NCBI GenBank assembly: GCA_025041175.1
Contig: JAKCFJ010000006.1
Location: 124,001-188,000, forward strand
Length of the DNA stretch: 64,000 nucleotides
Direction of reading: 5' to 3'
DNA from: Halobacteriales archaeon YIM A00010
Lineage (GTDB): Archaea > Halobacteriota > Halobacteria > Halobacteriales > Haloarculaceae
Shown here: piece by piece, positions 1 through 64,000 of the stretch
Layout of the letters: every line of letters starts with the position of its first letter
Numbering within the stretch: position 1 is the stretch's first letter
Program-made: the position numbers and the translations under genes
The notes under the pieces: generated by a model
Told to the model about the DNA's origin: nothing
What the model saw: only the letters and a program-made list of their open reading frames with translations
Database searches by the model: none

Positions 1-372
1 GCTACGATAATCGAGCAGCGTGAAAAGGACCACGAATTTCGCCAATACAAGCCCAAGCATCCGGTGACTAAATTGTGGACCTACGTTTCGGGAGATCAAT
101 CCGAGCTCAGATACGTCCTCGAGGTCGACGAGCCGGTCGAATACCCAGATCCAGTCCCTGCAGGGGGGATTGGGAATGAGGAATTCAACGCTGGCAATAA
201 AGAATCGACCTTCGCGTTCCCTATCACTCATCTTCACCGAATCGAGGACGAGCTACCCCTGTCCACGTTGAGAGACGAATTCGATTTTTACCCGCCGCAG
301 AGATTTACATATGTTGGGCAGTATCCAGAGCTGGTAGAGCACGTAAGAGGGTCCACTGAGCAAATCTTCTAG
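1..372 (+). CDS. PUA-like domain protein, 3' part (start outside window)
   Basis: The frame is open from base 1, so the true start lies upstream; 123 codons plus a stop are visible. Residues resembling the PUA/ASCH fold, a small beta-barrel usually tied to RNA or modified-base recognition, include the KPKHPVTKLWTYVS stretch and the strand-rich middle. An ATG-like start at about 64 would remove conserved-looking sequence, so I treat the gene as truncated by the window edge. No partner gene is visible downstream, and the next 125 bases are AT-rich spacer. The fold assignment is from residue pattern only; the function is unknown. Confidence 0.6.
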   Translation, partial: ATIIEQREKDHEFRQYKPKHPVTKLWTYVSGDQSELRYVLEVDEPVEYPDPVPAGGIGNEEFNAGNKESTFAFPITHLHRIEDELPLSTLRDEFDFYPPQRFTYVGQYPELVEHVRGSTEQIF

Positions 373-497
373 CACAGATAAGGACCAATGGTTGTATCGA
401 ACTGATCATATCACATAACTCTTCAGTATTCACCTCTCGATCCATTTATCTCTAACAGGATATGCTGGCAATAGAGCTGATCGCCTGAACCCACTCC

Positions 498-1840
498 ATG
501 ACGACTGACGACACTGATGCGGACGGCGGCGATGCATCGCTCCTGTTTGAAGAACAGCAAGACACGACGGACTGGCCGATACCCCGACTGTTTTGGGAGT
601 ACGGACGTGACTACAGACCGCTCATTGCGGTCGCGCTGCTGGCATCGATCCTCGGGCCGATCGCAAGCCTGCTTCCCACATACCTGCTCAAGGTCGTGAT
701 CGATGCGGTAATCCTCGATACCACGGGCTTTACGCTCCCACTCGTCCCGACCGACTGGTTTTCGACCACTCGATGGCGGCAGCTGTTGCTCTCGGTCGGA
801 CTGATCGTCGGGGCAGCAGTAACGAGCACTGCTCTCGGGTGGGTTAGTAGCTGGGCGTGGGGCCGATTTGCCCAAACTGTCCAACACGTCGTGCGGACCG
901 ACGCTTACGAGAAGATCCAGCGGCTCGGAATCGCCTTTTTCGATGATCAGCAGACCGGTCAGATCCTCAGTATCCTCAACGACGACGTGAACGAACTCAA
1001 CCGGCTGCTCGAACGGTTTCTAGATGATCTCCTTCGGATTGGAGCCCGGTTCATCGGCATCGCCGCGTTTCTGGTGTATCTGCACTGGCAGCTCGCGCTC
1101 CTCGCGTTGCTCCCAGTGCCGATACTGGCCGTGATGAGTCGGTGGTTCATTACGCAAATCCGGCCGAAGTACGACGACGTTCGCCAGCGGGTGGGTGTGC
1201 TCAACGCGCGGATCGAAAATAGCCTGAGCGGCATCACAGTCGTCAAGGCTTACACTGCAGAGCCGTTCGAGGCTCACCGCGTCGACGATGCGTCGAAACA
1301 ACTGCTCGATACCCGGTGGGACGTGATCACCACGCGCATCAGCTTCTTTCCCGCGATGAATATCGTCAACTGGCTCAGCTTCGGCGTGCTCGTGGTGATC
1401 GGCGGGCTGTGGATTCTCAACGGGCCGCCGTTGTTCTTCACCAAGCCGTTATCGGTCGGTACGCTCGTGGCGTTTCTCACCTATAATCGGCAGTTCACGG
1501 GACCGCTGATCCAAGCCGGGCATCTGGTCGATCTGTACCACGACGCTCGGGCCTCGGTGGTTCGCATTTTCGCGCTAAACGACTACGACATCGAGATCAA
1601 CGACCACGAGAACGCCCTCTCACCCGTCAACGTCGACGGTGCAGTCGCGTATGAAGACGTGACGTTTCGGTATGATGGCGATGATGAGCCAGCCGTCGAT
1701 GGGATCAGCTTTGAAGTCGAACCGGGGGCATTCGTCGGACTCGTTGGGCCGACCGGCTCGGGCAAAACGACCCTGACAAAGCTCCTCCCCCGATTCTATG
1801 ACCCAGACGAGGGAACGATCCGGCTCGAAAGTCCGGATAC
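498..1840 (+). pseudogene. ABC multidrug/lipid exporter half-transporter, truncated in the ATPase domain
   Basis: A fused membrane-ATPase exporter of the MsbA/MdlB type. Residues about 35-330 hold the six-helix transmembrane domain. The ATP-binding domain starts near residue 380 and contains Walker A (GPTGSGKTT) followed by LLPRFYDPDEGTIRLE. The protein then departs from the family after about residue 447: the signature LSGGQ, Walker B and H-loop are all missing, and the frame runs through unrelated DNA to a stop at 1940. Such half-transporters are normally near 600 residues, so this copy cannot hydrolyse ATP normally and is a pseudogene. The break coincides with the start of a winged-helix gene fragment in another frame. 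Confidence 0.85.
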
Positions 1841-2088
1841 TATCGGCGCTGATTGCTGTTGGGGGCGAAAAGCTCAATCCGAGCGCAATCTGCGATCGAG
1901 CCGCGATCTCCCGAGACAGTTGGTACGACCACAAGGATGATCTGGAAACGTTTGGCGTGATCGAGAAGGTGGATCAAGCCGGGAATTCCCCGATGTACCG
2001 CGTCGACCTCGACGATCCGCTCATCAAGCGGCTCCGTGAGGCGCGCGACCTCGCGGCGAAGCGGAGAAATCAACCCAATAACAATTAA
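1798..2088 (+). pseudogene. Winged-helix DNA-binding protein fragment fused behind the ABC gene break
   Basis: From about 1830 a different frame encodes VRILSALIAVGGEKLNPSAI and on through an SRDSWYDHKDDL recognition helix and a wing (GVIEKVDQAGNSPMYRVD), the usual haloarchaeal winged-helix pattern. The first ten codons (MTQTRERSGS) are the exporter DNA read out of frame, so the natural N-terminus has been lost or replaced by a fortuitous ATG at 1798. It may still be translated as a 96-residue hybrid. It ends in a basic RLREARDLAAKRR tail. No target is inferable. Confidence 0.6.
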
Positions 2089-2091
2089 TTT

Positions 2092-2160
2092 GACCTCCTC
2101 CCACGCGTTCACGCGTGGGATTCCTCGACGGTTACACGGAGGAGGATGTCAATCGGCTTG
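2092..2160 (+). mobile_element. IS200/IS605 (IS1341-type) end remnant
   Basis: A perfect 8-bp hairpin (arms 2100-2107 and 2112-2119, loop TTCA) follows the sequence GACCTCCTCCCACG. It is followed by GGAGGATGTCAA at about 2142. This arrangement is typical of the right end of haloarchaeal TnpB-bearing IS200/IS605 elements. No tnpA or tnpB remains. GGAGGATGTCAACCGG recurs at about 41566, suggesting a second scar of the same family. Confidence 0.5.
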
Positions 2161-2277
2161 CTCTCGTTTGCTGTCATGCGTTTCTCTCCGAGTCGGTCAG
2201 GGAGCGGGCGGTTGGAGCCGCCCGCCCATCGCATCCAGACACCCAGACTGATGGTTTTCGTCCCCGCCAATGGTCAC

Positions 2278-2808
2278 ATGAGCGATCCAATCCGCCGAGG
2301 GATCTCTGAGGATCTCCACGCCGTGAGTTTCGGTAAAGGAGTGGCCTGCGACTACCACGAGCGACCGAAGGAACTCGCCGTCGACGAGCCGATGCTGGCG
2401 GAGTGCATCCGCGTGGCAGCCCATCCCCAGCTGACGGAGTTCCCCGACGGCTGGGTTGTGGACGCCGCTCGGTGTGCCGAGCACGCCGTTGAGGGAATCG
2501 TGGAGCCGACCAAAGGGTTCGGGGAGGCCCTCGTCCGTGTGCCAGTGCAAGAATCGAATGGTGTCGTGAGTGTGGAGTTGCCAACTGCCGAGTCCGTGCA
2601 GGTGCTCGCGTACTCGCCGCCGACCGAGGGGTTGCATCCACTGGTTATCGATCAATGGCTCTTGGACGCGAGCGAGCCAGGAGACGCCGGTCTCACGCGT
2701 TGGACACGGATCCTAGGGATGTTGGACGCGGATCCACCCGAAGAACTGAGCAACCACATCGAGCGGCTGATCAACCGGTCGCCAGAGGTACCATCGGCGC
2801 TGGGTTAA
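2278..2808 (+). CDS. Hypothetical haloarchaeal protein, 176 aa
   Basis: Unrecognised protein with acidic haloarchaeal composition. The frame is open further upstream, with ATGs at 2251 and 2278. I prefer 2278 (MSDPIRRGISED) because the preceding codons are unstructured and overlap the IS end. No membrane segment, signal peptide or metal motif is visible. A 152-codon frame on the opposite strand is poorer in acidic residues and is treated as a shadow. The gene converges on the DUF4326 operon across a strong inverted repeat. Confidence 0.55.
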   Translation: MSDPIRRGISEDLHAVSFGKGVACDYHERPKELAVDEPMLAECIRVAAHPQLTEFPDGWVVDAARCAEHAVEGIVEPTKGFGEALVRVPVQESNGVVSVELPTAESVQVLAYSPPTEGLHPLVIDQWLLDASEPGDAGLTRWTRILGMLDADPPEELSNHIERLINRSPEVPSALG

Positions 2809-2824
2809 CCGCTCAACAGCTCTG

Positions 2825-2875
2825 GCCTTGTACAACGCTCGGGTCTCCGTTCCACCCCCAGGAGTTGTACAAGGC
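2825..2875. terminator. 12-bp inverted repeat between converging genes
   Basis: Perfect arms GCCTTGTACAAC (2825-2836) and GTTGTACAAGGC (2864-2875) are separated by 27 bases. They lie exactly in the gap between a plus-strand gene ending at 2808 and a minus-strand gene ending at 2906. A bidirectional terminator or mRNA-end hairpin is the simplest reading; a protein-binding site is possible. Confidence 0.45.
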
Positions 2876-2905
2876 TGAGGAAGATGCATCGAGGCGGTAG
2901 ATTCG

Positions 2906-3286
2906 TCACTCATGGTCATTCAGGAATTCGAGGATAACCTCCCCGTGACAGACGCACGGCACTCCCTCGACCTCGGTTTTTGGCTCCTCCACACAGTAAC
3001 ACCCAATAATCAGCCTCGGCAGCTCCTCTAATGCGACTTTTCTCAAATCCGCATTCTCCTCAGAATACCAATAGTCCTTGAACTCCTTCACGCTCTCCTC
3101 GCGGGTATAGTTCCCGCCATCCTTCTTGAGCTTGAACGGGGAGCCATACTTTGACGAGCGACCAATTCGTTTGTCGGGCGTCGGATGATCATCCTTCGTG
3201 ACGTTCACTAACGTCGTGGGCGTTACACTTCCGTCCAATCGCATCTGTCGAGTTACCATGTCGGATCGACCGCTGTTGTCGTTCAT
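2906..3286 (-). CDS. DUF4326 family protein, 126 aa
   Basis: The family pattern is clear: an N-terminal strand with VNVTKDDHP, the RIGRSSKYGSPFKL segment and a C-terminal CYCVEEP...CVCHGEVILE cysteine/histidine cluster. DUF4326 proteins are small, common in phages and plasmids, and of unknown biochemistry. I chose ATG at 3286 rather than the in-frame GTG at 3304 because a GGAGGT Shine-Dalgarno sequence lies seven bases before it. It is the last gene of a minus-strand group beginning at 3992 and driven by palindrome module M1. Confidence 0.8.
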   Translation of the reverse strand: MNDNSGRSDMVTRQMRLDGSVTPTTLVNVTKDDHPTPDKRIGRSSKYGSPFKLKKDGGNYTREESVKEFKDYWYSEENADLRKVALEELPRLIIGCYCVEEPKTEVEGVPCVCHGEVILEFLNDHE

Positions 3287-3307
3287 GCCGAACCTCCTGT
3301 CCACTTG

Positions 3308-3556
3308 CTAAGGGTGTGCTGGTTCTCGGGGAACTCCACAGCGTACTGCATTTTCTCGTCTCTTCTGCCTACGGAATGTCCGCATGAATGAACGTGCTCG
3401 TTCGGTGTTCGAGGGATTACCATCGCCTTGAACGTATTCTCCATGACGTTCTGCGATTCTTCCCCGTAAATACCCAGTCCACCGGATTTTAATCGGGTCA
3501 TCAAGGGGAGTTTGATCGAAATTTTCCGTTCGCCGGTCGTTGTGCTCCTCAGCCAT
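3308..3556 (-). CDS. Hypothetical protein, 82 aa
   Basis: Small unrecognised, strongly charged protein (MAEEHNDRRTENFDQTPLDD start, arginine-rich C-terminus). The ATG at 3556 overlaps the end of the upstream gene by eight bases, the usual translational coupling in this region, and the stop lies 21 bases before the DUF4326 start. No domain is recognised. A longer start at 3586 is possible but would overlap the upstream gene deeply. Confidence 0.5.
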   Translation of the reverse strand: MAEEHNDRRTENFDQTPLDDPIKIRWTGYLRGRIAERHGEYVQGDGNPSNTERARSFMRTFRRQKRRENAVRCGVPREPAHP

Positions 3557-3992
3557 CGAAACCACCACGCCGAAGCCGAATAGCATCGCGTTTCTCGCGG
3601 ACGCTCCCGGACAGTCGTGTCATGACCGCTTGCAGTCCCGTCCGGGCCTCAAGCTCGCCAAACACCGCCTGGGAATGGAGGTACGCTACTGATCCCGGAC
3701 GCGAGTGGAGAGTATCAGAGTAGCGATTGACCGCTTTCATTTCGATCACGTCCGTCTGGTCAGTGTAGCTCCCACTCGATGCGTGCCGTCCCGTGACGAT
3801 AAACCACCCCTCTGGATCACCCTCGCCCGTGTACTGCACCACGTCACCCTCTGAGAGGTTGTCCAAGTTGTCGATTCCGACATCGTATCTCTCAACATTT
3901 CCATCAAGATCCTCGATCCCGTCGATCTCCGGATAGTCGGTTATGTAACGAATCTCCTCCTCCACAGCCTCGGTGTCTGCTTCTTGGGCCAT
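3549..3992 (-). CDS. Hypothetical protein, 147 aa, first gene under module M1
   Basis: An acidic N-terminus (MAQEADTEAVEEEI) is followed by a beta-rich stretch (LSEGDVVQYTGEGDPEGWFIVTG) suggesting a small barrel, then an arginine-rich C-terminus. No family is recognised. The start at 3992 is supported because its first ten codons and about 45 bases of upstream DNA are duplicated, inverted, at 6631-6689. It heads a three-gene unit (this gene, the 82-aa protein, DUF4326). Transcription probably starts in palindrome module M1, 32 bases upstream. Confidence 0.65.
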   Translation of the reverse strand: MAQEADTEAVEEEIRYITDYPEIDGIEDLDGNVERYDVGIDNLDNLSEGDVVQYTGEGDPEGWFIVTGRHASSGSYTDQTDVIEMKAVNRYSDTLHSRPGSVAYLHSQAVFGELEARTGLQAVMTRLSGSVREKRDAIRLRRGGFDG

Positions 3993-4023
3993 ATTTCTAC
4001 TATAGCACCCATCACCATAAAAA

Positions 4024-4079
4024 TATGCACTAATGCATAGGCTGCATCTATGCATAGTTTTAATATGCACTAGTGCATA
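4024..4079. promoter_or_regulatory. Palindromic divergent promoter module M1
   Basis: Three dyads in 56 bases: TATGCACTAATGCATA (4024-4039), CTATGCATAG (4048-4057) and the perfect palindrome TATGCACTAGTGCATA (4064-4079), with short TTTTAA spacers. It lies between divergent genes at 3992 (minus) and 4170 (plus). Related modules sit at 6571, 8261 and 9667. A dimeric repressor or activator binding TATGCA-n4-TGCATA is inferred; no regulator gene has been identified. Confidence 0.8.
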
Positions 4080-4082
4080 GGT

Positions 4083-4169
4083 ATGGCTGGGAAGCTTGGT
4101 GCCACGGAAGAAGGTGGCCGCGTGTTGCAACCACGCGACCTCGGGCTTCTCATGTGAGGCAAGAAACCC
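4083..4169 (+). promoter_or_regulatory. Two-hairpin 5' leader with a 24-codon upstream frame
   Basis: Hairpin 1: CGCGTG (4119-4124), loop TTGCAAC, CACGCG (4132-4137). Hairpin 2: GGG-c-TTCT (4143-4150) with AGAA-a-CCC (4162-4169), whose loop holds GTGAGG, a plausible ribosome-binding site just before the ATG at 4170. An upstream frame MAGKLGATEEGGRVLQPRDL plus GLLM runs from 4083 to a stop at 4157. The same arrangement recurs at 9580-9663, and the hairpin part also at 6479-6533. Confidence 0.6.
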
Positions 4170-4490
4170 ATGTCGAGCAAATCAACGACTGAAGTTAAAG
4201 GGAAGGGATCGGATGAACGAATCGTAATCGAAGACAACGGCCAGTGGGGATGGAGTCTGGCCGTGGAAGGGAATATTATCACCGCAAGTAAACTCATCCC
4301 CCACGACGGAACGCTGCTGTACAGCACTAAAACGACCGAGCATAGTCGTAGCTCCCGCCGGCGTGGGAGCCAATTCCAACTGTCAGTCGAGCAGGTTGTC
4401 GGTCGATACTGCCAACATTCTCAGACGGAGCGATCTACACAAGAACTCCTCGCACACGTGCGAGAGGCGCGTGAAAAAGGTCAGCAGTAG
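4170..4490 (+). CDS. Hypothetical protein, 106 aa, behind the M1 leader
   Basis: Unrecognised small protein. Residues 15-50 look beta-rich (RIVIEDNGQWGWSLAVEG, a pattern seen in small haloarchaeal proteins), and the C-terminus is helical and charged. The ATG at 4170 follows the SD-bearing hairpin of the leader directly. It is the only plus-strand gene of module M1 and is followed by 190 bases without a gene before the convergent DpdA-like gene. Confidence 0.55.
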   Translation: MSSKSTTEVKGKGSDERIVIEDNGQWGWSLAVEGNIITASKLIPHDGTLLYSTKTTEHSRSSRRRGSQFQLSVEQVVGRYCQHSQTERSTQELLAHVREAREKGQQ

Positions 4491-4681
4491 GCACGCTACC
4501 CAGCACATTTCCCTACCTTCTACCGATGATTCTATTATCAAGTAACAGTATTCCGGTTTCTATGGATTTATCACCAGCCGAGTGTTACACTCAATCGGAC
4601 ATACCTGCGTGCCTGCGGGATGACCTTGGTCGGCAGCCGGGGGCGATTCACCATTAACCACGGAGCCGACTTTTGATAAGA

Positions 4682-5353
4682 CTAGCACCATGCAGAGAGG
4701 TCCATCTGTCGAGCATCAGCTGGCTCTGGCTCTGTGCTGGTCTCTTCGGTTGCCTGTTCGAGCTGGTCGAGATAGTGCCAGTAGCCGTTTTGGAAGATCG
4801 TCGTTGTGTCTGTGGAATCGAAGCCGGTTCGATAGGCCCATACGAGACCATCCTCTCCCCCCGGATTTCCGATGTGAGTGCGGAGATCTTGATCTCGCGC
4901 TCGGTGCACGATCTCCGCACCGTTGGCCCGCTTCCAGCGTTTAGGCCCGCCGACGAACACGCCCTGACACCCTTCAATGGCGGCAAACTGCTCCTCGACA
5001 GGCAATCCCTGTTGAAGAACCCAATAGCGCATACACTGTCCGCTTCCTACTGGAAGCTTACGCTCGTAGAGCCATTCTCGGTGACGCTCGACGGTCGCCT
5101 CAGCATCTCCGTAGACATCGGGCAACACGAAGAAGTCTGGGGACATCGGCATTTCTGTGAGTGACCTGTCGATGGCCTCATAGTAAGCGTCAGCATCGAA
5201 ATCGCCAGTATACGCGCCGTTATCCAGGAAATAGGGTCCATCGTGGGGTGTCATCTTCTGGGGTGTCCATCCAAAGCCATGGCTGTGTGACGGTGCGTGT
5301 TGCCGTGCTTTTCGGAGATTGTTGGGACTTGCCCCCGTATAGTAAAGATGCAT
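4682..5353 (-). CDS. TGT/DpdA-like deazaguanine transglycosylase homologue, 223 aa
   Basis: The motif order fits the tRNA-guanine transglycosylase superfamily, DpdA branch: YFLDNGAYTG (residues about 42-51, aligned with the nucleophile-bearing DSGGFQ of TGT), SPDFFVLPDVYGDAEATV, a WVLQQGLP strand, VFVGGPKRWKR and HIGNPGG. DpdA enzymes put 7-deazaguanines into DNA, and phage and plasmid versions protect DNA from restriction. At 223 residues it is a compact version without an added PUA domain. No preQ0 synthesis gene is in the window, so the base would have to come from the host archaeosine pathway. ATG 5353 was chosen because MHLYYTGA begins the fold. It is probably the last gene of the module M2 operon. 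Confidence 0.65.
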   Translation of the reverse strand: MHLYYTGASPNNLRKARQHAPSHSHGFGWTPQKMTPHDGPYFLDNGAYTGDFDADAYYEAIDRSLTEMPMSPDFFVLPDVYGDAEATVERHREWLYERKLPVGSGQCMRYWVLQQGLPVEEQFAAIEGCQGVFVGGPKRWKRANGAEIVHRARDQDLRTHIGNPGGEDGLVWAYRTGFDSTDTTTIFQNGYWHYLDQLEQATEETSTEPEPADARQMDLSAWC

Positions 5354-5369
5354 GATTGAAGAAAAAAGA

Positions 5370-5486
5370 TCAGCTACTGACGATCCACACCGTCTCGCAC
5401 TCGCCACACTCGCCTGTTGTGGGGCCGTCTAACCGCCCTCCGACGAAGATATTCTGCGAGTTGCAGTTACGATTAGGGCAGTTCAT
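5370..5486 (-). CDS. Tiny zinc-ribbon protein, 38 aa
   Basis: The frame reads MNCPNRNCNSQNIFVGGRLD then GPTTGECGECETVWIVSS and stops. Two cysteine knuckles (CPNRNC and CGEC) make a minimal zinc ribbon. The ATG overlaps the 3' end of the preceding gene by 14 bases, and the stop is 16 bases before the DpdA-like start, so it fits the operon. Its role is unknown; the position next to a nucleic-acid-modifying enzyme is suggestive only. Confidence 0.6.
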   Translation of the reverse strand: MNCPNRNCNSQNIFVGGRLDGPTTGECGECETVWIVSS

Positions 5487-5832
5487 GGATGAGCGTCCCC
5501 TCCTTTTTCGTGAATACACCGCAGTTTGTGCATCTCACAATCAGGGTGTCCTTATCGTCTGCGTCGTCCTCGTTCTCCTCGTGTTCGACAACCACTGCTG
5601 TTTCCTTGCAGTTCCAGCAGGGAGCCCTGACCAAAGGCTGGCCGCTCACCTCGACATATCCAATGTGACGGCCACAGGTCCCACAGCTGACCCGTTCGTG
5701 CTCGTGATCGGTCTCGCAGTTGGGATCGTCACAACAATAACCCGGAGCGGGATGTCGCTCGATCTGATCCTCATCCATCTGATTGAGGAGAATATTCGGC
5801 CGATTCTCATCGGCCGTATGGGTTCGCCCCAT
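5473..5832 (-). CDS. Cysteine-rich zinc-binding protein, 119 aa
   Basis: Contains CCDDPNCETDHEHE, then SCGTCG, CWNC and CTNCG pairs, enough for two zinc ribbons, with an acidic linker (HEENEDDADDKD). The ATG at 5832 shares its A with the TGA stop of the upstream gene, which fixes the start. No catalytic motif is present. It belongs to the M2 operon upstream of the 38-aa zinc ribbon and the DpdA-like enzyme. Confidence 0.65.
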   Translation of the reverse strand: MGRTHTADENRPNILLNQMDEDQIERHPAPGYCCDDPNCETDHEHERVSCGTCGRHIGYVEVSGQPLVRAPCWNCKETAVVVEHEENEDDADDKDTLIVRCTNCGVFTKKEGTLIHELP

Positions 5833-6107
5833 CAATCGCTCACCTCCCCTGAGACAGAGACAGAGTGACCGCACGCAGGGCAGTCCACCTCCTCGATGAG
5901 ACCGTAGTCCTCACTAGAATCGTGAATCACGTCGTAGAACGTCGCCTGCGGAATCCACGCCCGCATTGCTGTGTCGATATCAGAGACCTCGACACAAACC
6001 ACAGTCCGTCCGAACATCCGCTTCTCGACATCGAGATCGTCAATCTTCCAGATCCTCGACTGACCGTCCGACCCCGAAAACAGCCGATCGGATGCGATCT
6101 CACTCAT
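5832..6107 (-). CDS. Hypothetical protein with C-terminal CPxC knuckle, 91 aa
   Basis: Unrecognised. A mixed alpha/beta N-terminal part is followed near the end by DCPACGHSVSVSGE, half of a zinc site. It overlaps the preceding gene (stop near 6104) by four bases and is coupled to the following gene through TGATG. Codon use is ordinary for the region. Confidence 0.6.
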   Translation of the reverse strand: MSEIASDRLFSGSDGQSRIWKIDDLDVEKRMFGRTVVCVEVSDIDTAMRAWIPQATFYDVIHDSSEDYGLIEEVDCPACGHSVSVSGEVSD

Positions 6108-6481
6108 CGGTCGCCCTCCGGTGAGAACTCACCCTCGAATTGAGAGTATTCGATGCCACGTACGATCACTCCCTGCGTATCTTCTTCGATGGTGTCACAT
6201 TCGAATTCAGTCGGGGTGATCATCCACTCGAATAGCTCCTCACATCCGACGCCTATGATCCTGAGCGTGTTGCGTTGGCGGGGGAGACATTTCGCATCCG
6301 AAAAGAACGCCTCAACCCGGAGCGAAAGCGCCTTCGCTGGATCATCATTAACTACTGCTTCCAACGCCACGCGTTGCCAAAACTCGTCATCAGGCATTGC
6401 CTCGATATCGCACACGTGCTCGTGCTCGCTCTCACCGTTCGATGCTTCACTTTTTTCAATCGTCGAGTTTGATTCCGCCAT
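6104..6481 (-). CDS. Hypothetical acidic protein, 125 aa, first gene of the M2 operon
   Basis: A polar N-terminus with a HEHVCDIEAMPDDEFW stretch leads into a predicted alpha/beta body. No family is recognised. The start at 6481 directly follows a leader hairpin identical over 55 bases to the one before the gene at 4170, although these two proteins are unrelated. The operon continues through four more genes to 4682. Confidence 0.6.
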   Translation of the reverse strand: MAESNSTIEKSEASNGESEHEHVCDIEAMPDDEFWQRVALEAVVNDDPAKALSLRVEAFFSDAKCLPRQRNTLRIIGVGCEELFEWMITPTEFECDTIEEDTQGVIVRGIEYSQFEGEFSPEGDR

Positions 6482-6533
6482 GGGTTTCTTGCCTCACATG
6501 AGAAGCCCGAGGTCGCGTGGTTGCAACACGCGG
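6479..6533 (-). repeat. Leader hairpin copy, 55 bases identical and inverted to 4118-4172
   Basis: Read on the minus strand it contains the same two hairpins (CGCGTG/CACGCG with loop TTGCAAC, then GGG-c-TTCT/AGAA-a-CCC) and ends in the ATG of the gene at 6481. The small upstream frame seen at 4083 is interrupted here by a TGA, so the RNA structure, not the peptide, is what has been preserved in this copy. Confidence 0.7.
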
Positions 6534-6570
6534 TCACTTTCTCAGTGATCTCGCGCTTCCTAGCTACACC

Positions 6571-6626
6571 TATGCACTAATGCATCATAAAACTATGCAT
6601 AGGTGCAGCCTATGTAATAGTGCATA
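6571..6626. promoter_or_regulatory. Palindromic divergent promoter module M2
   Basis: TATGCACTAATGCATC (6571-6586), CTATGCATAG (6593-6602) and TATGTAATAGTGCATA (6611-6626). It is the reverse complement of M1 in order and spacing. It separates the operon starting at 6481 (minus) from a duplicated gene start at 6659 (plus). Confidence 0.75.
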
Positions 6627-6658
6627 GGTTATATGGTGATGGGTGCTATAGTAGAAAT

Positions 6659-6709
6659 ATGGCCCAAGAAGCAGACACCGAGGCTGTGAAGGTGGAAAGT
6701 GATGAGTGA
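6659..6709 (+). pseudogene. Duplicated first codons of the gene at 3992
   Basis: Reads MAQEADTEAVKVESDE and stops. The first ten codons and about 45 upstream bases equal the start of the minus-strand gene at 3992, after which the sequence diverges. This is a copied promoter-plus-start cassette; its stop overlaps a new ATG at 6702, so it may now act as a leader peptide for downstream reading. Confidence 0.6.
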
Positions 6710-6961
6710 CGGATGGGGATTGGATGATCTGGATCAAGAGAGTCAGAATGCGATCTTCGACGCTATGTATGACGTTTCCGACCGGTGGGACGTACGATCG
6801 ACGAGGCGGAGGTGTTCTTAGAGAATGTAGGATATTTCAGATTCCATGAACATCAGCGCGACTCAGCCCGAACCGACAAGCATCAGTGTTGGAAGTGTGA
6901 GCGGCCCGTCGTTGGAAGCAGCAAAAGAATTAGCCGAGTTCTGGAGTGTGAATTTCGGTGA
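6702..6961 (+). pseudogene. Frameshifted small zinc-finger gene
   Basis: MSDGWGLDDLDQESQNAIFD and onward to DRWDV runs from 6702 to 6821. A second frame from about 6785 continues with DEAEVFLENVGYFRFHEHQR and a CWKCERP knuckle to a stop at 6961. Together they look like one gene with a frameshift near 6785. A further peptide MVKKCRHCGGKDH at 6983-7021 may be part of the same decayed gene. Family unknown. Confidence 0.35.
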
Positions 6962-7108
6962 TGTAGAAGTATTAACTATTTAATGGTGAAGAAATGCCGC
7001 CACTGCGGAGGAAAAGACCACTAGAATGGTTCAGTATCGCTCTTGTGGAGATCTACAACGAAGGAAAGCGAGCGTCTTTAAGCTAGTGACCGACACGGGT
7101 TTTGTGAT

Positions 7109-7167
7109 CCATGAGTACGTCTGATAGGACCCTGTGAGGGTCGTCTAGAAGGTTTCGTTACTCATGG
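7109..7167. terminator. Nested inverted repeat at an operon end
   Basis: Outer arms CCATGAGTA (7109-7117) and TACTCATGG (7159-7167) enclose an inner hairpin GACCCT-gtg-AGGGTC (7128-7142). It covers the stop codon of the minus-strand gene ending at 7158. It could be a transcript-end structure. Confidence 0.35.
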
Positions 7168-7889
7168 TCGATCTTCTCGTCATGGACCACGAACTCGATA
7201 GTCCGATCGGGATGATCCTTTTCTGCCTGCGTTCGTGCGGCGATCCGCGACTCGGCCGTCACTTCGATCCTATATGGATCGAGTTCGAAATTTTCGAATG
7301 AGATCGCCCACTGATGCTGTACTGACGTGGCATCTGGATGGATTGCGTAGAATTTTCGTTCTCCACGATCGCATTCGGAGCAGTCTGTCCCGATCTTTTC
7401 CGGAGGCTTGGCAGCACCAGCGAAGGTCCCAATCGTCGTTATTCCGCCGCAATGGCGGCACTGGTAGCTACCATCGAAGATTTCGCCTGTTGCCGTGTCT
7501 GCCGATTCATCACGCCCAGCCTGCTCTATAGCATCAAACACCTCCTGAAATGGATCTTTAGTTGGGTCGGGTGGGTCCGACGTGAAGTGCTCGAATCCGG
7601 CATCCTCGAATACTTCGAGGCTTTCTTCGATGTCTGATGAGGTGATCCGATAGTAGACTGGTAGTCCGTTCCGACCTCCACCAGAAACCGCCGCTACAAA
7701 GTCGCTGTCACCGATGGAATTGACCTCTAAGCGGTAGCCTCCCGGCGCACCTTCGTCTAGATGCAGTTCGAATATCGGATAGTCGCCATCCCACAACTCA
7801 AAGTATTCCTCACTCTCAATTTCCTCGTAGTTGGGGTGGGCATCCACTGCCGTAATGAAATCGTTCTCGCCAGCAAGATAGTCGCTCAT
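7158..7889 (-). CDS. Hypothetical protein with internal zinc ribbon, 243 aa
   Basis: Residues 1-110 form an unrecognised alpha/beta region. At about 140-180 lies a zinc ribbon (CRHCGG ... CSECDRG), and the last 60 residues form a separate small domain ending DRTIEFVVHDEKIDHE. The start overlaps the upstream gene by four bases (ATGA), so both form one operon from module M3. Acidic composition is normal for a haloarchaeal cytoplasmic protein. Confidence 0.65.
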   Translation of the reverse strand: MSDYLAGENDFITAVDAHPNYEEIESEEYFELWDGDYPIFELHLDEGAPGGYRLEVNSIGDSDFVAAVSGGGRNGLPVYYRITSSDIEESLEVFEDAGFEHFTSDPPDPTKDPFQEVFDAIEQAGRDESADTATGEIFDGSYQCRHCGGITTIGTFAGAAKPPEKIGTDCSECDRGERKFYAIHPDATSVQHQWAISFENFELDPYRIEVTAESRIAARTQAEKDHPDRTIEFVVHDEKIDHE

Positions 7890-8254
7890 TGCTCATTCTC
7901 TTCGGTTTCAATCGGATGCCGATCACCGTCCTCGTAGACAGCACCCCGGTATGTGATCGGGGCGTCCACTGCCTCTGAGAGGATCTTGAATAGTTCCTCA
8001 GTCAACCCCTCATCCGCTTTTTTTATCCCCTCACAGACGACATCCCACAGTTCCTGAAACATATCAGGGCGATGCTCTAGCATGATAGCGATGTCTTTCG
8101 GAAGTTCCTTCGTGATCCGTTGCCGAACCCGGTAGACCGACTGATCCGTCTGTCGCTGTGTAGGGTCATCTTTTTCTGCGATGTGATCTCGATCCGTGTC
8201 TGTCATGGTTGCGCGATAGCGTCCCATTGATGTGGTGGTGTTCTGTCCCATCAC
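7886..8254 (-). CDS. Hypothetical protein, 122 aa, first gene left of module M3
   Basis: Mostly helical, unrecognised, with a polar N-terminus (MMGQNTTTSMGRYRATMTDT). The first codons of this gene are duplicated at 9755 next to module M4 (MIGQNTTTMGHTATT), which supports translation from about 8254. A later ATG (MTDTDRD) remains possible. Its start lies seven bases from the M3 palindrome block. Confidence 0.6.
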   Translation of the reverse strand: MMGQNTTTSMGRYRATMTDTDRDHIAEKDDPTQRQTDQSVYRVRQRITKELPKDIAIMLEHRPDMFQELWDVVCEGIKKADEGLTEELFKILSEAVDAPITYRGAVYEDGDRHPIETEENEQ

Positions 8255-8260
8255 GGATCA

Positions 8261-8347
8261 ATCTATGCATTGGTGCATCATAAAAACTATGCATAGATGC
8301 AGCCTATGCAATAGTGCATAGTTTTTATGATGCACCAATGCATAGAT
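8261..8347. promoter_or_regulatory. Palindromic divergent promoter module M3 with 33-bp perfect inverted repeat
   Basis: Arms 8261-8293 and 8315-8347 are perfect 33-bp reverse complements. They contain TATGCATTGGTGCATC, CTATGCATAG, TATGCAATAGTGCATA and ATGCACCAATGCATA dyads, four sites rather than three. The block lies between the minus-strand gene at 8254 and the plus-strand protease gene at 8362. As single-stranded DNA or RNA it could fold into one long hairpin. Confidence 0.85.
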
Positions 8348-8361
8348 AAGGGTGTAATACG

Positions 8362-9009
8362 ATGATGAGACAGATGCAGCTCGATGATTATGCGACCTCC
8401 ACTTGTTCATCGAGAGAGAAGCAGGGACATCAAGGCCCACCTCGGGTTGACGATCCGACTGAAGAACACAAACAGCAGTTGATCGAGCAGGCCCAAGTCC
8501 ACGCTCGAACGGTCGATTTAGATATCGACGTCGACGTGATCGAATGGGAGGTTTCAACGAATGCTCAACGAACACGTCGAGCGGGAGATTGTCGATATAA
8601 ACCCCAGACGGACCAGCTCACGATCACGCTGACGTGGGCGGCCTACGTCGCGTGGGGGTGGGAAAAATTTTCAGCGGTAGTTCGTCACGAGCTCGCCCAT
8701 GCCTACCAGTACAGTAAAACCGGTCAAAGCGGACATGGGTGGGCATTCAAGCGCCTAGCCCAACAGGTAGATACACACATCAGGTGTGAGCTATTCACGA
8801 CTGGGCGGTTGTTAGTCTATTGTGATGAAGGATGTGAAGACCACCGGAACAAGGCGAGCAAGCTAGTGAAACATCCAGAAACGGCGTATTGCCGGACACA
8901 CGATGCCTCGTTTACGATCGAACACGTGGCGACAGGTCGGACGTGGACGGATTACGACGGCTATAAACAGCAACGAGAAGCGATCGAACGCTCGGATACC
9001 GGGTGGTAA
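8362..9009 (+). CDS. SprT-like zinc metalloprotease, 215 aa
   Basis: Zinc site HELAHAYQYSK near residue 115 (HExxH) with the downstream GHGWAFKRLA segment that supplies the third ligand in SprT/Spartan proteins. The C-terminal part carries CDEGCEDHR and CRTHD cysteines, as in the SprT zinc ribbon. SprT-family proteases act on DNA-bound proteins in eukaryotes; archaeal roles are untested. The first 35 residues are low-complexity and may start instead at a second ATG. It is the right-hand gene of module M3. Confidence 0.85.
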   Translation: MMRQMQLDDYATSTCSSREKQGHQGPPRVDDPTEEHKQQLIEQAQVHARTVDLDIDVDVIEWEVSTNAQRTRRAGDCRYKPQTDQLTITLTWAAYVAWGWEKFSAVVRHELAHAYQYSKTGQSGHGWAFKRLAQQVDTHIRCELFTTGRLLVYCDEGCEDHRNKASKLVKHPETAYCRTHDASFTIEHVATGRTWTDYDGYKQQREAIERSDTGW

Positions 9010-9189
9010 CTCACCTCTTGGCTATTAAAGCGAAAACCACCATTGGTGAAGTGAGATATCCTCTCTGCGTTACGAGTGGTTAGTGCAGAACAATATAGTT
9101 CGACAGCTGATTTACCTCACTCTTCAAGATATTCGGAGAGTCACCGGTGTACCCCCGTGCGTCCGGACGTTTGTCGCCATACAGTCAGC

Positions 9190-9579
9190 TCATCGAACGT
9201 TGTCGCGTTGACGCACCCGGACAGGGAAATACCGGTCCGACTGGCCCATCACAGATGTGATCGTCACCTGCCGGACAGGAATGTTCAATAGCATACTTGA
9301 CAATCCGTGATACAAACGGTGTGTGTCGTAGTTCATCGTGTAGATCGCCACTATTGCGGCTTTGACGAGATGTTTGCAGATTTTGCCTCGGAAATGGAAA
9401 TCCGGACCATCACACGCGCCGACATCAAGGTTGACGGTGTACTGTTCCGTACCTTCAACCATCACCTCAACGGAGTTGATAACCGAAACCGCCATATCCT
9501 CGTTGCACGCCCGAACAAAGCGGTCGTGATCAATCGGTCGGTCACAATTGTTTTCAACCGAGGGTGTCGTTGTACTCAT
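9190..9579 (-). CDS. SWIM-type zinc-finger protein with an altered ligand, 129 aa
   Basis: The central segment YTVNLDVGACDGPDFHFRGK followed by ICKHLVKA matches the SWIM pattern CxCx(n)CxH, except that the second cysteine is glycine (CDG instead of CDC). SWIM modules bind DNA or protein partners. The first half is an unrecognised helical region. ATG 9579 follows directly on the SD-bearing leader hairpin. Reading on the other strand (9307-9699) is a shadow. Confidence 0.65.
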   Translation of the reverse strand: MSTTTPSVENNCDRPIDHDRFVRACNEDMAVSVINSVEVMVEGTEQYTVNLDVGACDGPDFHFRGKICKHLVKAAIVAIYTMNYDTHRLYHGLSSMLLNIPVRQVTITSVMGQSDRYFPVRVRQRDNVR

Positions 9580-9663
9580 TGGCTTCTAATCACCTTTGAG
9601 AAGCCCGGTTGGGCGCTGCAACGCCCGGCCACATTTCCTGTGACCTCCGTCCTTCTCAGCCAT
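9580..9663 (-). promoter_or_regulatory. Two-hairpin leader with 25-codon upstream frame (second full copy)
   Basis: Upstream frame MAEKDGGHRKCGRALQRPTG plus LLKGD from 9663 to a stop at 9586. Hairpin 1 is GGGCG-TTGCAG-CGCCC (9611-9626), and hairpin 2 is GGCTTCT/AGAAGCC (9581-9605) with GGTGATT in its loop. Compared with 4119-4169 the stems differ in sequence but keep pairing, and the TTGCA loop is kept. Confidence 0.6.
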
Positions 9664-9666
9664 ATC

Positions 9667-9745
9667 TATGCACTAGTGCATAATAAACTCATGTACTAAT
9701 GCATAGGCTGCATCTATGCATAGTTTTAATATGCGCCAGTGCATA
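9667..9745. promoter_or_regulatory. Palindromic divergent promoter module M4
   Basis: TATGCACTAGTGCATA (9667-9682), CATGTACTAATGCATA (9690-9705), CTATGCATAG (9714-9723) and TATGCGCCAGTGCATA (9730-9745). It drives the SWIM gene to the left; to the right only a duplicated gene start remains. Confidence 0.75.
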
Positions 9746-9754
9746 GATTGATCC

Positions 9755-9829
9755 ATGATAGGACAGAACACCACCACAATGGGGCATACCGCTACAACGT
9801 CCTTTCGATCAAGGAATACGACAAGATAG
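9755..9829 (+). pseudogene. Duplicated first codons of the gene at 8254
   Basis: MIGQNTTTMGHTATTSFRSR plus NTTR and a stop. The first eight residues repeat the start of the protein at 8254 and then diverge. It is a second case of a copied promoter-plus-start cassette in this region. Confidence 0.55.
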
Positions 9830-9839
9830 ACTAGCGCGA

Positions 9840-9877
9840 CCGGGTGGTTTGTAGGGGTTCGAGTCCTCTTTCGCGTT
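9840..9877 (+). other. tRNA 3'-end-like sequence, possible attachment scar
   Basis: AGGGG-TTCGAGT-CCTCT (9853-9869) has the length, loop consensus and pairing (one G-T) of a TPsiC arm and is followed by TTCGCGT, where an acceptor strand would lie. No anticodon or D arm is recognisable upstream. Such 3' tRNA pieces are left by tRNA-targeting integrases, but the match is short. Confidence 0.3.
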
Positions 9878-9983
9878 TGGTGAATTCCTGCTATGACATA
9901 CTGTCGCTAAGCATCACACGAACTACGCCGAAGGCACGGAAAACAGCGAGAGTTTATAATTCATACTGTCCTATTCGTAACAA

Positions 9984-10583
9984 ATGAATAGTTCCCATCC
10001 AGATCCACCAGCAGGCTATCAAAAGCCCTACGAGCCAATGACAGCGATTTCATGGTTAGACCTATTTCCTGGTGAGGTTGGCTTACTCGTCGGCGCAGTC
10101 GGGCTATTTGGTGGGTTAGCAGGCGTTTACTCAGACATCGCAGCTGTACTTGAGGTAGTGAGGCGGGCAGCAACGCTTGACTCATTTGGGGTGTATCTCT
10201 CATTGGTTGGGGCTGTCGGGAGCTCAATCCTCTTTCACGAGGGCGTGCATGTTCTGGCAGCGCGTTTGTTGGGCTGTGACGCACATATAGAACGAAACGG
10301 TCTAGAGCCGCATGTCCGGCTTTGTGGTGGCTTTCTCTCTCGCCGTGCTGATGCAATGATTTCCCTCGCTCCGGCAGTCGTACTGACGATAGTTGGCCTG
10401 CCATTGCTAGTGGTGGTTGAGTCGGCGTTCGGGGTGGCGATCGTGGCCACGGCCTTGGTGACGAACGTCGCAGGCAGCGGCAGGGATATCGCGTCTGTAC
10501 TGGCGCTGCGACAGCTTCCACCGGGATCGCTACTATACTACAGTGATACGCAACTCGCCTACGAACCGTCGCCCGTCCGGTAA
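9984..10583 (+). CDS. DUF3267-type membrane metalloprotease, 199 aa
   Basis: HEGVHVLAARLLGC (HExxH) near residue 83 lies within a set of four to five hydrophobic segments, with a C-terminal TNVAGSGRDIASVLALRQLP motif typical of the family. It is predicted to be an integral membrane zincin with unknown substrate. The ATG at 9984 begins a polar 25-residue cytoplasmic tail. It stands alone, just before the gene-free motif field. Confidence 0.75.
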   Translation: MNSSHPDPPAGYQKPYEPMTAISWLDLFPGEVGLLVGAVGLFGGLAGVYSDIAAVLEVVRRAATLDSFGVYLSLVGAVGSSILFHEGVHVLAARLLGCDAHIERNGLEPHVRLCGGFLSRRADAMISLAPAVVLTIVGLPLLVVVESAFGVAIVATALVTNVAGSGRDIASVLALRQLPPGSLLYYSDTQLAYEPSPVR

Positions 10584-10674
10584 TCGAGCGGGGGCCGCCC
10601 GTCCGGTGGCTGGATAGGGATCGCAGTCTAGGTGGGGCCGGAGTGTCGACGTGATCGGGCATTCGGGAACGTAT

Positions 10675-11720
10675 TGCTGGCCGGGGGCCAGTCAGCTGTC
10701 GCTGGTTGCTAGTCCGGTGATTGTTGCTCAGCTGGGAGTCGAGAGTGTGGTCGCCGTGTTCAGGAGTCGGAAGCCGATGGCGTGATGGGTAGGAGTCAGG
10801 CAGTGCTGTTGGTGGTGATTGGAGCCATGGGAGTCGGGGCTGAATGACAGATCGAGAGTCAGGTGATGGTATTGCTGGTGGGGAGTTGGGGATGATGTCG
10901 TGGATTCGAGAGCTAGGGGATAGTTGGCTTGGGAGTCGGAGGATCGTCGTTGGGGGGGAGTCGGTGTAGTGTTGCTGATGAGGTAGCGGTATGCTGTCGC
11001 GGAATCAGCGGTATGGGGTGTCGGTGCTGTTACCCTCTTGAGCACCGTTATGGGGTGGTCTGACAGGCTTGGGCCTGTCAGGCCCCCCACTGCTGTCGTC
11101 GTGATCGTCGAGGAGCTGGTGTTGTTGCTACTCTGGCCCCCGGAGTGTCGTCGTGGTGCTGATGCAATGTCTCGCTATCCTTGCCTTGGCCCCCAAGGTA
11201 GTGAGACGAGCTGTGCTGTACCGGTGATTTCGAAGACTGGCCCCCTCGGCCTGTCGAGAATTTCGATGAGTTGGTGTTGTTGCTGAGCTGGCCCCCCAGA
11301 GTTCGTCGTTGCTGGTGCTGTGCAGTGATCGGGCTGTTGGCCCCCGGAATTCGTCGTTGTGATAATCGAGCACTAATTGGCCTTTCTGGCCCCCAGTGTG
11401 CTAAATCACTGGGAAGCCAGGGCTCGATCTTGCTGGCCTGACTCCCCCACGGTGTCATCGCTGTGCTGTCGCTGTCTCGCTGTTGCGGTGCTGTAGTGTG
11501 TTGCAGTGCTGTACTGCTGCTGTAAGCTTGCTCTGCTGTTTCCTCCGGTATCGACCTGAGAGGAACTCTCAGAATTGCTGTGCTCTCGCTGACTCCCTCT
11601 GAGGACCACCTATCCTGACTCCCCAGTGTTGTTGCTTGCTGGACTCCCACGGAATTCGCTGCTTCCCTGACTCCCCCAGGGCTGTCACTCGCTGCTGTAC
11701 TAGTCTTAAGCCCCCTTGAG
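10675..11720. repeat. Gene-free field of short motifs reversing orientation around a hairpin
   Basis: Left part carries GGGRGTC/GGGGGCC-type motifs (ending at 10689, 10740, 10768, 10797, 10835, 10860, 10887, 10937, 10962), spaced about 25-29 or 50 bases. Right part carries the reverse complement, GGCCCCC or GACTCCC (starting 11081, 11135, 11188, 11239, 11290, 11339, 11388, 11440, then 11591, 11617, 11642, 11669), spaced 49-54 and later 25-27. A perfect hairpin CTGACAGGC-ttgg-GCCTGTCAG sits at the switch (11060-11081). Frames crossing it are low-complexity and not credible genes. Confidence 0.7.
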
Positions 11721-12072
11721 GGCCTTCCTGCTGTCGCTGTCTTGTTGTTCCGCTGTTGGAACTGCCCTGCCTTGCAGGGTCGATATCACTAGCTGAATTC
11801 CCGGTCTCTACTGCTCTCTTGGGGGCCAGTATTTCGTCGTTATCTCTCATTTTCGATATATTGTCGCTCCCCCCTTTCGCTGGTTCTTCTCTCTATTTCT
11901 CTTCCCCACTATTCTGGGAGAGAGTGGGGACACTAGTGACGCGTTGATGAATCGGGGTCTCAGTGGCCCCTAATAAGAGTGTTAATCAGGGGTATTTAGA
12001 TAATGGGCATTAAAATAAGGGGCATAATCATGCCCCTCATATTTATGTTAGCTTGAATCTTACACATTTCAC
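11721..12072. promoter_or_regulatory. Spacer with inverted repeats before the winged-helix gene
   Basis: No gene. TCCCCACT (11903-11910) pairs with AGTGGGGA (11923-11930). GGGGCAT-aatc-ATGCCCC (12019-12036) is a perfect 7-bp hairpin about 36 bases before the ATG at 12073, in an AT-rich tract containing TATTTATG. The last is a candidate operator for autoregulation. Confidence 0.4.
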
Positions 12073-12624
12073 ATGGAAGTGGCAGTCTCCGATCTGGATA
12101 TTGAACTCGACTGGATTTCGTGTGAAATACTCATTGCCATAAACAAGAATGGACAAACAGCGACGACAAGTGAGATCAAGAGGCTCACTGGGGTAGAGGA
12201 AGGAACAAAAGTCCCCTACCGGATGAAAAGCGTGCTTGCTCCAGCGGATCTCATCGAGCTCACCCGGCGTGGAGTGGACGAAAGCGGACAGAACCTCCCG
12301 CTGAAGGCCACGCTGACCGATCACGGGGCAGCCTTAGCACAAAAGTTCGAAGAAGCTGATGATGTGGCCGACACACGGGATGTGTACACTGACAAGCTCA
12401 ACGTTCGTCTCACCCGGATTGAGTCACAGCTCGACCAACTGGACACAGATGGCGGACCTACTGACGACTCCCTGAGTGACATACAAAATCAGATCGACGA
12501 ACTCGATGAAAAGATCGAATCCCTTTACCAAAACATGGTTCGATTCCGAGACTACCTCAATGAGCGCGACGACGGAGGATATAGCGAATACGTGGAGCAA
12601 CTAGAGAACAGTGCAGAGGGATAG
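12073..12624 (+). CDS. Winged-helix regulator with C-terminal coiled coil, 183 aa
   Basis: Residues about 10-85 form a winged helix (ILIAINKNGQTATTSEIKRL then GVEEGTKVPYRMKSVLAPAD). Residues about 105-160 show heptads (LNVRLTRIESQLDQL ... IQNQIDELDEKIESLYQNM) for oligomerisation. This architecture suits a DNA-binding partition, copy-control or transfer regulator. It lies between the motif field and the converging VirD4-like gene, with only four bases between the stops. Its binding site is unknown. Confidence 0.7.
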   Translation: MEVAVSDLDIELDWISCEILIAINKNGQTATTSEIKRLTGVEEGTKVPYRMKSVLAPADLIELTRRGVDESGQNLPLKATLTDHGAALAQKFEEADDVADTRDVYTDKLNVRLTRIESQLDQLDTDGGPTDDSLSDIQNQIDELDEKIESLYQNMVRFRDYLNERDDGGYSEYVEQLENSAEG

Positions 12625-12628
12625 ATCT

Positions 12629-15600
12629 CTATCGAAGAACGTAGTCCGTTGAGCCTCCTTTCTCCGTTGATTGCTGTTCTTGTTCACTCTCTTCATTGGG
12701 AGACGAGTCAGCGGCATCATGTTCCTGCTGCTCGCTGGTTGCATTGGGTTGTTCGTCGCTAGTGGTGTCCTCAGTACACTCTGGATCGCTAGCGCTGGTA
12801 TTAGGGATGAGCGGACGTATCTCTCCCTTTTCGTAGATCTGTGGACTATCGAACTCGTCGTTGTTGTCGTCAGGGAATACGACGAACATGAAATCGTCCT
12901 CGGTTGGCCGCCGTGTCTCGCCCGACGCATCAACGAATTCGCGCTCGGGAATGAACGGTGGGCGGATCGGCTTCCAATCCTGTTTCAGCTCACCCTTCGT
13001 CTGGTAGGTCCTCTGTTCGCCGTCGACGTGAACTTCGTATCCATCGGCGGTACGCTCGTAGTATGCCGGGAATGCCTCACCATCAGCGGTAAAGACAGCC
13101 TCGTAGTCCTCGAACCGTGCGCGAACAGTTCCTTGCCCGCCTTTATCCTCCAAGACGATTTCGCCACTATCACGTTCTCGCCATTGGAGACTCTTCGTGG
13201 TTTTCGGACGGAGCACTCCGACACCCGGCTCGAGCTTCATCTCCTTGCTCAGATTGTAGAAGATCCGATCCCCGACGTTCCCCTCCTCATCGACGGAGGC
13301 CTCGCTCACGAACGTGAGTGTCCCATAGTCCGTGTTGATGTCCGTGCTTCGCCCTTCTGTGTGGTAGATGACCCGCTCTCCACGGCGCGCCCAGTACTCG
13401 AAGAGACTGTTATGACTCGGGATAGCGTCGGGATCGTCGAAGTCCTCGGGGTTGTAGCTCCCATCCTTGCAGGCGAAGACGCATTTTTTGCCCTGTTCAA
13501 CGGCTTTCCGGAGATTCGTTAGGGTTTGTTTCGGCTTCTGGAGCGTGGTGGTCTCCGCCTCGATCGCTATGTCCTTGCCGTCCGAAATCTCGTAGAGACG
13601 GCTATACTCAGTTTCACATTTCTCTTTTAATCGCTGGTACTCTGCATCGCTAGTCGCCTCTGCAAGTGGGTTGATCGGCAAATCCGCTACCCCATCGGGC
13701 AACTCCTCGCCCTCTTGTGATGGAAGCGACGCATCTGCGCCCAATACGAGAAACGTCTTCAACGATTCGCGTAGGATGTACCGATGGGCAGGTCCGCCTG
13801 CATTCTCGGCGCTGCCGGTGTCCTGTTGGAATAGTTTGTTTCGTCCAGCAGCGGTGAGAGAGACTTTCTCGGTTCCTTCACGGCGTGGCTCGACGTATTC
13901 GCCGTACATCTGTTCAATCTGATTCGAGAATTTTGCGTCCGACAATTCGATATCAGTCCGCGTCTCGAACTCTTCATGCACCCGATCGACCGTGACCAGC
14001 CTGGTGCCATCGTTGTCGTCGCTCGCTCGCACAGAACACACGAACAGCGCCTCTAGGATAGAGTCGGCCAAGAGCTGGTCAGTGTCTCCTATGTCGATGT
14101 CGACCGCACCAGATCGTTCAAGCGCCCCTTCACCGTCTCGAATCAGCACTGCATCACGGATTTCTTCGGCAGTTTGGGTCGGAACGCCATGCTCTCGAAG
14201 TTTCTCCTCAATCAGTTCATCACGCTCGGCGCGCGTTAGTAACGGAGGATACTCGGGAAGCGAGTACATCCGGAATGGTTCTGAGGCCTGCTGCTGATCG
14301 GGGAGATCGAGCGTCATCCACGCGTGGAATGGGACATCGCGTTTCAGTGTCTCTGGGTCCATCCCGATATTCTTCGCCACAAGCCGCGAGTCTTTGGGCG
14401 AGCCCGGCGAGAAACTGACCCACGTGTCGCAGTTGGCCGCAAGGGCAGGCAAAACGCTCTGAATTTGATTGGGATACTGGCAGGACAAAAACAGCGAGAG
14501 ACGGTATTTACGACTCTCTGAAAGCATCTGATCGATTGCTCCATCTTGGGTCGCAAGGTTATCGAACTCGTCGGCAATGAGATAAAACGGCGACCGTTCG
14601 CTGCGGTCCAGCTCGGCCCGCGCACGGATGACCGACCAGATCCGTCGAAAGACGGCAGTCCCGATCATCTGCTTCAAGTCACGGTCCTCACGCCCCATTC
14701 GGACAATAATCAGTTTATTGTTCTCCACCGCCTCCACGAGGTCAATTGGGGAATTCCGCAAGGACATGAATTGCCGAGCAACAGGCGATTCCACCCAATC
14801 CTTGAATCGTCGCCAGAGGGGTTCGAGTGCGTTCGAGTCCTGTTCAGCGACGTCTGCGATTTTGTCAGCTGAATCAGCCAGCAGGTTGAGGCCCGCTGCT
14901 CGCACCGTCTCGGCAAACCGGCGAGCATTTTCTGGGGACTCAACGATGTAGAAGAGATCGGCGGGGGTGAACTCGTATTTGCTCTGTGCCGATGCACGGA
15001 CAAGTGAGGCAGTCACACCGTCCATCCGTGGCCCCCAACCTTGCGAGGCTCCGAGCATATGCCGAAAGTCAGCAACCAATGACTCAACGGCCTGATCGAA
15101 TTGAGGAGAATCAGGTGATATCGACGGATTCAGGAAGTTGAATCCAGAGACGCGCCCTCGTGTGCTCCCCGGTTCGATCCACACAACATCGTCCCGTCGT
15201 CGCTCCGGCAAGATTTCAAGGAGTTCTTCGGAGTCGTCACCGCCGGGATCGATGAAACACCCGCCTGCATCCAGCTCAGCGATTTGGCGGAAGACGTTCT
15301 TCAGGAAAGTCGATTTGCCATATCCCGTTGTTCCGAAACAGGCAACATGGCGGAACATCGAACGCTGGTCGATCTTAACATCCCGTCCACGACGGGTTCC
15401 GATCCCGAGCCAGATAGGTGCATCGTCGTCCCAGCAGCCATGTTCCATCATTTTTCGTGCGCGCTCGGCGGCAAACACTACATCACGGTCAGCATCGTCA
15501 GGCAGATCAGAATCGGTGTCAATGCCATGTGCCTTGACTGGCGCTCCCTGGACCCGGTCAACGTTGTCAATACGGTAGCGGAAGGGCCACGATTCGTTGT

Positions 15601-15640
15601 CATCACTGTGCTCCGTGCCGCCTGTCTGTGTCTCACTCAT
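12629..15640 (-). CDS. VirD4/HerA-like coupling ATPase, 1003 aa
   Basis: Walker A GTTGYGKST near residue 105 and Walker B LIADEFDNLA near 350, with SVRASDDNDG-type winged-helix sequence behind the motor. The FtsK/HerA/TraD superfamily drives DNA through membrane pores. A long C-terminal extension includes a nuclease- or sensor-like stretch (RLYEISDGKDIAIEAETT, GKKCVFACKDG) and a disordered acidic/glutamine tail. There is no N-terminal membrane segment, so the coupling protein may be anchored by a neighbour. It is the last gene of the minus-strand transfer operon starting at 20735. Confidence 0.85.
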   Translation of the reverse strand: MSETQTGGTEHSDDNESWPFRYRIDNVDRVQGAPVKAHGIDTDSDLPDDADRDVVFAAERARKMMEHGCWDDDAPIWLGIGTRRGRDVKIDQRSMFRHVACFGTTGYGKSTFLKNVFRQIAELDAGGCFIDPGGDDSEELLEILPERRRDDVVWIEPGSTRGRVSGFNFLNPSISPDSPQFDQAVESLVADFRHMLGASQGWGPRMDGVTASLVRASAQSKYEFTPADLFYIVESPENARRFAETVRAAGLNLLADSADKIADVAEQDSNALEPLWRRFKDWVESPVARQFMSLRNSPIDLVEAVENNKLIIVRMGREDRDLKQMIGTAVFRRIWSVIRARAELDRSERSPFYLIADEFDNLATQDGAIDQMLSESRKYRLSLFLSCQYPNQIQSVLPALAANCDTWVSFSPGSPKDSRLVAKNIGMDPETLKRDVPFHAWMTLDLPDQQQASEPFRMYSLPEYPPLLTRAERDELIEEKLREHGVPTQTAEEIRDAVLIRDGEGALERSGAVDIDIGDTDQLLADSILEALFVCSVRASDDNDGTRLVTVDRVHEEFETRTDIELSDAKFSNQIEQMYGEYVEPRREGTEKVSLTAAGRNKLFQQDTGSAENAGGPAHRYILRESLKTFLVLGADASLPSQEGEELPDGVADLPINPLAEATSDAEYQRLKEKCETEYSRLYEISDGKDIAIEAETTTLQKPKQTLTNLRKAVEQGKKCVFACKDGSYNPEDFDDPDAIPSHNSLFEYWARRGERVIYHTEGRSTDINTDYGTLTFVSEASVDEEGNVGDRIFYNLSKEMKLEPGVGVLRPKTTKSLQWRERDSGEIVLEDKGGQGTVRARFEDYEAVFTADGEAFPAYYERTADGYEVHVDGEQRTYQTKGELKQDWKPIRPPFIPEREFVDASGETRRPTEDDFMFVVFPDDNNDEFDSPQIYEKGEIRPLIPNTSASDPECTEDTTSDEQPNATSEQQEHDAADSSPNEESEQEQQSTEKGGSTDYVLR

Positions 15641-15662
15641 GATAGATAGGTGCTCCTAGTAG

Positions 15663-16844
15663 CTAGTCTTCAGCCGTCCGTGGACTGTGGTTAGGTTCCT
15701 GTACAGTAGCGTCAACGTCAACGTCGGTCGGTGGTTCGAACTGGTCGCTCACGCCGGGGGCACCCGCACCGCTTTCCATGCGCTCCCAGTCAAGCAAGGG
15801 GGCATTGATGTCTCGATTCGAGAGGTGGACAAGCGCCGCAAGCTCCTCGAAGGTTAACACCGACTTGGGACCGAATATTCCCCGTTTGACCCAGCTTTGT
15901 GACGCAAGATCGCGGCTGGCTGTCTGTACGAGACCTTTGGCAAGCAGCTCACCGGACAAATGCTCTGGCACGAATCGTTGTTCCGTCGCTGAGTATGCGA
16001 ACGATTCAAACGCACCAACAAGATCTCCGATCCGTTCTCGAACGGCTTGTTTAGTCGGGGCTGTCGCCACCACACGGATCGCCGTCTGAAACGAGGGTTT
16101 CCCACGCTGTGCCTGCATGTCCATCGCAGTCAATCGATCGGAGCGTACTGCCTCGACGATCCGTGGATTCACCTCTCCTTTGACCGTTCCCTCCTCTCGC
16201 CGTTCCGCGATATCTCCGACACTGGATCCATGCCATGATCCCCACACCCCGCGTCGAGTCCACCCGCTATCGACGGGAGTGAAGGCAATCTGAACGAGCG
16301 CACGGGTCTCATCAGGACCGGCCAGCGCACTCGCTAAGGCCGTGTATGGGTCTTCATCCAAGGGATCAAGTGTCGCTTCCGGATGACGGATCGGAAATGC
16401 ACAGTCCTGCTGAAGACGGAAGTGTGCGCTGGCAACGTACTCATCCGGGTGCAACTCAAGAAACGTCTGGTCTGGCGAATGGACCGTCGAGTGTTCATAA
16501 CGCGAGCTTAGCACCTGCTCAAAGCGGTTCGGAGACGGGGTGCAATATCGCTGGTAAATCTGTCCGTCAGAAAACCACAACTCCATCGTTTCAACCGCCT
16601 GCTTTCCCGTCTGATCCACACTCTCGGCGCGATAGAGATCACGAGTAAACTCGACAGCTGTGTCGAAGCCATCGCTTCCACTGAACGGGCGGATATGCAC
16701 GAGCGCGCGCTCATCTGTATCAAGCTCGTCCGGCGTAGCAGTGGGGATGATCTCCTCGGTCGCATCGGTCACACGGTGGTGCAGCTTCTCAGTGATGGGT
16801 TCGACGGGGAATTCACTGCCAAAGAGACTGCTGAACAGGCCCAC
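15663..16844 (-). CDS. Transfer-operon protein of unknown family, 393 aa
   Basis: No recognised motif. An amphipathic N-terminus (MGLFSSLFGSEFP) may touch the membrane. The rest resembles the non-ATPase front half of VirD4/HerA-type proteins in haloarchaeal transfer clusters (WTRRGVWGSWHGSSVGDIAE; ERIGDLVGAFESFAY). It sits between the small 92-aa gene (one-base contact at 16844) and the VirD4-like gene (22-base gap). I infer it forms a complex with the coupling ATPase. Confidence 0.6.
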   Translation of the reverse strand: MGLFSSLFGSEFPVEPITEKLHHRVTDATEEIIPTATPDELDTDERALVHIRPFSGSDGFDTAVEFTRDLYRAESVDQTGKQAVETMELWFSDGQIYQRYCTPSPNRFEQVLSSRYEHSTVHSPDQTFLELHPDEYVASAHFRLQQDCAFPIRHPEATLDPLDEDPYTALASALAGPDETRALVQIAFTPVDSGWTRRGVWGSWHGSSVGDIAERREEGTVKGEVNPRIVEAVRSDRLTAMDMQAQRGKPSFQTAIRVVATAPTKQAVRERIGDLVGAFESFAYSATEQRFVPEHLSGELLAKGLVQTASRDLASQSWVKRGIFGPKSVLTFEELAALVHLSNRDINAPLLDWERMESGAGAPGVSDQFEPPTDVDVDATVQEPNHSPRTAED

Positions 16845-17122
16845 TATGTATCACCTCCTGCTGGTGACTCTGCGTTACTCATAGCGTCGAGTGGATTGAT
16901 CCACACAACGTCGTCAGTCTGACCAGTCGCTTCGTGGGCTAGATCGGTGACGATCTTCTCCCTTTTGTCGTCGTGGGCACGGAGCCACGAGTCCCACCAC
17001 GAGGAGAGTATCGCGGTCCTTCCGATCCCAGTGAAGCCGACAATACAGCCCTCCTCGGCCACTTTGTCGGCTGTGAACGGGCCGTCGATGACAAGCCGAT
17101 CGTCAGATGTGTCTTCAGTCAT
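16844..17122 (-). CDS. Small transfer-operon protein with degenerate P-loop, 92 aa
   Basis: Contains CIVGFTGIGRTAILSSWWDS, which looks like a Walker A loop whose lysine has been replaced by arginine, then DDVVWINPLDAMSN. It reads like a detached, inactive piece of a VirD4-type ATPase. The start overlaps the VirB4 stop by four bases, and the end meets the start of the 393-aa gene. Function unknown. Confidence 0.55.
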   Translation of the reverse strand: MTEDTSDDRLVIDGPFTADKVAEEGCIVGFTGIGRTAILSSWWDSWLRAHDDKREKIVTDLAHEATGQTDDVVWINPLDAMSNAESPAGGDT

Positions 17123-19587
17123 GATTGTCTGTTATGAGTCATGTCGAGATTCGCTGCTGCGTCGGGATCGATCACCGGCACTTCCTCGGGTAACGCCTCA
17201 ACGCGGAGCGGGAACTTCCCCTCATCTTCGACCGATAACAGTGCCTGCGAGTACCCCGCGTGAGTCTGTCCCGCTGTCGCGTTAGTGATGTAGTTGACTT
17301 CCCGCTGGGTGAGATCGAGACTTTCAGCTTGCTCAGCTGTGACCTCCTTGAGTCGGTGAAGGAACTTGATCGTGCAGTTGTCGATGATCGCTTTGGCGTC
17401 CTCGCGCTCGTAGAACTCATCAAGCGTCTGGGTGATGAACTGGATCGAAAGGTCGTGATGGCGCGAGAATCGCGTTCCTTGCTCCAACCATGTCAGGCTC
17501 TCGCTGTTCTTGATTAGCCGCCACGCCTCATCGATCGGAAGAATGACGCGCTTGTCGGTTGTTTTCGCCCTCTCGTAGATCGTGTTGAACAATACTTTCG
17601 TCATCAACGATGTCTGGCTATCGGTGTCGTTCGCCTCAAGGTCGAGGTACACTACGTTCGAGCCGGAGATATCGATCTCCGTCGGTTGGCCTAAGTGACC
17701 CAGCGGCCCCCCAGGGCGGAACGGTTGGAGCGCGATTTTCAGCCCTGTTGCATGACCCTGCCAGTTCTTGACTTCCTCGTCGGGGATCTCGAATGCCGCT
17801 GCATCCGTACTCGAACTCTCAACGCCACCATCGGTTGCCGCTGCGTCTGGTGCATCCGATGAAAGGAACGCAGCAGGCGTCACCGCTTGGTCACACCACG
17901 TGGCAGCATCAGACGGTGGCACATCCGCTGCATGAGCCACCGTGTTCGGATCCGTCTCGGCAATATCCCCGAGTGTGGTGATGTCAGCTTCCTTCAGTCG
18001 ATCGGCTTCCTCCTTCGTGATGTCTGGCAACTCTGTCACAGACGCCTGTTCGGGCGCACTCGTGGCTGTGACTCGATGCCGCTCGACATCGAGACCCGGT
18101 AGATCGTCCACCACGTCGGGCGTGATTTGCATCCCAGTGTTTGAGAGATGGATATACGGCTCAGGGTTGCGGCTGATCGCGCCTAGAATAGACCGCACAT
18201 CAGGGATTGTCGGGCTCTGATTGGAGTGGGTTGCTGGATCGTTCGTGATCCCATATAATGCGTAGGTGAGATCGAGCGCAAAGGCAAGAATCGCCCGCCG
18301 TTCGGTCGTATAGCTGCTATCTCCTCCCGACGACGCATTCATTGCGAAGTAACTATCGAACATATCTAGCGCCGACGAGCGCGCTTGCTGGAATGGATCG
18401 TAGTCACCATCCATCTCCGCACGGACATGATCCGGTATGGCCTCGATTTCGAGCGGATTAATAGAGCAACTACCATCGACCGGGATGCGATCTCCGTCTA
18501 ACGCATCAACGAGGTGGTCGAAACCACCCCGTGGATCGATGATGATCACGATCGTCCCGGGATCGCGGGCGACGCGACGAAGCAGATTTAGTTTCGTGTT
18601 GAACGATTTTCCCGCGCCAAGCGTCCCTGCCACGATGGCGTTATAACTGGAGCGGGAAAACCGGTCCATCACGATCGGCGCGTCGGTGAGAGCGTGGTAG
18701 CCCATGAGCACGCCCTCCTCTTCAATGAGCGAGGTGGTCGAAAACGGGAACATTGTCCCAACTGCGCCTCCGAGCATCGTTTTGGTGCGGTTCACTCGGT
18801 CGAGATCGAGCGGACTTCCAGACACCAACCCCTCCTGCTGTCGGTAATCTGCTGGTTTAACGGTCAACCGGCGGGTTTTAAGCTTCGTTTCGATATCATT
18901 GGCCGCCTCTTCCAGCCGATCGGGATCGTCACCGCGCAAGATGACATACACTCCAACATCGAAGGCTTCGTCCTGTCCTGTCGAGAGGAGATCGTAGACA
19001 TCCTCGTGGGCCTCAAGTCGCCGCGTCGTGTCCCGTAGTGTCACATCACTGGTCTCGCTTTTCTGAGCGACTCGTACCTGTAAGTCCTCGATAGCAGATT
19101 TGAGTCGACCGATCGCATTAAGCCGGTCGTGATCCTTGATATGAATCGACACGTCGACATTTACGTGGTCGGCATCTGCAAATAGCCGTTCAAACATCTT
19201 GGGACGCGCGTATTCTGGATAGCCTTCAATATAGAGGACCTTCGCAAATATATCGCTCGTCTGGGCGTCTGTCGGCGCGATGCGGAGACTCGCAGGCGCG
19301 ATGAGATCTGCGGCGTACTTCCGCAACGACCGTGGGTCCTCGGTTGCCTTCGGTTCGGCGTCATCATCCTCCTTGGACAAGTCCTCTGGGTCAATCTGCT
19401 CAATCACCGCTTGCGCCTGTGTCGACGACACATTGGCGGCTGACGCAACCTCATCGACAACCTCATCGCTGGCTATGTTGGGAGTTTCCTCATTAGCTTC
19501 TGATCGCTTGAGGATCGCTGCTGCTGTCTCTTTGATGTAATCGATTCGTCTGGGGTCATGGTCCGTCTCGGTGGTATCGCTGCTCAT
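17119..19587 (-). CDS. virB4: VirB4/TraC-type secretion ATPase with internal helix-hairpin-helix insert, 822 aa
   Basis: An N-terminal CagE/TrbE-like region precedes Walker A GTLGAGKSF near residue 330. DPRGGFDHLVDAL and Walker B VILPIDEAWRLI (about 680) and SIQFITQTLDEF complete the motor. Between the two ATPase halves, about 495-570, is a helix-hairpin-helix module (LPDITKEEADRLKEADITTL then GDIAETDPNTVAHAADVP), unusual for the family. VirB4 powers pilus assembly and substrate transfer at the membrane. The first 70 residues are an acidic helical extension. The gene follows the VirB3/PrgI-like gene by 17 bases. Confidence 0.85.
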   Translation of the reverse strand: MSSDTTETDHDPRRIDYIKETAAAILKRSEANEETPNIASDEVVDEVASAANVSSTQAQAVIEQIDPEDLSKEDDDAEPKATEDPRSLRKYAADLIAPASLRIAPTDAQTSDIFAKVLYIEGYPEYARPKMFERLFADADHVNVDVSIHIKDHDRLNAIGRLKSAIEDLQVRVAQKSETSDVTLRDTTRRLEAHEDVYDLLSTGQDEAFDVGVYVILRGDDPDRLEEAANDIETKLKTRRLTVKPADYRQQEGLVSGSPLDLDRVNRTKTMLGGAVGTMFPFSTTSLIEEEGVLMGYHALTDAPIVMDRFSRSSYNAIVAGTLGAGKSFNTKLNLLRRVARDPGTIVIIIDPRGGFDHLVDALDGDRIPVDGSCSINPLEIEAIPDHVRAEMDGDYDPFQQARSSALDMFDSYFAMNASSGGDSSYTTERRAILAFALDLTYALYGITNDPATHSNQSPTIPDVRSILGAISRNPEPYIHLSNTGMQITPDVVDDLPGLDVERHRVTATSAPEQASVTELPDITKEEADRLKEADITTLGDIAETDPNTVAHAADVPPSDAATWCDQAVTPAAFLSSDAPDAAATDGGVESSSTDAAAFEIPDEEVKNWQGHATGLKIALQPFRPGGPLGHLGQPTEIDISGSNVVYLDLEANDTDSQTSLMTKVLFNTIYERAKTTDKRVILPIDEAWRLIKNSESLTWLEQGTRFSRHHDLSIQFITQTLDEFYEREDAKAIIDNCTIKFLHRLKEVTAEQAESLDLTQREVNYITNATAGQTHAGYSQALLSVEDEGKFPLRVEALPEEVPVIDPDAAANLDMTHNRQS

Positions 19588-19604
19588 TGTGAAACCTCCA
19601 TAGA

Positions 19605-20735
19605 TCAGCGCGTCTCATTCGCTATGCCGCCATCGGTGGCAACAGAGTGTGACGTGGGGCGATCACGAGACATCGACTCACGTGGATCACGCTCGGTATC
19701 ACGCTGAACGATCGGAATACCATGATACCGCTGGCTGGCAGGGACATCGCCAGCATTCTGCGTTGGTTCTCCCGTCCAAAACTCCTCTAACAAATCCGTT
19801 AGTCGGCTCGCTGTGGCCGGTTCAGGACGACAGCCAGGGAGTTCAGAGACGCCACGACGGATACTCTGGAGTCGGTTGGTCAGCTCCCGCTGCTGGAGAA
19901 CGAGAAGTTCGCCCTCGGACAAATCGCTACGTGACGCTCCGATAATTTCACATACTTCCCCGAGTACTGGTATATCTCGTAACGCGTCTAGAATGCCCTG
20001 ATCAGAGAGATAAACCTCCATCTCCTCCACTGCCACGATCATGTAGTATTCACGAATACTCGTCTGGCGACGCTCAAACTCAGTGGGTAACGACTCTCGG
20101 TAGGCATTGACCACGCTGCGCAAGCGGTCGTTGTCCCGGACGTCCGGATCGTCTAACCGATCTCGGTACGGCGCGACAATCTGACTCGCGTCCACTGGGC
20201 GTGCCGTCGAGTAGAGCTGTACGTCGAACGAGATGCTCCGCAGAAAATCGGCGAGGTCGTCTGATGCGGTCTCCCAGTCGGAGGCGTCTGCGAGGGCCAT
20301 GTTCGCTGGCTGCACCCGCACAGCTCCAACGAGCGCCCCGTCAGCGCGCTCGATCGAATCCCATCGTGGGAGCACTGATTCGATATTCGTAAGCGTGCGT
20401 GCTGCGTCTGGCGGACTCTCGCTGTCGTGTGGTAGCATAATGGTTTCCCCTTTCAAATCTGTGATCTGGTAGTTTACAACGTCAATCAGCCATGCGTGCG
20501 CAACTCGATGAGATGGCGCATACCAGATCACTCCGATCGTTCCGACCATCACAAGCATTCCAAGCACAATCCCGGTTAATTCCCATCCAGGAGGAGCTAT
20601 CCCGGCAAACAACGTGGCAAGCAGGAACCCCGGGAGTAGCAATTTCAGGTCAGTGGCCGTGTACTCAGTACTGAGAATCGTCTCTTCTTCGCCAAGCTGA
20701 TCGAGAATGCGCCGGGTTGTCGGCCGCTGACTCAT
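19605..20735 (-). CDS. VirB3/PrgI-like membrane protein fused to a VirB4 N-terminal-like domain, 376 aa
   Basis: Two hydrophobic segments at about 31-50 and 53-72 follow a short cytoplasmic N-terminus, as in PrgI/VirB3. The remainder (LTNIESVLPRWDSIERADGA then LVGAVRVQPANMALAD) looks like the N-terminal domain of VirB4. It is the first gene of the minus-strand transfer operon, and its promoter holds operator site A. The C-terminal 60 residues are disordered and acidic. Fusion of VirB3 and VirB4 parts is known in bacterial systems. Confidence 0.7.
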   Translation of the reverse strand: MSQRPTTRRILDQLGEEETILSTEYTATDLKLLLPGFLLATLFAGIAPPGWELTGIVLGMLVMVGTIGVIWYAPSHRVAHAWLIDVVNYQITDLKGETIMLPHDSESPPDAARTLTNIESVLPRWDSIERADGALVGAVRVQPANMALADASDWETASDDLADFLRSISFDVQLYSTARPVDASQIVAPYRDRLDDPDVRDNDRLRSVVNAYRESLPTEFERRQTSIREYYMIVAVEEMEVYLSDQGILDALRDIPVLGEVCEIIGASRSDLSEGELLVLQQRELTNRLQSIRRGVSELPGCRPEPATASRLTDLLEEFWTGEPTQNAGDVPASQRYHGIPIVQRDTERDPRESMSRDRPTSHSVATDGGIANETR

Positions 20736-20760
20736 ACCCAGGTCTGATCGATCCTCGGAA

Positions 20761-20801
20761 TTAAATATGTGTAATGTATTAGATTATTCGATTACTGTAT
20801 T
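20761..20801 (-). promoter_or_regulatory. Transfer-regulon operator/promoter, site A
   Basis: On the minus strand this reads AATACAGTAATCGAATAATC and ends ACACATATTTAA. The 41 bases are identical to site D (21709-21749). The ACATATTTAA end is a plausible TATA box about 26-30 bases from the ATG at 20735. Confidence 0.75.
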
Positions 20802-20831
20802 GTGTTCTCATTAGAACGGCATCAGGAACTG

Positions 20832-20862
20832 AATACAGTAATCGGAAAATACAATACATCAC
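20832..20862 (+). promoter_or_regulatory. Transfer-regulon operator, site B
   Basis: AATACAGTAATCGGAAAATA then CAATACATCAC, a variant of the shared operator, 36 bases before the AbrB-like gene at 20898. Confidence 0.65.
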
Positions 20863-20897
20863 TAGGTACTAAGTAGATACATCGAGTTTAGTTGACT

Positions 20898-21389
20898 ATG
20901 GCTCAAAGTGAATCACTTCCGATTCATCCCTCCGTTGTCGAGCAATGCTGCGGGAGGTACTCTATTAACAAACAAGGACATTCTCTGACTGTAACAGTCC
21001 CACGAAGCGTACAGTTGTTGGCCGAGTCGGTCATTATGCGAAAGGGAGTATACGATGGACATCTCGTCTACTTGAAAGCGGTCCCAGTCGACGGTGTGCT
21101 CGATGGACGACTGGGCACTCGACCAACGGAAACTGAGGAACAGGTCGAGGAAGAGCGGATTGACATCTATTCGGTTCGTTCAAAGGGTGCTGATAAACTC
21201 CTCACAATCCCAGCAAGCGACACGAGCCGATATCCAGCAAAGAGCAAACCAATGGTCGTGTACGCGCGAAGCCAAGACGGCCTAGCCTATCTGAAAGTGA
21301 TTCCCGAAGCACTCGTGAACTCCGAATCGGATGTATCGATCACCACCTCGGCCCTTGTCGCAGCTGAGGACTCGCAGTCTGTTGTCTAA
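20898..21389 (+). CDS. Tandem AbrB/SpoVT-like regulator, 163 aa
   Basis: Two swapped-hairpin beta modules: residues about 20-65 (SINKQGHSLTVTVPRSVQLL) and 95-145 (SVRSKGADKLLTIPASDTSR), each ending in a YLK(A/V)(V/I)P strand. Proteins of this kind bind DNA as dimers or act as antitoxins. ATG 20898 is chosen over TTG 20892. It lies between the two arms of the transfer regulon and carries site B in its own promoter, so autoregulation is likely. Confidence 0.7.
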   Translation: MAQSESLPIHPSVVEQCCGRYSINKQGHSLTVTVPRSVQLLAESVIMRKGVYDGHLVYLKAVPVDGVLDGRLGTRPTETEEQVEEERIDIYSVRSKGADKLLTIPASDTSRYPAKSKPMVVYARSQDGLAYLKVIPEALVNSESDVSITTSALVAAEDSQSVV

Positions 21390-21408
21390 CGTATTCATGA
21401 TATATTTC

Positions 21409-21612
21409 TTATTTCTCGTCTGTCTCACAGGTACCTGCTAAAGAACAGGGCACCCCTCCCTGTTCTTTATAGTCGAGATAAAATTGCACAAGGTACCGAA
21501 ACAAATCCGTATCCGTGTTAAAGGCTGTTAACTCCTCGTTCAACTCATCGTATGCCTCTTGAGGAAGACGGACTGTCACCTGCTTCCGATCGCGTTGCCG
21601 GTCGCTAGTCAT
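21409..21612 (-). CDS. Ribbon-helix-helix (CopG/Arc-like) regulator, 67 aa
   Basis: RKQVTVRLPQEAYDELNEEL is the classic beta-strand plus helix 1 of RHH proteins, followed by a second helix (DLFRYLVQFYLDYKE) and a short CSLAGTC tail with two cysteines. ATG 21612 removes an upstream extension that would overlap operator site C. It converges on the AbrB-like gene. It is a good candidate for binding the shared operator. Confidence 0.75.
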   Translation of the reverse strand: MTSDRQRDRKQVTVRLPQEAYDELNEELTAFNTDTDLFRYLVQFYLDYKEQGGVPCSLAGTCETDEK

Positions 21613-21647
21613 AATAACGCTGCTTGTCTCGGGAAAGAAAAACATAT

Positions 21648-21678
21648 GTGATGTATTGAGTTTTTCCATTACAGTATT
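21648..21678 (-). promoter_or_regulatory. Transfer-regulon operator, site C
   Basis: The minus strand reads AATACTGTAATGGAAAAACT then CAATACATCAC, 36 bases before the RHH start at 21612. It is the fifth-best match, with the two outer half-sites (AATACnGTAAT, CAATACATCAC) kept. Confidence 0.6.
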
Positions 21679-21708
21679 CTATTCGTGATACTATCCTGAT
21701 GGGAACAC

Positions 21709-21750
21709 AATACAGTAATCGAATAATCTAATACATTACACATATTTAAT
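21709..21750 (+). promoter_or_regulatory. Transfer-regulon operator/promoter, site D
   Basis: AATACAGTAATCGAATAATC ... ACATTACACATATTTAAT, identical over 41 bases to site A. The terminal ACATATTTAA forms a likely TATA box about 25-30 bases before the start at 21774. Confidence 0.75.
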
Positions 21751-21773
21751 TCTGAGGACAGCCATCCGTGACT

Positions 21774-22220
21774 ATGGACGAAACAACGCCCTCGACCAAC
21801 ACGGAGGAAGCAAACGATCGGGCGATGATGGATACGCTGCGCCTACGTAAGAGCCTGATCGCTGGCTATGCGCTTCTCGCCGGACAATATCTCATCCATC
21901 CTGTGGTGGCACAAGACGGTGGTAATGGGGGATCGGTTGGGAGTGAGATCTGCGGGACACCTATCGCAGAGACGATCAATGCCTTAGCACCGCTTACGCT
22001 AGCGGTTGTGATTTTCGGTGGAGGGATCTTGTGCTATATTCTACACGCCTATGCAGGATTTAAAAAGGATCCACAGAAGGTCAAGGACGTTAAGGACTGG
22101 CGCAATCGAGCTGGCTTCACAGCCATCACGGCACCTCTCGTGGGGAAATTCATTGAAATTGCCCTCGCGGCGACTGGGCTGGGGTTGGCGAGTTGTATCG
22201 ACATCATTCCGATGTTCTGA
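21774..22220 (+). CDS. VirB2/TrbC-like small membrane protein (candidate pilin), 148 aa
   Basis: The first hydrophobic segment (LIAGYALLAGQYLIHPVVAQ) looks like a signal peptide ending in A-Q. Two further segments follow, LAPLTLAVVIFGGGILCYIL and a GKFIEIALAATGLGLASCID stretch. Size and topology suit VirB2-type pilins or other small transfer-channel subunits. Two cysteines (EICGT and ASCID) could pair. It starts the plus-strand transfer operon under site D; GTG 21768 is an alternative start. Confidence 0.6.
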   Translation: MDETTPSTNTEEANDRAMMDTLRLRKSLIAGYALLAGQYLIHPVVAQDGGNGGSVGSEICGTPIAETINALAPLTLAVVIFGGGILCYILHAYAGFKKDPQKVKDVKDWRNRAGFTAITAPLVGKFIEIALAATGLGLASCIDIIPMF

Positions 22221-22232
22221 TCTAGGGGTGCT

Positions 22233-24017
22233 TTGACTTTGATAACACATCGTACGTCCCGCCTCGCAGTTGTTGTCGTGGTTCTTCTCCCTGTCCTCAT
22301 CGCCGGGGCCACCGTCGTCAGTGCACAAGAGGGTGGAGACGATAAGGTCACTGTCGACAACGAGTGTTCCTCTGGTGGGTGGTTCGAGAAGAAGACCTGT
22401 GAAATGATGAATTCAGGTGTCGGCTGGGTCCTCACTATGATTGCCAACTTCATCGGGGGAATTATTGCTTGGGTTATCGATATGATCGTCGGAACACCCG
22501 TCCCCACCCACAACGGTGGCGATCCTGCAATTATTCAGCGGCCCGACAATCAGCCATGGCAGACGGTTTACGACTCTTGGTTATCGATTGCGGTACCGAT
22601 CGGCCTTGCTGAGTGGGGATTGATGGTGCTCGGAGTCCTGTTCTCACAGGTCTACATTTCCGGCTCGGACGCGGAACTGAAACGTCGCGAACTGCAACAC
22701 CGTACCTGGAAAGTACTGCTCGGGGTGCTGGGATCGTGGGCGATCGGGGCCACTATCTTGCATATAGCAAATGCTACCACCCACGCTATCGCCCCGACAG
22801 CAGATGATGTCGCAGGTAATCTGGCCGTCTTCGCCGCCAACGGCCAGTCAGTCGTTATCGCTGCTATACTAATGTGGCTGCTCGGGGCGACGATCTTCCT
22901 ATTCATACTTCTACTGCTTCTCGCTAGAGTCGCCGTTGTGTTTACAATGATGTGGGGCTTACCGGTGCTGATCCCGCTAGCGGCCATTGATGTTGGCCCG
23001 GTCGCGCCACTATCAAAACCAGCACGCAACATCATCGACATGTTCATTCCGTTTGCTTTTCTCACGTTGCCGATGGCCCTCGTGCTGAAGGTCGGCTATT
23101 TGGTCGTAACTGGTCTCAATCAGTCTCCGCTGGTCGCCGGAGGGTTACACTTCTTCGGAGTGAATGGGATGATTCTCCTCGGCTTCTGGATCGTCGCAGC
23201 ACTCTCACCCCTGTTCGTCTTTCATCAGGCAGGCCGGATCGCTGGATATGCCGTCTTAATGGGGAGTTCATCAATCTCAGCGGATCTCCGCAACAAAGTC
23301 CAAGACGCGAAAGAAAATGTTAATTCGCGGACCCCTCCCCGCTACGACCGGGGGCCGGAAACACACGACGTATTCGAAGGAGCACCAACCAAGGACCGTT
23401 TTGGCGGAAAATTGGATGGAGCCGTACGCGAGACAGATCGACAGACAATGCTCGAGGCTGCACAAGAGCGAGAAGCACTCGAAGCCACAAATAGTAGACA
23501 TGCGCTTGGGGCTGCAAACAACGGCAGTCCTCTCGGTGCCGCAAACAATGGCAGCGAACTAGGAACGGCACACAACGGCGCACCCCTCGGAAACGGGGAG
23601 TATGGACCGAAAGCCCCGGAGGGTGCCAGTCCGCTTGGAAAAGGTAATGTGAGAACAACAGGCGCGAGCGGAGCTAGTACAACAGGAGCAACTGCATCCG
23701 GCCCAATGATCACACGCGATAACGTCGTCCAAGTCGACCATCCCCGGGATTTGCCCTCGGGACCGGGGTATCAGATTGGGATGGTAGAGGACGGTGAATT
23801 CCAACCCGTGGCAGCCCACGACGGCCTAGGGCGCGAACCGATACTTAACGGGATGTACAACAGGTTGAATTCCGGCGTAGGGAGGTTCAGCGACGAAAGA
23901 CTACTCTTGCGGTCGAACGACGACGGGGCGTTCTACGATCTCGACTCCATGACCTATCGAGAGCAATCCTACGAGGAGATGAGCCGAAATACTTCCGATG
24001 ATGTGTTAAATAGCTAA
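22233..24017 (+). CDS. VirB6/TrbL-like polytopic membrane protein, 594 aa
   Basis: A TTG start at 22233 with GGGGTG five bases upstream precedes a signal peptide (VVVVVLLPVLIAGATVVSAQ) and about seven membrane segments up to residue 345. These include conserved-looking WGLPVLIPLAAIDVGPVAPL and an IDMFIPFAFLTLPMAL segment. The rest is a hydrophilic tail with a degenerate decapeptide repeat (LGAANNGSP, LGAANNGSE, LGTAHNGAP, LGNGEYGPK, about 425-470). VirB6/TrbL proteins form the inner channel of type IV secretion. Twelve bases separate it from the pilin-like gene. Confidence 0.75.
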   Translation: MTLITHRTSRLAVVVVVLLPVLIAGATVVSAQEGGDDKVTVDNECSSGGWFEKKTCEMMNSGVGWVLTMIANFIGGIIAWVIDMIVGTPVPTHNGGDPAIIQRPDNQPWQTVYDSWLSIAVPIGLAEWGLMVLGVLFSQVYISGSDAELKRRELQHRTWKVLLGVLGSWAIGATILHIANATTHAIAPTADDVAGNLAVFAANGQSVVIAAILMWLLGATIFLFILLLLLARVAVVFTMMWGLPVLIPLAAIDVGPVAPLSKPARNIIDMFIPFAFLTLPMALVLKVGYLVVTGLNQSPLVAGGLHFFGVNGMILLGFWIVAALSPLFVFHQAGRIAGYAVLMGSSSISADLRNKVQDAKENVNSRTPPRYDRGPETHDVFEGAPTKDRFGGKLDGAVRETDRQTMLEAAQEREALEATNSRHALGAANNGSPLGAANNGSELGTAHNGAPLGNGEYGPKAPEGASPLGKGNVRTTGASGASTTGATASGPMITRDNVVQVDHPRDLPSGPGYQIGMVEDGEFQPVAAHDGLGREPILNGMYNRLNSGVGRFSDERLLLRSNDDGAFYDLDSMTYREQSYEEMSRNTSDDVLNS

Positions 24018-24041
24018 TTTAGTAGTGAAACAAACGATATA

Positions 24042-24674
24042 ATGACGAATACTAATACTCAAAGTATGTCCAACGAAAGGAGGCCGGAATCAGAACGAAT
24101 ACTGACCGCGCATGAAGACGATCCCGATATTGTTTGGGATCGCTGCGGAGGTCGCTGCTACATCTGTCGGGAGATCGTGCATCACCGATTTGAGGGGACC
24201 GGTATATTCAGCTATCCACTGTATCCCGACTTCACGCCAGATAAGGGAATCACAATCTGTCCAGATTGCTTTATGTCCCATACGTTTGAACAGCTAGACG
24301 AGTACGTCGAAGAGATGCAGGAACGCCAGCGGGCGCTCGAAGATGATAGAGGCGATTACGCGACAAACCAGGAGCTCGCATTCGAGCGGGATAGCCACAC
24401 TTGCCAGTTATGCGGGAAAGAAGGTATACCGAAGGCTGAACGGGGATTGATCGCGTATCCTGTCTGTGCCGGAGACTATCATCTCGATAATCTCGTCACC
24501 ATCTGTAACGACTGCCTGACCGACACACTCGATAGTGACGAAGATGAGCGGACAGCAGCCGAGCGTTTGCGCCTGCGAGCTACACGAGCAAAGGAGTGGA
24601 TTAACCACGATGCTGAACCACCCGAGTACTTGCGTGACAAGAATGATAGCGGAGAGACCGACCCGGAGTCATGA
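24042..24674 (+). CDS. Double HNH-like zinc protein, 210 aa
   Basis: Two treble-clef modules: CYICREIVHH ... ICPDC (about 35-75) and CQLCGKEG ... YHLDNLVTICNDC (about 124-168). The second has the DNLVTICNDC pattern of HNH nucleases, and the first is more divergent. A nicking or nuclease role in DNA transfer is tempting, but the catalytic histidines are not clearly all present. It lies inside the transfer operon and overlaps the following lipoprotein gene by four bases. Confidence 0.65.
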   Translation: MTNTNTQSMSNERRPESERILTAHEDDPDIVWDRCGGRCYICREIVHHRFEGTGIFSYPLYPDFTPDKGITICPDCFMSHTFEQLDEYVEEMQERQRALEDDRGDYATNQELAFERDSHTCQLCGKEGIPKAERGLIAYPVCAGDYHLDNLVTICNDCLTDTLDSDEDERTAAERLRLRATRAKEWINHDAEPPEYLRDKNDSGETDPES

Positions 24675-25615
24675 CCAACGATAGCTCTCGCCCACGACGG
24701 TACGTGTTGCAACTCGCCGGAACGATCACAGCGGGGATGTTGGCCGGGTGTACTGGATTTCTCCCGTTCTCTAGTTCGAATCAATCGGTCATAGAAGATG
24801 TGAACTATCAAGGCGAGCAAGCCGTTGTCCACCTAAAAGACGGGTCAAACGCCGACACAATCGAGTTTCGCAATCCGAACGATAAGCTACGTGATTCTGC
24901 TTCGATTGGACAAAAATCTGATATCACATTTTACTTACTAAAAGATCCAAATACGCCGCTCTCGCCGGGTGAATACACGCTTGTTGCAGTCAACACGGAG
25001 GGCGATGAGTCAGAGACGATCAGCACGCATCAACTCGAACTGACCTCTTCATTTTCGATCGAGGAGGTGCGTCCGGTCAAAGAGCGTATGCAAAGCGATT
25101 TTACCACCAATCCGCCGAAGACAGACGGTACGGTGGAGGTGTCGATCCAGAATACCGGAACGCTCCCGGCCAAAATCACATATATCGGTATTCCCGACGG
25201 TGTGCCTGATCCAGACGATCCGCCGTCAGCGCAAGGACCAGCAGCATATCAGACGGTTCAAGGCAACCACCGGCTACCAACGTTGCTCCCGGTCGACGAA
25301 CAGCTCGCCTTCGAGTCGGTCGCGACACCCCTCGGATACTACCAACCAGCGGGACAACCCACCGATCAATCCGCCATTGGGGAACCAGAGCAAGGCGCGT
25401 CGTGGGAACAAATTAAGGAGACCCAATGTAACGGTCAACAACATCCGGCAACGGTTGTCGTTGTTCCGGAGCAAGGGTCCACACAGCGGCTGTCGGTCAC
25501 GTTCAAGTACGGCGGAGAGACCGTTCGAGGCCAATCGTTCGCCACCGACTATGAATGCACAAACGTGACCGTGACCAACATGGAAACAGCCACAAATACA
25601 ACCACCGACCAGTAG
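24671..25615 (+). CDS. Tat-type lipoprotein of unknown function, 314 aa
   Basis: RRYVLQLAGTITAGMLAGCT is a twin-arginine signal with a lipobox (LAGC), so the mature protein is lipid-anchored outside the membrane. The rest is beta-rich, with an immunoglobulin-like look (PLSPGEYTLVAVNTEGDESE; VSIQNTGTLPAKITYIG). It shares the operon with the VirB6-like gene and may be an outer transfer or adhesion component. Confidence 0.65.
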   Translation: MTNDSSRPRRYVLQLAGTITAGMLAGCTGFLPFSSSNQSVIEDVNYQGEQAVVHLKDGSNADTIEFRNPNDKLRDSASIGQKSDITFYLLKDPNTPLSPGEYTLVAVNTEGDESETISTHQLELTSSFSIEEVRPVKERMQSDFTTNPPKTDGTVEVSIQNTGTLPAKITYIGIPDGVPDPDDPPSAQGPAAYQTVQGNHRLPTLLPVDEQLAFESVATPLGYYQPAGQPTDQSAIGEPEQGASWEQIKETQCNGQQHPATVVVVPEQGSTQRLSVTFKYGGETVRGQSFATDYECTNVTVTNMETATNTTTDQ

Positions 25616-25685
25616 CACGTCAGCTACGTGTCATTCTTTGGCTCCGACCATCCGTCTAAGAAGAAAAAGAAGGTCAGAGAAACCC

Positions 25686-25727
25686 AATACAGTAATCGAA
25701 TAACCTAATACATTACATATATTTAAT
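25686..25727 (+). promoter_or_regulatory. Transfer-regulon operator/promoter, site E
   Basis: AATACAGTAATCGAATAACC ... ACATTACATATATTTAAT, differing from site D at two positions. It lies about 30 bases before the beta-helix gene at 25756. Confidence 0.75.
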
Positions 25728-25755
25728 CCAGATGAGGTTCGATATCTGGGAAGAC

Positions 25756-27078
25756 ATGGGTATTGACCGACGAACGCTGCTCCGAACGCTGGGCACCGTA
25801 GGAGCCACGACGACAAGCGTTGGAACCAGTGGGTGTCTAGCGCTTCTGTTCCCCGACGGGGGTGGTGGGTCCGAGGGGAAACCCATCTCGTTTGCCTCCC
25901 AGCGCCAGCGAATCACCCCCCAGATGGCCGATCAGACTGTCACTACTCGATCGGATCTCATCAACGCGGTTGAGCAGCCCGACACGACCGTCTGGATTCC
26001 TGGCGACGTAACGATCGATATGACTGGTGAGAGCCGGATTATGATCGCTAACAATGTCATAATCGCAAGCGACCGCAACCTGGCGGGTGGGAAGGGTGGA
26101 CTGATCAAAACGAATGATCAGCGGAATTTTGGTCTGTTTATTACCAAGAACGCGGACGTTCACTTCCGCATGTCGGGAGTCCGATTCAAAGGTCCTCGAA
26201 CAGATTACTTCGACCCAGAAGATCACGGCCGCGATCATCGTGACTACTCCGTCACGGGTGTGCGAGCATACGGAAAATCATTGATTATCGACAATTGTGA
26301 AGTATTCGGATGGACGAATGCTGGCTTCGTTCCAGGAACGAGCCAGACGCCGACTCAGGGGTGGTTCCACCACAATTCAATGCATCATAACCAAATGGCC
26401 CATCTTGGCTATCCGATGGATCTGTACAACGGGTTGCATCTGATCGAGTGGAACTATTTCGATCACAATCGCCACTCAATCGCCGGCTTTGGCTATCCAA
26501 GTAACGGGTATGAGGCCCGGTTCAACGTCGTTGGACCCAACGCGAATCACCCAGCATTCTTCTCGTTCGACATGCATAGCCTCGGAGAAAACATCGATTC
26601 CGGCCCGAAAAGCAACTCTCGTGTAGCAGGGAAATTTGTCAATGTACATCATAACGTCTTCGAACAAGGTCAACATCCTGCGATATCGCTGAGCGGAGTG
26701 CCTCAGATGTTTGCTCGATTTTGTTACAATTGGGTTGTTGATCAGGAAGGAGCCGTTGACGGAGAGAAAGGTGCCGAGCTGCGAGTGAGAGGGAATATCT
26801 ATGGATCAGATAGGGTAAACCAAGGACGAGAGTGGTTAAAACAGCTATCCACACAACTCCTACAGCTGTCGAATGATGTGTTGTTAACGAAACCCAAGCC
26901 GACAGCACTGCCCTTGGATCTCTCTCCTGAGACACCGCCAGACCTGTCGAACAGTTCCACAACCACCAACAGCTCACAACAATCGACACCAATGAATTCG
27001 ACACAGACACCACAAACTGCATCGCGTGTCAATCCGATCACAAGCACAGAGCTGACACCAGTCGGTGGTGGTCACTAA
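25756..27078 (+). CDS. Tat-exported right-handed beta-helix protein, pectate-lyase-like, 440 aa
   Basis: Twin-arginine lipoprotein signal (RRTLLRTLGTVGATTTSVGT then SGC). Residues about 60-340 follow the pectate-lyase beta-helix layout: an opening that sets a wall position, NNVIIASDRNLAGGKGGLIK, GVRAYGKSLIIDNCEVFG, WFHHNSMHHN, IEWNYFDHNRHSIAGFG and NVHHNVFEQ. A Ser/Thr/Pro-rich tail follows. It may be a surface polysaccharide lyase or adhesin helping cell contact. It starts its own transcript under site E, and its stop overlaps the next start. Confidence 0.75.
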   Translation: MGIDRRTLLRTLGTVGATTTSVGTSGCLALLFPDGGGGSEGKPISFASQRQRITPQMADQTVTTRSDLINAVEQPDTTVWIPGDVTIDMTGESRIMIANNVIIASDRNLAGGKGGLIKTNDQRNFGLFITKNADVHFRMSGVRFKGPRTDYFDPEDHGRDHRDYSVTGVRAYGKSLIIDNCEVFGWTNAGFVPGTSQTPTQGWFHHNSMHHNQMAHLGYPMDLYNGLHLIEWNYFDHNRHSIAGFGYPSNGYEARFNVVGPNANHPAFFSFDMHSLGENIDSGPKSNSRVAGKFVNVHHNVFEQGQHPAISLSGVPQMFARFCYNWVVDQEGAVDGEKGAELRVRGNIYGSDRVNQGREWLKQLSTQLLQLSNDVLLTKPKPTALPLDLSPETPPDLSNSSTTTNSSQQSTPMNSTQTPQTASRVNPITSTELTPVGGGH

Positions 27079-27959
27079 TGACAGATCACAGATCTATGAT
27101 CCTCTTGGTGCCCGTTAGTATCCTCCTCGTCGCTGTGCTCGCCGGCAGTGGGCTTGCTGCCGCACAGGTAACTGAGAACGCCTCCACGCACACATTGACA
27201 ATCACAGCAAAGAACGGATCGGCCTCCTACGCCGTGACGTCATCAGGTTCGCTCCAACTCGACAACGGCGAGAACTCAGATTACACCGTTGCAGGGGATC
27301 GCCAGATCGCCGGAACAGTTGGTAAGGCTGGCGATGAAAAAGACGTGATCCGATACACTGGCTATATTCGCTCCCTTGAAGCTCAGGAGGATATCCAGGC
27401 ACGTCTCAATGGGAGGAACGTCTCGCCAGATATCTTAGCGGGAAATCATATCAAGATCATCCATCCAACAAATGCATCGGGAGAGTCGATTAACTACCAC
27501 TACCCAATTAACGGCGGGTCTGCTGAGCACGGCGAGCAGGCCGACCAGAACGACGTGGCTAACGAGATGATGATTCAGGGATCTATGAACAACGGAGTGG
27601 ATTCGTTTTATTTCACTGGAGAGATCCCAAACAACGCGTTTAACGGACTAGCCACGGTCCAAATCAACGGGCAACCGGCGGAGAAATTCCTCAATAGCGA
27701 TCGTCCAACGCCGCCAGCGACAACACCACCTACCTCGACCACATCGCCTCCCTCAAAGACGGTCACAACAGACGCAACCACCCCTCTGCCAACCACAACG
27801 ACACCACCACCCACAGCGACGAACTCACCACCGAATGACAGTGGTACGTCCGATGGAGGAGAGAGCGTCGGTCTCCTTGAGCAGATTATCCGTACTATCG
27901 TTGTTCTCGTTGTCCTCGCCCTCATCGGAATTGGGGCAGTGCTCTATCTCCGACGCTAA
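27078..27959 (+). CDS. Surface protein with C-terminal membrane anchor, 293 aa
   Basis: Signal peptide (LLVPVSILLVAVLAGSGLAA), a beta-rich domain (about 35-205), a long Thr/Pro linker (about 210-265) and a C-terminal helix IVVLVVLALIGIGAVLYLRR. The first domain resembles those of haloarchaeal secreted proteins paired with beta-helix proteins. It overlaps the upstream gene by one base and so shares the site E promoter. Probably exposed on the cell surface. Confidence 0.7.
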   Translation: MTDHRSMILLVPVSILLVAVLAGSGLAAAQVTENASTHTLTITAKNGSASYAVTSSGSLQLDNGENSDYTVAGDRQIAGTVGKAGDEKDVIRYTGYIRSLEAQEDIQARLNGRNVSPDILAGNHIKIIHPTNASGESINYHYPINGGSAEHGEQADQNDVANEMMIQGSMNNGVDSFYFTGEIPNNAFNGLATVQINGQPAEKFLNSDRPTPPATTPPTSTTSPPSKTVTTDATTPLPTTTTPPPTATNSPPNDSGTSDGGESVGLLEQIIRTIVVLVVLALIGIGAVLYLRR

Positions 27960-27991
27960 TATTGTTTTATTTTCTATATATTTGATCCGAA

Positions 27992-28111
27992 GTGGAGGTG
28001 CTAGCACACAAAGGTGGTTCACGGTACGACGGAGAGACAACTGAGCAGACCTATCGACAGCAAATTAAGGAGTGTAGGTGCCGCCAATGCGATTATAAGC
28101 GCTGCAAGTGA
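27992..28111 (+). CDS. Possible small cysteine-rich protein, 39 aa
   Basis: A GTG-started frame ending KECRCRQCDYKRCK, with four cysteines in 12 residues. No SD is seen, and only composition supports it; it may be a gene remnant. Confidence 0.25.
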   Translation: MEVLAHKGGSRYDGETTEQTYRQQIKECRCRQCDYKRCK

Positions 28112-28174
28112 AAAGAATGAATTCTTCACCTGCGCGCGCCCTTTCCGTACCTTCTGGGCGTTGCTATTCATCGC

Positions 28175-29503
28175 TCACAGCACTATAATCAAAACAATCA
28201 TGACAACGACCATACTTCCAGCAATCAACGGCTTGTTTTCGATTACTTTCTGGTATAGCGGGAATTGCTCATACTCCTTGCGGAATGTATCGCGGTTTTC
28301 CTCGTCGTAGAAGTAGCGCTTTCGCAGCGCAAAGCGCTCTGTCACCGCGCAATCGGTACAAACTGGTTCACCTTCAACACGTTCGGTCCGTGTATGTCGC
28401 CAACAGTTGATGCTACCACAGTTCTCGCAGTACGTCAGCGGTGTCCACGACCATCCACAGTGGACACACTGTGCGATTCCATTATCGACGATATGTCGAT
28501 CAGGCCCAGCCGCATCGTATTTCAACGTATAAACGTGCTCGTTCAGCCGGGTCTCCGAACGAACCCGCGGAACGTACATCGGCGTGAGATCGGTGATTGA
28601 GATATCCGAATCGGATGGCACACACTCTTTTTCGTAGTCAACGTTGTTGTCGCCGGTATATTCGACCGTTATCGTATATTTTTCCTGGAGACGTTCAACA
28701 ACCCATTCTTCGAAGTCACTTTCAGCATGTCGAAATCGCGTAACAGTGGTGTCGACGAACGTCTCCGTTTTCTCCCGGTCGGCAATCTCAACTGTCCGGT
28801 GCGCTCCGTCAGAGAGAAGCTGTCCCAGCGAGTTATCGAGAGGCTGTGGAGGTGTGTGATCGCCGTGGAGCTGGAGGATATCACGCTCGTTCACGCGGTG
28901 GATGACCCCAACGGAGGTTTCGAACTGTGCGTCTGTCCGAGCCTCGATCGACACCACGGGACGAAATTGAACTGTCGATTCGATCTGGCTGAGATCGTCT
29001 ATATCGATGTTCGAAATGGCTTCAAACTGCTCGGTAACCGGCGTTGCGACATTCCCTGGGGGGAGCGTTTGGTCACAGATGAGCTCGACCTTCCCATTTC
29101 GAAGATCCAGTCCAGCCTCATCAGCAATGTTTCGAAGGGTGTTTCCATCAACCAGTTCGATCTCCAATCCATCACCGTTTTCTTGGACCTTCTCAACGTA
29201 CTCTTGGGCCTGTGCTGTGAACGTTCCTGTTGTGACGACCATTCCCCGGGTAGGACCTGTATTCTCATATGTAATCACAGCAGAATGTAATTTTTGGACG
29301 ATCTCTCGACCGACCTGATCCATATGTTTGCACTCAACAACGATGTCGTGACGATATCCATTAATGGACTCGGACATCAAAATATCGCGGCCTTCATCAC
29401 CTGTTTTCGGTGTCTGTTGAACGTTCTCGTATCCATAATTTCGGAAGACATCGACCATGAGAGCTTCGAACTGAAGCCCTGATAGGTCATCAAGGATAGT
29501 CAT
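28175..29503 (-). CDS. Mrr-type restriction endonuclease with zinc ribbons and C-terminal membrane anchor, 442 aa
   Basis: The N-terminal Mrr_cat domain is clear: LSGLQFEALMVDVFRNYGYE, then GDEGRDILM and VVECKHM (the D ... ExK active site). The middle 200 residues are unassigned. Two zinc ribbons follow (CVHCGWSW ... CENCGS; CWRHTRTER ... CTDC), and the protein ends in a transmembrane helix (LIAGSMVVVMIVLIIVL). Mrr enzymes cut modified DNA; the anchor suggests action at the membrane, for example on incoming DNA. It is single-gene, convergent to the transfer arm. Confidence 0.8.
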   Translation of the reverse strand: MTILDDLSGLQFEALMVDVFRNYGYENVQQTPKTGDEGRDILMSESINGYRHDIVVECKHMDQVGREIVQKLHSAVITYENTGPTRGMVVTTGTFTAQAQEYVEKVQENGDGLEIELVDGNTLRNIADEAGLDLRNGKVELICDQTLPPGNVATPVTEQFEAISNIDIDDLSQIESTVQFRPVVSIEARTDAQFETSVGVIHRVNERDILQLHGDHTPPQPLDNSLGQLLSDGAHRTVEIADREKTETFVDTTVTRFRHAESDFEEWVVERLQEKYTITVEYTGDNNVDYEKECVPSDSDISITDLTPMYVPRVRSETRLNEHVYTLKYDAAGPDRHIVDNGIAQCVHCGWSWTPLTYCENCGSINCWRHTRTERVEGEPVCTDCAVTERFALRKRYFYDEENRDTFRKEYEQFPLYQKVIENKPLIAGSMVVVMIVLIIVL

Positions 29504-29687
29504 AATTCATAATACACTGTATGTGACATATATGTTCTGGATATTGCACCAGACAGCGTTGTTCCACCAAAGAACTCGGGTCGATATCTGTCCGCACGAG
29601 CAGTCAACGAGAACGAGTCGGCAGTAGTCGTCGTATCTGGCTGCCTTTTCCACGGACACTATAGTCCTCTCGATTGAGTCACAGCAC

Positions 29688-30218
29688 ATGCCTGAGAAGA
29701 CCGATCACTACGTCGGAAAGATCACGCAGAAGGCGATCCTGTTCAGCCCGGACGAACAGATATTACTCACGCAATGCGACGATCACTGGGAACCTCCCGG
29801 TGGAACGTTCGAGTACGGTGAAACCCTTGTTGGCGGGCTACGACGTGAATTCCGTGAGGAGTTATCCATCGAGAGCCGTGTCGGCCCGCTCGTCGAGGCG
29901 ACGTACGGCGGCTGGATCGATGATGCCACGGGGGAACCGATGGTGACGCTTGTGTATCGGTGTGAGACCGACGAGCGGGAGATTGTCCTCAACGACGAAC
30001 ACGATGCGTATACGTGGCTCACACCGGAGACAGCAGCGACCCGATTGGCTGAATCGTTTGTTCGCTTTGAGCGCGCCGTCAAACGGGCTGTTGCCCTCAA
30101 TACGACGGACCCGTTCACGGCAGTCATAGACCCATATGCCGACACTGATGTGAGTAGTGAGGCAGTCCTTGAACAGCTTGCTGAGCTTCGGAATCCGGTA
30201 TCCGAAGACAGCGCGTAG
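29688..30218 (+). CDS. NUDIX hydrolase, 176 aa
   Basis: The Nudix box GGTFEYGETLVGGLRREFREEL (residues about 40-61, GX5EX7REUXEE) is complete. These enzymes hydrolyse nucleoside diphosphates linked to another group; the substrate cannot be told. The N-terminal KITQKAILFSPDEQILLTQ strand and the C-terminal helix are typical. ATG 29688 stands in an AT-poor spacer with no clear SD. Confidence 0.85.
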   Translation: MPEKTDHYVGKITQKAILFSPDEQILLTQCDDHWEPPGGTFEYGETLVGGLRREFREELSIESRVGPLVEATYGGWIDDATGEPMVTLVYRCETDEREIVLNDEHDAYTWLTPETAATRLAESFVRFERAVKRAVALNTTDPFTAVIDPYADTDVSSEAVLEQLAELRNPVSEDSA

Positions 30219-30339
30219 CAGCTCGCGCTTGGTCGAGTGCTATCTCAAGTGTGGTACTAACACATTATAGTTAGCCCACAGAAATCGACTGGTAAAATGG
30301 ATAAGTGGCCGATTTACACATCGATAGAGGAGTATCCAA

Positions 30340-30570
30340 GAAGGAGTAACGGTCGAGCAGCGTGTCGAGTGGTTCGAATGGGGGAACCACCGTGTCAAGT
30401 GGCAAGTGTGAAAAGTGGGCCGATTGCCGGGAAGCAAATCTGACGAGGCCGCTCACGGATGATACAGCCTATCGCTCCTCGTAACACCGACGTGTCGAGT
30501 GGGTCAAGTGGCGGGTTGTACTGTCGAATGGCCTCCTATGTCGATCGACGCAGGACGTCGACTGGAACGA
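30340..30570. repeat. Iteron-like GTGTCGARTGG repeats downstream of orc1
   Basis: GTGTCGAGTGG (about 30362), TTCGAATGG, GTGTCAAGTGG (about 30392), GTGTCGAGTGG (about 30491), GTCAAGTGG, GTCGAATGG and GTCGACTGG occur within 230 bases. The tract CGAGTGGTTCGAATGG ... ACCACCGTGTC is nearly repeated at 42078-42110. There is no gene between 30219 and 30873; the rest of that stretch holds nothing I recognise. Confidence 0.55.
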
Positions 30571-30763
30571 GTGCCGATCGGGACTGTTCGGATTTCGAGA
30601 GCCAACACGCAGCACAGACGTTTTTCGAAAACATAACCCCGTGAACAATCCTCACCAGCTCGACAGAGATGGCAATGGGCAGGCGTGCGAATCCCTTGCC
30701 TAGCTTTGCCCAGGGATGAGCTCTCTATGCAGTACCATATTTAAATCCTCAAATGCATATAGT

Positions 30764-30783
30764 CCCCCACTTTTGCACATAGT
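30764..30783 (+). repeat. Isolated origin-box copy behind orc1
   Basis: CCCCCACTTTTGCACATAGT equals the closing 20 bases of each origin unit at 32147-32515. It lies about 90 bases beyond the orc1 stop codon. Confidence 0.65.
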
Positions 30784-30873
30784 AGTTTGGCCACAAGCCC
30801 TTCACAGGCTGTCGAGGCGGATGCTACAGGATTTGCCCGAAATGGTTGACAAGTATGCCAACACCCGAGCTTG

Positions 30874-32124
30874 TCAAATATACTGTCTGAGTGGGGATGG
30901 AACAAGCGACTCACTCTCGTCCCCGACCAGTGCTGTGACGACCATCTCTGCTTCAAGCGAGCGGAGATCGTGCGTGTAGTAGCTGGCGTCTGCGATTCCT
31001 TTATTCACTTCGTTAGTACCGATCAGGCCGAGCATGCTCATATTATCCATATAATCGTGGAACCGGCGACTCTTGTTCGGTCTCCTCCCGACAGACTTCG
31101 CGACCTGCGTGTACTGTGAATAAATCTCCCCTCGACGTGCAGGAAGGCTTTCGTTGCGGTCCATGAGCACCATTGTGGCTGCGGTGAGTTGTTCGTGGAG
31201 TGTCAGAGAATGCACGGAGTCCAACACACGAGTGTCCTTAATCTGCTCGCGAGCAGCTTCGATATCTGTCTCAGTGAGCGTATCGTCGCCTCGATCGCGA
31301 GCAGCATCAGCAGCGACTTTGAGGAGATCCAGCGCATATCGTGCATCGCCGCCCTCTTGGGTCGCGTAGGCCGCACACAATTTGATCACATTCTCTCCAA
31401 CAGCACCGTCTCGAAACGCGATCTCAACCCGGCGTCCGATGATCATCCCGAGTTGATCTGCGTCATACCGTGAAAACACGATCTCACGCTCACAGAGTGA
31501 CGACTTCACCTTCGAGGATAGATTCTCTTTAAAGGTCACATCATTACTGATGCCGATGATGGCAGGCCACACCTGCGTGATCTTCTCGTTCGTTTTGGCA
31601 CGAGGGATCTGATACAGCAGTCTATCGCGTGAACCGATGTTATCAACCTCATCGAGGATAATAAGAACGTACTGACGCGAATCGTCCTCTTCGTCCGGAT
31701 TGTCGTTGGAGCCGAGCTGATCAAGTGCGTCAAACATGGTGGAGTAGACTTGTGAACGTGGCAGCCCAGATCTCGGTAGGGATTTTGATGACGGCAAAAT
31801 CGTATTCGCAATCTCGATCGCCACTTGATAGGAGGACGTAAGGTCATCACAATTGAGCCAGATGCTTTCAACGGTAATATCGTCGTAGTTTGTGGCAGCT
31901 GCCGTTAGCGTGTCGATCTTATACCGCATGCATTCTGTCTTGCCAAGCCCGGAGAGTCCATAGAGAAACGCATTTTGTGGCGGCTCCCGGTTAATGATCG
32001 GCTGGAGCGCGCTGTGGATCTCCTCAAGCTCCTCATCACGTCCAAGAATCTTCTCCGGCTGATATGATTCATCAAGAGCGTCGGCATTGACGTACGGGGA
32101 GGACTTCCGACGAAATTCGTCCAT
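30874..32124 (-). CDS. orc1: Orc1/Cdc6 replication initiator, 416 aa
   Basis: AAA+ core with Walker A GLSGLGKTE (about 56-64), Walker B LIILDEVDN (about 153) and sensor-1 GISNDVTF, followed by a winged-helix domain (LTLHEQLTAATMVLM ... MLGLIGTNEVNKG). Orc1/Cdc6 binds origin boxes and loads the replicative helicase. At 416 residues it is of normal length. The start is 23 bases from the first origin unit, so initiator binding should also control its own promoter. Confidence 0.93.
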   Translation of the reverse strand: MDEFRRKSSPYVNADALDESYQPEKILGRDEELEEIHSALQPIINREPPQNAFLYGLSGLGKTECMRYKIDTLTAAATNYDDITVESIWLNCDDLTSSYQVAIEIANTILPSSKSLPRSGLPRSQVYSTMFDALDQLGSNDNPDEEDDSRQYVLIILDEVDNIGSRDRLLYQIPRAKTNEKITQVWPAIIGISNDVTFKENLSSKVKSSLCEREIVFSRYDADQLGMIIGRRVEIAFRDGAVGENVIKLCAAYATQEGGDARYALDLLKVAADAARDRGDDTLTETDIEAAREQIKDTRVLDSVHSLTLHEQLTAATMVLMDRNESLPARRGEIYSQYTQVAKSVGRRPNKSRRFHDYMDNMSMLGLIGTNEVNKGIADASYYTHDLRSLEAEMVVTALVGDESESLVPSPLRQYI

Positions 32125-32146
32125 GACATATCGTCACGTAGGGGTC

Positions 32147-32515
32147 ACTTAAAACCTTCGTTGCAGATAGGGGGTGAAATTGCAAATAGCCAGTTGTTTA
32201 TATATCCCTTCTCCCCCCACTTTTGCACATAGTGTCGCTGACGAACGGGAGGGATAGAATGCCAGCATCATTTATTACTTAAAACCTTCGTTGCAGATAG
32301 GGGGTGAAATTGCAAATAGTCAGTTGTTTATATATCCCTTCTCCCCCCACTTTTGCACATAGTGTCGCTGATGAAGGGTTGAAACACCGATAACGTCCAT
32401 ACCTCCAAACCAGTGTTGCAAATGGGTGAGTGGAGTTGCAGATAGGGGGTGAAATTGCAAATAGCCAGTTGTTTATATATCCCCTCTCCCCCCACTTTTG
32501 CACGTAGTGACGCTC
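32147..32515. other. Replication origin: three near-identical 80-95-bp units
   Basis: Units at 32147-32241, 32277-32371 and 32435-32515. Each holds TTGCAGATAGGGGGTGAAAT, TTGCAAATAG, an AT-rich core GTTTATATATCCC and CCCCCCACTTTTGCACATAG, that is three TTGCAnATAG boxes plus an unwinding-prone tract. The position next to orc1 and the box-core-box layout fit a haloarchaeal Orc1-dependent origin. An extra TTGCAAATGGG lies at 32415. Confidence 0.8.
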
Positions 32516-32682
32516 AGCGCCTTTCGGGGTAGAGTTTCCGGCCTCACCGAACGGAGGATCGGTATCTCGTTGAAGCACACACTTACGTGGGGGGTGAAGA
32601 CCATCACACAAACGGCCATATTTTCTGTCAATAATCTATCTACGTTTGTTAGAACACATAGGGGCTGGCTTGCCGGTCCCTG

Positions 32683-32838
32683 CATGACGTAGCTACGTCA
32701 TGGTGGCCTGCCACGGAGGCAGGCCACCGGGCACGACTGCGGTCGTACCCTTGGGCGGGCTAGGCCCGCCCTACGGGACGTTCCGTCCTTTCGGACGGAA
32801 CGCCCCTCCGGGGCGCGGCCGTAATACGGCCGCGCCCC
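32683..32838. repeat. Array of GC-rich perfect hairpins
   Basis: In order: CATGACGTAGCTACGTCATG (32683-32702); arms GGTGGCCTGCC/GGCAGGCCACC (32702-32728); GGG-c-ACGAC/GTCGT-a-CCC (32729-32750); GGGCGGGC-tag-GCCCGCCC (32753-32771); CGTTCCGTCC-tttc-GGACGGAACG (32779-32802); GCCCC-tcc-GGGGC (32802-32814); and a 13-bp stem GGGGCGCGGCCGT-aat-ACGGCCGCGCCCC (32810-32838), which shares bases with the sixth. It lies between the origin and repH with no gene. Confidence 0.85.
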
Positions 32839-32938
32839 TAGTGATAACGGACTATGGTTGTGGTTTCCAATGCAGAACCATAAAAATACCGATTAGGGAG
32901 CTATACATACGATAGATCATCTAATGCTTACGATCTTC

Positions 32939-33217
32939 CTATCCCAAAGATACCATACCAGAGGAGAGAACACTGACCTCCTTCCCGGTATACACGGCGA
33001 GGTTCTCGCCTCGACGAAAGGTGGTTTCGGAAGCAATCCAGGACGAGTCGGTTCCAAAGCGACTCTTCCTACGCAGCTCAGTCCGGCTTGCCGAGATATG
33101 TCGTTCGGACAGTATCGCCGTCACGCCACTTCCCCCACCGATAGGGACCGTGTGGACAGCCGTCGCAACCAGGCCCGCACGGGACCTTATAAGGCGATTG
33201 ACCGGCGATCGAGTCAC
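32939..33217 (-). CDS. Possible small protein downstream of repH, 92 aa
   Basis: A GTG start overlapping the repH stop codon (GTGA), the coupling seen elsewhere here. The product (VHTVPIGGGSGVTAILSERH ... ENLAVYTG) has strands that could form a small beta protein. It is less acidic than its neighbours, and plus-strand frames overlap it, so support is only the overlap. Confidence 0.35.
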   Translation of the reverse strand: MTRSPVNRLIRSRAGLVATAVHTVPIGGGSGVTAILSERHISASRTELRRKSRFGTDSSWIASETTFRRGENLAVYTGKEVSVLSSGMVSLG

Positions 33218-36200
33218 GCTGGGAGTTGGGCCTGCACCGTCTCGGGCTCGGTACCGAGCCGAGAGGTCACCTCAAACGGGCCGTCAATCCACTCACCCGG
33301 ACCATGCAGACTACCGCCTCCCTCCTTACCGAATAACCAGTAGATCGTGTCAATCCATGGCCTGAGCCACGGCCATCGATCGATAGCAGGCCGGAGATCC
33401 GGGGGCCAGCCCACGAGTCCGTCGGAGATCTCTGTGTCTGCATCGGCCGCATCGCCCAGCCCACGAGCTTCGATGAGACCGTGAACAACGTACCGAACCA
33501 TCGACTGTCCGTCCTCACCGTCACCGTCAGGAAGGAACAACGGTCGAGGAGCGTCTCGATCACCGCATTCGTCACGGAGCGGGAGTGTCAGCCGGTAATA
33601 CGTGGGTTTCCCTGGTCCTAGATCATCGATGGCTAACAGTCCGATCGCTTCCAGAACATCCCGATGGTTGCGAATCGATTGCTTCGAGACGCCCGCTCTC
33701 TCAGCCAGTTCGCCGGTTGACAACGGTTCGGTCGCGGTCAAGAGTGTATACACGAGCTTCGACCGAGCGCTCTTGCGCCGTGACCCATCCTCGTCGGTAT
33801 CGAGATTCGGGAGTAACGCCTCCGGATCGAGCGTACTCAACGCAAATCGCACCTCATCAAGACGGATGTCTCGCTCGAAATCATGAGCGGACGCTAGCCC
33901 TGACAACGCCTCGGCGGTTCTGAATACGCTGTCGGTGAACGCGGCCAGCAACGCCGATGCTGAGCGGGTTAGCGTGAGGTCTTTCATCTCGCAGAGCCGC
34001 TCAGCGGCTTCATCGACGGTTGCTTTACGGGTCGCCTGGCCGATCGACAACTCCACGAGGAACGGCGTGTAATTCCGTTCACCCTCTTGGAGTTCCATCT
34101 CACCCGCTGTTTCGAGATCAGTCAAGTCACTCGCCCAGCGGTCGATTTCCGGCCCACGGAGCACCCACTGGCCGAAACACTCGCCCGTCGGATCAACGTC
34201 GTCGACGTTCGGACAGCCGAGCGAGTCGGCGCGGATCTCGTCATCGTCCTCGTACAAGATCCTGTGGGCAGGGTAGCCGCCATACCGGGAGACGACGGCG
34301 ATGTGTTTGGCGAGCGTCTTCTGATAGATCCGTCGACGATCAGGCCGACGCACGCTGTACCGGTCCGGAAACGTCCATTCTTGGGTCACCGACCACCCGA
34401 GCAGCTCGTAGATCCGCATCGCGGTCCCTGCGAGGCCGTGGGCTCGTTGGCAGACAGAGCGAGCGAGTGAGCTATCAAATCCGTCGTCCGTCCGGATCTG
34501 CGGCACATCCTTGATGATCCCCACGTACTCCGCGGTGAGTTCCTCACGGTAGTCCTCGCCGTTTGCACTCTGTTCGGGAAGACAGCCGAGTTGGTAGATG
34601 TTTCGCAATGCGGTTGTCGAAACGCCCGCTTCAAGCAGCTTCCCGAGCGGCTCGCCATCCTTGTCGAGATTGTCGGCGGTCAGGATCGTGTTCCGCAACA
34701 AGGGACCCAGTAAGCCAGTACAAATCCGCGTCATGGTGAAGGCAGCAACCGGCGACGGTTGGAGGGATACCACGACCTCTTTCCGATCCTCATTATACCC
34801 AACCAAGCAATCACGCGGTTGCTCACGGGTGGGAGCCGCTTCATCAGCGAGAGCAATGTCAGCACCGCTATTTTCGCCAGTACAAGACGCAACGACGGCG
34901 TGTTGATGAGCAGGAGGCAACCAAAAACACCGCGACCCAGGCGCATCATCATCCCCAGCGGGAGCGGTAGTGGTGGCGGTGCCGTCGGCGGTGCTGTCGG
35001 CGGCAGAAGCCGATCCCTTCCCCTCCTCCCGTGCTCGCGCTGAACACACGGACTTGTGGGGGGATTTTGGGGGGGCAGTCAGATCGCCAGTCGACGGCTC
35101 CGATGACTCCGCTTTTGAATCCGGAATGGTCTCATAGTCGTCTAAGCGGCGCTGTGCGTGCCGTTCTTGTTCACGCAGATCGAGGAGCGCCTCGCCCGCT
35201 GGAAGCAGCTGCACGACCGCATCGGCGTTGAGCTGATCGACGCTCACGACGTCGAGCTCGCGGAGCCGGTCGACCCGTTTTTGGACGCCGTTCGCGGAGA
35301 TCCCAAACTTCGAATCCTGCCGGAGCGCAGCGAACTGCCGGCGATTCGATGGAGCGCCAGCGAGTACCTCGAGCACCTCGAAGTACGCGTGCTCGGGGCC
35401 GAGCTCGGCCAGCGCGCGCTCGGCAACATCCTGTGGAGAACCTGCTGGGCAACTCGCATCAGTCCGGTACGGATCTGGGGCCTCAGTCACACAGGCGGTC
35501 GGGAGATCGTCGGCGTGGTGGGCTAGCAGCTTCTTGGGGAGGATGCGACCGGGACAGACCAGCCGGATGTCGATCCCGACCGAGAGGTCAGTCAGGAACT
35601 GCAGAAACGTCTCGCGTTGGTTGCGCTGATAGTCCTCGAAAAACGCGTGCGAGAGCCGGATCGTGATCGTGGGCACAACGTCACAGGCGACGAACAGCGC
35701 GACCGGGCCGTTGATGATATCCGATCGTTCGGTATTCCCGATCGGCGTTGCACCACCTAGTTGGCGCGTCAGCCGGACGATCGCAGCCCAGTCGTCGTCG
35801 GTCGGATGGCGTTTCAACGCATCGAGGAGATACTCGGCATACGCGGGGCTGTCCGCGCTTGCAGGAGCAGTCGCGCCACCGGCTTCAACGAGTGTCGCCC
35901 ACGCTTCGCGGTATCCATCGCCACGCAGCGTGTTGAGCGCGTCGTGAAGCCGGTCGGGGAGCTGGCCGTCCCATGCCTGTTTCCAGAGCTTCGTTGGAGC
36001 GATCGGCGGCTTGATGAGTCGGGCGTCGGTCGCCTCGGGCAACGTTTCTGGTGTCGTGAGCGTGAGCCCCGCCTGTGCTGGGGCATCCGGCTCCGCTCGG
36101 TCGCTGAATGGCGTCGGGGTGGGCTCCGCGCTGGCGTCAGTCGGGGGGACACTCTCCTCGACGAGCTGCTCGAGCTCTCGTTCTCGGCGGTCGAGGTAGA

Positions 36201-36609
36201 TCTCGGCGGCGTTCTCGAATTTCTCGTCTCGATCGAGAACTTCCTCGGCAGCACTCGCGTACAACTCCTGTTGGATCCACTCACTCCGCTCGATCGCTTG
36301 CTGGACGTCGGCCTCGTACAGCTCGTCATACCGCGAGAGATAATCCTCGGCCCACTCACCGAGAACAGCATAGTCGTCTTCACGATCGTACTCCTCGTGA
36401 TGCCCCGCTCGTTGAGCAGCTACGCGTGCCCGGAGTTCGCAGATGGTGTCCTGGTCATCGGCCTGCGCGAGCGCGCGGAGCTGTTTGGTCTTCTGCGTCA
36501 AGCCACACTGTGGGCAGTCTGACGTCTCGTGCTCGTGGCGGTCAGCGATGATCCACAGCGATTCACACTCCGAACAGCCGACGACCGCAAAGCGGGGAGT
36601 GGCGCTCAT
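33214..36609 (-). CDS. repH: RepH-like plasmid replication protein, 1131 aa
   Basis: An N-terminal zinc ribbon of DUF5817 type (VVGCSECESLWIIADR ... CPQCG) leads into a charged helical region. A winged helix lies at about 415-470 (FAALRQDSKFGISANGVQKR), followed by a low-complexity linker (about 490-570), a large helical domain and a C-terminal winged helix (LSTGELAERAGVSKQSIRNH) with an ISDGLVGWPPDLRP tail. Length and order match the roughly 1000-residue RepH initiators of haloarchaeal plasmids; the biochemical activity of the family is poorly known. It is the largest gene of the maintenance region. A second, ruined copy of the C-terminus is at 41628-42060. Confidence 0.65.
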   Translation of the reverse strand: MSATPRFAVVGCSECESLWIIADRHEHETSDCPQCGLTQKTKQLRALAQADDQDTICELRARVAAQRAGHHEEYDREDDYAVLGEWAEDYLSRYDELYEADVQQAIERSEWIQQELYASAAEEVLDRDEKFENAAEIYLDRRERELEQLVEESVPPTDASAEPTPTPFSDRAEPDAPAQAGLTLTTPETLPEATDARLIKPPIAPTKLWKQAWDGQLPDRLHDALNTLRGDGYREAWATLVEAGGATAPASADSPAYAEYLLDALKRHPTDDDWAAIVRLTRQLGGATPIGNTERSDIINGPVALFVACDVVPTITIRLSHAFFEDYQRNQRETFLQFLTDLSVGIDIRLVCPGRILPKKLLAHHADDLPTACVTEAPDPYRTDASCPAGSPQDVAERALAELGPEHAYFEVLEVLAGAPSNRRQFAALRQDSKFGISANGVQKRVDRLRELDVVSVDQLNADAVVQLLPAGEALLDLREQERHAQRRLDDYETIPDSKAESSEPSTGDLTAPPKSPHKSVCSARAREEGKGSASAADSTADGTATTTAPAGDDDAPGSRCFWLPPAHQHAVVASCTGENSGADIALADEAAPTREQPRDCLVGYNEDRKEVVVSLQPSPVAAFTMTRICTGLLGPLLRNTILTADNLDKDGEPLGKLLEAGVSTTALRNIYQLGCLPEQSANGEDYREELTAEYVGIIKDVPQIRTDDGFDSSLARSVCQRAHGLAGTAMRIYELLGWSVTQEWTFPDRYSVRRPDRRRIYQKTLAKHIAVVSRYGGYPAHRILYEDDDEIRADSLGCPNVDDVDPTGECFGQWVLRGPEIDRWASDLTDLETAGEMELQEGERNYTPFLVELSIGQATRKATVDEAAERLCEMKDLTLTRSASALLAAFTDSVFRTAEALSGLASAHDFERDIRLDEVRFALSTLDPEALLPNLDTDEDGSRRKSARSKLVYTLLTATEPLSTGELAERAGVSKQSIRNHRDVLEAIGLLAIDDLGPGKPTYYRLTLPLRDECGDRDAPRPLFLPDGDGEDGQSMVRYVVHGLIEARGLGDAADADTEISDGLVGWPPDLRPAIDRWPWLRPWIDTIYWLFGKEGGGSLHGPGEWIDGPFEVTSRLGTEPETVQAQLPA

Positions 36610-37029
36610 GCTGGCCCACCTCGACAGCTATCGCTCATCAAATCGTTGGCGTGCGATGTGAGGCCGTATGTCAATGCGCCGGTCGTCGTGTAGGGGCTAC
36701 AGCTCTCGTAGTCGGTCATGCACCGCGCTGCTGGCACGTCGACTCGATTTCAGAGCCGCTCAGTGCGCGCAGAATGATCGGGCGATGGCGAGCACCGTAG
36801 CTGTCACTCACCCAACCCAAATCATTAAGCCGCCTCAGCAAGAAACCACAGGTATAACGACAGAACCGCCGGGGGTATCGGGTGGTGGGACACCCTTCGA
36901 ACCCTGGCGGATTCCTGTGGTCTCTTGACGTGTGTAGTGTTGTCTGTGTGTTTTCGCCTAGCCTTCCCCTCCGCAGTCTTATAAAACCGGGGGACCGTCC
37001 GCCGTGCGTCTGACGATTCCCCATGCTGA
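36610..37029. other. Gene-free stretch between repH and the small operon
   Basis: 420 bases. Frames on both strands are arginine-rich shadows. It must contain the repH promoter; an AT-poor sequence with no obvious repeat or TATA box is all I see. Confidence 0.5.
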
Positions 37030-37251
37030 TCATGGTGCGTCCTCGTCGAGACGAATGGACCCATCTTGATAGCTCTCCCAGAGGTCAGTCGCATCCCCGG
37101 CATCGAGTCGCTGGTCACTTCCGGCGGTGAGGATCACGGTGTCGGCCTCGAGTGTCGTAATTCGACACGGGCCAGCGCGCACGTCGGTGATCTGTTCGCC
37201 TTCGGTGAGACCAGCGTCTCGACAGGCTTCGAGCGCGTTTTTGGGCGTCAT
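37030..37251 (-). CDS. Hypothetical protein, 73 aa
   Basis: Small, acidic, unrecognised, with a strand-rich middle (GPCRITTLEADTVILTAGSD). It overlaps the upstream gene by four bases. Third gene of a coupled trio that reads toward repH. Confidence 0.55.
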   Translation of the reverse strand: MTPKNALEACRDAGLTEGEQITDVRAGPCRITTLEADTVILTAGSDQRLDAGDATDLWESYQDGSIRLDEDAP

Positions 37252-37640
37252 ACGCTCTCCTCCGCGTTCGAAGAACCGTGGTCAGCAACGGTCGCCTCGA
37301 ACTCTTGGGGAGACATGTTCTTGAGTGTCGTTGCGAGTTGTGGCCCGCTCCCGCCGGTCGCTGCCGTCTCCTTGCCGTCGCACCCCTTGTACTGACAGCC
37401 CTCCCACGTCGGATCCAGCGATTCATAGCGACTGAGTACCCACTTATCATCATCGCCCCCGGTCACGTGCTCACACCGGGGGGTGATCGCCCCGTCGTGA
37501 GCAAATTGATTGAGATCGACCCGGTGGAAGCAGCCGTGGGCGTACGGTGACAGGCGGCGACACACCAGTTCAGCTCCGCTCGCATCGACGAGTTGGCGCT
37601 GGCCATCGCGCTCGACGAGCCGCGGTTCACCGTCGATCAC
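37248..37640 (-). CDS. Hypothetical protein with Cys/His residues, 130 aa
   Basis: Contains ELVCRRLSPYAHGCFHRVDL, RCEHV and CQYKGCDG, enough Cys/His ligands for a zinc site, and an acidic C-terminus (QEFEATVADHGSSNAEES). Family unknown. It overlaps both neighbours by four bases, so it is translated in a coupled operon. Confidence 0.6.
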   Translation of the reverse strand: MIDGEPRLVERDGQRQLVDASGAELVCRRLSPYAHGCFHRVDLNQFAHDGAITPRCEHVTGGDDDKWVLSRYESLDPTWEGCQYKGCDGKETAATGGSGPQLATTLKNMSPQEFEATVADHGSSNAEESV

Positions 37641-37978
37641 GGCTCATCACCTCCCCGTCGAGCCGTTCGGAAGGCTTCTATGGTCGTGTTTTCTGGTTCT
37701 TCCCGCTCGATCCGATACTCGTCGGGGTTATCCTTCTGGTACGGGGAGATCCCTCGTCTCGCCGCTTTTGCGATCGTCGAGCGAGGGAGAGCGTGTCCCT
37801 CTGGACAGCTAGGGATCCCGCTCGGTTGCCGCCGGTGGTTGCTATTAGGGTCCAGGAAAACTGCTCTCTGGAAATCGACTGCTGTCTTGCGCTTGGTCTG
37901 TTCTACTGTTTGTGGTCGGAGGTCAGCGTTACCGCTAAGGTATTCCGTGACCAATGTCTGGCTAGCTCGCTGTGACAT
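37637..37978 (-). CDS. Hypothetical protein, 113 aa, operon leader gene
   Basis: Polar, basic in the middle (FLDPNSNHRRQPSGIPSCPE), unrecognised. First gene of the three-gene unit upstream of repH; its promoter must lie in the 330 bases to the right. Confidence 0.5.
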   Translation of the reverse strand: MSQRASQTLVTEYLSGNADLRPQTVEQTKRKTAVDFQRAVFLDPNSNHRRQPSGIPSCPEGHALPRSTIAKAARRGISPYQKDNPDEYRIEREEPENTTIEAFRTARRGGDEP

Positions 37979-38311
37979 CGTTTTCCTGTCTTGGGTTCAT
38001 CTTTCGATCGGTACGGTGACAGGATGCGACAATCAGCGGGTGTGGCTCGAACAATCGGGGCTACCATCCCCGCAGCCCGTGAGGTGCCGAAACACCTTTG
38101 ATCAATGGGCGTATATGTTCGACTGTGCGCTGAGCCAACAGCGCAGTGCTGATCGCCTGGGGGGTCCTGTCAGACGTTCACCCAGGTGATTTCCATTTTC
38201 AGGAAACCATCGCGTTAAAGACTCTTCTACCTCCCGGCCAATAAAACTATCCTTCGCATGCGTAAACTGGGAATGAGATAGTTGTTTGTGCCGGGGGGAG
38301 TTGTTGGATGT
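37979..38311. other. Gene-free stretch between divergent genes
   Basis: 333 bases with promoters implied on both sides. AT-rich toward 38200-38300, short GGGGCTACCATCCCC dyad near 38060; nothing else recognised. Confidence 0.4.
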
Positions 38312-38617
38312 ATGCCGGAACCCAGTGACGACCTGCCACTTGCGTCGTGGTTCCATCCTGCTGATCGAGCACTGTTGCGTTTCTATGGAGGACACAGGGA
38401 TGGGAAATTTGAATGTCCCCCTAGCCCGGCTGGTCGGAATGTGGACATCAGCGAAGTTCATGCTCGTGATCGTGTGCGAGTCCTGAGCGATGCCGGATTG
38501 TTCGAACAAACAAACACGAGCTACCGAATCACTGATCTCGGTTTGCGGTATGTCAGGGGAGAGATGTGCAGGGAGGACCTGGAAGCTCTTGATCCTGCTT
38601 CCGAGAACCACGGGTAG
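38312..38617 (+). CDS. Winged-helix transcriptional regulator, 101 aa
   Basis: SWFHPADRALLRFYGGH opens a compact winged helix, continued by VDISEVHARDRVRVLSDAGL (helix and recognition helix) and the wing YRITDLGLRYVRGEM. The pattern resembles haloarchaeal viral/plasmid repressors of the phiH1 type. ATG 38312 is preferred over an upstream GTG because the added residues are unstructured. Confidence 0.65.
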   Translation: MPEPSDDLPLASWFHPADRALLRFYGGHRDGKFECPPSPAGRNVDISEVHARDRVRVLSDAGLFEQTNTSYRITDLGLRYVRGEMCREDLEALDPASENHG

Positions 38618-38878
38618 GCGGCTTCCTTGGGTTCGGCCTTCGATGCAGTCAGTCTCTGTCGGCGTCAGCGGTTCTCACCTAGCCATAATTCTCGGGGGAT
38701 CGGTAATATTTTCACCGGCGTTTACACTGTCAAAGTGTGTGAAATTGATGCAGTCTTATTATCATATTTACCGGCGGTAGCGTGGAGTAGTTGACTTGGG
38801 AAAACTAGTTCCAGAGGGAAGATAGGATATCTCGCCTACGATGTGGGGTGATCTCGATCGCGTGATCCTTCAACAAGT

Positions 38879-39979
38879 TTATATTTTATTCTCTATTTCT
38901 GAGGTTGAATAAGCTTTTGCGCGGTAGGATTCGTATAGGTTGATGCCCCAGTCGACTAGTCGGTCGTTCGTGCTGACAACCATCGCAATTTGCTTCCCAC
39001 TCCCAAATTCGTTGTACGCTCCGATAGCGACTTTCCGATCGTCATAAAGTCCGATTCCAAGCGTGTGTGGATGGTCAAGCACCAATGGCTCGTAGTGCTC
39101 ATATTTCGAATCACGGATCGCGTATTGCAATTGGGGCTCTTCGAGGGCTTTGAGATACGTGGGCAGATCTAGGATTGCCTCGGCTTCAACGCCGAGTTTG
39201 AGAAGCCCGTGATAAGCGTGGAACAGGACTGGATTAAAAATGGAGCATAATGCTCGGAAGTGAGTGATCTTCCGATCGTAGAGCTTCAGGGCTGTCCAAA
39301 GCACTGACGAGGGCTTGGCGGGGGTGGAAACGACCAGATCAGCATCGGCCAACTCGTGAATTGGGAAGGTGGCATCGGCTGGCGAGAGCCGCTGGAGCCA
39401 CGGTGCTTTTTCGATGAGTTGTTCGACGCCGGTCGCCAGATCGCCGTAGGCATCTAGGACGCGTGTTCCATCGGATGTGATCTGCTGCTGTCGGCCGTTG
39501 TCCGTACTCCAGCCGTACTCTGAGAACACGTCGAGGATACGCCCGACTGTGGGACGCGATGGGGAGCTATCAGCTGCTTGTTGCAATTCGCACATCCGGT
39601 AGGGACGTTTTTCAAGCTCTTTTAAGATTGCGACTGGATGCATAGAGCGGGTTAGATATGATAACTTTTCAATTGGAATGGATTGAAGACACGTCTCGAT
39701 AACGTCCAGCAGCAATATGCCACCAGCGGTGAGCTCAACCCCCGCTTCATAGCTATTGGCCATTCCTCGATCGCGGAGGACTGCAAGATGGGTGGAGACC
39801 GCTTGTCGTGAAATGTCGGTCTGTCGGGCGATATCGGTCTGTGCGACTGGATTTGAACAGGCCTTGAGCTCCCGCAGTACCGTGAGACATGTTGAATCGA
39901 CTGTCTCGTTGATCGTGTGACGCACTACGAGGTCTTCGCCTGTCAGAGGGTTCTTAGCGTGTCGTTCGTGAGCTGTCAT
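38879..39979 (-). CDS. FilR1-type transcriptional regulator with two winged helices, 366 aa
   Basis: First winged helix about 25-95 (TDIARQTDISRQAVSTHLAV), second about 110-185 (MCELQQAADSSPSRPTVGRI). The C-terminal half (LVVSTPAKPSSVLWTALKLY through LGIGLYDDRKVAIGAYNEFG to VDWGINLYESYRAKA) is the FilR1 ligand-sensing domain. Divergent to the P450 gene with 182 bases between starts, so it most likely regulates that gene and itself. Confidence 0.85.
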   Translation of the reverse strand: MTAHERHAKNPLTGEDLVVRHTINETVDSTCLTVLRELKACSNPVAQTDIARQTDISRQAVSTHLAVLRDRGMANSYEAGVELTAGGILLLDVIETCLQSIPIEKLSYLTRSMHPVAILKELEKRPYRMCELQQAADSSPSRPTVGRILDVFSEYGWSTDNGRQQQITSDGTRVLDAYGDLATGVEQLIEKAPWLQRLSPADATFPIHELADADLVVSTPAKPSSVLWTALKLYDRKITHFRALCSIFNPVLFHAYHGLLKLGVEAEAILDLPTYLKALEEPQLQYAIRDSKYEHYEPLVLDHPHTLGIGLYDDRKVAIGAYNEFGSGKQIAMVVSTNDRLVDWGINLYESYRAKAYSTSEIENKI

Positions 39980-40161
39980 AGATTTATTGTTCAGATAACG
40001 TTCTCTTCCGTCTGTTTCAAAGTGACTATCGCATTTGATGATGATATATCTATGGATATTTGATGACCTAATACATTGGTTTAATAAATGTGGTCTCCTT
40101 GTCTGGTAGGTTGGCGTGTAACGCCAGTGGTTTTATTACGTCTATAACTGGAGGTATAAAC

Positions 40162-41505
40162 ATGAATCCACAAACCCGACGCCCCCCGGCCCCAGAGGGG
40201 CTTCCATTGTTCGGTAATACGTTCGAGTTTGCTCGGAGCCCGTTCGAATTTGTTGATAAAGCGATAGATGAATGTGGGGATATTTATCGAATGGAACTGC
40301 CGGGAACAGAGGTCTATGTCTTAGCCAATCCCAAGTATTTCAAGCAGGTTCTGGTGACGGATAGCAACGCGTTCGGGAAGACTCCGGATTTTCACCGAGC
40401 ATTCGGAGACGGACTGCTCTCAACAGAGGGATCGCAATGGAGCCGTCAGCGAGGTATCCTCCAACCGTTGTTCAGTCTAGATCGAATCAAGGAATATGGC
40501 GACTCAATGGTCAACGCCACACAACGTCGACTTGCCACTTGGGAGGGGGGCGAGACTATCGAGATGGAATCAGAAATGCAAGACCTCACCCTCGAAATTC
40601 TCTTTTCAACATTGTTTGGACGCGAACTAGCACCCGGGGAAGGCGATGATCTCCGCACTGCCTCGGATGGGCTTAATAAATGGTTTGCCCCGACATCATG
40701 GCTTCTCCCGAATTGGGTGCCGACACCAGCACGTCGAGAATTTTCCAATTCGATAGAACGTCTCCGAATGGAAATTCGACAGTTGCTCTCGGAGCACAGC
40801 GTTGATTCAGCTTCAGAGAACCAATCAGATATGGATACACTTCTGTCAAAGCTTCAGGACGCACTCGAAGCAAGCGGGCAAGACCATCTGAGCATGGAGG
40901 AAGTTGAGGGACAGATGCTTGCGATGATTTTCGCTGGGTATGAAACCACTGCTGCGGCACTTGGCTTTGCGTGGTACTCGCTTGCAACGAATTCCGATAT
41001 CCAGCAGGCATTTCATGAGGAGATCGATACTGTGTTGGACGGCAATCGTCCCACCTACGACGATATTGAGGATTTAGAACTCACACAGCGAATCGTCACG
41101 GAGACCCTCCGCCTGTACGCACCAGTGCATACGATCCCTCGGCAGTCAACTCAGGATGTCGAAATCAATGGATATCGGATTTCATCCGGCGAGGAAATCC
41201 ATCTCTCCATCATCGCGGTCCATCGTGACGAGCGGTTCTACGATGATCCAGAGACCTTCCGTCCTGATCGATGGACCGACGACTTCGAAGAGGAACTGCC
41301 CGAGTATGCGTTTGTCCCGTTCGGTGGCGGTCGGCGGATGTGCATCGGTCGGGAGTTTGCCCGTCTTGAGGCAACACTAGTGCTGGCGACGATTGGCCAG
41401 CAATGGGAGCTTGCATGGGATGGTGGAGATCCAACGCTCACGATCGAGCCGGAGATCACTACCCAGACGAAAAACGGCCTGCCGCTACGGGTGCAACAGC
41501 GATAG
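40162..41505 (+). CDS. Cytochrome P450, 447 aa
   Basis: All P450 marks are present: I-helix AGYETTAAAL (about 256), K-helix ETLRLY (ExxR), FRPDRW, and the heme-binding loop FGGGRRMCIGREFA (about 386-399), where the cysteine ligates heme. Soluble, without a membrane anchor. The start is ATG 40162 with GGAGGT eight bases upstream; an upstream GTG frame at 40090 is spurious. The substrate is unknown; redox partners are not in the window. The paired FilR1-type regulator suggests induction by a small molecule. Confidence 0.93.
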   Translation: MNPQTRRPPAPEGLPLFGNTFEFARSPFEFVDKAIDECGDIYRMELPGTEVYVLANPKYFKQVLVTDSNAFGKTPDFHRAFGDGLLSTEGSQWSRQRGILQPLFSLDRIKEYGDSMVNATQRRLATWEGGETIEMESEMQDLTLEILFSTLFGRELAPGEGDDLRTASDGLNKWFAPTSWLLPNWVPTPARREFSNSIERLRMEIRQLLSEHSVDSASENQSDMDTLLSKLQDALEASGQDHLSMEEVEGQMLAMIFAGYETTAAALGFAWYSLATNSDIQQAFHEEIDTVLDGNRPTYDDIEDLELTQRIVTETLRLYAPVHTIPRQSTQDVEINGYRISSGEEIHLSIIAVHRDERFYDDPETFRPDRWTDDFEEELPEYAFVPFGGGRRMCIGREFARLEATLVLATIGQQWELAWDGGDPTLTIEPEITTQTKNGLPLRVQQR

Positions 41506-41559
41506 GAAAGCTGGCAACTGATTATTATACGAAACCAAGGAGAATATCTGCGCCTTTGG

Positions 41560-41605
41560 GCACAGGAGGATGTCAACCGGTACTCGCTGTCACCTCCTGG
41601 AGCTG
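41560..41605 (+). mobile_element. Second IS200/IS605-type end scar
   Basis: CACAGGAGGATGTCAACCGG ... CACCTCCTGGAGC resembles the end at 2142-2160. No transposase is left. Confidence 0.35.
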
Positions 41606-41627
41606 AATCTGTGTTGTATCGGGTTCT

Positions 41628-42060
41628 ATCCTGATCGGATGACGATCTTAAACGATCCGTCGATCCAGTCACTTGGTCCACGGAGACTTCCCCCAGCTAT
41701 GCGGCCGAAAGACGACAGATCACATTGATCCATGGACGGAGCCACGGCTACCGCTCGACGGCTGGCTCGAGCGTCGGCGGCCAGCCCACTAACCCATCCG
41801 AGATCTCCGTGGCATCGTAGGCTGCATCAAGCAGTCCACGAGCGTCTAACAGCTCGCAGACGACAGCGCGGATCGATCGATGCTGTGTCTCACCCTCGGG
41901 AACGACGAGATGCCCCGGCTGGGGAGCGTCGGGAGCGCCGCGTTCGTTCCGGAACGGTAGGCGCAGCCGGTAGAGCGTGGCTTTGCCCGCTCCTTGGTCA
42001 TCGATCTCCAACAGCCCGAGTGCTTCGAGATCGTCGCTGGACATTCGAATGTCCCTATGT
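41628..42060 (-). pseudogene. C-terminal RepH relic
   Basis: DDLEALGLLEIDDQGAGKAT through DATEISDGLVGWPPTLEPAV aligns with the last 200 residues of the intact RepH. A TGG to TAG change ends the frame at 41748 where RepH has DRWPWLRPW. Beyond the stop the match continues in another frame (GGSLRGPSDWIDGSFK against GGSLHGPGEWIDGPFE). The N-terminal 900 residues are missing. It is a relic of a second replicon. Confidence 0.8.
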
Positions 42061-42140
42061 CGAATGACACCCGTATGTCGAGTGGTTCGAATGGCTATAC
42101 CACCGTGTCGAATGGATACTAACGTGTCGAGTGGCACTGC
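42041..42140. repeat. Iteron-like GTCGARTGG repeats at the RepH relic
   Basis: ACATTCGAATGT palindrome (42042-42053), then GTCGAATG, GTCGAGTGG, TTCGAATGG, GTGTCGAATGG and GTGTCGAGTGG in 90 bases. Near-copy of the tract at 30362-30400. Confidence 0.6.
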
Positions 42141-42187
42141 CGAAATAGACGGAAAAACGCATGACGTAAGTCGAATTCACCCCTAAA

Positions 42188-42403
42188 GTAATTTATGATA
42201 ATCTTGAGCGAGAGCTTTCTGAAGCTGAGATCCCATCGTATCGCCATGTTTCCCGTCGGGTTAAATTTCTAGCTGAAGAGACAGAGATTCTAACACGATA
42301 TAAGGGGAAACGCGGGAAATATATGCTCTCAGATGTTGGAAAGCGGTTTCTTGCTGATGAGTTAACTGAGGAGGAGAGGATGAGACTTGCTAATCTCGAT
42401 TAG
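42188..42403 (+). pseudogene. Winged-helix repressor C-terminal fragment
   Basis: Open frame VIYDNLERELSEAEIPSYRH through VSRRVKFLAEETEILTRYKG and GKYMLSDVGKRFLADELTEE to a stop, the typical second half of haloarchaeal plasmid/viral winged-helix repressors. No start codon is present; an in-frame TAA lies 21 bases before it. The N-terminus was lost at the junction with the iteron tract. Confidence 0.65.
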
Positions 42404-42411
42404 CTGAATTC

Positions 42412-42852
42412 TCAGTTCAAGTCGTCGTAGCCACGTGCGTCTAAGATGATATCCCCGATTTCTTCTGGTGATTCGATTGCGAGCTGCAAGAGTGCATCAT
42501 CGATCTCTCGCCCGTGAGTCTCCCGCAAGCCGTTCTCTCGGAGATAAACCTTAATCTCCCATTTTGCGTCAGCCCACTCGTCCCAACGATCTTCATGCGG
42601 GTAGATCGGCCCTTGTTTGCTCTCGCTGAAGGGGAACGGGGGGCCATGCTTATTATGCCTATCTTCCTTATCATCCTGGCCATCCTCAGCATCCTCAGCA
42701 TCCTTATCATCCTCATCATCGCCAATAGGTTCCTGAGGTTGCTCATTATCCTCATCATCCTCACTATGATCAGCATCCTTAATATCCTCATTCTTCCCTT
42801 CTGTTCCCTCAAGCTGCGTTTTGATATCTCCGAACGGATCGTCATCGCTCAT
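42412..42852 (-). CDS. Acidic partner protein of ParA, 146 aa
   Basis: Residues about 20-65 are an extreme acidic run (DDEDNEQPQEPIGDDEDDKD); the C-terminal half is a folded helical domain (YPHEDRWDEWADAKWEIKVY). It overlaps the parA stop by 11 bases. Position and size suggest the adaptor (ParB-like) half of the partition system, though no known DNA-binding motif is visible. Confidence 0.6.
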   Translation of the reverse strand: MSDDDPFGDIKTQLEGTEGKNEDIKDADHSEDDEDNEQPQEPIGDDEDDKDAEDAEDGQDDKEDRHNKHGPPFPFSESKQGPIYPHEDRWDEWADAKWEIKVYLRENGLRETHGREIDDALLQLAIESPEEIGDIILDARGYDDLN

Positions 42853-43717
42853 TGGTTACCTCTCCATTCTCAACGATCTCCGCAAGCTCATCGAACCGTT
42901 CCAGTTGTTCGTTCTCCGGATCGTGCGCCGCGAGGGTTTTGCGCTCGGTATAAGCTTTCGAGATGGTGTCGTCCTTCCTGATTCCAGGTTTCGGGAGATC
43001 ACCATTGTGTTCTCCGTTATCGATTTCTTCGAAATCGACACGAGCGAATTCGGGGAGATGTTGCGGGAAGTCTTGATTTAGTCGTTCGATGAGTTTCCGA
43101 TCATTGTTGTGATGGTCAATTCTCGAATTGATTCGATTCGGGACGATCGCCAGGATATCTAGACCGATTTGATTTCTCAACGGAGTGACTTGGCGCTCCA
43201 TCATCCGCTGGAAGCCTTCGACAGACCCGCCGCCGCTCGTGAGTGGCACGATGAGATTTTGTGTTGCGACGTGCGCATTGTTTGTGATCTTGCCCCGATA
43301 GGCAGGCGGGTCCGTGATAATGAAATCGTAGTCCGTCCCGAGCAGCGGATCGACAACGTGGTTGCGCACCCGGACATCGGCGAAGTTTGAGGATTCGACC
43401 AGCTTCTCGATCGTCTCCAGTCGTTTCGTCGACGGAAGGATATCGAATCCGAAGTCCGTGTCAAAGATGATGTCTTGCGGATCAGCCTTGCCCTCATCGA
43501 GGATTACATCCCCGAGGTCGTCGCTGCCTTCGTCTTGATATTGCTCCTCGAATCCGAGACCAACACTCGCGTGGCCGTTCGGTTCGAGATCGACAAATAG
43601 GACATCGTGCCCGCGCGCTGCGAGGCGCTCGGCGAGATTGACTGAAATCGTACTTTTCCCTACTCCGCCTTTCAATATCGCTACATTCACCGCCCGTGGT
43701 TCAACTGTTTCGGACAT
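42842..43717 (-). CDS. parA: ParA/Soj partition ATPase, 291 aa
   Basis: Deviant Walker A LKGGVGKST (residues about 14-22), DLEPNGHASVGLG (A-prime), and FIITDPPAY Walker B. No N-terminal DNA-binding extension, so it is the small ParA type. ParA moves plasmid copies apart on the nucleoid using an adaptor bound to a centromere. Upstream lies a 24-bp inverted repeat. Followed by the acidic partner. Confidence 0.88.
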   Translation of the reverse strand: MSETVEPRAVNVAILKGGVGKSTISVNLAERLAARGHDVLFVDLEPNGHASVGLGFEEQYQDEGSDDLGDVILDEGKADPQDIIFDTDFGFDILPSTKRLETIEKLVESSNFADVRVRNHVVDPLLGTDYDFIITDPPAYRGKITNNAHVATQNLIVPLTSGGGSVEGFQRMMERQVTPLRNQIGLDILAIVPNRINSRIDHHNNDRKLIERLNQDFPQHLPEFARVDFEEIDNGEHNGDLPKPGIRKDDTISKAYTERKTLAAHDPENEQLERFDELAEIVENGEVTNER

Positions 43718-43726
43718 GCTTAGTCA

Positions 43727-43787
43727 CCTTAGGTTGCTGAGGTTACTGAGCATCACATTTCACCTGAGTATCCTGAGCAACCTTAGG
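43727..43787. promoter_or_regulatory. Inverted repeat before parA (candidate centromere or operator)
   Basis: Left arm CCTTAGGTTGCTGAGGTTAC-TGAG (43727-43750) and right arm CTGAGTATCCTGAGCAACCT-TAGG (43764-43787) match at 20 of 24 positions as an inverted repeat. It begins ten bases from the parA start. Confidence 0.6.
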
Positions 43788-43962
43788 CAAACAATGTATT
43801 GTTACCATTTAAAGATATCGTTCTGGAACGCGGCGACCAGGTGCCGCAGATTTCCACTTATGGTATAGCGAAATGCAGTGTATTGGTCTACTGGAACCAC
43901 TGGAAACAGTGGCGTGCCAGTAGCGACATGTTTATTGGCGACAATCGTGAAGGATTCACAGG

Positions 43963-43991
43963 CCGTTGCACATGTGCCACATGTGCAACGG
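43963..43991. promoter_or_regulatory. 29-bp palindromic operator of the toxin-antitoxin pair
   Basis: CCGTTGCACATGTG - C - CACATGTGCAACGG, perfect 14-bp arms around one base, ending nine bases before the antitoxin ATG at 44000. It fits autorepression by the antitoxin or the complex. Confidence 0.8.
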
Positions 43992-43999
43992 TGATTACC

Positions 44000-44197
44000 A
44001 TGAGCGCAGACAAACGCATTCGAGTGTCTGAGGAACGACGTGAACAACTGCACGACCTCAAGGGCGTTGGTGAGTCCTACGATGAGGTGTTGAAACAGCT
44101 CATCCAGGAGCACAACCGGAAACAGCTAGCCGAGAAGATGCGCAAGGTCGATGATATGGACCATGACGAGTTCGTGCCGCTCAGTGACGACGAATGA
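44000..44197 (+). CDS. Antitoxin, 65 aa
   Basis: MSADKRIRVSEERREQLHDL begins a short ribbon-helix-helix-like DNA-binding segment; the acidic C-terminus (DDMDHDEFVPLSDDE) would wrap the toxin. The family is the small haloarchaeal VapB/RelB-like antitoxins. The start follows the 29-bp palindrome directly; its stop overlaps the toxin ATG by four bases. Confidence 0.75.
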   Translation: MSADKRIRVSEERREQLHDLKGVGESYDEVLKQLIQEHNRKQLAEKMRKVDDMDHDEFVPLSDDE

Positions 44198-44481
44198 GCT
44201 ACGAGGTCCTGCTGCATCCTGACGTTGATGAGTTTCTACGCGCCCTAGACGAGAAGAGCGAACGGATCTGCCGCGATAACCTCGCGTACCTCGAGGAGAA
44301 CCCGTATCCCGGCCAAGGACAGGGAGACAAAGAGGGCCTTGTGATCGACGGCGATGATCGGTATCGGCAGCACATCAGCCATGAGTACACCGTGTTCTAC
44401 GACATTTATGAGGAGCGGGACGAGGTGCGTGTGACGGAGATCCTTCCAATTGACGACGCGCACAAACGGTACGGCTATTGA
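44194..44481 (+). CDS. RelE/ParE-type toxin, 95 aa
   Basis: YEVLLHPDVDEFLRALDEKS, then HISHEYTVFYDIYEERDEVR and VTEILPIDDAHKRYGY follow the RelE/ParE fold (helical hairpin, four-stranded sheet, C-terminal basic tail with KRY). RelE toxins cut mRNA on the ribosome and ParE toxins block gyrase; sequence alone does not decide. Coupled to the antitoxin. Its role is likely plasmid maintenance. Confidence 0.82.
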   Translation: MSYEVLLHPDVDEFLRALDEKSERICRDNLAYLEENPYPGQGQGDKEGLVIDGDDRYRQHISHEYTVFYDIYEERDEVRVTEILPIDDAHKRYGY

Positions 44482-44663
44482 GCCTCTTAGTTTCAACCCA
44501 TGGCTGACAAAAGGTGAATTGGTTGGATCGAAGACGCGGGTAAAGGTCCCCGTTAGCGGGAATCGCCCTCCAACGATCCCCGCTACTATCCAATTAGTCT
44601 CCTAACACCATAGTTTTTCTGTCGATGTCAACCAATTCCGGCTACATCGGACGCCCTGGTGTG

Positions 44664-45212
44664 TCACCGTCGCTCGGGTGGATAAAAGACGATGTTGACA
44701 GTTGAGAACGCATTGTACCAGGAGGTCGGCATGACGGCGATCTCCATGCCCCAGTGCTCGGCACAGTGCATGATATCGAACCAGCCGTTTCGCTGGCGCT
44801 GCTCTGGGTCTGGTTCTGCTGTCTTCGAAACGAGTTGTAGTTCGGGGTGGGACACATGCATCGAATAGACGGCAGGCTCATCCTCATCGAGCCAGAGCGT
44901 CGAATGATCGGCATGAGGTGGCTTGTGTGGGGGATTGTCACCCTCTCCGACGGTTTCTAGCTCACGATCGATCCACGACCGGTCACACGAACACTCGTCT
45001 TCTCCCGTGATCACTTGCCGGAGGCACGCGGTGTCGGCTGTCTCGTCAACCTTCCAGTAGGCCTTGAATCGCTCCCTCAACTCGTCTTCGAGTGCCTCGG
45101 CAATCGCTCGCCGGACATTCTCACCGGGTTCGTGGTCGACGTCTGCGTACTCCTGCACGTCTTCCACGAACGCTCGGTATGACGGACTTGGAGAGCGATT
45201 GAAGCGGCTCAT
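44664..45212 (-). CDS. Hypothetical protein, 182 aa
   Basis: Helical N-terminus (SYRAFVEDVQEYADVDHEPG), then ECSCDRSWI and a C-terminal ENDWFDIMHCAEH-like segment (GWFDIMHCAEHWGMEIAVMP). Unrecognised. Single gene flanked by 180-270-base spacers in which I see nothing. Confidence 0.55.
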   Translation of the reverse strand: MSRFNRSPSPSYRAFVEDVQEYADVDHEPGENVRRAIAEALEDELRERFKAYWKVDETADTACLRQVITGEDECSCDRSWIDRELETVGEGDNPPHKPPHADHSTLWLDEDEPAVYSMHVSHPELQLVSKTAEPDPEQRQRNGWFDIMHCAEHWGMEIAVMPTSWYNAFSTVNIVFYPPERR

Positions 45213-45483
45213 GCGCTTTTTCGAAGGTCTAGCTCACCATAGTTGTTGTGACGATTCAAAAACAACGGAAGCGAGGGGTGTGATCGGTGTGACCTCGGGT
45301 GATCTTCTTTTTGCAGATGGGGTGTCCTTACTTCGGTGATCGGTTGGTCCACGACTAGGAAGCACTGGATGCTGTGGTATGGTATCGCCGCGCTATCTCT
45401 CGATTTTTCACTCGAAACCCGGTGTGTTTCCTCCTCGCCACGGCGTGACGGTCGCCTCACTTGGGACACACGGGTGAGGTAAT

Positions 45484-46038
45484 TCACGGACTGGCCTCCG
45501 TGTCCTGTTCACTGTCTGCCGGTTCGTAGGTCTCCTGCTCCTGGTTTGCTTGCTCCCGGTGAGCGATGGTGAAGAGTTCGCGGGCCTGGTCGTCGGTGAC
45601 GTTGATGACCTCGGCGGGATGGTGCGTAAGTCCGGCAAGTCGAGCAGCGGCTACGCGTTTGTGGCCGTTGATGATCGTGCCGTTCTCCCGGACGACAGGG
45701 AACGAGCCCGCGTACTGATTCCGGTAGCAACGCCGGATAGTAGCGTCAGCGGGGGTAAAGGCTCCATCGTGGGCGGGGTGGGGCGACAGCTCGTCGAGGG
45801 ACTGCCACTCGATCCGCCTTCGCGGTTTGAGAACCTCGATGGTGCCCGGCAACCGGACGAACACGCTCCCGAGCTGTTCGTCATCGCCGGTCGTCACGTC
45901 GTGCATCACGACGCTTCCCCGGCCGTGGTGGACCCGTTCGACCCACCCCTCGAAGACGCGCCCGTCGTCATCGGTGACGCGGGCGTACTTCCCCTGTACG
46001 GTCCAGTCGAGCGTCTGGTTAAACGGATTCTGGGGCAT
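45484..46038 (-). CDS. ParB/Spo0J-like N-terminal domain protein, 184 aa
   Basis: Residues about 75-155 hold a ParB-type core: SLDELSPHPAHDGAFTPADA, FPVVRENGTIINGHKRVAAA and HHPAEVINVTDDQARELFTI, with INGHKRVAAARLAG matching the GxxRxxAAxxxG box. The first 70 residues are a separate small beta domain (VQGKYARVTDDDGRVFEGWV). No helix-turn-helix follows, so it may be a ParB-fold CTPase or nuclease relative and not a centromere binder. The distance to parA is about 1.8 kb. Confidence 0.7.
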   Translation of the reverse strand: MPQNPFNQTLDWTVQGKYARVTDDDGRVFEGWVERVHHGRGSVVMHDVTTGDDEQLGSVFVRLPGTIEVLKPRRRIEWQSLDELSPHPAHDGAFTPADATIRRCYRNQYAGSFPVVRENGTIINGHKRVAAARLAGLTHHPAEVINVTDDQARELFTIAHREQANQEQETYEPADSEQDTEASP

Positions 46039-46226
46039 GGTATTCGTTGAGAAGGGATCGATTATCAGATAGCTTCTGATATTGTCCTGGCGTCCGTCGA
46101 CGGTTCACTCGCTATCGGCCAGGTAGTGATTAAGTGCGGCGGGATGGAGCTGTTCGGCTCCACACACGCATCCATTCCCCGCCGGCCGTGGCTTGTTCCA
46201 TTCGAGAAGGGGTATGTTTCTCATAT

Positions 46227-46757
46227 TCAGAATGCCTCAAAGTCATCGAATGTCAGCTGATCCGCGTCTCGATGGCCGTTCCCCTCGGGATGGCTCAGCT
46301 CGTCGGTCGTCGGGTACTTATTGAGTGAGCGTTGGGTATCGTTTGCCCTCGGTCGGTGGTGCTCGCGGGCGTGCTTCGCGCGAGTCTCACAGGGCAGGAG
46401 ATTCGCGGGGCGGTTGTCCCATTTGTGGGTGTTCCGGTGATGAATCGCCTCTGCATTTGCGGCGGTCTCAACCCCCCATTCTGCGACTGCAACGAGTCTA
46501 TGCACCCGGACGGTGTGGCCATCAACGATCCAGCAGTCATATCCATCTGGTCGGGAGGTGTAGTAGGCGGGGGAATCAAGCGGATCAAGCATGCCAAACC
46601 GCCGTAGATAGTTCCGGACTGTGGTATCAGAACAGCCCACCTCCGCAGCGATGTCCTGAATCGATCGCTCCTGTTTTTCATAGAGTTCGCGGAGTCGTTC
46701 GCGGTCTCGGTAGGGTTCTGTAAGATTACCCGCCAGCGTCGTCTGCTGATCTCTCAT
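46227..46757 (-). CDS. HNH endonuclease with N-terminal helix-turn-helix, 176 aa
   Basis: An N-terminal helix-turn-helix (SIQDIAAEVGCSDTTVRNYL) is followed by an HNH_3-type core: VRVHRLVAVAEWG, then AIHHRNTHKWDNRPANLLPC and KHAREHH. The layout is that of homing-like endonucleases in haloarchaeal mobile DNA. The preceding 180 bases downstream are empty. Free-standing. Confidence 0.8.
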   Translation of the reverse strand: MRDQQTTLAGNLTEPYRDRERLRELYEKQERSIQDIAAEVGCSDTTVRNYLRRFGMLDPLDSPAYYTSRPDGYDCWIVDGHTVRVHRLVAVAEWGVETAANAEAIHHRNTHKWDNRPANLLPCETRAKHAREHHRPRANDTQRSLNKYPTTDELSHPEGNGHRDADQLTFDDFEAF

Positions 46758-46873
46758 CCCACTATTTTATTTCCAATGTATTAGGAAATAAATGTTTGGT
46801 GGCTGTGGCTATGTTTCGTCTGTTTTGCTCTCGGCGGAAGTGATGGACAGCAGTAGCATGTTCTTCAGCAGTA

Positions 46874-46937
46874 CCCTACTATTGGCCAACGGACCAATGG
46901 AAAGGCCTATGCTATTGGCCGTGCAACCAATGGTTGG
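46874..46937. promoter_or_regulatory. Two ATTGG/CCAAT dyads before a small gene
   Basis: CTATTGGCCAACGGACCAAT at about 46876-46897 and CTATTGGCCGTGCAACCAAT at about 46914-46935 are paired dyads 38 bases apart, the second ending just before the ATG at 46940. Candidate operators. Confidence 0.5.
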
Positions 46938-46939
46938 AG

Positions 46940-47113
46940 ATGGCCCCGAACGTCACGGCCGATGACTTGGATGGTCTTGACCGCCAGCGAGTGTACCCGG
47001 ACGATACGGTGATCCGAATCTTCATTCGGCGGACGACAGAGGCCACATATCAATCGGGGTGGTCGTACAAACTCCACTACGGCGCAACCCTCCTCCCGAC
47101 CCAGACCCGATGA
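46940..47113 (+). CDS. Small hypothetical protein, 57 aa
   Basis: MAPNVTADDLDGLDRQRVYP then DDTVIRIFIRRTTEATYQSG and a short aromatic stretch (WSYKLHYG). Composition is normal for haloarchaeal proteins. The last residues (ATLLPTQTR) look like an altered end, so the gene may be shortened. It sits behind two CCAAT dyads. Confidence 0.45.
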   Translation: MAPNVTADDLDGLDRQRVYPDDTVIRIFIRRTTEATYQSGWSYKLHYGATLLPTQTR

Positions 47114-47387
47114 CGGTATCGTCTCGATGAGTTCGGTGAACGAATCGTCGGCAACTGACGGCATCGTCACACGGAACGCCGATCGAGTCGCGGGATTTCG
47201 ACGTTCCCATCGAGCAGGAGTCAGTCACGCGAGCCGAAGCAGAGTCGTCTCGAGACGAGCGAACCCCGAATCAAAGTCGAGCCACGATGCCGGATCGGAC
47301 TGACGATCGGCGATCGAGGAACGCCCTCGTCGGTACGACGAACTGATAGTCCCGATCAAACGAACGACACCCGATACGACTACAACA

Positions 47388-47672
47388 ATGAACGCCAAAA
47401 CCGACGACACCGTTATCGAAGCCCTGGACCGACTCGACCGGATGAACTTTGATGCCGCTCGTGGCGTGCGCGATCTCACAGCACTACACCAGGATCACTA
47501 CTCGGGGGCGGGTGAGAATGCAACCCATATAACCGTGATCCACGCGGGAGATGGAATCGTAGTCATCACGGACCGATATGGACTCCCGGACATTGCATGG
47601 TCAGGCCACTTGGACGACCAAGAAATCCTTGACGATCTCGTTGAGAGCGGCCACCTATCCCGCGACGAATAG
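47388..47672 (+). CDS. Hypothetical protein, 94 aa
   Basis: Alpha/beta, acidic, unrecognised (THITVIHAGDGIVVITDRYG). ATG 47388 in an A-rich context; 53 bases before the next gene, so possibly co-transcribed. Confidence 0.55.
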   Translation: MNAKTDDTVIEALDRLDRMNFDAARGVRDLTALHQDHYSGAGENATHITVIHAGDGIVVITDRYGLPDIAWSGHLDDQEILDDLVESGHLSRDE

Positions 47673-47725
47673 GACCATCCAGTTTCTCAGAAAAAGCCAT
47701 AGCCTCTGCTCGAGATGGTAGGATA

Positions 47726-48439
47726 ATGACTGACGACATCCCCGATCTCACGTCCCACCAACGGGAAGCCGTTCGGGAATTCACCAGCCGTTACCGGGAC
47801 GAGTCTGAGGGACGTGTCTCGATCAATCCAGTCTTGCTGGCTCGCGTCCTCGCCCGTGATAAGCCGGCTGCGCAGGTCTATATAAGCGGAGAGACACACC
47901 CCGATTTCGATAATCCAGACGCGTATCTGTACGATCTATGCAGCACGTTTGACCTCCACATGAAGAATATCAAAGAGGCACGGGGGTGGGCTATCGGACG
48001 GTCCCGTTGGCGTCTGGATCTCCTCCCGACGCGATTCTCTGAGACAGATGCGTACCACCGTCGCTGTGGATTCGTCTACGGCTATCCGGCGTCCGCGATC
48101 GAGGATTTCATCGAGACAACGACGAACATCACGAACTGTGATCTGGTTCGTGCAGGGATATTCAGCGCGGAAGATGTTGCATATCTAATTTTCGTCTCCT
48201 ACCACTATCACAATTCGCTGAAGCGGTATGAGGAACGTATTGAAATAGGCAAACAGATCCGACAGCGCCTCGCCCAACTCGCGGAGGTATGGAGTCTTCC
48301 AATCCTCGACGAATATGCGACGTTGCTACACAACGACGTTGCTGAAGCCTATCGGGGGAATGCGAATTGGAACGTCCCCACGACGTTTCATCCTGAAAAA
48401 ACGGTTAGTCGAAGTGACGTGCTATCACTTCTCTCCTAG
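47726..48439 (+). CDS. Hypothetical protein, 237 aa
   Basis: Unrecognised, mixed helical. Notable stretch AYLYDLCSTFDLHMKNIKEA and an aromatic C-terminal helix pair (VAYLIFVSYHYHNSLKRYEE). Not membrane-bound. Its stop codon directly abuts the stop of a tiny zinc-ribbon gene on the other strand. Confidence 0.6.
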   Translation: MTDDIPDLTSHQREAVREFTSRYRDESEGRVSINPVLLARVLARDKPAAQVYISGETHPDFDNPDAYLYDLCSTFDLHMKNIKEARGWAIGRSRWRLDLLPTRFSETDAYHRRCGFVYGYPASAIEDFIETTTNITNCDLVRAGIFSAEDVAYLIFVSYHYHNSLKRYEERIEIGKQIRQRLAQLAEVWSLPILDEYATLLHNDVAEAYRGNANWNVPTTFHPEKTVSRSDVLSLLS

Positions 48440-48550
48440 TTACAGCCCAAACCGCCATCCATCTGATAAATCATGCCCACAGACAGGGCATTTCTCATGT
48501 CCATTCTTAATCGGCTCATCACAGTTGGGACAGTTGCCAGTTTTACCCAT
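48440..48550 (-). CDS. Tiny zinc-ribbon protein, 36 aa
   Basis: MGKTGNCPNCDEPIKNGHEK then CPVCGHDLSDGWRFGL: two CPxC knuckles 17 residues apart make a complete small zinc ribbon. Such stand-alone ribbons are common, usually unannotated, in haloarchaea. The start at 48550 has an AT-rich upstream region. Confidence 0.65.
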   Translation of the reverse strand: MGKTGNCPNCDEPIKNGHEKCPVCGHDLSDGWRFGL

Positions 48551-48761
48551 GTTAGATGCCTCAGTTAATCACGTTTCTATACGACATTAAATATTATGCC
48601 ATGTGATATAGACCAATCGCATCTCTCAGGGTCTCTCCGAAGAGATTGGATCTAACCGATGGATAACCACGGTCCCGATAAGGAACCCGAGGATCGGCGC
48701 TGCATCTATCATACTTGTGGCTATCAGCGAGAGGTAAATAGGATGCTGGGTATCCGGTTGC

Positions 48762-49043
48762 TTAGTGGTCATCGACGGGTTCGCTCTCTCTCCGATAATA
48801 CAGTTCGTTCATGTCCGGATCCCAGGTCCACAGAGAGAGGCATTCACAGGAGTACTCGACAGCGATGAGGTCGCTATTTTCGTCATGGATGACAGCCTGT
48901 CCGTGGAGTCGTCGTCCGCAGTTTGGGCAGTCGTGCCATTCGGATGGCGGGTGGATATCCATAGCACGCCGTCTGCTGTCGGTCTCGGCGTCTGTGATAG
49001 CATCTTGAAGGTCGGGGGGAACCTCGGAGTCCTCACAAGCCAT
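48762..49043 (-). CDS. Hypothetical zinc-binding protein, 93 aa
   Basis: HDCPNCGRRLHGQAV and YSCECLSLWTW give four cysteines for one zinc. Start MACEDSEVPPD at 49043 is preferred to an upstream ATG at 49058. Unknown family; single gene. Confidence 0.6.
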   Translation of the reverse strand: MACEDSEVPPDLQDAITDAETDSRRRAMDIHPPSEWHDCPNCGRRLHGQAVIHDENSDLIAVEYSCECLSLWTWDPDMNELYYRRESEPVDDH

Positions 49044-49275
49044 GTTTCTCCTTATCATGGTGCAGGATCATCACATTTGGCACTATTTCACATAATTGTG
49101 GGTCGTTACCATGGTCTAAAACTAGTTTCTCGCCAGACTGGCGTAAAGGTGGGTCGCTTTAACTCAGGATGAGGGGTGGCGAGAAGGTGGCTCGATTCGA
49201 CCAGCGGAAACATCGGACGCTCATCTCGATAGATCGTAACGCCAATCCCGCTGGCGGATCAAACATCGGTCAACG

Positions 49276-50159
49276 ATGGACGAAGAGTCAGCTCAGGTCT
49301 TCCTTCCACCGCGTGAGCGATGCTTCGAGCGTCTCCGTCTCGCCCGCTTCGGCGAGACGGTGACGTGTGTCCATTGCGGAGATGACGCCGTCGTCAAACG
49401 CGGAACCACCGACAAGGACGCCCAACAGTACCGGTGCAAGCACTGCGAGACCTACTTCAGCGACCTCACGAAGACGATTTTCTGGCAACATCGCTTTGGC
49501 CTCGAAGAGATGTTCTATATCGTCAAGGAGATGCGATCTGAGCCGACCGCTCAGATCGCTCGGAATCTCGACCGAGACTACGAAGCCGGCCTCAACTTCG
49601 TCCACAAAGTCCAGGACGTCAGCGGTGATATCGACGAATTCGACCTCTACGACGTGTGCGAAGCTGACGAGGTCTACGTCACGGCTGGTGAGAAAGGACT
49701 CGAAGACGAGAATGGGAGTCCGCGCGAGCGCGGACTCTCAAAAAAGGACGCGGAACCTTCGAGTCAGACAAACCGCCAGTCTTGACACTCGTCCGTCGGG
49801 ATGACGGACGAGTGCGGTTTCTCGTCTGTGAGGATCTGCAAGACGCTGACGAGGATATCGCGGAGTACGGCGACGGAAGCGTGATCCTCTGCACCGACGG
49901 CTACACGATTTACGACGACATCAAGGACAAGGAGGGGGTGGACGGCCATCTGGCCGTCACCCACTCCGACACCTACGTGATCGGTGACGCCCACACGAAC
50001 ACCTGCGAGAACCGCCATAGCTTCCTTCGCCAGTGGCTGGCGAAGTTCCGTGGCGTCTCGAAGCATCACCTCCAGAAATACCTCGACTTCCTCGGACTGA
50101 AACTCAACTCACCGAACGACTGGTTCGAGAAACTGCTGTGTTACGATGTATCGGGATGA
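49276..50159 (+). CDS. IS1595-type (ISXO2-like) transposase in two frames
   Basis: First frame (49276-49785): zinc ribbon CVHCGDDAVVKRG ... CKHC, then FWQHRFGLEEMFYIVKEMRS and CEADEVYVTAGEKGLE. Second frame (to 50159): LTLVRRDDGRVRFLVCEDLQ, ILCTDGYTIYDD, THTNTCENRHSFLRQWLAK. Together about 294 residues, normal for the family. The switch lies at TCA-AAA-AAG (49738-49746), a canonical A-AAA-AAG slippery heptamer, so a -1 shift would join them; a simple one-base loss would look the same. Element ends were not located. Confidence 0.8.
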
Positions 50160-50671
50160 GCGACTTCTGCGGTTGCCGACGGACCAGTAGCATGGATAGA
50201 GTTGAAGGCGGTGACGTGTCTTGGTTTTGTGGACGGACCAATTCCTGTTCGCTGAACACGGCGTGACGACGGCCATTGAGAAGTACCGCTCTAAGAACCT
50301 CGAAAGTGTCCCATTCTCCGGGCTAAGGCACTCTCGACAGGTTCCATGACCCTGACTGAGATGCCGTCTCTGCCCAACCGCAGAAGTACAGAGAAGAGCG
50401 TTCGCAGAAGTCATCAACTACGTCGCAGAGACCACATTCCCGACACATAGCCCCAATAACGGGGAGTGGACCAGGTCCAAAGTCTTCGACGTCAGCAGTC
50501 ACGGTGACCGTGACTGCGGCTGGATCAGTAATGAATCCCTCCCAAAGGTATCAGCTGAAAATTACCTTGGTTGTCTGGAGAGGGTGCGAAATGTGGGTTA
50601 TAATATCACATGTCACCTATATCTTAACAAGTGACATAATAATATTATATTTTATTGGGTGTGGGAGAAAA
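50160..50671. other. Stretch without a supported gene behind the IS1595 transposase
   Basis: 512 bases. An inverted repeat ACTTCTGCGGTTG (about 50162-50174) with CAACCGCAGAAGT (about 50377-50389) may mark an element edge. A short peptide-like frame FAEHGVTTAIEKYRSKNLE near 50250 could be transposase debris. AT-rich from 50600. Confidence 0.35.
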
Positions 50672-50758
50672 GGGCTGCACGGAGGCTCGTATGGCTATCA
50701 ATACCCCTACTGTAATCGCTACCGCGTCACCGCGCGCGGAAAGAATACAAATATTAGT
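50672..50758 (+). pseudogene. C-terminal relic of an FGE-like gene
   Basis: GLHGGSYGYQYPYCNRYRVT then ARGKNTNISR aligns with GGSFLCHQSWCNRYRVAARS of the intact FGE at 56002-56979. Only about 29 codons remain, and the first active-site cysteine is Tyr. It ends four bases from the stop codon of the sulfatase gene. Confidence 0.7.
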
Positions 50759-50761
50759 CGG

Positions 50762-52816
50762 TTACCACGGAAGTTTTACGGCAGGCCAGTCTTCCCACGT
50801 TGCGGGTGACTTTCCTTCCTGGGTCAGTTTCAGGTCTCTTAGCGTCTTTGTCTTCAAGAAATCCGCATCGTTTAAGGACCCTCCTCTCACTTGTCCTGGA
50901 TCATACGCTTCAACGGAGAGCTGCTCCAGTTCGTCCCGAATAGGCATGGCTGTCTCATCGAGGTAGTCGAGAGCGTTCCACGCAGAGATTACAACGTACG
51001 CGTTGTGCTCTTCGGGATCGGCGAGCTGGAGTAGAGTCTGAAGCGCTTCTCCTCGCTCCGATTCTGGCGCGATTCTCGCGGACGTCTCGGCTAATACTGT
51101 CCGCGTCATCCGATCTGGTTCGTCATTCATAGCAGACCGAACTCGATCGAGAACCGGCGGGCCAGACCGTGAGTCAGCGAGCGACGCAAGCTCTTCATGA
51201 CGGGTGAGCAGACCGTTCGCCGCCCAGTACCGTACGGCCGGATCATCGGAGTTTAGTTTACCAATGAGCGCCGAGGGATTCGGTTGGTCGCGTTGAGCAG
51301 CCTGCTCGGCGACAGCCTGGGTCTGCGTCAGGTTATACCGCGAGGACTGGGCGAACTCGTATGGCGTTTCGCCTTCCGCAGGGCGGGTATAGATCTGCTC
51401 TTCTGGGAGGAATCCTGTATCTTGGATCTCCTCTTGCCAGTCGTGCAGCGCATCCATCAGTCGGGCACGAACATCCTGGTACTCGGGGTCCTCTGCGAGG
51501 TTGTTCACTTGCTCCGGGTCGTTCTCGAGGTCATAGAGCTCTACCGGCGGCTTCTCCTGGAAGTAGCTCGCCGCCTCGGGGCTGATCTCTCCAGTGTGCT
51601 CCAGGTATCGCCACTGCGCGTATACCGGGTTTTGGAACTGGTACATTGTGTGCTGGGCGTAGATCCGATGGGGCATGTAGTTCCGGATCAGCTGGTATCG
51701 CTCATCGCGCACCGTTCGGCCCAGATCGTATCGCTCGCCTATTCGACCAACGAATCCGTAGAGATACTGCTCCCGGTCTCCTTCGTACTCTCCCATGAAC
51801 GGCTCGCCCTGCATGTATTCAGGCGGTTCGATCCCCGCCAGGCTCAGGAACGTCGGACCAAAGTCGACGAAACTGATCGGCCGATTGGCGATACTCCCCG
51901 GTTCGTACTCCGGCGGGGCCAGCGACTCTCGGTACTTCTGCGGGATATGAGCGATCACCGGCACGCGAAGGCCGAAATCACGAAGCGAACGCTTGCCTCG
52001 TGGCAGTCCAGGACCGTGGTCACCCCAGAGGATAACAATCGTGTCCTCCCAGAGTCCGTTTTCTTTCATCTGTTGTATCTGCTCTCCGACCCATTCGTCC
52101 AACGACCGGAGTTTCTCCTGATAGACTCCCAGCGAAGTACGTGCGAGGTCAGTATCGGGGTAGAACTCCGGGAGATTGACGTCAGAGTAGTCTCCTGTAA
52201 CCTCTCTGTCGTCGTGGTCGTAGAGTTCCTGAACCCCCTCGAAAATGGGTCCCTCGTGCGTATCGCCGTAGTTCAACTGCATATAAAACGGCTCATCGGC
52301 AGTTTCAGGCTGCGCATCGCTAGTCCAGTTCTCACCGTCAACCACGGCCGAGGTGCCACCGGGGACGTCCAGGTTGTAGTCCGTCTTCCCGTGGTTCACA
52401 GTCTCATAACCGTTTGCGGCGAGTTGCTGGTGGAAGAGGTTGAATTCGTCAGGGAATTCGACTTCCGAGCGCATGTGCTCTGCGCCTAGACTGTTAGCAT
52501 ACATACCGGTTCCCAGGCACGTCCGAGCAGGCGCGCAGATCGGACTATTCGACCATGCGAGGTCGTACGTCAATGACTCCGATGCAAAGTCCCTGATGTT
52601 GGAGGTCTCGATTGCACCCGGAGTATCGTACGGGGGAATCTGTGCCCCGACGTCCTCAGCACACAGTAGTAGAATATTCGGTCTTTCGTCGGAGTTTCCC
52701 GACTGTCCGCGGTTGGGATGTTCCTCAGCACTAACTTGTCCGGCCAGTCCTGAACCAATCCCGCCGGCGATCAAACTCTGGACCACTTGTCGTCGAGACT
52801 TGCGGTATTCTGCCAT
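50762..52816 (-). CDS. Tat-exported sulfatase, N-sulfoglucosamine-sulfohydrolase-like, 684 aa
   Basis: Twin-arginine signal SRRQVVQSLIAGGIGSGLAG. The sulfatase core begins RPNILLLCAEDVGAQ; the formylglycine site is SPICAPARTCLGTG (Cys94 in CxPxR). Metal and substrate residues include HGKTDYN and ILWGDHGPGLPRGKRS. The last 150 residues resemble HEAT-like repeats (PAVRYWAANGLLTRHEELAS), as in some polysaccharide N-sulfatases. Secreted, needs FGE conversion of Cys94. Convergent to an FGE relic. Confidence 0.87.
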   Translation of the reverse strand: MAEYRKSRRQVVQSLIAGGIGSGLAGQVSAEEHPNRGQSGNSDERPNILLLCAEDVGAQIPPYDTPGAIETSNIRDFASESLTYDLAWSNSPICAPARTCLGTGMYANSLGAEHMRSEVEFPDEFNLFHQQLAANGYETVNHGKTDYNLDVPGGTSAVVDGENWTSDAQPETADEPFYMQLNYGDTHEGPIFEGVQELYDHDDREVTGDYSDVNLPEFYPDTDLARTSLGVYQEKLRSLDEWVGEQIQQMKENGLWEDTIVILWGDHGPGLPRGKRSLRDFGLRVPVIAHIPQKYRESLAPPEYEPGSIANRPISFVDFGPTFLSLAGIEPPEYMQGEPFMGEYEGDREQYLYGFVGRIGERYDLGRTVRDERYQLIRNYMPHRIYAQHTMYQFQNPVYAQWRYLEHTGEISPEAASYFQEKPPVELYDLENDPEQVNNLAEDPEYQDVRARLMDALHDWQEEIQDTGFLPEEQIYTRPAEGETPYEFAQSSRYNLTQTQAVAEQAAQRDQPNPSALIGKLNSDDPAVRYWAANGLLTRHEELASLADSRSGPPVLDRVRSAMNDEPDRMTRTVLAETSARIAPESERGEALQTLLQLADPEEHNAYVVISAWNALDYLDETAMPIRDELEQLSVEAYDPGQVRGGSLNDADFLKTKTLRDLKLTQEGKSPATWEDWPAVKLPW

Positions 52817-53071
52817 ATCATTTGGATATTACTGTTATATAATATAAAACTAGGGTATTCCATACATGAATAAGTGCAAGTATATTATTAATATAACAGG
52901 GTCTGTATTTATGGAGTATTCTGGTGATTTTATTGGGCCTCGGGTTCCGCTGCGTCGTTTCCGCATCACCTCCGAAGCATACCTATTCAATTCCGGAATA
53001 TCTGATGGAAAGAGCCGGCGTAATGCCGCCGAAAAACGGGTTCTTACATCCGCTTCAGCGGCATCTCCGAC

Positions 53072-54676
53072 CTAGAATTCAAGCTCTACAATTGGAGCAC
53101 CAACCTCTCCATCTTGGTCACTCGTAGCGGGCCCTCGAGACGTCGCTTCAAGATGTTTGTCGAAGGCTTCTCCCGATTTTTTGAGCCGCTTGGCCAGCTG
53201 TTCCTTCTCCTCAATCTTGTTGTTTTTCTCAGGTATATCTACATAAACATTATAGAGCTCTTCATCTCTTGCCTGTCCATCCTCCTCCGGATCGCCTTCA
53301 ATCGGGAAGAGGTATTTCCACCCGCTGACGTGGCGAACGACGGACATCTTTCCGGGTTCCGGGCTAGCCCCTTCAAAGTGCACCAGGATCTTGTGGGGCG
53401 AACTTCCCTCGACGGGGTTTTTCATCAGCGATTGGATGTTTTTCCCGTCGATGATCCGATCAGTATTGGTGGTTGCGCCCGCGAGATCCGCGAACGTCGG
53501 GAAGAGGTCCATGATGGACGTCATCTCCTGACAGACAGTGTTCTCCGGGATCTTGCCCGGCCACCGCATGATACACGGCGGGCGGAGCCCACCCTCGTAG
53601 GTGTATTGTTTGCCCTCTCGGAGAGGACCAGTATTCCCGACAAGTTCCGACATCGGCTGGTCCTCCGTATTGAGGAAGTCTGCACTGGGTGCGTCAATCC
53701 ACGGTCCGTCGTCGCTCGTAAAGACCACGATTGTGTCTTCGTCGAGCCCGAGGTCCTCCAGGTGGTCGAGGATTTGGCCGACGCCCCAATCGAGTTCTTC
53801 AGCAGCGTCACCGAACAGTCCGCGCTTGCTTTCCCCATCGAACGCGTCGGAAGCATGGACGGGAAGGTGCGTCATCGGGTACGGGATATAGGTGAAGAAC
53901 TGATCATCCTGGTTCTCCGTGATGAACTCCTTCGCCGCGTTGGTCAACCGCTTCGTCAGTGTATCCTGATCGACGCCTTCTTCGATCACCTCGCCGTCTT
54001 CCACTAGCTGGAGTGGTGGATAGTCGATTTCCTCCGAGATGCCTTCGATAGGGTGGCCGGGAAGCATATCATTGCTATACGGGATGCCGAGGTATTCGTC
54101 GAATCCTTGATTCGTCGGGAGGAATTCGGGGCGATGGCCTAAGTGCCACTTTCCGAAACACCCTGTAGCGTACCCCGCATTGGAGAGGATGTCCGCGATG
54201 GTCTCCTCTTGCGGATCAAGTCCCCAATCCTCATGGGGGAAGACGACGGAACCGATACCGTAGGGGTTCTGGTGCATCCCGGTGCGTTTCGGATACGAAC
54301 CGGTCAGAAGGGCGGCGCGCGACGGGGTACAAACGGGAGCATCGCAGGTGAAGTTCGCGAACTTTGCTCCTTCGGCGGCCATCTGATCGAGATTCGGCGT
54401 CTGGATAAACGGATTACCGAAACAACCGATATCTCCATACCCAAAGTCGTCGGCGAAGAAGACGACGATATTCGGTCGTTCTGCATTCCCGGCGTTCGAT
54501 TGCCCCTTATTTTCTGATTGAGACTCGTCTGAACCCTTGCCAGCTGCTGCATTCCCAGCAGCGAGAGCGGTTCCCCCTACGCTAGCCGCACCAACTGTTC
54601 TGAGGACATTTCGCCGATAAATCTGGTCTAAGGCGGTGCTACTACCTTCCGAATCACTATTTTCTGATTGGGACAT
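53072..54676 (-). CDS. Tat-exported arylsulfatase-type sulfatase, 534 aa
   Basis: Twin-arginine signal YRRNVLRTVGAASVGGTALA. Core motifs: RPNIVVFFADDFGYGDIGCF, formylglycine site APVCTPSRAALLTGSYPKR (Cys116 in CxPxR), GYATGCFGKWHLGH, and VVFTSDDGP. A family-S1 sulfatase acting outside the cell on sulfate esters, probably polysaccharide. ATG 54676 is chosen over TTG 54682. Same strand as the other sulfatase and the FGE, but separated from both by spacers or IS debris. Confidence 0.9.
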   Translation of the reverse strand: MSQSENSDSEGSSTALDQIYRRNVLRTVGAASVGGTALAAGNAAAGKGSDESQSENKGQSNAGNAERPNIVVFFADDFGYGDIGCFGNPFIQTPNLDQMAAEGAKFANFTCDAPVCTPSRAALLTGSYPKRTGMHQNPYGIGSVVFPHEDWGLDPQEETIADILSNAGYATGCFGKWHLGHRPEFLPTNQGFDEYLGIPYSNDMLPGHPIEGISEEIDYPPLQLVEDGEVIEEGVDQDTLTKRLTNAAKEFITENQDDQFFTYIPYPMTHLPVHASDAFDGESKRGLFGDAAEELDWGVGQILDHLEDLGLDEDTIVVFTSDDGPWIDAPSADFLNTEDQPMSELVGNTGPLREGKQYTYEGGLRPPCIMRWPGKIPENTVCQEMTSIMDLFPTFADLAGATTNTDRIIDGKNIQSLMKNPVEGSSPHKILVHFEGASPEPGKMSVVRHVSGWKYLFPIEGDPEEDGQARDEELYNVYVDIPEKNNKIEEKEQLAKRLKKSGEAFDKHLEATSRGPATSDQDGEVGAPIVELEF

Positions 54677-54793
54677 ATACAACCGTGTGCCACATCATTC
54701 TCCTTTAGTATATATTTTACCCTGATGAACACTGGTGGTGAGGAGTACGCGGGTGAAATGCTGACACTACCTGTTGCTTCCGCGTCTCGATTT

Positions 54794-55147
54794 CTACGCC
54801 GCCGCCTGAGCCACTTGCTCGTCCTCTCGCGGCGGGGGCGACTGTGCTGAAGTCTCTCCTAACACCTGCTCGAAACTGAACGAGCTATGGCGGTGAGCGA
54901 AGCTCTCCGCCGGTTCGCCGTTCGCAAACGTCGTCATCGAATCCCGCAGCGCCAACAGCGATGTACGCGCGCGTGCCCCACGGCACCGCGCGTACGGAAC
55001 ACCGAGGCCGTATTTCAGCCGCCAATTGCCGCCCTCTATCGCATTCGTACTCACTGGCCCGGTGAACTCCTCCGCCTCTTCATCCCAGAACGCTGAATAC
55101 TCTTCTCTGAGCGTTGCCACTATAGCGGCTTCCAGCGTGGTCAGGCA
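54794..55147 (-). pseudogene. Transposase C-terminal fragment
   Basis: LTTLEAAIVATLREEYSAFW through VSTNAIEGGNWRLKYGLGVP to RTSLLALRDSM is a conserved transposase tail (ISH6-like to my eye, not certain). The gene is cut at about 55147 by the IS5 fragment on the opposite strand. Confidence 0.6.
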
Positions 55148-55153
55148 AGTCAT

Positions 55154-55600
55154 CACTACCGCAAACGGGCGGATTACTCGTTTCAGGCGATGAAGACCAC
55201 ACTGCTCGTGGATACGGAATCGCTGGCGATCAAGGACGTCCATTTCACGACGAAGAAGGCCTACGACGGGCATATCGGGTTGCAGGTCTTCCGGCGGAAC
55301 GCCGGAGACCTGCGGGAACTCCTCGCGGATAAGATGTACTCGTGGAAAGAGCTTCGAGAGAAGTGCCGGAAAGAAGCCACGCGTCCGGTCATCAAGCACT
55401 GTGAGCAGAGTTCGTTGCAGAAGGCTCACAACGCCCGGATCGACGATGACCTCTACAATCAGCGGTCAATGAGCGAAACCGTCTTTTCGATGCTGAAGGC
55501 AGATGATGGCGAGAATCTCCACACAAGGACGTGGCACGGGCAATTTCGAGAGCTAACTCGAAAGTGCATAATCCATAACCTCTCGCGGGCGGTCGGCTAA
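55154..55600 (+). pseudogene. IS5-family transposase, 3' half
   Basis: HYRKRADYSFQAMKTTLLVD through NLSRAVG matches the second half of the intact IS5-type transposase at 59730-60545. It retains the second D (LADKMYSW) and the E (SETVFSMLK) of the DDE triad; the first D is missing. Confidence 0.8.
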
Positions 55601-56001
55601 CGCCGCCGCCCGCTCTTTCTCCGTCAGATGGTCTGAGAGGCATCACCAGCGATGTACTGATCCATTCGCCAATCCCTATTAAATCTGTCAATTTTAACCC
55701 AACCGAAAATCTATGTTTCTGCATCGTATGTCACGTCGAATCGTTGGTTAGAACCGCTAAGAATTGTATTCAGCCACCCCACCCCTTTGCTGTCTGTCGA
55801 TCAACAGAGCATTCTATGACATCCTCCGGAAATGCATTATCAGGTATCACCGAGCATATTTGAAACGGTCATCTGATAATAGAACGGCGGCGGGAGTAGA
55901 CAATAGTTCGCAATCAATGCCGACAGCGGTTGGTACAGACTATTGGCGCCGACATCCTTGTGCATGCGAGTCTCGAGGTTTCCGGTCGCGTCGACCCGTG
56001 G
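55601..56001. other. Stretch without a gene
   Basis: 401 bases. GAGAGGCATCACC near 55637 matches the IS5 right end at 60582 and marks that element edge; the rest is AT-rich spacer with no recognised signal. Confidence 0.4.
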
Positions 56002-56979
56002 TCAGACACCCATGACAGTTCGGAAGCCGATGTTCGATGTAGAACTGTCGGGAGTGTTTTTGGAGCGTGCAGCGACTCGATACCGGTTGCACCACGACTG
56101 ATGACAGAGGAACGACCCGCCGCGCATCACGCGAGCGTTACCTGACTCCGGGCCCGTCGGGTTCGTCCGAACGTAGTCGTCGGTCGTGTGGTAGTCCGGA
56201 CTGAACCAGTCGCCACACCATTCCCAGACATTTCCGGCGACGTTGTAGAGATCGTACTCGTTCTGATTGAATTCGTCGACCGGTGCAGTTGCGAGGAACC
56301 CGTCCTCGCCAGTGTTGTGCTCCGGAAAGTTACCTTGCCAGATATTGCACTTGTGCTCCCCGTCCGGTCGCAATTCATCCCCCCACGGATAGGTCGCTTG
56401 ATGGAGTCCGCCTCGGGCGGCTTTCTCCCACTCAGCCTCTGTCGGCAGTCGCTTTCCCGCCCAGTCCGCATACGCCCGTGCGTCGTTCCAGGATACGTGT
56501 CGTACGGGATGATTGAGCCGATCATCGATTGATGAGGAGGGTCCTTCGGGCCGATACCAAGAAGCTCCTTGGACAGCGGCCCACCACGGTGCAGCCTCTG
56601 CCGAGTCGATTACATACTGTTGATCTGCCTCTGAGAGGTGATTCTCAAAGACAAACGACCAGCCGTACTGCTCGGCGTCGGTTGTGTAGCCAGTATCATC
56701 CACGAATTGATAAAACTCAGCGTTTGTGACCGCATGCTGATCGATGTAGAACGCGTCAACATGTACTTCCCGTGCTGGTCCTTCGCCATCTTCCGGGAAG
56801 CCGACATCATCGTCAGTGCCCATAATGAATTCGCCTTCAGGGATCTTGACCATTCGACTCGTATCGATGTCCTGTTTTCTGGCTGGTGTATTATCCTGTG
56901 ACCTGTTGGAGTTGGACTCTGCAGTTGTCTCGTCTCCCCGTGAGGCTGCACAGCAAGGTGATGACTCTTGGTCAACCAT
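56002..56979 (-). CDS. Formylglycine-generating enzyme (sulfatase-activating), 325 aa
   Basis: FGE-sulfatase fold: MVKIPEGEFIMGTDDDVGFP, AVTNAEFYQFV, HPVRHVSWNDARAYADWAGK, RLPTEAEWEKAARGG, and the C-terminal GGSFLCHQSWCNRYRVAARS. The two cysteines (292 and 297), five apart, match the active pair of true FGEs, followed by KNTPDSSTSNIGFR. It converts the CxPxR cysteine of sulfatases to formylglycine. An N-terminal Cys pair (SPCCAAS) precedes the fold; there is no signal peptide, so it should act before export, fitting Tat export of folded sulfatases. Confidence 0.92.
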   Translation of the reverse strand: MVDQESSPCCAASRGDETTAESNSNRSQDNTPARKQDIDTSRMVKIPEGEFIMGTDDDVGFPEDGEGPAREVHVDAFYIDQHAVTNAEFYQFVDDTGYTTDAEQYGWSFVFENHLSEADQQYVIDSAEAAPWWAAVQGASWYRPEGPSSSIDDRLNHPVRHVSWNDARAYADWAGKRLPTEAEWEKAARGGLHQATYPWGDELRPDGEHKCNIWQGNFPEHNTGEDGFLATAPVDEFNQNEYDLYNVAGNVWEWCGDWFSPDYHTTDDYVRTNPTGPESGNARVMRGGSFLCHQSWCNRYRVAARSKNTPDSSTSNIGFRTVMGV

Positions 56980-57084
56980 ATGATCGTTTATCCTGTCCCG
57001 TTTCGACTATTTAAATCTGGCGTGAGCCCGACACGTCCAGATTGATGGCAAGCACGGTCGGTACTCCTATGAAAATCCTGCGAG

Positions 57085-57284
57085 CAAAAATACTGGCTGC
57101 TCGCTAATAATCATTCGGGTGAGCCGCAGGCTCACCCAGAGAGAAGATACAAATCGCCGGATGGCGGCGATTTATCGAAGGTCAACCGTCTGCGGGCGGG
57201 GGATTCCTAACTGCGGTAGCGGTAGCTGTCGGCGGAGGCCGCTGGCACAGACCGCGTTCGCGCCTGAACCGACCTATCGGTCGC
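57085..57284 (-). ncRNA. Candidate bridge RNA region of the IS110 element
   Basis: GGGTGAGCC-gca-GGCTCACCC (57117-57137) and AAATCGCCG-gatgg-CGGCGATTT (57151-57173) are perfect stems inside the non-coding end. IS110 relatives encode a guide (bridge) RNA in a non-coding end. Inference from position and structure only. Confidence 0.4.
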
Positions 57285-58256
57285 TTAGGCACTCACCTCC
57301 GGTGGGTCGTATGGTTCCTTCCGCTTGAGCATATGAAAAATCGAAACGAGTAGTTTCCGAGCCGTTGCAACAATCGCGATCTGGTGGTTCTTCTTCTGTT
57401 TGAGTCGCGTATAGAAGTTCCCGAGGTACTCATCATGCTGGACCGCGATGTTTGCACTCTGGACGAGGGCCCAGCGCAACGGCGCTGAGCCCTCTTTACT
57501 GATGCTTCCGCGGATTTCTTTGTCTCCAGACTGATGAATCATCGGATCAAGCCCAGCATAACTCACCAGCTGCTTGTCAACGTCAAACCGATCAATCTCA
57601 CCGACTTCAGCCACCACCAACGCAGCGGTATACTCTCCAACACCAGGAATCGACAGCAGCCGTTGTGCTGCTGGCGATTCCACCACCCGCTGGCTGATTT
57701 TCTCGTTGAGATGCTCGATCTGCTCGTTGTATTCATCGATGACCGCGAGGTGCGCCTCAACGATCGTCCGGTCGGCATCAGTGAGCGAGAGTTCCGCGAG
57801 GAACTCTCGTCCGTTGGGGCCGAACAACTCGCTCTCGTAGGTGTTGTCTGTTCGAGTGAGGATCCTCTCACGACGATCGACTTTCTCGGTCGACGACGAG
57901 ATCGAGATCGGCAACGAGCGGATCTCGTCCGGTGGGACATAGCTTTCCGCGAGCATGTCCGCTCGAAGCATGAGTGCAAGTCGTTTCGCGTCGACGCGAT
58001 CGGTCTTGACCGTCGCGTCGGCGATGATCCGGTTCTTTGCTGGATTGACCAGCGTCACGTCGAGATGCTCGTCGAGTATCTCGTAGATCGGGCGGTAGTT
58101 TCCCGAAGCTTCGATCGCGGCTTCACCTCCGACGTATTGCTCGGCGAGTTCCTCAAGACGGTCGTTTGGCAAGCGAATCTCGTCGTCTAGGTTGCCGTCG
58201 CTGTCGACGACGGCAACCTGCGAATACCGTTTGTGTATGTCTATTCCAAGGTACAT
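57285..58256 (-). CDS. IS110-family transposase, 323 aa
   Basis: N-terminal RuvC-like DEDD domain (LGIDIHKRYSQVAVVDSDGN; EASGNYRPIYE; KTDRVDAKRLA) and C-terminal Tnp2 domain with the SIPGVGEYTAALVVAEVGEI helix-hairpin-helix and the conserved serine region (LVSYAGLDPMIHQSG). Full length. The start MYLGIDIHK at 58256 is typical. Confidence 0.92.
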   Translation of the reverse strand: MYLGIDIHKRYSQVAVVDSDGNLDDEIRLPNDRLEELAEQYVGGEAAIEASGNYRPIYEILDEHLDVTLVNPAKNRIIADATVKTDRVDAKRLALMLRADMLAESYVPPDEIRSLPISISSSTEKVDRRERILTRTDNTYESELFGPNGREFLAELSLTDADRTIVEAHLAVIDEYNEQIEHLNEKISQRVVESPAAQRLLSIPGVGEYTAALVVAEVGEIDRFDVDKQLVSYAGLDPMIHQSGDKEIRGSISKEGSAPLRWALVQSANIAVQHDEYLGNFYTRLKQKKNHQIAIVATARKLLVSIFHMLKRKEPYDPPEVSA

Positions 58257-58397
58257 GGAATGCCTCCATTGGGAGTTCTCAGGCGTGGATCGGAAAGACT
58301 CCTATGCGTGCTCTCTGGCACAGTACTCTTCGTCTTTCCACGGGCCTTGGACCAGTCTTCCGCAGCGTGCTTTGCGCACTGGTACCGACGCGGTCTC

Positions 58398-59138
58398 ATG
58401 CAATCCCGTTTTCCTGATTCGGACGCGGATCTCATTGGACAGCTCCCGTTGCCGGGTGTCGAGGGGAGCCCCCTCGACCCCGGCGACATCTGGATCGTTG
58501 TTATCTTAGCTTGCGCCAACCAGGCCTCGGTCTGGGAAACGTGCAACGACACCGACGGAACACCGTGTGATGACACTGTTTTGGAATGGCTGCATACGCT
58601 TGATCGAAGCTGGCTTGAGTTTGTCGCTAACCTGCTACTCAGACACCTTGCCCTGACGATTCTCGTCCGGTCAGGGTCGAGAATCGTCTCTATCGACTTC
58701 ATCGATAACCCCTATCACGGCGTTCATCTCGACGACGAAGGCGAACTCTGTTCGATGGCCCCCAAAGATGGGACGACGACCTGCCATCGGTACTGTACAG
58801 CGTACGTCGTCTCGAACGGCAAGCCGGTGACGCTGGCGATGACCTATGTCCGGAGTGACGAAGACGAGGCTGACGCGGTCGAGCGCGTGCTCGCCCGCGT
58901 CGAAGCCTATCCCTTCGAGATCGAGGTGCTGCTGGCTGATTCTGGCTTCTACAACGAACGCGTCATCCGCAGTGCTCGTGATATTGCCGCGACGGTGGTC
59001 CACGTGCCGAAGAAGGGTGAGCGGATGAAGGCGAAACTCGACATCCACAAGTCGTACATGACGACCTATCGCATGTACAAAGACAGCGAGCGGGAACTGC
59101 GTTTCCCGCTCGCGGTCGCTGTCTCCTACCACCTATGA
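58398..59138 (+). pseudogene. ISH3-family transposase, truncated
   Basis: MQSRFPDSDADLIGQLPLPG, then SIDFIDNPYHG (first D), LLADSGFYNERVI (second D) and LRFPLAVAVSYHL. The catalytic E and C-terminus are gone: from 59135 the DNA is the end of a second IS110 copy (CCTATGAAAATCCTGC). The 5' side borders the complete IS110. Confidence 0.8.
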
Positions 59139-59640
59139 AAATCCTGCTGGCTGAGCAAACCACCGCCAGCACTATACCTGTTTCGGGGAAATCGTCTGCT
59201 GATACGCCTAATGTGGAAAACCGCTGGGCGGCGCTGGTGTATATCTTCATGCGGTCGGTGCTGTCTGTGATCCCAGTAGCGTCACCAGTCGCTCACGGCC
59301 ACAGCATGCCCGTCAGCGAGGGACGCCGGTCAGGCGTCCCTCACGTACTCACACCTGGCGGATTATACACCTCCTTTCGATCCAGCATATGGAAGATTGC
59401 GACCAGTAGTTTCCGTGCCGTTGCGACGATTGCTTCTTTTGAGCTTTTGCGTTTCTCTAACCGATTGTAGAACCGTTCAAGGTACGGATCGTTGCATCGG
59501 TGGACCGCCGTATTCACACACTGAACGAGGATCCAGCGCAACTTTCCCGATCCTTTCTTCGAGATACCACCTTCGAACCGCGAGTCGCCAGACTCGCGGA
59601 TCACCGGGTTCAAGCCAGCGTAACTCACCACCTGCTTTGC
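59135..59640 (-). mobile_element. IS110 element, 3' fragment inserted in ISH3
   Basis: The transposase C-terminus (VSYAGLNPVIRESGDSRFEG to the stop at 59341) and a non-coding end of about 205 bases with hairpin GAGGGACGCC-ggtca-GGCGTCCCTC (about 59317-59341). The gene is cut near 59640 by the IS5 element. The non-coding end differs from the first copy, but its terminal CCTATGAAAATCCTGC is shared. Confidence 0.75.
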
Positions 59641-59729
59641 TCTGTTTCGAGGTCATCTACTCCTGTTCTCAGATGTTCTCTCCACTGTTCTTCGTGAGAC
59701 TTGTAGTGAATTGGACGCCGTCTTGCAAT

Positions 59730-60545
59730 ATGAGGTCAAAGCGACCGACCGTACGGCAGTGTAAGAACCTTGCCAAGCAGCACGTAGATGATCCGGACGA
59801 ACCCGCTGCGCCCGACGGCGCCAGCGGGTTCGCCGAGTGGGCCCAGATCGCGTTGATCCTCCTGCATGCAGAACTTGACAAAAACCTCCGCGAGACTGAA
59901 GCGTGGTTCAACGACTCTAGAGCCGTCTGCGAAGAACTCAACCTTGGCAGTTCCCCGGATCATACCACGCTCTGCCGGTGGGAACAGAAATTCGACATGC
60001 GTGAACTCCGCAGCCTGCTCCGCGCTGCGGCGGAGCAGGCTGGCTGGAGTGGAGTCGCCGCCATTGATGCGAGTGGCTTCCAACGTGACCAGACCAGCTA
60101 CCACTACCGCAACCGCGTCGGGTTCTCGTTCCACAAGCTGAAGACCACGATTTTGGTCGATGCGGACTCGCTAGCGATCAGAGATGTCCATTACACAACC
60201 AAGCGTAAGTGGGATGGACACGTCGGGTTGCAGGTCTATCGGCGGAACGCCGAAGACCTGCAAGCATTCCTTGCGGATGCGAACTACTCGTGGTCTGCCC
60301 TTCGAGAGGAGTGTCGCGCTGGCGCGACACGACCAGTCATCAAGCACAAGGAGCACAACGGGCTGAAAAAGGCCCATAACGCCCGACTTGATGATGACAT
60401 CTACCACCAACGAACGATGAGTGAGACAGCATTCTCGTTGCTGAAGGATGACGGTGAGAAGTTGCGCTCCCGGAGCTGGCACGGCCAGTTCCGGGAGCTG
60501 ACCCGAAAGTGCATCGTACATAACCTGTCGCAGGCGGCGAGTTAG
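59730..60545 (+). CDS. IS5-family transposase, 271 aa
   Basis: Full DDE set: AIDASGFQR (first D), LADANYSWSALREE (second D), SETAFSLLK (E). Preceded by the usual helical domain (RSKRPTVRQCKNLAKQHVDD). ATG 59730 is chosen because upstream codons belong to the interrupted IS110. Its right edge contains CTAGAGGCATCACC near 60582. A half copy is at 55154-55600. Confidence 0.88.
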   Translation: MRSKRPTVRQCKNLAKQHVDDPDEPAAPDGASGFAEWAQIALILLHAELDKNLRETEAWFNDSRAVCEELNLGSSPDHTTLCRWEQKFDMRELRSLLRAAAEQAGWSGVAAIDASGFQRDQTSYHYRNRVGFSFHKLKTTILVDADSLAIRDVHYTTKRKWDGHVGLQVYRRNAEDLQAFLADANYSWSALREECRAGATRPVIKHKEHNGLKKAHNARLDDDIYHQRTMSETAFSLLKDDGEKLRSRSWHGQFRELTRKCIVHNLSQAAS

Positions 60546-61702
60546 GGCTCGCCGCCAGCTCCTTCTCTGGACGTATCTGCTAGAGGCATCACCGTCATCC
60601 ACCGACAGATTCTCGCAAAGTAACGTAATTTTGACGGTTGCAGAATCAACGATCCTTGCTCTATCTACATTATCCGGATTTCAAAACCAGAATCTCAGGT
60701 CTTTAAACGGTGATAATCCGAATATCACTAATTCAATACTGTCTCCTTCTTGCGTTCAACAGAGCAACGTCAGTTCTGGCGGTGCTCGCAAATCGGTATC
60801 TGTTCTCTTCGTTTCGTCTGGGTTCAGGATATCGAATGCAACACCCGGCTTACTCCATCAACTTCCAAAAGTGATCGGAGTCGACATTTGCTGTTAGTAA
60901 AACATACCAGTGTCACTCGCATCAACAGCGGTTATTTATCCACGCTGGGGTATGAAATAGTACTCTTTGATCTTTACAGTAGTATGGTTGTAATGGAACA
61001 GCACAGAGCGAGACGCTGTCTCCGGGCGCGGTCTGGACGGAACAGAGTGCGGGCCCGCATCGAAACCGGCCGCATTCGTCGTCAATGTCGTCTCTTCCGG
61101 ACTACTCCGACCCTCCCCTCGGAGTACATTACATCCACAGGAGTATAATAGCTGTACTATTCAAGAGATAAGACGGCAGGATCTACCTTCGTGACGAGGT
61201 TACCGGACGATAAACCCTTGCCACCCGCACTTCTCCCGGTTTGTCGGAGCCAGTGTATTCGAGCAGTAAAATTCAATATATCTATTTATTCTTTATATAA
61301 TACTATGTTCGGACAATATCGGAGAGATACATATTAGTTCGTCATGATGTGGCTCCGTACGGTCCAAAATGTATACCTTCACAGCTATTAACTGTGGTTT
61401 CTGCTGGCAAATGATCTGGCGGTCGTGAGCGGGGCTACGCCTATAATCTCGGGAAAGTGTCGGGTGTTGATCGCTATCGCGACTCCGCTCGTCTCGAAAC
61501 GGTACTCGGGATATGTTCGGTCACCGAGCCGTACCACCGGGCGACTCGTTGGATGAGAAGATAACAGAGACGTTTCTCAGTTCCGTGAACGAACTCGAAC
61601 TGAATATCGCCCACCCGGAAACCGTATAGCGGATCGAGATCCGTTATATGAAGGGTGACTCAGCACGATAACGGCCTGGTCCACGCGGAGTTCAAGGAAT
61701 GA
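60546..61702. other. Long stretch without a convincing gene
   Basis: About 1.1 kb. One short frame (61513-61629, MFGHRAVPPGDSLDEKITET ... LNIAHPETV) could be a gene relic. AT-rich blocks lie near 60950 and 61280. Nothing else is recognised; it probably joins IS debris to the catabolic genes. Confidence 0.45.
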
Positions 61703-61711
61703 TTTATACTT
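61703..61711 (+). promoter_or_regulatory. TATA box of the dioxygenase gene
   Basis: TTTATACTT centred about 26 bases before ATG 61734, the spacing of a leaderless haloarchaeal transcript. Confidence 0.6.
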
Positions 61712-61733
61712 GTCGACGTGTACAACACAATTG

Positions 61734-62666
61734 ATGGCTCCGACACTTCACTCCCTTGGCCACGTAGCGTTACGTACACCCGATCTTGAGACGTCGATGG
61801 AATTTTTTCATGATGGCATCGGACTCGAAGAAGTTGAACGGATCGACGGAACTGTCTATCTCCGAACGCCTGACGAGTTCGATCACCACTCCCTGTCCTT
61901 GACCGAACGAGATTCGGCCGGCGTGGACCACATCGGCTGGCAGACGGCGGATTCCGAGAGCGTAGCAGGGTTCGCCGACAAATTAGAGTCCGAGGGTATC
62001 GACGTGACGTGGGTCGAAGCGGGAACAGAACCCGGGCAGGGCGAAGCGATCCGATTTTCCACTCCGACGGGCCACCGGTTCGAGTGCTACTACGAGATGG
62101 AGAAGCCGGATGTAACACCCGATCGGCGATCAAAGTTGAAGAATAAACCCTACGCCGCCACAAACACCAATCCGATCGCTCCGCATCATATCGAACACGT
62201 CCAGATTTGGGACGATGACGCCCACGCACTGGCGAACTGGATGTGCGAACATCTTGACTTTCGGGTGCAGGAGCTGTACGATAAGACGGACGGTTCGCGC
62301 TGGGGAACGTGGGTTTCCGCCAACGGCGTCAAAATCGAGGCCGCAATTATTCAGAACAACCCAGACGATCCACCGGCGTCGTTGAACCACGTCGCGTATA
62401 AGGTCGACAGCGGTGACGACCTCTTCGACGCCGCTGATGCGATGCAAGAACGGGAAATCTCCACGGACGGGTTTGGACAGCACTCGGTCTCCCGAGGGAA
62501 GTTTCTCTACGCGCGGGATCCCGTGAGTGACCACACGATCGAGTTCAACGCCGGTGGTTATCTCGTATTTGACCCGGAGTGGGAGCCTATCGAATGGCAG
62601 GAAACCGATCTAAAAAATCGACAGTGGATCGGCCGGATTGCCGATGGAGTTAACGTCCCGTACTGA
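61734..62666 (+). CDS. Extradiol (catechol 2,3-dioxygenase-like) dioxygenase, 310 aa
   Basis: Two vicinal-oxygen-chelate modules. N-terminal module: LGHVALRTPDLETSMEFFHD. C-terminal module with the iron ligands: HHIEHVQIWDD (His), SLNHVAYKV (His) and HTIEFNAGG (Glu). Length and two-module layout match metapyrocatechases, which cleave catechol rings next to the hydroxyls. The predicted leaderless start, MAPTLHSLG, is 61734; a TTG at 61710 is rejected. Next to a TPP enzyme, so possibly part of an aromatic-acid pathway. Confidence 0.85.
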   Translation: MAPTLHSLGHVALRTPDLETSMEFFHDGIGLEEVERIDGTVYLRTPDEFDHHSLSLTERDSAGVDHIGWQTADSESVAGFADKLESEGIDVTWVEAGTEPGQGEAIRFSTPTGHRFECYYEMEKPDVTPDRRSKLKNKPYAATNTNPIAPHHIEHVQIWDDDAHALANWMCEHLDFRVQELYDKTDGSRWGTWVSANGVKIEAAIIQNNPDDPPASLNHVAYKVDSGDDLFDAADAMQEREISTDGFGQHSVSRGKFLYARDPVSDHTIEFNAGGYLVFDPEWEPIEWQETDLKNRQWIGRIADGVNVPY

Positions 62667-62882
62667 CGTAGCACAGCAACGTCGAACGACTGGGACGGCG
62701 CCGACACCGATTCGGAACGAACTCGTCTCCATTGAGACATCCCAGACCTCATGTCCGGTCGTACATTGTGAGTTGTGGTAGCGCAGGCCGATAGGACCGC
62801 GTTGCTCACAGTACTGCTGTGCTGACTCCTGTCTTCTCTGGGTTTGAAATGTTTATTCGAATATTCGTCCTCTCCATGAGAT

Positions 62883-63186
62883 GTGATCAGTCGCGAGTGG
62901 CTATTCCAGACATGGAGACTGACCGTCTCCTTATCGTGGCCGATTAGCGTCCAGCAGGCGTTGACGACTCTGATGCGGTCCGTGGACATCGTCGTCGCGT
63001 GTTACCACGGTTGGTCTTGCAGACCTGTACGCCCAAATTCCGCTGCGGATCGGACTCGCCCTGGGAGCGGGAGCGATTGTCATTTCGAACCAGGATACCT
63101 GCTACGGTTGCTGGGCGACCATCGCGGCCGCGGGGTTCGTCTGGGGCGACTGGGCCAACCTGGTGGTGGGAATGATGGTAGAGTGA
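62883..63186 (+). pseudogene. MATE-family transporter relic
   Basis: SREWLFQTWRLTVSLSWPIS then VQQALTTLMRSVDIVVA, a frame break, and VGLADLYAQIPLRIGLALGA then GAIVISNQDT. About ten residues are missing at the break, and the sequence degenerates to a stop at 63186. Only the first two helices and part of the third of a roughly 450-residue efflux protein remain. Confidence 0.65.
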
Positions 63187-63312
63187 GACGGGATACCGAC
63201 CGACTAGCCCGGTTCTCGTCGCACGTTCCATCCCTCACCAGTGCGAAACGTTACACCCGCCACCCTTGACCCGGGTGAAAGGATTATTAGGGGTTACTGT
63301 GAATGTGACTCT

Positions 63313-64000
63313 ATGCCACCGACTAGTTACGAGCATGCGTATCAGGCGATAGCGGATGTTCTGGTCGAGCAAGGAGTCGAGAAGTTGTTCACGCTCATGT
63401 CCGACGGTACCATCGGCCTGGTGACGACCTTCGCCGAGGAGTACGACGACGAATTCGAGATGATCTACACTCGCCACGAGTCGGGGGCCGTCGGTATGGC
63501 GGACGGGTACGCACGGGGGACGGGAGAGATCGGTGTCTGTGCAGTCGGCCGAGGGCCGGCGCTTACCAACACCGCCACGTCGCTGTTGACGGCTCGTAAG
63601 AAGGGGTCAAACGTCCTGTTGATCGCCCCGAAACGGCCGCTGTTCCGGTACTACGACAACCCAGCGAAGCGTTTCGATCAGAACTCATTTCTGCAGACGA
63701 CAGTCGGAGGGTCGGATTCGGACAGGAACCGGTATGGGCACTCCGATCGGGTCGTCGATATCGACAGCCACGAGACGCTGATCGGTGACTTTGAGGAGAT
63801 CTTCAGGCGTCTCCGTGCTAGCGAGGGTCCGATCGCCGTTCAGATTCCGAACGACGTGTTGAACGAGCCCGAAACGATAGCGCGACCGGCGGGTGGGAGA
63901 GAGGCAAACGCGTTCGGAGACGCGTCACCCGGAGTCCTCACGCCGGCTGCGGAGGACGTCGAGAAGGGGGTCGCGGCGTACCTCGACTCGGATCCCGACC
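63313..64000 (+). CDS. Thiamine-diphosphate enzyme, acetolactate-synthase-like, N-terminal part
   Basis: The Pyr domain is clear: EHAYQAIADVLVEQGVEKLF, the catalytic-glutamate segment YTRHESGAVGMADGYARGTG, and VCAVGRGPALTNTATSLLTA. Then RFDQNSFLQTT and GPIAVQIPNDVL, as in acetolactate synthase, benzoylformate decarboxylase and relatives. The frame is open at the window end, so the product cannot be specified. ATG 63313 lies 22 bases after a TTATTAGG tract. It may work with the upstream dioxygenase or be independent. Confidence 0.85.
   Translation, partial: MPPTSYEHAYQAIADVLVEQGVEKLFTLMSDGTIGLVTTFAEEYDDEFEMIYTRHESGAVGMADGYARGTGEIGVCAVGRGPALTNTATSLLTARKKGSNVLLIAPKRPLFRYYDNPAKRFDQNSFLQTTVGGSDSDRNRYGHSDRVVDIDSHETLIGDFEEIFRRLRASEGPIAVQIPNDVLNEPETIARPAGGREANAFGDASPGVLTPAAEDVEKGVAAYLDSDPD

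Follow-up and report, generated by a model that had tools for sequence, protein, structure and literature searches.

The window, the whole 64,000-nucleotide stretch of DNA that was analysed, carries between positions 4024 and 9745 four promoter modules, M1 to M4. Each is built from copies of the dyad TATGCANNNNTGCATA around a central element, CTATGCATAG:

4024–4079, no strand: M1 operator; dyads 4024–4039 and 4064–4079, central CTATGCATAG at 4048–4057, between divergent starts at 3992 (minus) and 4170 (plus)
6571–6626, no strand: M2 operator, inverted copy of M1; dyads 6571–6586 and 6611–6626, central element 6593–6602
8264–8344, no strand: M3 operator; dyads 8264–8279, 8305–8320 and 8329–8344, central element 8287–8296, 33-bp perfect outer inverted repeat
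9667–9745, no strand: M4 operator; dyads 9667–9682, 9690–9705 and 9730–9745, central element 9714–9723

Every dyad lies around a TATA box or a start site. Could the clusters be chance occurrences? At two or fewer mismatches the window contains TATGCANNNNTGCATA 15 times, where 1.07 matches would be expected, and 14 of these fall inside M1–M4; at one mismatch or fewer there are 10 sites in the whole 6.0 Mb genome, nine of them within the modules. The clusters are real. The original prediction had counted three or four dyads per module, but the good ones number two each in M1 and M2 and three each in M3 and M4, the extra 'dyad' being the central CTATGCATAG scored with two mismatches. As to their order and spacing, M1/M2 is an inverted duplication (arms 3955–4175 and 6476–6696, 88–96% complementary) and M3/M4 have a common inverted flank (89%), so the four are not independent observations of a fixed order. 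All four had been placed between divergent starts. On its right side M2 runs into a truncated duplicate of the beginning of the gene at 3992 (minus), and M4 likewise into one of the gene at 8251 (minus); thus M1 and M3 alone have an intact, divergently oriented gene on either side, and M2 and M4 are half-modules. There is good support for one plasmid-borne operator shared by divergent promoters, and to call this a 'regulon' is fair.

The genes at the modules are mostly small:

2906–3304, minus: DUF4326 protein (PF14216, 7.5e-13), possibly sharing a transcript with 3549–3992
3549–3992, minus: 147-aa gene, no assigned function, M1-left; read as leaderless by TATA spacing
4170–4490, plus: 106-aa gene, no assigned function, M1-right
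4682–5353, minus: gene called 'DpdA-like' earlier (PHROG 15826, unknown function, 1.4e-18)
5473–5832, minus: small zinc-ribbon protein, M2-left transcript
5832–6107, minus: small CxxC protein, M2-left transcript; weak zinc-ribbon matches
6104–6481, minus: first gene of the M2-left transcript, no assigned function
7158–7889, minus: 243-aa gene, no assigned function; overlaps A3, probably on the same transcript
7886–8251, minus: 121-aa member of the A3 family, candidate regulator acting on the dyads; divergent at M3 (PHROG 26393, 5e-18); read as leaderless by TATA spacing
8362–9009, plus: SprT-like metallopeptidase, M3-right (PF10263, 5.2e-11); leader of about 10 nt, without a three-way junction
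9190–9579, minus: SWIM zinc-finger-like protein, M4-left (PF04434, 0.0042, below cutoff)

The SprT-like and DUF4326 assignments made earlier are borne out by Pfam, and the SWIM-like protein does have a match, although its E-value of 0.004 is below the cutoff. A 'DpdA-like' enzyme finds no support: Pfam, NCBIfam and PDB sequence searches give the 4682–5353 gene no DpdA relationship, and its only match is the PHROG of unknown function. The gene is conserved on four other haloarchaeal plasmids (71–80% to the plasmid homologues).

The dyads are the lesser part of the picture; the larger is an RNA structure. The transcripts of M1-right, M2-left and M4-left start with a three-way-junction RNA (P1-P2-P3), and directly before each AUG the P1 5' strand is repeated:

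4089–4151, plus: three-way-junction leader, M1-right; R1 3e-6 (outside the R1 training set), R2 2.3e-9 (inside the R2 training set)
4161–4169, plus: second P1 5' strand copy (AAGAAACCC), directly before AUG 4170
6502–6559, minus: three-way-junction leader, M2-left; R1 6e-6 (outside the R1 training set), R2 6.8e-9 (inside the R2 training set)
6482–6490, minus: second P1 5' strand copy, directly before AUG 6481
9598–9657, minus: three-way-junction leader, M4-left; fold z −4.5, sequence inside the covariance model training set
9580–9587, minus: second P1 5' strand copy (AGAAGCCA), directly before AUG 9579

This structured leader at three promoters was missed in the original prediction. The first 60 or so bases of the mRNA can adopt two mutually exclusive folds, ending at the start codon, as the P1 3' strand can pair instead with the second P1 5' strand copy just before the AUG. 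No consensus emerged when RNAalifold was applied to a plain MAFFT alignment of the full leader set, and the covariance model was therefore grown from seven well-aligned leaders. In 79 leaders, 92.7% of cells are paired and 19 of 22 pairs have changes on both sides; two-sided changes occur in 231 cells, where shuffling gives 76.6±7.2 and slid controls reach no more than 36. Both P2 and P3 show the covariation of stems, and structure is conserved more than sequence. Unpaired conserved bases are few (J3/1 A, 99%; L3 U, 92%; L2 AA, 82%). P1 starts no more than a few bases from the expected start site, a TATA-like box lying 27–32 nt upstream of it, at about −29, in 70 of 89 leaders. Both the pre-AUG segment and the AUG lie outside the model; an AUG with an open reading frame of at least 35 aa follows 7–30 nt past P1 in 93 of 102 cases, against 46 of 480 at control offsets. 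Structure of the RNA and linkage can both be taken as shown.

Is the second pairing also more than chance? The helix of the P1 3' strand with the pre-AUG segment has a mean of −10.3 kcal/mol for matched partners, whereas exchange of partners between loci gives −7.8±0.17 (0/300 permutations) and shuffling of the bases −6.9, these and the following being computed values, not for molar KCl. The two states lie about 4.7 kcal/mol apart (median), state A usually being the more stable; in the second state, the pre-AUG bases are paired in 84 of 89 leaders. Pairing of the leader with a conserved coding-region motif (codons 9–13) gave no signal (matched −14.4, permuted −14.7).

The three-way-junction leader is an RNA element missing from Rfam 15, which has no gathering match in the window; seven leader loci compared with it gave nothing at E≤1. 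The covariance model matches 192 of 391 haloarchaeal genomes, in 64 of 86 genera, and in a sample of the phylum all 16 leader positives come from the same order as the window. One copy lies on plasmid pNRC200 in Halobacterium salinarum NRC-1, at 219790–219856 on the minus strand (gene VNG_RS11530), others are found in isolated viruses, and the cassette occurs in tailed viruses. The genes downstream encode diverse small proteins, several of them small zinc-finger proteins.

What stands on the opposite side of the leader? Usually it is a small gene. A3 is divergent at 29 of 89 leaders, which is not an unbiased rate since loci L342–L401 were picked away from A3 matches, and winged-helix open reading frames (Pfam) are divergent at 40 of 48 tested leader loci without A3. 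The A3 family is present in 130 of the 391 genomes. It has no match in Pfam, NCBIfam or PDB; its AlphaFold2 model is all-helical, of moderate confidence (pLDDT 72), and a fold search of the PDB with it gave no match and no recognised DNA-binding fold. The likely gene for the dyad regulator is 7886–8251, inside the window and divergent at M3. Could A3 instead be a passenger, with the dyads bound by a host protein or another plasmid protein? This is improbable: A3 is without a recognised DNA-binding domain, as a passenger might be, but the divergent position is mostly held by winged-helix regulators where A3 is missing, and operator type follows A3 subfamily. At least two TGCA occur at 23 of 26 'RYRA' A3 loci against 11 of 42 others, an association confounded by common descent.

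Operators vary between elements while the leader is kept. Two-dyad clusters of the M1–M4 type are absent from all other genomes among the 391, a search made within the class, as double-dyad scans are too permissive outside haloarchaea; blastn of the window region against phage records gave no match. The original prediction of an undescribed site stands to the extent that no description of the TATGCA operator was found in the literature searched. What is conserved is, however, not the site itself: on related plasmids and viruses, layout and leader recur with other operators. Contig C5 of the same genome has the same layout with another operator, TTTCCCTAATGGA..TCCATTAGGGAAA, and leaders on both sides.

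These arrangements probably represent a mobile two-layer haloarchaeal cassette, in which a swappable repressor and a common RNA switch would together control accessory genes on plasmids and viruses. In the first layer, a small element-encoded regulator, here A3, would bind element-specific dyads around the TATA boxes and start sites of divergent promoters and repress these jointly; at M3, A3 would control its own promoter. In the second, the non-regulator transcript would begin almost at P1. With P1-P2-P3 folded, the segment before the AUG would be free and translation could proceed; pairing of the P1 3' strand with the pre-AUG copy would form a hairpin ending at the start codon and block initiation. 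The choice between the folds might be set by a ligand, a protein, RNA, ions or the timing of events during transcription; that repression and switching take place, and that there is any ligand, is inferred. SprT at M3-right has no three-way-junction leader, so the second layer is not on every target. Elements would exchange operator and regulator and retain the leader, which would drive a variety of small accessory genes, be it on a plasmid, a provirus or a virus. The chances seem evenly balanced that this is a new natural archaeal RNA-switch class, carried on haloarchaeal plasmids and viruses in about half of haloarchaeal genomes, where the P1 strand picks between three-way junction and start-codon helix and provides a common second gate for unrelated regulator–operator pairs.

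A protein might, more tentatively, be what fixes one leader fold, be it A3, its winged-helix counterpart, a SWIM protein or a host protein; control would then be post-transcriptional, not that of a small-molecule riboswitch. The greater conservation of structure than of sequence and the small zinc-finger proteins encoded downstream are consistent with this, but the RNA is constant across varying downstream proteins and divergent regulators, so that a host factor would be needed as the RNA-binding partner. Such a reading is compatible with the second layer of the cassette, the one difference being the agent that decides between the folds. It is unlikely that the leader is passive, its 5'-terminal stem protecting the mRNA and its pre-AUG repeat tuning basal translation, with only the dyads and regulator being regulatory. 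The start of P1 close to the expected transcription start site, the greater stability of state A and the scarcity of conserved unpaired bases would suit a protective stem; a stabilizing stem, however, needs neither the matched second strand copy at the AUG, seen in nearly every leader, nor conserved P2 and P3. A DNA-level role of palindromes and stem repeats, as recombination or cruciform sites for cassette inversion and duplication, was set aside as very improbable: M1/M2 and M3/M4 are inverted duplications, but these run well past the dyads, P1 is tied to TATA and AUG as expected for a transcript, and P2 and P3 covary as stems.

How does the two-layer cassette compare with known systems? Phage lambda type CI/Cro systems are divergent operator switches. 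As there, a small element-encoded candidate regulator is divergent from the genes it would control, several repeated palindromic operators overlap both promoters, and tailed viruses are among the carriers. Unlike lambda, the cassette has archaeal TATA promoters, the A3 family does not count among recognised HTH regulators, and the partner transcript carries a conserved leader, a putative RNA switch.

As in translational riboswitches, the leader is a conserved structured 5'-UTR domain with an alternative, mutually exclusive helix that reaches the start codon, a possible expression platform. It differs in having no known ligand or Rfam match and in downstream genes that do not form one pathway and indicate no common metabolite; most metabolite aptamers also have more strongly conserved unpaired bases. 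The fluoride riboswitch of Thermococcus kodakarensis was the only experimentally determined natural archaeal riboswitch as of 2021 (PMC8241225), which gives the leader its relevance. Stem-loops in haloarchaeal 5'-UTRs, a likeness to the present leader, have been shown to be required for translational regulation (Brenneis and Soppa, 2009; PMC2636863); that system differs in concerning two selected genes and acting with the 3'-UTR, and its abstract describes no conserved RNA family. With its presence on pNRC200 and in isolated viruses, the covarying two-state leader is testable at once in tractable strains.

The cassette offers a concrete case of mobile elements that would swap regulator and operator and retain one post-transcriptional gate, a swap by which the regulons of co-resident plasmids would stay separate. 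Close to the window in design are pNPA70 (Natrinema) and pHALXA03 (Halopiger), which, like the window, have the 4682–5353 gene family and several divergent promoters with one plasmid-specific dyad. Their dyad is a different one, CGTAAC-n-GTTACG, and the leader at its promoters is a short hairpin that ends with CCGGTGTTCCCCA ahead of the AUG; the three-way-junction leader is present elsewhere on both plasmids.

The four palindromic promoter modules of the window, M1 to M4 (at 4024, 6571, 8261 and 9667), are present as the original prediction outlined them, but complete divergent promoters number only two, since M2 and M4 have on their right only truncated starts of genes that are intact at 3992(-) and 8251(-); the other two are half-modules. 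M1 and M2 form an inverted duplication, and an inverted flank is common to M3 and M4. The dyad TATGCANNNNTGCATA occurs 15 times in the window when up to two mismatches are allowed, versus 1.07 in shuffles, and 14 of these matches are inside the modules, where dyads are situated around the TATA boxes. The predicted tie to the modules, as opposed to genome-wide scatter, holds, with nine of ten sites (at most one mismatch, 6.0-Mb genome) in M1-M4. A stray lone dyad with one mismatch is found at window 41116-41131, within the span of a 471-aa open reading frame. In M3, TTTTTATG has a dyad immediately after it, and the proposed dyad regulator, A3 (7886-8251(-), 121 aa), starts 32 to 35 bases further on; this TATA-to-start spacing fits a leaderless A3 mRNA.

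The stretch from start site to AUG has a three-way-junction fold (z -1.4 for M1-right, -2.3 for M2-left and -4.5 for M4-left). Rfam has no family matching the window leaders, and a permissive scan of seven leader loci was likewise empty. Where A3 homologues occur on other plasmids, the divergent gene bears the same leader. A covariance model, R1, built from seven leaders, detects those of M1 and M2, both outside its training set. Two-sided changes are found in 13 of 22 pairs in an alignment of 18 leaders and in 19 of 22 with 79 leaders, the alignment being fitted to the covariance model and hence biased towards its structure. The 79 leaders have 231 two-sided cells versus 76.6 ± 7.2 when shuffled, a comparison inflated by kinship among leaders, and at most 36 with partners slid, a control that retains kinship.

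Just 5' of the AUG is a second copy of the 5' strand of the junction stem P1 (e.g. GAAGC ... GCUUC ... GAAGC-AUG). Because the covariance model contains neither this segment nor the AUG, their pairing and position constitute independent support. Pairing of the P1 3' strand with the pre-AUG segment of its own leader averages -10.3 kcal/mol over 89 non-redundant leaders, compared with -7.8 ± 0.17 when segments are swapped among loci and -6.9 when shuffled. An AUG lies 7-30 nt after P1 in 93 of 102 leaders versus 46 of 480 control positions. With constrained folding of the 89, the median difference between the two states is 4.7 kcal/mol, usually in favour of the three-way junction; pre-AUG bases are paired in the second state in 84. 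A TATA-like box starts 27 to 32 bases 5' of P1 in 70 of 89 loci, and by the usual archaeal spacing P1 would therefore lie at the 5' end of the transcript. Perfect 6+6 dyads are present in the upstream 100 nt of 39 of 89 loci, compared with 8.7 ± 2.6 after shuffling; the centres of these dyads are mainly 40 to 60 bases 5' of P1.

A second model, R2, whose E-values are rough, has matches at E<=0.01 in 192 of 391 haloarchaeal genomes, spread over 64 of 86 genera. In a phylum sample of 247 genomes, 16 are positive, all 16 from the window's order. The leader is also found once in plasmid pNRC200 of H. salinarum NRC-1, and in viral contigs and isolated viruses. The genes downstream are highly varied.

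What is the role of A3? It is the divergent gene at 29 of 89 leaders, a rate biased by the choice of loci L342-L401 away from A3 matches; in 40 of 48 non-A3 loci tested, a winged-helix protein is found there. At least two TGCA are present in 23 of 26 RYRA-type A3 loci versus 11 of 42 others, a few of the 42 being fragments or repeats and the comparison confounded by descent. Non-RYRA operators include TTCCC/GGGAA and TTAGC/GCTAA types. A3 subfamily and operator sequence go together. A viral A3 locus, L415, has TATGCA/TTTGCA dyads and a divergent gene without a three-way-junction leader match. The predicted A3 structure is all-helical (pLDDT 72). Searches of Pfam, NCBIfam and PDB with A3, and of solved structures with its model, gave no match, so the case for its putative role comes from its position, the operator association and the fact that winged-helix proteins replace it elsewhere.

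A mechanism can be proposed around the established dyads, duplication, covarying RNA structure, alternative helix at the AUG, promoter spacing and linkage to a divergent small gene. A3 would bind the dyads and repress; the helix at the pre-AUG segment would block initiation, and some signal may shift the balance between the two folds. On this reading the system pairs a divergent regulator switch with an RNA switch leader that is outside Rfam. A search of open-licence PMC papers gave no description of the system. According to a 2021 paper (PMC8241225), the fluoride riboswitch of Thermococcus kodakarensis is the only natural archaeal riboswitch experimentally determined.

The design recurs with a different operator on contig C5 of the same genome, where one operator is flanked by leaders on both sides. 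Related systems and other window genes are:

L427 (G000 contig C5, 1-16000), second regulon with several leaders, operator TTTCCCTAATGGA..TCCATTAGGGAAA
L254 10150-11000 and L256 9640-11250 (plasmids pNPA70, pHALXA03), other system in which several promoters share the dyad CGTAAC-n-GTTACG
Window 9984-10583, DUF3267 putative zincin peptidase, adjoining the M4 side
Window 12629-15640 and 17119-19587, TraG/HerA-like ATPase genes

L427 also has a SWIM gene resembling window 9190-9579. The pNPA70/pHALXA03 promoters have a short hairpin leader with CCGGTGTTCCCCA at its end before the AUG. Unrelated open reading frames after leaders have in common a nucleotide motif, approximately GAAAAnnGTnYCG, near codons 9-13, in their first 40 nt (e.g. 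window 4170-4210(+), 6481-6441(-) and 9579-9539(-)); the third base of codon 11 is T in 79% and the first base of codon 13 is G in 94%. Pairing of this motif with the leader was tested and none was found. The TraG/HerA-like ATPase genes suggest a transfer-type module on the window's contig.

Follow-up and report, generated by a model that had tools for sequence, protein, structure and literature searches.

The window, the whole 64,000-nucleotide stretch of DNA under analysis, lies on contig C6 (219,325 bases) in a haloarchaeal genome of 5.97 Mb. Five genes lie close together on its minus strand, in the order 125-aa protein, 91-aa protein, 119-aa double zinc-ribbon protein, 38-aa zinc-ribbon protein and, last, a 223-aa protein that we call mini-DpdA. 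Adjacent reading frames in this series overlap by 1 to 14 nt, and a 16-nt gap lies directly 5′ of mini-dpdA, a spacing that leads us to expect a single operon. The mini-dpdA reading frame, which is present as a single copy in the genome, contains the sequences DNGAYTG, LPDVYGDAEATV and VGGPKRWKR. A preliminary description of this DNA had pointed to these motifs and to the five-gene operon, and every element that it named is present at the positions it gave, on the minus strand. The features of the locus and the evidence for each are as follows.

3955–4175 (+): inverted repeat, left arm, carrying a bidirectional promoter/leader region and situated past the 3′ end of the operon (88–96% complementary blocks)
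4484–4626 (−): block 3′ of dpdA that matches DNA following the other DpdA-type gene, on contig C5 (94% and 82% identity)
4682–5353 (−): mini-DpdA, 223 aa, predicted TGT fold, putative DNA 7-deazaguanine transglycosylase (ORF, AF2 model, PDB matches, PHROG 15826)
4688–4708 (−): PCNA-interacting-type peptide QMDLSAW, residues 216–222, in the disordered tail of mini-DpdA (motif test, tail of the genome's own FEN1, pLDDT <50)
5370–5486 (−): single zinc-ribbon protein, 38 aa, CPNRNC...CGEC (ORF)
5473–5832 (−): double zinc-ribbon protein, 119 aa, four cysteine pairs forming two ribbons (ORF)
5832–6107 (−): 91-aa protein with a C-terminal CPACGH, a half ribbon (ORF)
6104–6481 (−): 125-aa protein, encoded by the first operon gene (ORF)
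6476–6696 (−): inverted repeat, right arm, presumed promoter/leader of the dpdA operon (88–96% complementary blocks with the left arm)

TraG/HerA-like ATPases, an Orc1/Cdc6 protein and a ParA-family ATPase are also encoded in the window, and from this gene content its replicon looks like a plasmid or an integrated element. The two inverted repeats, each of ~220 bp, flank both the dpdA operon and a convergent 106-aa ORF. Each arm resembles a bidirectional promoter, and recombination between the two arms could invert the cassette. Palindromic ATGCAT/TATGCATAG-type elements are repeated in several promoter regions (4020–4095, 6555–6640, 8260–8347 and about 9600–9760), which suggests a common operator; within the genome, all matches to the repeat elements are on contig C6. 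A test of the RNA strand for a stable hairpin downstream of dpdA gave no support for one (z −0.46).

Two other genes of the window deserve mention. An Mrr-type restriction endonuclease domain, possibly modification-dependent, is encoded at 28178–29503 (−). A DUF4326 protein is encoded at 2909–3304 (−), and its homologue on the Halopiger plasmid pHALXA03 lies close to dpdA; these two proteins share an N-terminal Q(A/M)xLxG(D/S)V-like motif with a DUF6884 protein.

A compact member of the TGT superfamily

The AF2 model of mini-DpdA (mean pLDDT 90.3, pTM 0.87) predicts with high confidence an eight-stranded TIM barrel, whose strands span residues 2–6, 24–30, 41–43, 74–76, 108–113, 131–134, 158–162 and 180–183. 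Foldseek ranks tRNA-guanine transglycosylase (TGT) on top for this model, and the best 50 rows of a VIA-align comparison with the PDB are all tRNA-guanine transglycosylases (Z 14.4–14.8, ~197 residues). Ten residues are invariant in an alignment of 42 sequences (D44, N45, G46, P78, D79, Q114, G135, G136, H160 and D182), and in the model they sit in or just after barrel strands 3 to 8. Specifically, strands 3, 4, 5, 6 and 8, or the positions directly past them, hold D44, D79, Q114, G135-G136 and D182, respectively. The catalytic and base-binding residues of Z. mobilis TGT are D102, D156, Q203, G229/G230 and D280, and we infer that the mini-DpdA set corresponds to these, a mapping made by strand order rather than by superposition. 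The preliminary description had named the TIM barrel and the catalytic aspartates as a check on its assignment, and both are present in the model and the alignment. The zinc-binding subdomain (Cys/His cluster) of canonical tRNA TGT is absent from the 223 aa; our claim is membership of the TGT superfamily, and not identity as a canonical tRNA TGT.

A profile comparison with DpdA, also suggested in the preliminary description, gives a clear match. When aligned by hhalign to nine phage DpdA proteins including that of phage 9g, the mini-DpdA profile scores a probability of 95.9 and an E value of 5.5e-9 over 144 columns. The alignment pairs DNGAY with DSGAF, PDVYGD with LDVIGD, GG with GG, and H160 with H196 of 9g DpdA, a histidine that is missing from DpdA2 (Hutinet et al., PMC6884629). 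In PHROGs, the protein matches phrog_15826 (E=1.4e-18), a family whose function is unannotated, and related phage genes carry the annotation ‘DpdA-like tRNA-guanine transglycosylase’. Pfam, NCBIfam and PADLOC gave no match for the 223-aa protein, a search of PDB chains with the single sequence returned nothing useful, and the profile comparison with the archaeosine TGT (arcTGT) of the same genome is not significant (prob 1.7, from a shallow alignment). The DNA-guanine transglycosylase 7UI4 reached only E=0.95 in a profile search of PDB chains and for this reason is not used as evidence. The earlier placement in the TGT/DpdA superfamily is nevertheless borne out by the fold, the profile–profile match, the catalytic residues and the preQ0-gene context in phages described below, and a TGT-like enzyme class is almost certain.

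Close homologues (66–80% identity) reside on several haloarchaeal plasmids and contigs, with plasmid-borne relatives in Natrinema, Halopiger, Natronorubrum and Halorubrum, and matches occur in 23 of the 391 sampled genomes of the class. Distant homologues occur in many phages; in a scan of viral contigs, relatives were recovered with an alignment as the query and none with a single sequence. This occurrence in plasmids, genomes and phages argues that the 223-aa reading frame is not open by chance.

The C-terminal tail and the replication clamp

The terminal 14 residues of mini-DpdA, which end in QMDLSAWC, are disordered in the AF2 model (pLDDT <50). The PCNA-interacting consensus in haloarchaea is QxxLxxFx (PMC7776575), and QMDLSAWC fits a consensus of this type with W at the aromatic position. 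The pattern Q..[LIVM]..[FW], which was spotted by eye prior to testing, falls within the final 20 residues of 17 of the 21 haloarchaeal members, compared with 0.1 in shuffled tails; the sequences are related, and thus 17/21 overstates their independence. By comparison, such an ending is found in 11 of the 466 ORFs of the same haloarchaeal loci and, among 42 genes checked in the window, in dpdA only.

Similar tails are present on other proteins of related elements. For example, a 240-aa partner encoded upstream of dpdA in related plasmids carries one in 10 of 10 rows, some of which represent the same plasmid twice. Four HRTV-29-type DpdAs on plasmids end in a PIP-like motif (one with F for the central L), whereas the viral copy lacks it. 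Among bacterial-phage members, 8 of 37 have clamp-like endings against roughly one expected when the hexapeptide form is added, but this pattern was picked after viewing the tails, which makes the phage part weak; the bacterial clamp pentapeptides alone are not clearly above chance. In 9g and MS1, the phage dpdA also adjoins the gene for the clamp; in MMDA13 the two are one gene apart.

On the strength of these sequence patterns, the mini-DpdA tail likely binds PCNA. Tethering of the enzyme to the clamp seems fairly probable and, given that the tail matches a clamp-docking tag, the enzyme probably marks plasmid DNA during copying. Alternatively, the Q..L..W ending could be a relic specific to this lineage and no clamp ligand, as the close relationship of the haloarchaeal members and the lack of the motif in 4 of the 21 might indicate. 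We consider a relic unlikely, because, in an alignment of nine members, Q216 is the sole invariant residue over the final 18 positions while the linker varies, and because the same type of tail is found on unrelated proteins of the same operons and on the distant HRTV-29-type DpdAs. Furthermore, FEN1 of the same genome ends in QTGLDDWM, the same pattern as in mini-DpdA. A broader proposal, that mobile elements tether their DNA deazaguanine writers to the clamp, draws on the PCNA tails of two distant DpdA types and an operon partner in haloarchaeal plasmids and on the bacterial-clamp-like tails in some phages; to this we would give about an even chance.

The genome encodes a second DpdA type. 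On contig C5 (L178, positions 8778–9677) lies the gene for a 299-aa DpdA-type protein homologous to HRTV-29 DpdA. The DNA 3′ of this gene matches the DNA 3′ of the window dpdA in segments of 94% and 82% identity, and a short out-of-frame ORF just past its stop ends in ...HQTTLSAWC*, which is nearly the tail of the window protein. The matching downstream DNA and the near-identical tail point to a probable swap of DpdA types between the two replicons at a single site, with the tail end retained. Elsewhere on contig C5 (L178, positions 3235–4041), a 268-aa protein with no family match includes a LIPLINGCSPEEW...FTGG stretch that is vaguely TGT-like.

Partner genes, substrate and precursor supply

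The preliminary description had singled out the zinc ribbons as part of a combination not recognised from described dpd clusters, and the operon could be read as a new and coherent deazaguanine system whose ribbons bring the enzyme to specific DNA sites. The genes form a tight operon with overlapping reading frames, and four other plasmid loci have a different zinc-ribbon family next to dpdA, with PIP tails in two of the four. However, the four operon partners (38, 119, 91 and 125 aa) have no homologues in the other loci of the mini-DpdA family, and the three larger ones have none in the plasmid collection PLSDB. Moreover, the first two operon genes are duplicated on contig C5 at 12.9 kb (~87% DNA identity), where the ribbon genes and mini-dpdA are absent; the copy of the 125-aa protein (12894–13259) is ~77% identical and that of the 91-aa protein lacks the ribbon tail. 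Zinc-ribbon genes are also not significantly enriched beside dpdA (6/61 versus 16/286, p=0.17). A ribbon-guided system is thus improbable, the idea that the ribbons are a defining part of the system is unsupported, and a partnership between them and mini-DpdA is improbable as well. We suggest, with low confidence, that these proteins are accessory DNA-binding or regulatory factors. The 38-aa protein has no match in Pfam or NCBIfam and one chance-level match in PHROGs, whereas the zinc-ribbon matches of the 119-aa protein in Pfam and NCBIfam are weak and every one is below the cut-off. We also discount a hit of the 119-aa protein to Lar restriction alleviation, which at E=0.042 falls below the cut-off and is likely due to chance.

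A different type of gene recurs in related loci. In six haloarchaeal plasmid loci, a DUF6884 (YaaA-like) gene adjoins dpdA or lies close to it; in the window, the surroundings of dpdA yielded neither DUF6884 nor the 240-aa partner. The only DUF6884 match in the present genome (contig C4) is below the cut-off, has an internal stop and was rejected. DUF6884 is a distant YaaA relative according to Pfam (PMC11701544), and the YaaA family PF03883 includes DpdC from the bacterial Dpd system (PMC12839542); by this analogy, DUF6884 may convert the inserted base. The genes around dpdA, with the remainder of the window partly scanned, gave no match to DpdB, DpdC or restriction genes. Genes of the PAPS-reductase family are repeatedly found close to DpdA-like genes, both on haloarchaeal plasmids and in the phages ReqiPine5 and R6L (loci L044, L040, L182, L038 and L037), and a functional link between the two is possible.

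To our knowledge, no member of the small mini-DpdA family has been assayed. Of 80 viral loci with a family member, 30 (10 of 37 clusters) have a queC, queD or queE gene that overlaps or abuts it. This adjacency, the strongest indication that the family works with 7-deazaguanines, makes a substrate of this kind likely. We regard 7-deazaguanine use as highly probable and DNA as the probable substrate.

At the mini-dpdA locus, the examined stretch has no recognisable Que gene. The genome encodes QueC (E 2.8e-72) and an archaeosine TGT, and thus preQ0 is probably supplied by the host, which renders plausible the dependence on host precursors put forward in the preliminary description. Host-derived preQ0 has been proposed for the DpdA-only virus HRTV-29 (PMC8651126), and DpdA-only elements that lack preQ0 genes have already been described (PMC6884629, PMC8651126). 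Two observations count against a role in DNA modification: mycobacteriophages with mini-DpdA have a host that lacks preQ0 genes, and the DpdA-only phage Orion had no modification (PMC6884629).

A TGT-fold enzyme could also act on RNA, either tRNA or another transcript, for example by boosting or altering tRNA archaeosine during plasmid carriage. The closest solved structures are tRNA enzymes, neither the fold nor the active site tells DNA and RNA apart as substrates, and preQ0 for tRNA is already made by the host. Yet the C-terminal region of arcTGT is absent (223 aa versus ~490 in the TGT of this genome), the His aligned to H196 of 9g DpdA is present, the gene resides on mobile elements, at times adjoining DNA methyltransferases, and the PCNA-type tail suggests DNA, all of which make an RNA substrate very unlikely. 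Just as unlikely is a DNA base exchange that is reversed or uses another base, in which a counter-defence eraser removes 7-deazaguanine or inserts a different purine: TGT chemistry is an exchange that is possible with different bases, phage Sonali has a mini-DpdA alongside a full DpdA, and DpdA-only phages in precursor-less hosts exist (PMC6884629), but the direct adjacency of queC/D/E in viral loci is a better fit to a writer. In Arthrobacter phage Sonali, the mini-DpdA is gene 81 and the full DpdA is encoded with a preQ0 operon (genes 87–91), so the mini and full forms may differ in function.

Proposed mechanism and comparison with known systems

The best explanation, to which we assign a probability of roughly 65%, is that mini-DpdA is a minimal transglycosylase that places 7-deazaguanine in DNA, takes its preQ0 from the host and is tethered to PCNA, the replication clamp. 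In the mechanism we infer, DNA is the substrate rather than tRNA, and the single TIM barrel would form a covalent intermediate via Asp182, with Asp44 serving as the acid/base, to swap guanine for 7-deazaguanine. The donor would most likely be preQ0 from the host archaeosine pathway. The flexible QMDLSAWC tail would dock on PCNA, and we propose that the enzyme thereby acts on newly replicated plasmid DNA. Plasmid modified in this manner would resist restriction.

DpdA enzymes modify up to a third of guanines. If the proposal is correct, clamp-tethered writers would couple base replacement to DNA replication, and tethering would explain both the choice of DNA and the dense modification by a transglycosylase related to tRNA enzymes. 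The 223-aa enzyme with its PCNA-consensus peptide offers a directly testable answer to how relatives of tRNA enzymes choose DNA, in an archaeal host that has its own preQ0-pathway genes. Candidate DNA 7-deazaguanine modification now extends to haloarchaeal plasmids, and DUF6884/YaaA-like proteins become linked to it. DpdA itself is already known; what is new is the variant architecture and its setting, with a DpdA-like mechanism. Beyond the preliminary description, the analysis adds the PCNA-type tail, a DUF6884/YaaA-like partner at related loci and, on another contig of the genome, a second gene of the DpdA type.

Among known systems, arcTGT shares with mini-DpdA the fold, the pattern of catalytic residues and probably preQ0 as the base donor, but it is about 490 aa long, carries tRNA-recognition domains and serves tRNA. 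Bacterial Dpd systems (the dpd cluster of S. Montevideo; DpdA, 7UI4) pair a TGT homologue with DpdC, which parallels the pairing of mini-DpdA with DUF6884 in related plasmids. In contrast to these systems, no DpdB, restriction or preQ0 genes were seen at the window locus, and mini-DpdA is about half the size of bacterial DpdA (436 aa in the 7UI4 chain). The DpdA of phage 9g and its relatives (Hutinet 2019) are TGT-like proteins with DSGAF, LDxIGD, GG, H196 and DSS motifs in the same order. These enzymes insert 7-deazaguanine in place of G in DNA and are often encoded with preQ0 genes; at about 300–380 aa they are larger than the 223-aa mini-DpdA, to which they are linked by profile comparison only.

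HRTV-29 DpdA resembles mini-DpdA in being haloarchaeal and in the absence of preQ0 genes, and in that virus ‘YaaA’ is directly upstream of DpdA (PMC8651126). However, it represents a separate TGT-like branch (profile match prob 36, E 3.8e-4), and the viral protein has no PIP tail, whereas its plasmid relatives have one. Closest are the ‘DpdA-like’ proteins of actinophages in PHROG 15826 (GreaseLightnin, Ksquared, Sonali gene 81 and Aoka), which belong to the same family and have the same motifs and size (about 205–215 aa); Sonali gene 81 matches the window protein at 4.1e-90. The actinophage members are 28–29% identical to the window member, which differs from them in being archaeal and plasmid-borne, in carrying a PCNA-type tail and in having a host with preQ0-pathway genes.

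Follow-up and report, generated by a model that had tools for sequence, protein, structure and literature searches.

Introduction

KOPS are G-rich polar octamers whose orientation reverses around a point and which are read by the winged helix of a hexameric translocase (FtsK). Iterons are regularly spaced short repeats, usually of a single motif in a single orientation, near a replication gene. The clt locus of Streptomyces consists of 7-9-bp repeats beside a translocase gene and is read by a C-terminal winged helix, according to the excerpted text of two reports (PMC3583192, PMC4170104). In the pNOB8 AspA-ParB-ParA system, AspA is described, in the portion of the report available, as a small dimeric winged-helix protein that binds a site ahead of the gene encoding it and spreads along DNA (PMC5120986). 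Archaeal conjugative plasmids encode no recognisable relaxase, as far as the excerpted account extends (PMC9905601).

Here we analyse a 64-kb stretch of haloarchaeal DNA (the window) with a non-coding field of short motifs at about 10590-11827, delimited by exact GGGRGYC sites, which is a concrete candidate for the missing archaeal transfer recognition site. The element can be found from its order and spacing alone. A search of titles and abstracts, with subscription papers and preprints outside its coverage, found no published description of the array.

Like clt, the field is a non-coding short-repeat array adjoining a translocase gene, it combines direct and inverted copies, and its repeats vary between plasmids (for clt, in the excerpts of PMC3583192 and PMC4170104); the ATPase of the window, too, is predicted by AlphaFold2 to carry a C-terminal winged helix. 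However, the field spans about 1.2 kb as against about 50-175 bp for clt in those excerpts, it interleaves two motifs (A-B-A'-B') along a 26-bp lattice, it has a separate winged-helix coiled-coil gene, and the module in the window contains T4SS-like genes (VirB4, TrbL) where clt has a lone FtsK-like protein. With its T4SS genes and its other size and order, the field falls outside the Streptomyces clt family. KOPS are scattered over the chromosome, whereas the motif of the field is at chance elsewhere in the 64-kb window, and the field has two motifs. Regular short repeats near the gene of a DNA-binding protein recall iterons, but the field alternates two motifs in both orientations and lies away from replication genes. 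With the pNOB8 system it shares an archaeal plasmid and a small winged-helix protein gene near the site; the AspA site is, however, one 23-bp palindrome where the field has about 20 sites of 7 bp, and the aspA gene overlaps parB (excerpted text of PMC5120986), whereas ParA in the window lies about 30 kb off and forms no par operon with the gene at 12073.

The motif field

The field is flanked by a DUF3267 membrane peptidase-like gene (9984-10583) and a winged-helix gene (12073-12624). Read along the plus strand, its exact sites follow in the block order A A, B B B B, A' seven times, B' five times and A, a prime marking the reverse complement. The A block (10590..10689, plus strand) holds GGGGGCC at 10590 and 10683, and the B block (10734..10962, plus strand) holds GGGAGTC at 10734, 10829, 10931 and 10956, with shorter GGAGTC copies at 10763 and 10792 inside it. 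On the minus strand, the A' block (11081..11394) comprises seven GGCCCCC at 11081, 11135, 11188, 11239, 11290, 11339 and 11388, with gaps of 54, 53, 51, 51, 49 and 49, and the B' block (11440..11675) comprises five GACTCCC at 11440, 11591, 11617, 11642 and 11669, the last four of them 26, 25 and 27 apart. The cycle continues past B' with A again (GGGGGCC, 11821..11827, plus strand). The initial annotation had reported about 20 copies of GGGRGYC; the cluster stands, the exact number being 17 within 10675-11720 and 19 with two sites outside. What had been taken for a single motif switching orientation proved instead to be two motifs, GGGGGCC (A) and GGGAGTC (B), alternating in cyclic order. The eight right-hand copies do keep the 49-54-base period ascribed to them (the seventh gap, from A' to B', is 52), and the closer copies lie 25-27 apart.

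The 19 GGGRGYC sites in 10560-11960 compare with a mean of 1.66 and a maximum of 8 in 2000 dinucleotide shuffles, and one orientation switch accommodates 18 of them (shuffle maximum 6). Twelve gaps between neighbours measure 24-29 or 48-55 bp, a number reached by 0 of 20,000 random placements that preserved site counts and halves. The comparison with shuffled sequence had been set beforehand as the refuting test, and the real field far exceeds both shuffles and random placements. Over the whole 64-kb window GGGRGYC is at chance (40 found, 36.3 expected); thus the signal is the cluster. A blind lattice scan found no other array of the same kind in the window. As first noted, the field is neither CRISPR nor coding: it departs from the CRISPR pattern of long identical repeats with fixed-length unique spacers, and it is judged non-coding because its unit of ~26 bp is no multiple of 3 and motif order is kept without reading frames.

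A perfect 9-bp hairpin with a 4-base loop lies at the B/A' switch (11060..11081). Its presence in the window was described correctly, but it is not conserved in relatives. Hairpins with stems of at least 8 bp occur in 5 of the 21 fields scanned (8 hairpins, with 5.2 expected from shuffles), and the hairpin was rejected as an organising centre for its lack of conservation.

Downstream of the field, the small winged-helix coiled-coil protein (12073..12624, plus strand) is convergent with a TraD/HerA-like coupling ATPase (DUF87, TraG-D_C; 12629..15640, minus strand). The same transfer module includes a VirB4/TraG-like ATPase (17119..19587, minus strand) and a divergent TrbL/VirB6-like membrane protein (22233..24017, plus strand). 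The window also encodes Orc1/Cdc6 (30874-32124), a RepH-like DUF5817/HTH protein (33214-36609) and a ParA (42842-43717) that does not adjoin 12073, all 19-31 kb from the field. A comparable arrangement is seen on the 42-kb plasmid NZ_CP071310, where the field (8304-9821) adjoins the coupling ATPase gene and ParA lies at 19600-20463; G039, a genome of the same genus, has a 41,997-bp contig carrying sites at places identical to those on NZ_CP071310. The genome of the window (G000) has 7 contigs, and the window lies on C6 (219,325 bp). No PF03432 relaxase was found on C6; the sole match, in a search for this family only, is on contig C3.

Fields in related haloarchaea

The observation is real and larger than first reported. 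The field order recurs with different letters in haloarchaeal relatives. The closest coupling ATPase, from Halococcus thailandensis (71% identity), has next to it a gene related to the winged-helix gene and a field of the same plan as that of the window (A GGGGGTC, B GGGATTC, A', B', A), and no long DNA match was found between the two fields. We scanned 104 loci, each read in the direction of its ATPase gene and covering the 4.5 kb that lie 5' of the 3' end of that gene. An interleaved 7-mer pair of some kind occurred in 41; of these, 21 were kept together with L076, which is the same plasmid as L044, and 19 were dropped because their 7-mers were off-lattice or coding (L049, L050, L052, L056, L057, L058, L060, L062, L065, L072, L078, L079, L088, L100, L110, L119, L128, L137 and L139). 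Three of the latter (L052, L057, L078) resemble variant fields by eye and were left out of the counts.

The kept fields differ in their motif pairs: GGGGTTC/GGGATTC in L042 and L043, GGGGTCC/GGGAGTC in L044-L048, GGGGTC/GGGATTC in L063, and GACAGTC/GGCACCC in L055, L071, L073, L081, L082, L086, L090, L121, L130, L133 and L134. L063 runs B A' B' A, with no exact A block on its left, the cycle of L134 begins one step earlier (B' A B A'), and the scan match of L046 was a mixed pair, for which the correct blocks were taken from the site listing. Interleaved scores ranged from 9 to 21 in the 21 kept loci and were at least 12 in 17 of them, a level that none of 96 genomic control segments and none of 315 shuffles attained; six of the genomic segments scored 9-11, and no shuffled segment exceeded 8. 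The nested order A-B-B'-A' scored zero in 18 of the 21 fields, the others being the window (14, from GGGGGCC and an unrelated word) and L071 and L086 (9 each). Since an inverted duplication would yield the nested order, we infer that the interleaving is probably no by-product of duplication.

As a hold-out, 13 further loci were fetched solely by homology to the winged-helix protein of NZ_CP071310, and all 13 contained the array, nine by the strict scan and the other four (L144, L145, L152, L156) by exact-site listing. L146 passed the strict scan with an odd first 7-mer, its motifs being present on listing; in L144, L145, L146, L152 and L156 the listed motifs stand in block order, apart from a few sites. 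Fields occur on Halalkalicoccus jeotgali B3 plasmid 2, Actinarchaeum halophilum NZ_CP071310 and Haladaptatus caseinilyticus NZ_CP111039, with a weaker array of different letters on Haloferax gibbonsii pHGLR3 (L078). In the first 98 loci, a field was found on 0 of 16 contigs larger than 1 Mb versus 21 of 82 smaller ones (Fisher P 0.02). However, the later fields of L144 and L145 (3.8 Mb) and L152 (1.4 Mb) lie on large contigs, and a plasmid-only rule was therefore dropped.

Some variants deserve mention in their own right. At L078 (locus 11815-13326) a long non-coding gap contains GGTGTCC on a 26-bp lattice, a further motif variant, from a genetically tractable genus, Haloferax. L049 shows a repeat field of another kind, CACCTATC (oriented 10365-10880), ahead of its winged-helix gene. 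In L183, the class-2 field at 6204-6743 is partial, and a winged-helix gene was not detected there.

The initial annotation had suggested looking for the period on other plasmids, and the ~26-bp lattice is indeed present in related haloarchaeal loci. Distances between neighbouring like sites (226) are mostly 25-27, 49-52, 74-79 and about 95-103 bp, clustering at 26 and 51, with a periodicity R of 0.70 at about 25 bp (maximum 0.26 in 1000 random sets). Intervals like 36 or 42, permissible under pure helical phasing, seldom occur. From one block to the next, 50 distances of up to 140 bp follow the lattice more loosely (R 0.40, reached by 3 of 5000 random sets). The words all fit GRNNNYC, with symmetric outer bases and an inner three particular to block and element. 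In 157 loci (2.03 Mb, overlapping copies of places included), 66 of 142 lattice arrays fit this frame, and most of the arrays outside it are the same sites in off-register reading.

Among the close relatives that were aligned, motif columns are more conserved than spacers: 97-100% versus 73-85% identity in L044/L046/L047, 95-98% versus 79% in L042/L043, 99% versus 87% in L147/L148, 87-91% versus 76% in L130/L133 and 79-100% versus 74-89% in L055/L151/L081. L045 and L048 were not usefully alignable and stood outside this comparison. The sequences thus show, for each element, two 7-bp GRNNNYC motifs in the cyclic order (B')-A-B-A'-B'-(A) on a ~26-bp lattice, with motifs better conserved than spacers and the field in a constant position upstream of the winged-helix coiled-coil gene.

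Proteins beside the field

In most relatives, as in the window, the field and the winged-helix gene lie 3' of the coupling-ATPase gene. The protein encoded at 12073, proposed at the outset as a candidate reader, turned out to be the constant neighbour of the field, also where the coupling-ATPase gene is missing. Its model shows a winged helix and long helices (mean pLDDT 78) and matches MarR-type regulators, archaeal DNA-binding proteins and TubR at similar Z; the TubR match (4asn, Z 10.4, 83 residues aligned, rmsd 2.1) is no better than the MarR-type ones. Among 29 class-2 relatives sharing motifs, the recognition-helix stretch VPSGSMxHH is the best-conserved part. As to a motif code in the recognition helix, in class 1 the helix does not track motif changes: in the class-1 alignment the window and L042 have a common helix, EGTKVPYR, with different motifs, and so do L047 and L063 (NVVLYRL).

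The tail of the coupling ATPase (residues 480-965; window 12746-14203) was modelled with AlphaFold2 in three parts (mean pLDDT 80.6): a winged helix, then a compact domain, then one that is beta-rich. All matches listed by VIA and Foldseek fall on the winged helix (model residues 38-126; best VIA match 3elk_B, Z 10.6, 88 aligned, rmsd 2.7). The compact domain has invariant PDG, EAE and Q/K, with motif and strand order like a PD-(D/E)XK nuclease, and no sequence match in Pfam or PDB was found for this PDG/EAE domain. The EAE pattern is present in 67 of 104 coupling ATPases; a tie between this motif and the field was rejected, as it occurs in 10 of 21 field loci versus 57 of 83 others. All 11 class-2 field loci lack it, so the same ATPase tail does not come with every field.

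Several genomes hold more than one field. G000 has four, on C4, C5, C6 and C7 (L182, L187, the window and L181), with two motif sets. Those on C5 and C7 are class-2 fields with a class-2 ATPase, and C4 (812 kb) has a winged-helix gene and field with no ATPase match anywhere on the contig. G313 C1 (3.8 Mb) likewise has two field copies (L144, L145) and no ATPase match; both copies there include the winged-helix gene, and their motifs take up equal relative places. G198 has a field without ATPase on C13 and one with a broken ATPase on C15. Each of these three genomes also holds another field, of the same motif class, whose ATPase is intact. ATPase-less fields fit mobilisation in trans, and also fit a loss of transfer genes from a maintenance module. 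In G310, identical motifs are found on four replicons (L148, L150, L152, L153), which argues against the motifs as a determinant of partition incompatibility.

Strand bias and folding

The field in the window (10560..11960) is T-rich on the plus strand (AT skew -0.34), with TGCTG 23 times and CAGCA 0 times on that strand. In 21 of 21 fields the T-rich strand is that of the winged-helix gene (AT skew -0.08 to -0.48); the bias peaks in the blocks closest to this gene and keeps its strand where the motifs reverse orientation. Kissing-loop RNA was rejected, since stems flanking the motifs do not exceed the frequency seen in same-orientation controls (335 sites). Locally structured RNA found no support: nine fields, folded locally on either strand, are no stabler than shuffles (z -1.2 to 1.7). 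A search of Rfam gave zero matches in the field at E up to 1. A sub-threshold match to MIR6217 at 9663-9749, outside the field, scored 25.8 bits against a cut-off of 110 and is probably chance.

Possible functions

The initial proposal of a cis-acting site on a transfer or maintenance element is supported. Our leading, still tentative, reading of the sequence is that the field is a protein-read site in cis and, most plausibly, a clt-like transfer-recognition tag. It would flag a haloarchaeal replicon as a substrate for the T4SS-like transfer machinery without relaxase that is encoded alongside, in a working mode resembling that of the Streptomyces clt locus and in a form much longer and differently ordered. 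Either the 12073 protein or the winged helix in the ATPase tail would bind neighbouring sites side by side; identity and direction could come from the three-base cores and the way they reverse; and the ATPase would load on its own element, or on co-resident ATPase-less elements with the same cores. Transfer is favoured by the position that the field and winged-helix gene take in the window and most relatives, 3' of the gene for the coupling ATPase, by the distance of 19-31 kb to Orc1/Cdc6, DUF5817/HTH and ParA, by the absence of PF03432 from the contig of the window, and by the three genomes with ATPase-less fields, all of which hold an ATPase-bearing field of the same class. Against it stand the fields on G000 C4 and G313 C1 without an ATPase match on the contig, which also fit maintenance, the many coupling-ATPase loci without a field in 4.5 kb, close ones included (L035-L041, L050, L053), the nuclease-like tail motif missing from 11 of 11 class-2 field loci, and the extreme T-richness of one strand, for which duplex binding sites do not account.

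The main rival, which we consider somewhat unlikely, is a centromere-like partition or incompatibility site that the 12073 protein would bind and spread over along the 26-bp lattice. Its appeal is that the winged-helix gene accompanies the field even at loci whose ATPase gene is missing or broken (L144, L145, L182, L186, L188), that centromere-binding proteins such as TubR (4asn, Z 10.4) and, in the excerpted report, AspA (PMC5120986) are winged-helix proteins, and that a pHGLR3 neighbour is annotated 'chromosome segregation protein'. Yet the 12073 fold matches many MarR-type regulators equally well, ParA genes lie elsewhere in both the window and NZ_CP071310, the L144 and L145 fields sit on a contig of 3.8 Mb, for which a plasmid centromere is unnecessary, and the four G310 replicons with identical motifs are hard to square with a centromere that determines specificity. 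It is unlikely, in our estimate, that we have before us a new cis element of exchangeable identity, in which a conserved GR...YC frame, recognised by a protein that is itself conserved, joins with a lineage-set three-base core in two versions to form a commutator-like A-B-A'-B' word; the cores would then be an address by which the transfer machinery distinguishes its own DNA from that of other replicons, directly or through A-A'/B-B' strand pairing, and replicons of the same address would travel together. To our knowledge, and in a literature search, interleaved order and swappable cores are not met in known sites, and this would hold even for a partition site.

A replication origin or a long operator for the transfer genes seems quite unlikely: the iteron-like spacing and the length of non-coding DNA ahead of a gene for a DNA-binding protein would suit it, but Orc1/Cdc6 and DUF5817/HTH are about 19-25 kb distant, copy number and block length vary among fields, and we know only of operators far shorter than a 1.2-kb array, which counts against the operator reading. 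Very unlikely, in our view, is a field that acts as a single strand of RNA or ssDNA, with A-A' and B-B' pairing that the order A-B-A'-B' would turn into a pseudoknot. The complement of each motif is present in interleaved order with the nested order nearly absent, and class-2 A and A' (GACAGTC/GACTGTC) differ in the central base only, blocks mostly holding one version. The strand T bias, seen in 21 of 21 fields regardless of motif orientation, is the best argument for a single-stranded phase; folding lends no support, given the ordinary frequency of motif-flanking stems, the ordinary stability of nine folded fields and the absence of an Rfam match within the field. Chance, low-complexity drift or a decayed tandem repeat is hardly credible: the compositional bias of the region would speak for it, but it is refuted by the shuffles, the genomic controls, the hold-out loci and the conservation of motifs above spacers.

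Other features of the window

Opposite-strand ORFs at 4070-4327 and 6153-6548 have a common peptide, MGFLPHMRSPRSRGCNTR, which hints at a duplicated segment. AT-rich short repeats with TGCAT lie upstream of genes at 8258-8400 and 9663-9749. The element also carries a cytochrome P450 gene (40090-41505) and a cluster of two sulfatases with a relative of the formylglycine-generating enzyme (50762-56979).

Follow-up and report, generated by a model that had tools for sequence, protein, structure and literature searches.

What does a compact row of hairpins do between the two replication genes of a haloarchaeal replicon? The window (the whole stretch analysed, 64,000 nucleotides of the genome of Halobacteriales archaeon YIM A00010) belongs to contig C6 (219 kb). 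On the minus strand of the window, repH is followed by the remnant of a gene, a noncoding stretch that is conserved, the row of hairpins, 102-nt repeats, and orc1 (Table 1). The product of repH is 32% identical to the Haloarcula marismortui "replication protein H", hence the name. Read in the same direction as repH, the array begins 376 bp past the stop codon and lies ahead of the putative origin. Its location between origin and repH, claimed in the preliminary description, was thus borne out, the origin side being the three 102-nt repeats that adjoin orc1. The window genome contained five RepH-like matches on four contigs (C4, C5, C6, and C7), one of them 85% identical to the window RepH; judging by these matches, it seems to harbour several RepH replicons related to one another.

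Repeat search and a chain scan showed that the block at 32683–32838 is filled by six non-overlapping hairpins, with one base shared between two neighbours. The stems had 8–14 pairs (two of them with one non-Watson–Crick pair), the loops 3–5 bases, and the spacers 0–3 bases (GGA, GTA, AA, or none). The chain score was 134.7, while the best value in 2000 dinucleotide shuffles of the same 156 bases was 47.0, the highest score among 60 whole-window shuffles was 32.7, and the second-best chain elsewhere in the window reached 34. Folding z-scores for 32660–32860 were −11.3 for RNA of the minus strand, −9.7 for RNA of the plus strand, and −10.7 for DNA of the plus strand. The G+C content was 72% in the array and 55% in the window. 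The row of hairpins described previously was therefore confirmed, with shuffles far below it, as was the dissimilarity of the hairpins in sequence. The earlier count of seven was reduced to six non-overlapping ones, and the seventh probably corresponds to the alternative stem overlapping H1 and H2.

The array was present in a single copy: the search of its own genome returned this locus alone. When 392 genomes of the order were searched at the DNA level (E up to 0.01), 15 gave a match. Apart from the window genome, one of these held a homologue, on contig C21 of Halocatena pleomorpha SPP-AMP-1 (G042), with 71% identity across window positions 32748–33188. Matches in 13 further genomes (best E 4e-5) were short stretches and were rejected; the loci fetched had no comparable array. 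The covariance model R1, built from the arrays of the window and H. pleomorpha, detected 2 of the 392 genomes at E up to 0.01. In the family, 4 of 146 genomes were reported at E up to 0.1, among them G100 (0.046) and G002 (0.054), which were weak and not counted. As far as these DNA and covariance-model searches reach, the array appears confined to one genus. The preliminary description had considered an assembly or vector artefact, or a lack of any relatives; both are countered by the homologue, which comes from a different species that was assembled independently.

Table 1. Features of the array locus and other hairpin arrays of the same genome (window positions unless a contig is named).
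Feature	Position	Strand	Remarks
orc1/cdc6 gene	30874–32124	minus	
Putative Orc1-type origin	32147–32523		three 102-nt direct repeats, copies 97% and 79% identical to the first
Weak outer hairpin	32660–32681	plus	better paired as plus-strand RNA (two G-U)
Hairpin H6	32683–32702	minus	perfect palindrome of 20 bases
Hairpin H5	32702–32728	minus	11 pairs, 5-base loop; H. pleomorpha counterpart uncertain, no confident alignment
Hairpin H4	32729–32750	minus	9 pairs, one U-G on minus strand; 4-base loop
Hairpin H3	32753–32771	minus	8 pairs, 3-base loop
Hairpin H2	32775–32806	minus	14 pairs, one G-U on minus strand; 4-base loop GAAA
Alternative 6-pair stem	32801–32815		overlaps H1 and H2; found by eye from sequence
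Hairpin H1	32810–32838	minus	13 pairs, 3-base loop; first in minus-strand order
Leader preceding H1	32839–32865	minus	23 of 27 bases identical in H. pleomorpha
TATA-like A+T-rich stretch	32880–32886	minus	about 45 bases before H1; candidate archaeal promoter, from sequence
Gene remnant, haloarchaeal CGxxCxGCPHGPY protein	33078–33188	minus	H. pleomorpha homology begins here
RepH-like plasmid replication gene	33214–36609	minus	
Other arrays, contig C1	2303748–2303940 (L231); 2049964–2050095 (L218); 2025671–2025820 (L217)		
Other arrays, contigs C3 and C4	C3:633685–633849 (L254); C4:766593–766766 (L249)		
TnpB-linked arrays	C4:190521–190634; C4:88793–88887; C3:887368–887452		

No Rfam family matched the window at the gathering score, and at loose thresholds the best sub-threshold match was a chance-like sRNA, with nothing convincing. 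In plasmid collections, the array as a query gave three bacterial plasmid matches at chance level (E 0.8–3), and a 1.1-kb region gave none; in phage collections, the array gave no match. Among viral contigs, the 19-base leader pattern occurred on one contig (L117) without an array, which we took as chance; the H2 stem pattern was absent, and no viral relatives of RepH and Orc1 were found. The literature search, which mostly did not extend to subscription journals, returned no paper describing a haloarchaeal array of this sort.

Identity with H. pleomorpha was 78% in the remnant, 71% and 75% in the noncoding stretch, 85% in the leader, and 84% in H1–H4, so that the leader and H1–H4 exceeded the remaining homologous stretch (71–78%). 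It dropped to 37% over H5–H6 and to 44% beyond the array. H5 and H6 had no clear counterpart, and with homology stopping inside it, the array may merely mark a recombination edge. In H1–H4, 12 of 88 arm bases differed between the two species. Of the 44 pairs, 36 were unchanged, four had two-sided changes and still paired, two had one-sided changes and still paired, and two were broken. In H. pleomorpha, H1 carried one paired change and the two broken pairs, and the H2 stem was identical, with its G-U retained. In 20,000 random placements of 12 differences, two-sided changes that kept pairing numbered three at most (observed, four), the mean number of broken pairs was 9.1 (observed, two), and two or fewer broken pairs occurred in 0.01% of placements; this covariation is one comparison of two sequences, because only two members of the array are known. 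RNAalifold on a MAFFT alignment gave the same picture (two-sided paired changes at 4 of 43 pairs). Given these matching changes, the shape of the hairpins seems to matter; arm-to-arm repair or correction in palindromic DNA can mimic paired changes.

Wobble pairs suiting the minus strand occurred in H2 of both species, H3 of H. pleomorpha, and H4 of the window, and one wobble pair, in H1 of H. pleomorpha, fitted the opposite strand. Because of the paired changes, the wobble pairs (3 vs. 1), the conserved leader, and the TATA-like stretch, we tentatively favour, short of calling it probable, a multi-hairpin noncoding element with conserved structure that acts as RNA and is transcribed from the minus strand in the direction of the origin. 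Among the candidate roles named in the preliminary description, the structured RNA thus gained support; nothing was seen in support of a transfer-related site. A minus-strand transcript would start near 32858, approximately 25 bases past the TATA-like stretch, fold into H1–H6 during synthesis, and run towards the origin and orc1. Being rigid, such an RNA could stop transcription across the origin or set its timing; alternatively, orc1 or the copy number of the plasmid could be under its control in cis. Copy-number control in archaeal plasmids with Orc1 origins is, to our knowledge, poorly known. RNA I and RNA II of ColE1 are plasmid copy-control RNAs, and an RNA of several hairpins made at the origin of a plasmid would resemble them in place and shape. 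In contrast to ColE1, the replicon here is an archaeal Orc1/RepH replicon, and no antisense partner or primer role was seen for the putative RNA. Points against RNA are the lack of any terminator-like site (a hairpin followed by a T run) within 32400–33213, the outer hairpin, which favours the plus strand, and the fact that homology stops inside the array.

The placement behind repH, before the origin and in the same direction as the gene, would also suit a transcription stop that shields the origin from read-through. This explanation is highly doubtful, since the same interval has no terminator-like site, the other RepH plasmids manage without the array, and H. pleomorpha keeps the array without an upstream repH: no RepH was found within 40 kb around it (tblastn best E 0.49).

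In H. pleomorpha, the array precedes a repeat region and then orc1. The same place is occupied by different repeats in the two species, six of 31 nt in H. pleomorpha and three of 102 nt in the window, and the Orc1 beside the H. pleomorpha array is only 28% identical to the window Orc1. Both copies of the array lie upstream of orc1 within approximately 0.6 kb, with the repeat region between; by rough arithmetic, the chance of such proximity is about 0.3%, given 16 orc1 genes in 3.7 Mb. The array is part of a cassette (gene remnant, leader, and array) placed between repH and the origin here and ahead of a different orc1 origin in H. pleomorpha. Since the Orc1 proteins and the repeats differ to this extent, the homologous cassette joins unrelated origin modules. 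On contig C12 of H. pleomorpha, a RepH 69% identical to that of the window precedes orc1, and the intergenic stretch between them lacks the cassette. This cassette-free arrangement, together with the cassette beside an unrelated origin, suggests that the array's edge was the site either of an insertion of the cassette or of an exchange of the origin. Read on the minus strand, the remnant itself corresponds to the C-terminal motif CGPGCDGCPHGPY of a functionally uncharacterized haloarchaeal protein; it is frameshifted in H. pleomorpha. Longer copies of this protein are present in other genomes, and one of these copies had no match in Pfam or NCBIfam. A more specific proposal is that of a new multi-hairpin ncRNA cassette that travels with Halocatena Orc1-type origins, combines with unrelated Orc1/origin modules, and serves as a cis-acting regulator of origin firing. 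We regard it as quite unlikely; if true, it would mean that RNA contributes a layer to the control of replication in an archaeal replicon.

Similar arrays beside repH elsewhere, which the preliminary description had suggested looking for, were found at none of eight other RepH loci, including that of the 85% identical RepH in the same genome. One of the eight (C4:190521) had a different four-hairpin array of the TnpB-linked type just downstream. The array was likewise absent from all 31 other orc1 loci of both genomes (16 plus 15 of the second 16, the remaining one, L288, being the homologue itself) and from 80 orc1 loci taken from other records, which were the best 80 among 224 related stretches. 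A general association of arrays with Orc1 origins was therefore rejected: RepH and Orc1 replicons do not carry the array as a standard component. The other RepH loci do without it, which contradicts a general role in RepH replication. A looser scan of the 80 outside orc1 loci showed one (L145) with an unrelated four-hairpin chain (score 56) approximately 3 kb from orc1. Two other orc1 loci of the window genome had three-hairpin chains, L265 with a score of 56.5 and L273, of the spacer type, with a score of 46.8.

The same counts bear on a replication element at the level of DNA, in which cruciform or single-strand hairpins would serve as a primer site, a lagging-strand start, or a fork barrier. 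It would agree with the repeat region and orc1 adjoining the array in both species, with the DNA folding z-score of −10.7, and with the pRN1 precedent described below, but the array is absent from 8 other RepH loci and from further orc1 loci, 31 in the two genomes and 80 elsewhere, which speaks against it. In addition, the G–T mismatch retained in H2 of both species, unneeded in a pure DNA palindrome, argues against enforced perfect palindromes. We consider this element unlikely. The conserved hairpin block between initiator genes offers a small deletable target for asking whether RNA or cruciform DNA is involved.

The known kind to which the array belongs is the structured noncoding element at a plasmid origin, and its nearest precedent, going by the cited part of the source, is the stem-loop of the Sulfolobus plasmid pRN1: a single family-wide structure of 100 nt downstream of the replication gene, required for replication (PMC4234260). 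In both cases, an archaeal plasmid has a strong noncoding secondary structure 3′ of a replication gene, and, in that part of the source, the pRN1 structure is also retained while its sequence varies among relatives (PMC4234260). Unlike the single family-wide stem-loop described there, six hairpins occur here, and they are absent from the eight other RepH loci checked. As regards a pRN-type placement directly behind the replication gene, the window array lies 376 bp after repH, and the H. pleomorpha copy has no repH nearby.

Outside the window, 17 further chains (score ≥45, at least three hairpins) were found in 1,572,636 bases of the same genome, vs. none in 2.37 Mb of shuffled sequence. Two of them (L218, 4668–4817, and L239, 16613–16745) were dropped by eye as loose stems in coding sequence; some of the 15 retained for inspection also overlap mechanical ORFs. 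Counted with short flanks, these 15 arrays had 56 distinct arms in a total of 70 hairpins, and the loop was of 3 bases in 60 of the hairpins. The stems were mostly of 7–12 bp and differed from hairpin to hairpin, and recurring spacers were of the GAGCCA/GACGTT and TGCTT/TCTGTC types. Three of the 15 lay 42–155 bp downstream of a TnpB match, and part of these arrays may represent omega-RNA-like 3′ regions of IS200/IS605 elements.

These arrays bear on the possibility that the window array is a REP/BIME-like or IS200/IS605-like hairpin element that is decayed or parasitic, lies by the origin by chance, and is of no benefit to the plasmid. BIMEs are intergenic rows of palindromes and are potentially mobile. 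REP and CGTC/GTAG-tagged palindromic repeats are likewise described, in the section of the source cited, as potentially mobile intergenic rows of short palindromes (PMC3733652). The window array shares this form; unlike all these repeats, it is present in a single copy, has no recurring spacer or tag, and consists of mutually unlike stems. It also resembles the TnpB-linked regions of the same genome in having several tight noncoding hairpins in a row, yet those regions have mostly 3-base loops, share spacers, and in some cases adjoin tnpB, which does not apply to the window array, and its stems are mostly longer than those of the other arrays. The sole TnpB match on C6 is at 38,002 and the array at 156,683, approximately 118 kb apart. 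The abundance of other chains, the TnpB neighbourhood of three of them, and the gene remnant accompanying the window array speak for a mobile element; against it, besides these differences, are the paired changes and the adjacency to an orc1 origin in both species. We judge it rather unlikely, and the RNA element is still preferred.

The hairpin arrays elsewhere in the genome could be a repeat class of their own; no Rfam model covered them in the stretches searched. The array of L273 (C3:665158–665238), which is of the GACGTT type, is separated by approximately 0.7 kb from the Cdc6-lid match in a different orc1 gene.
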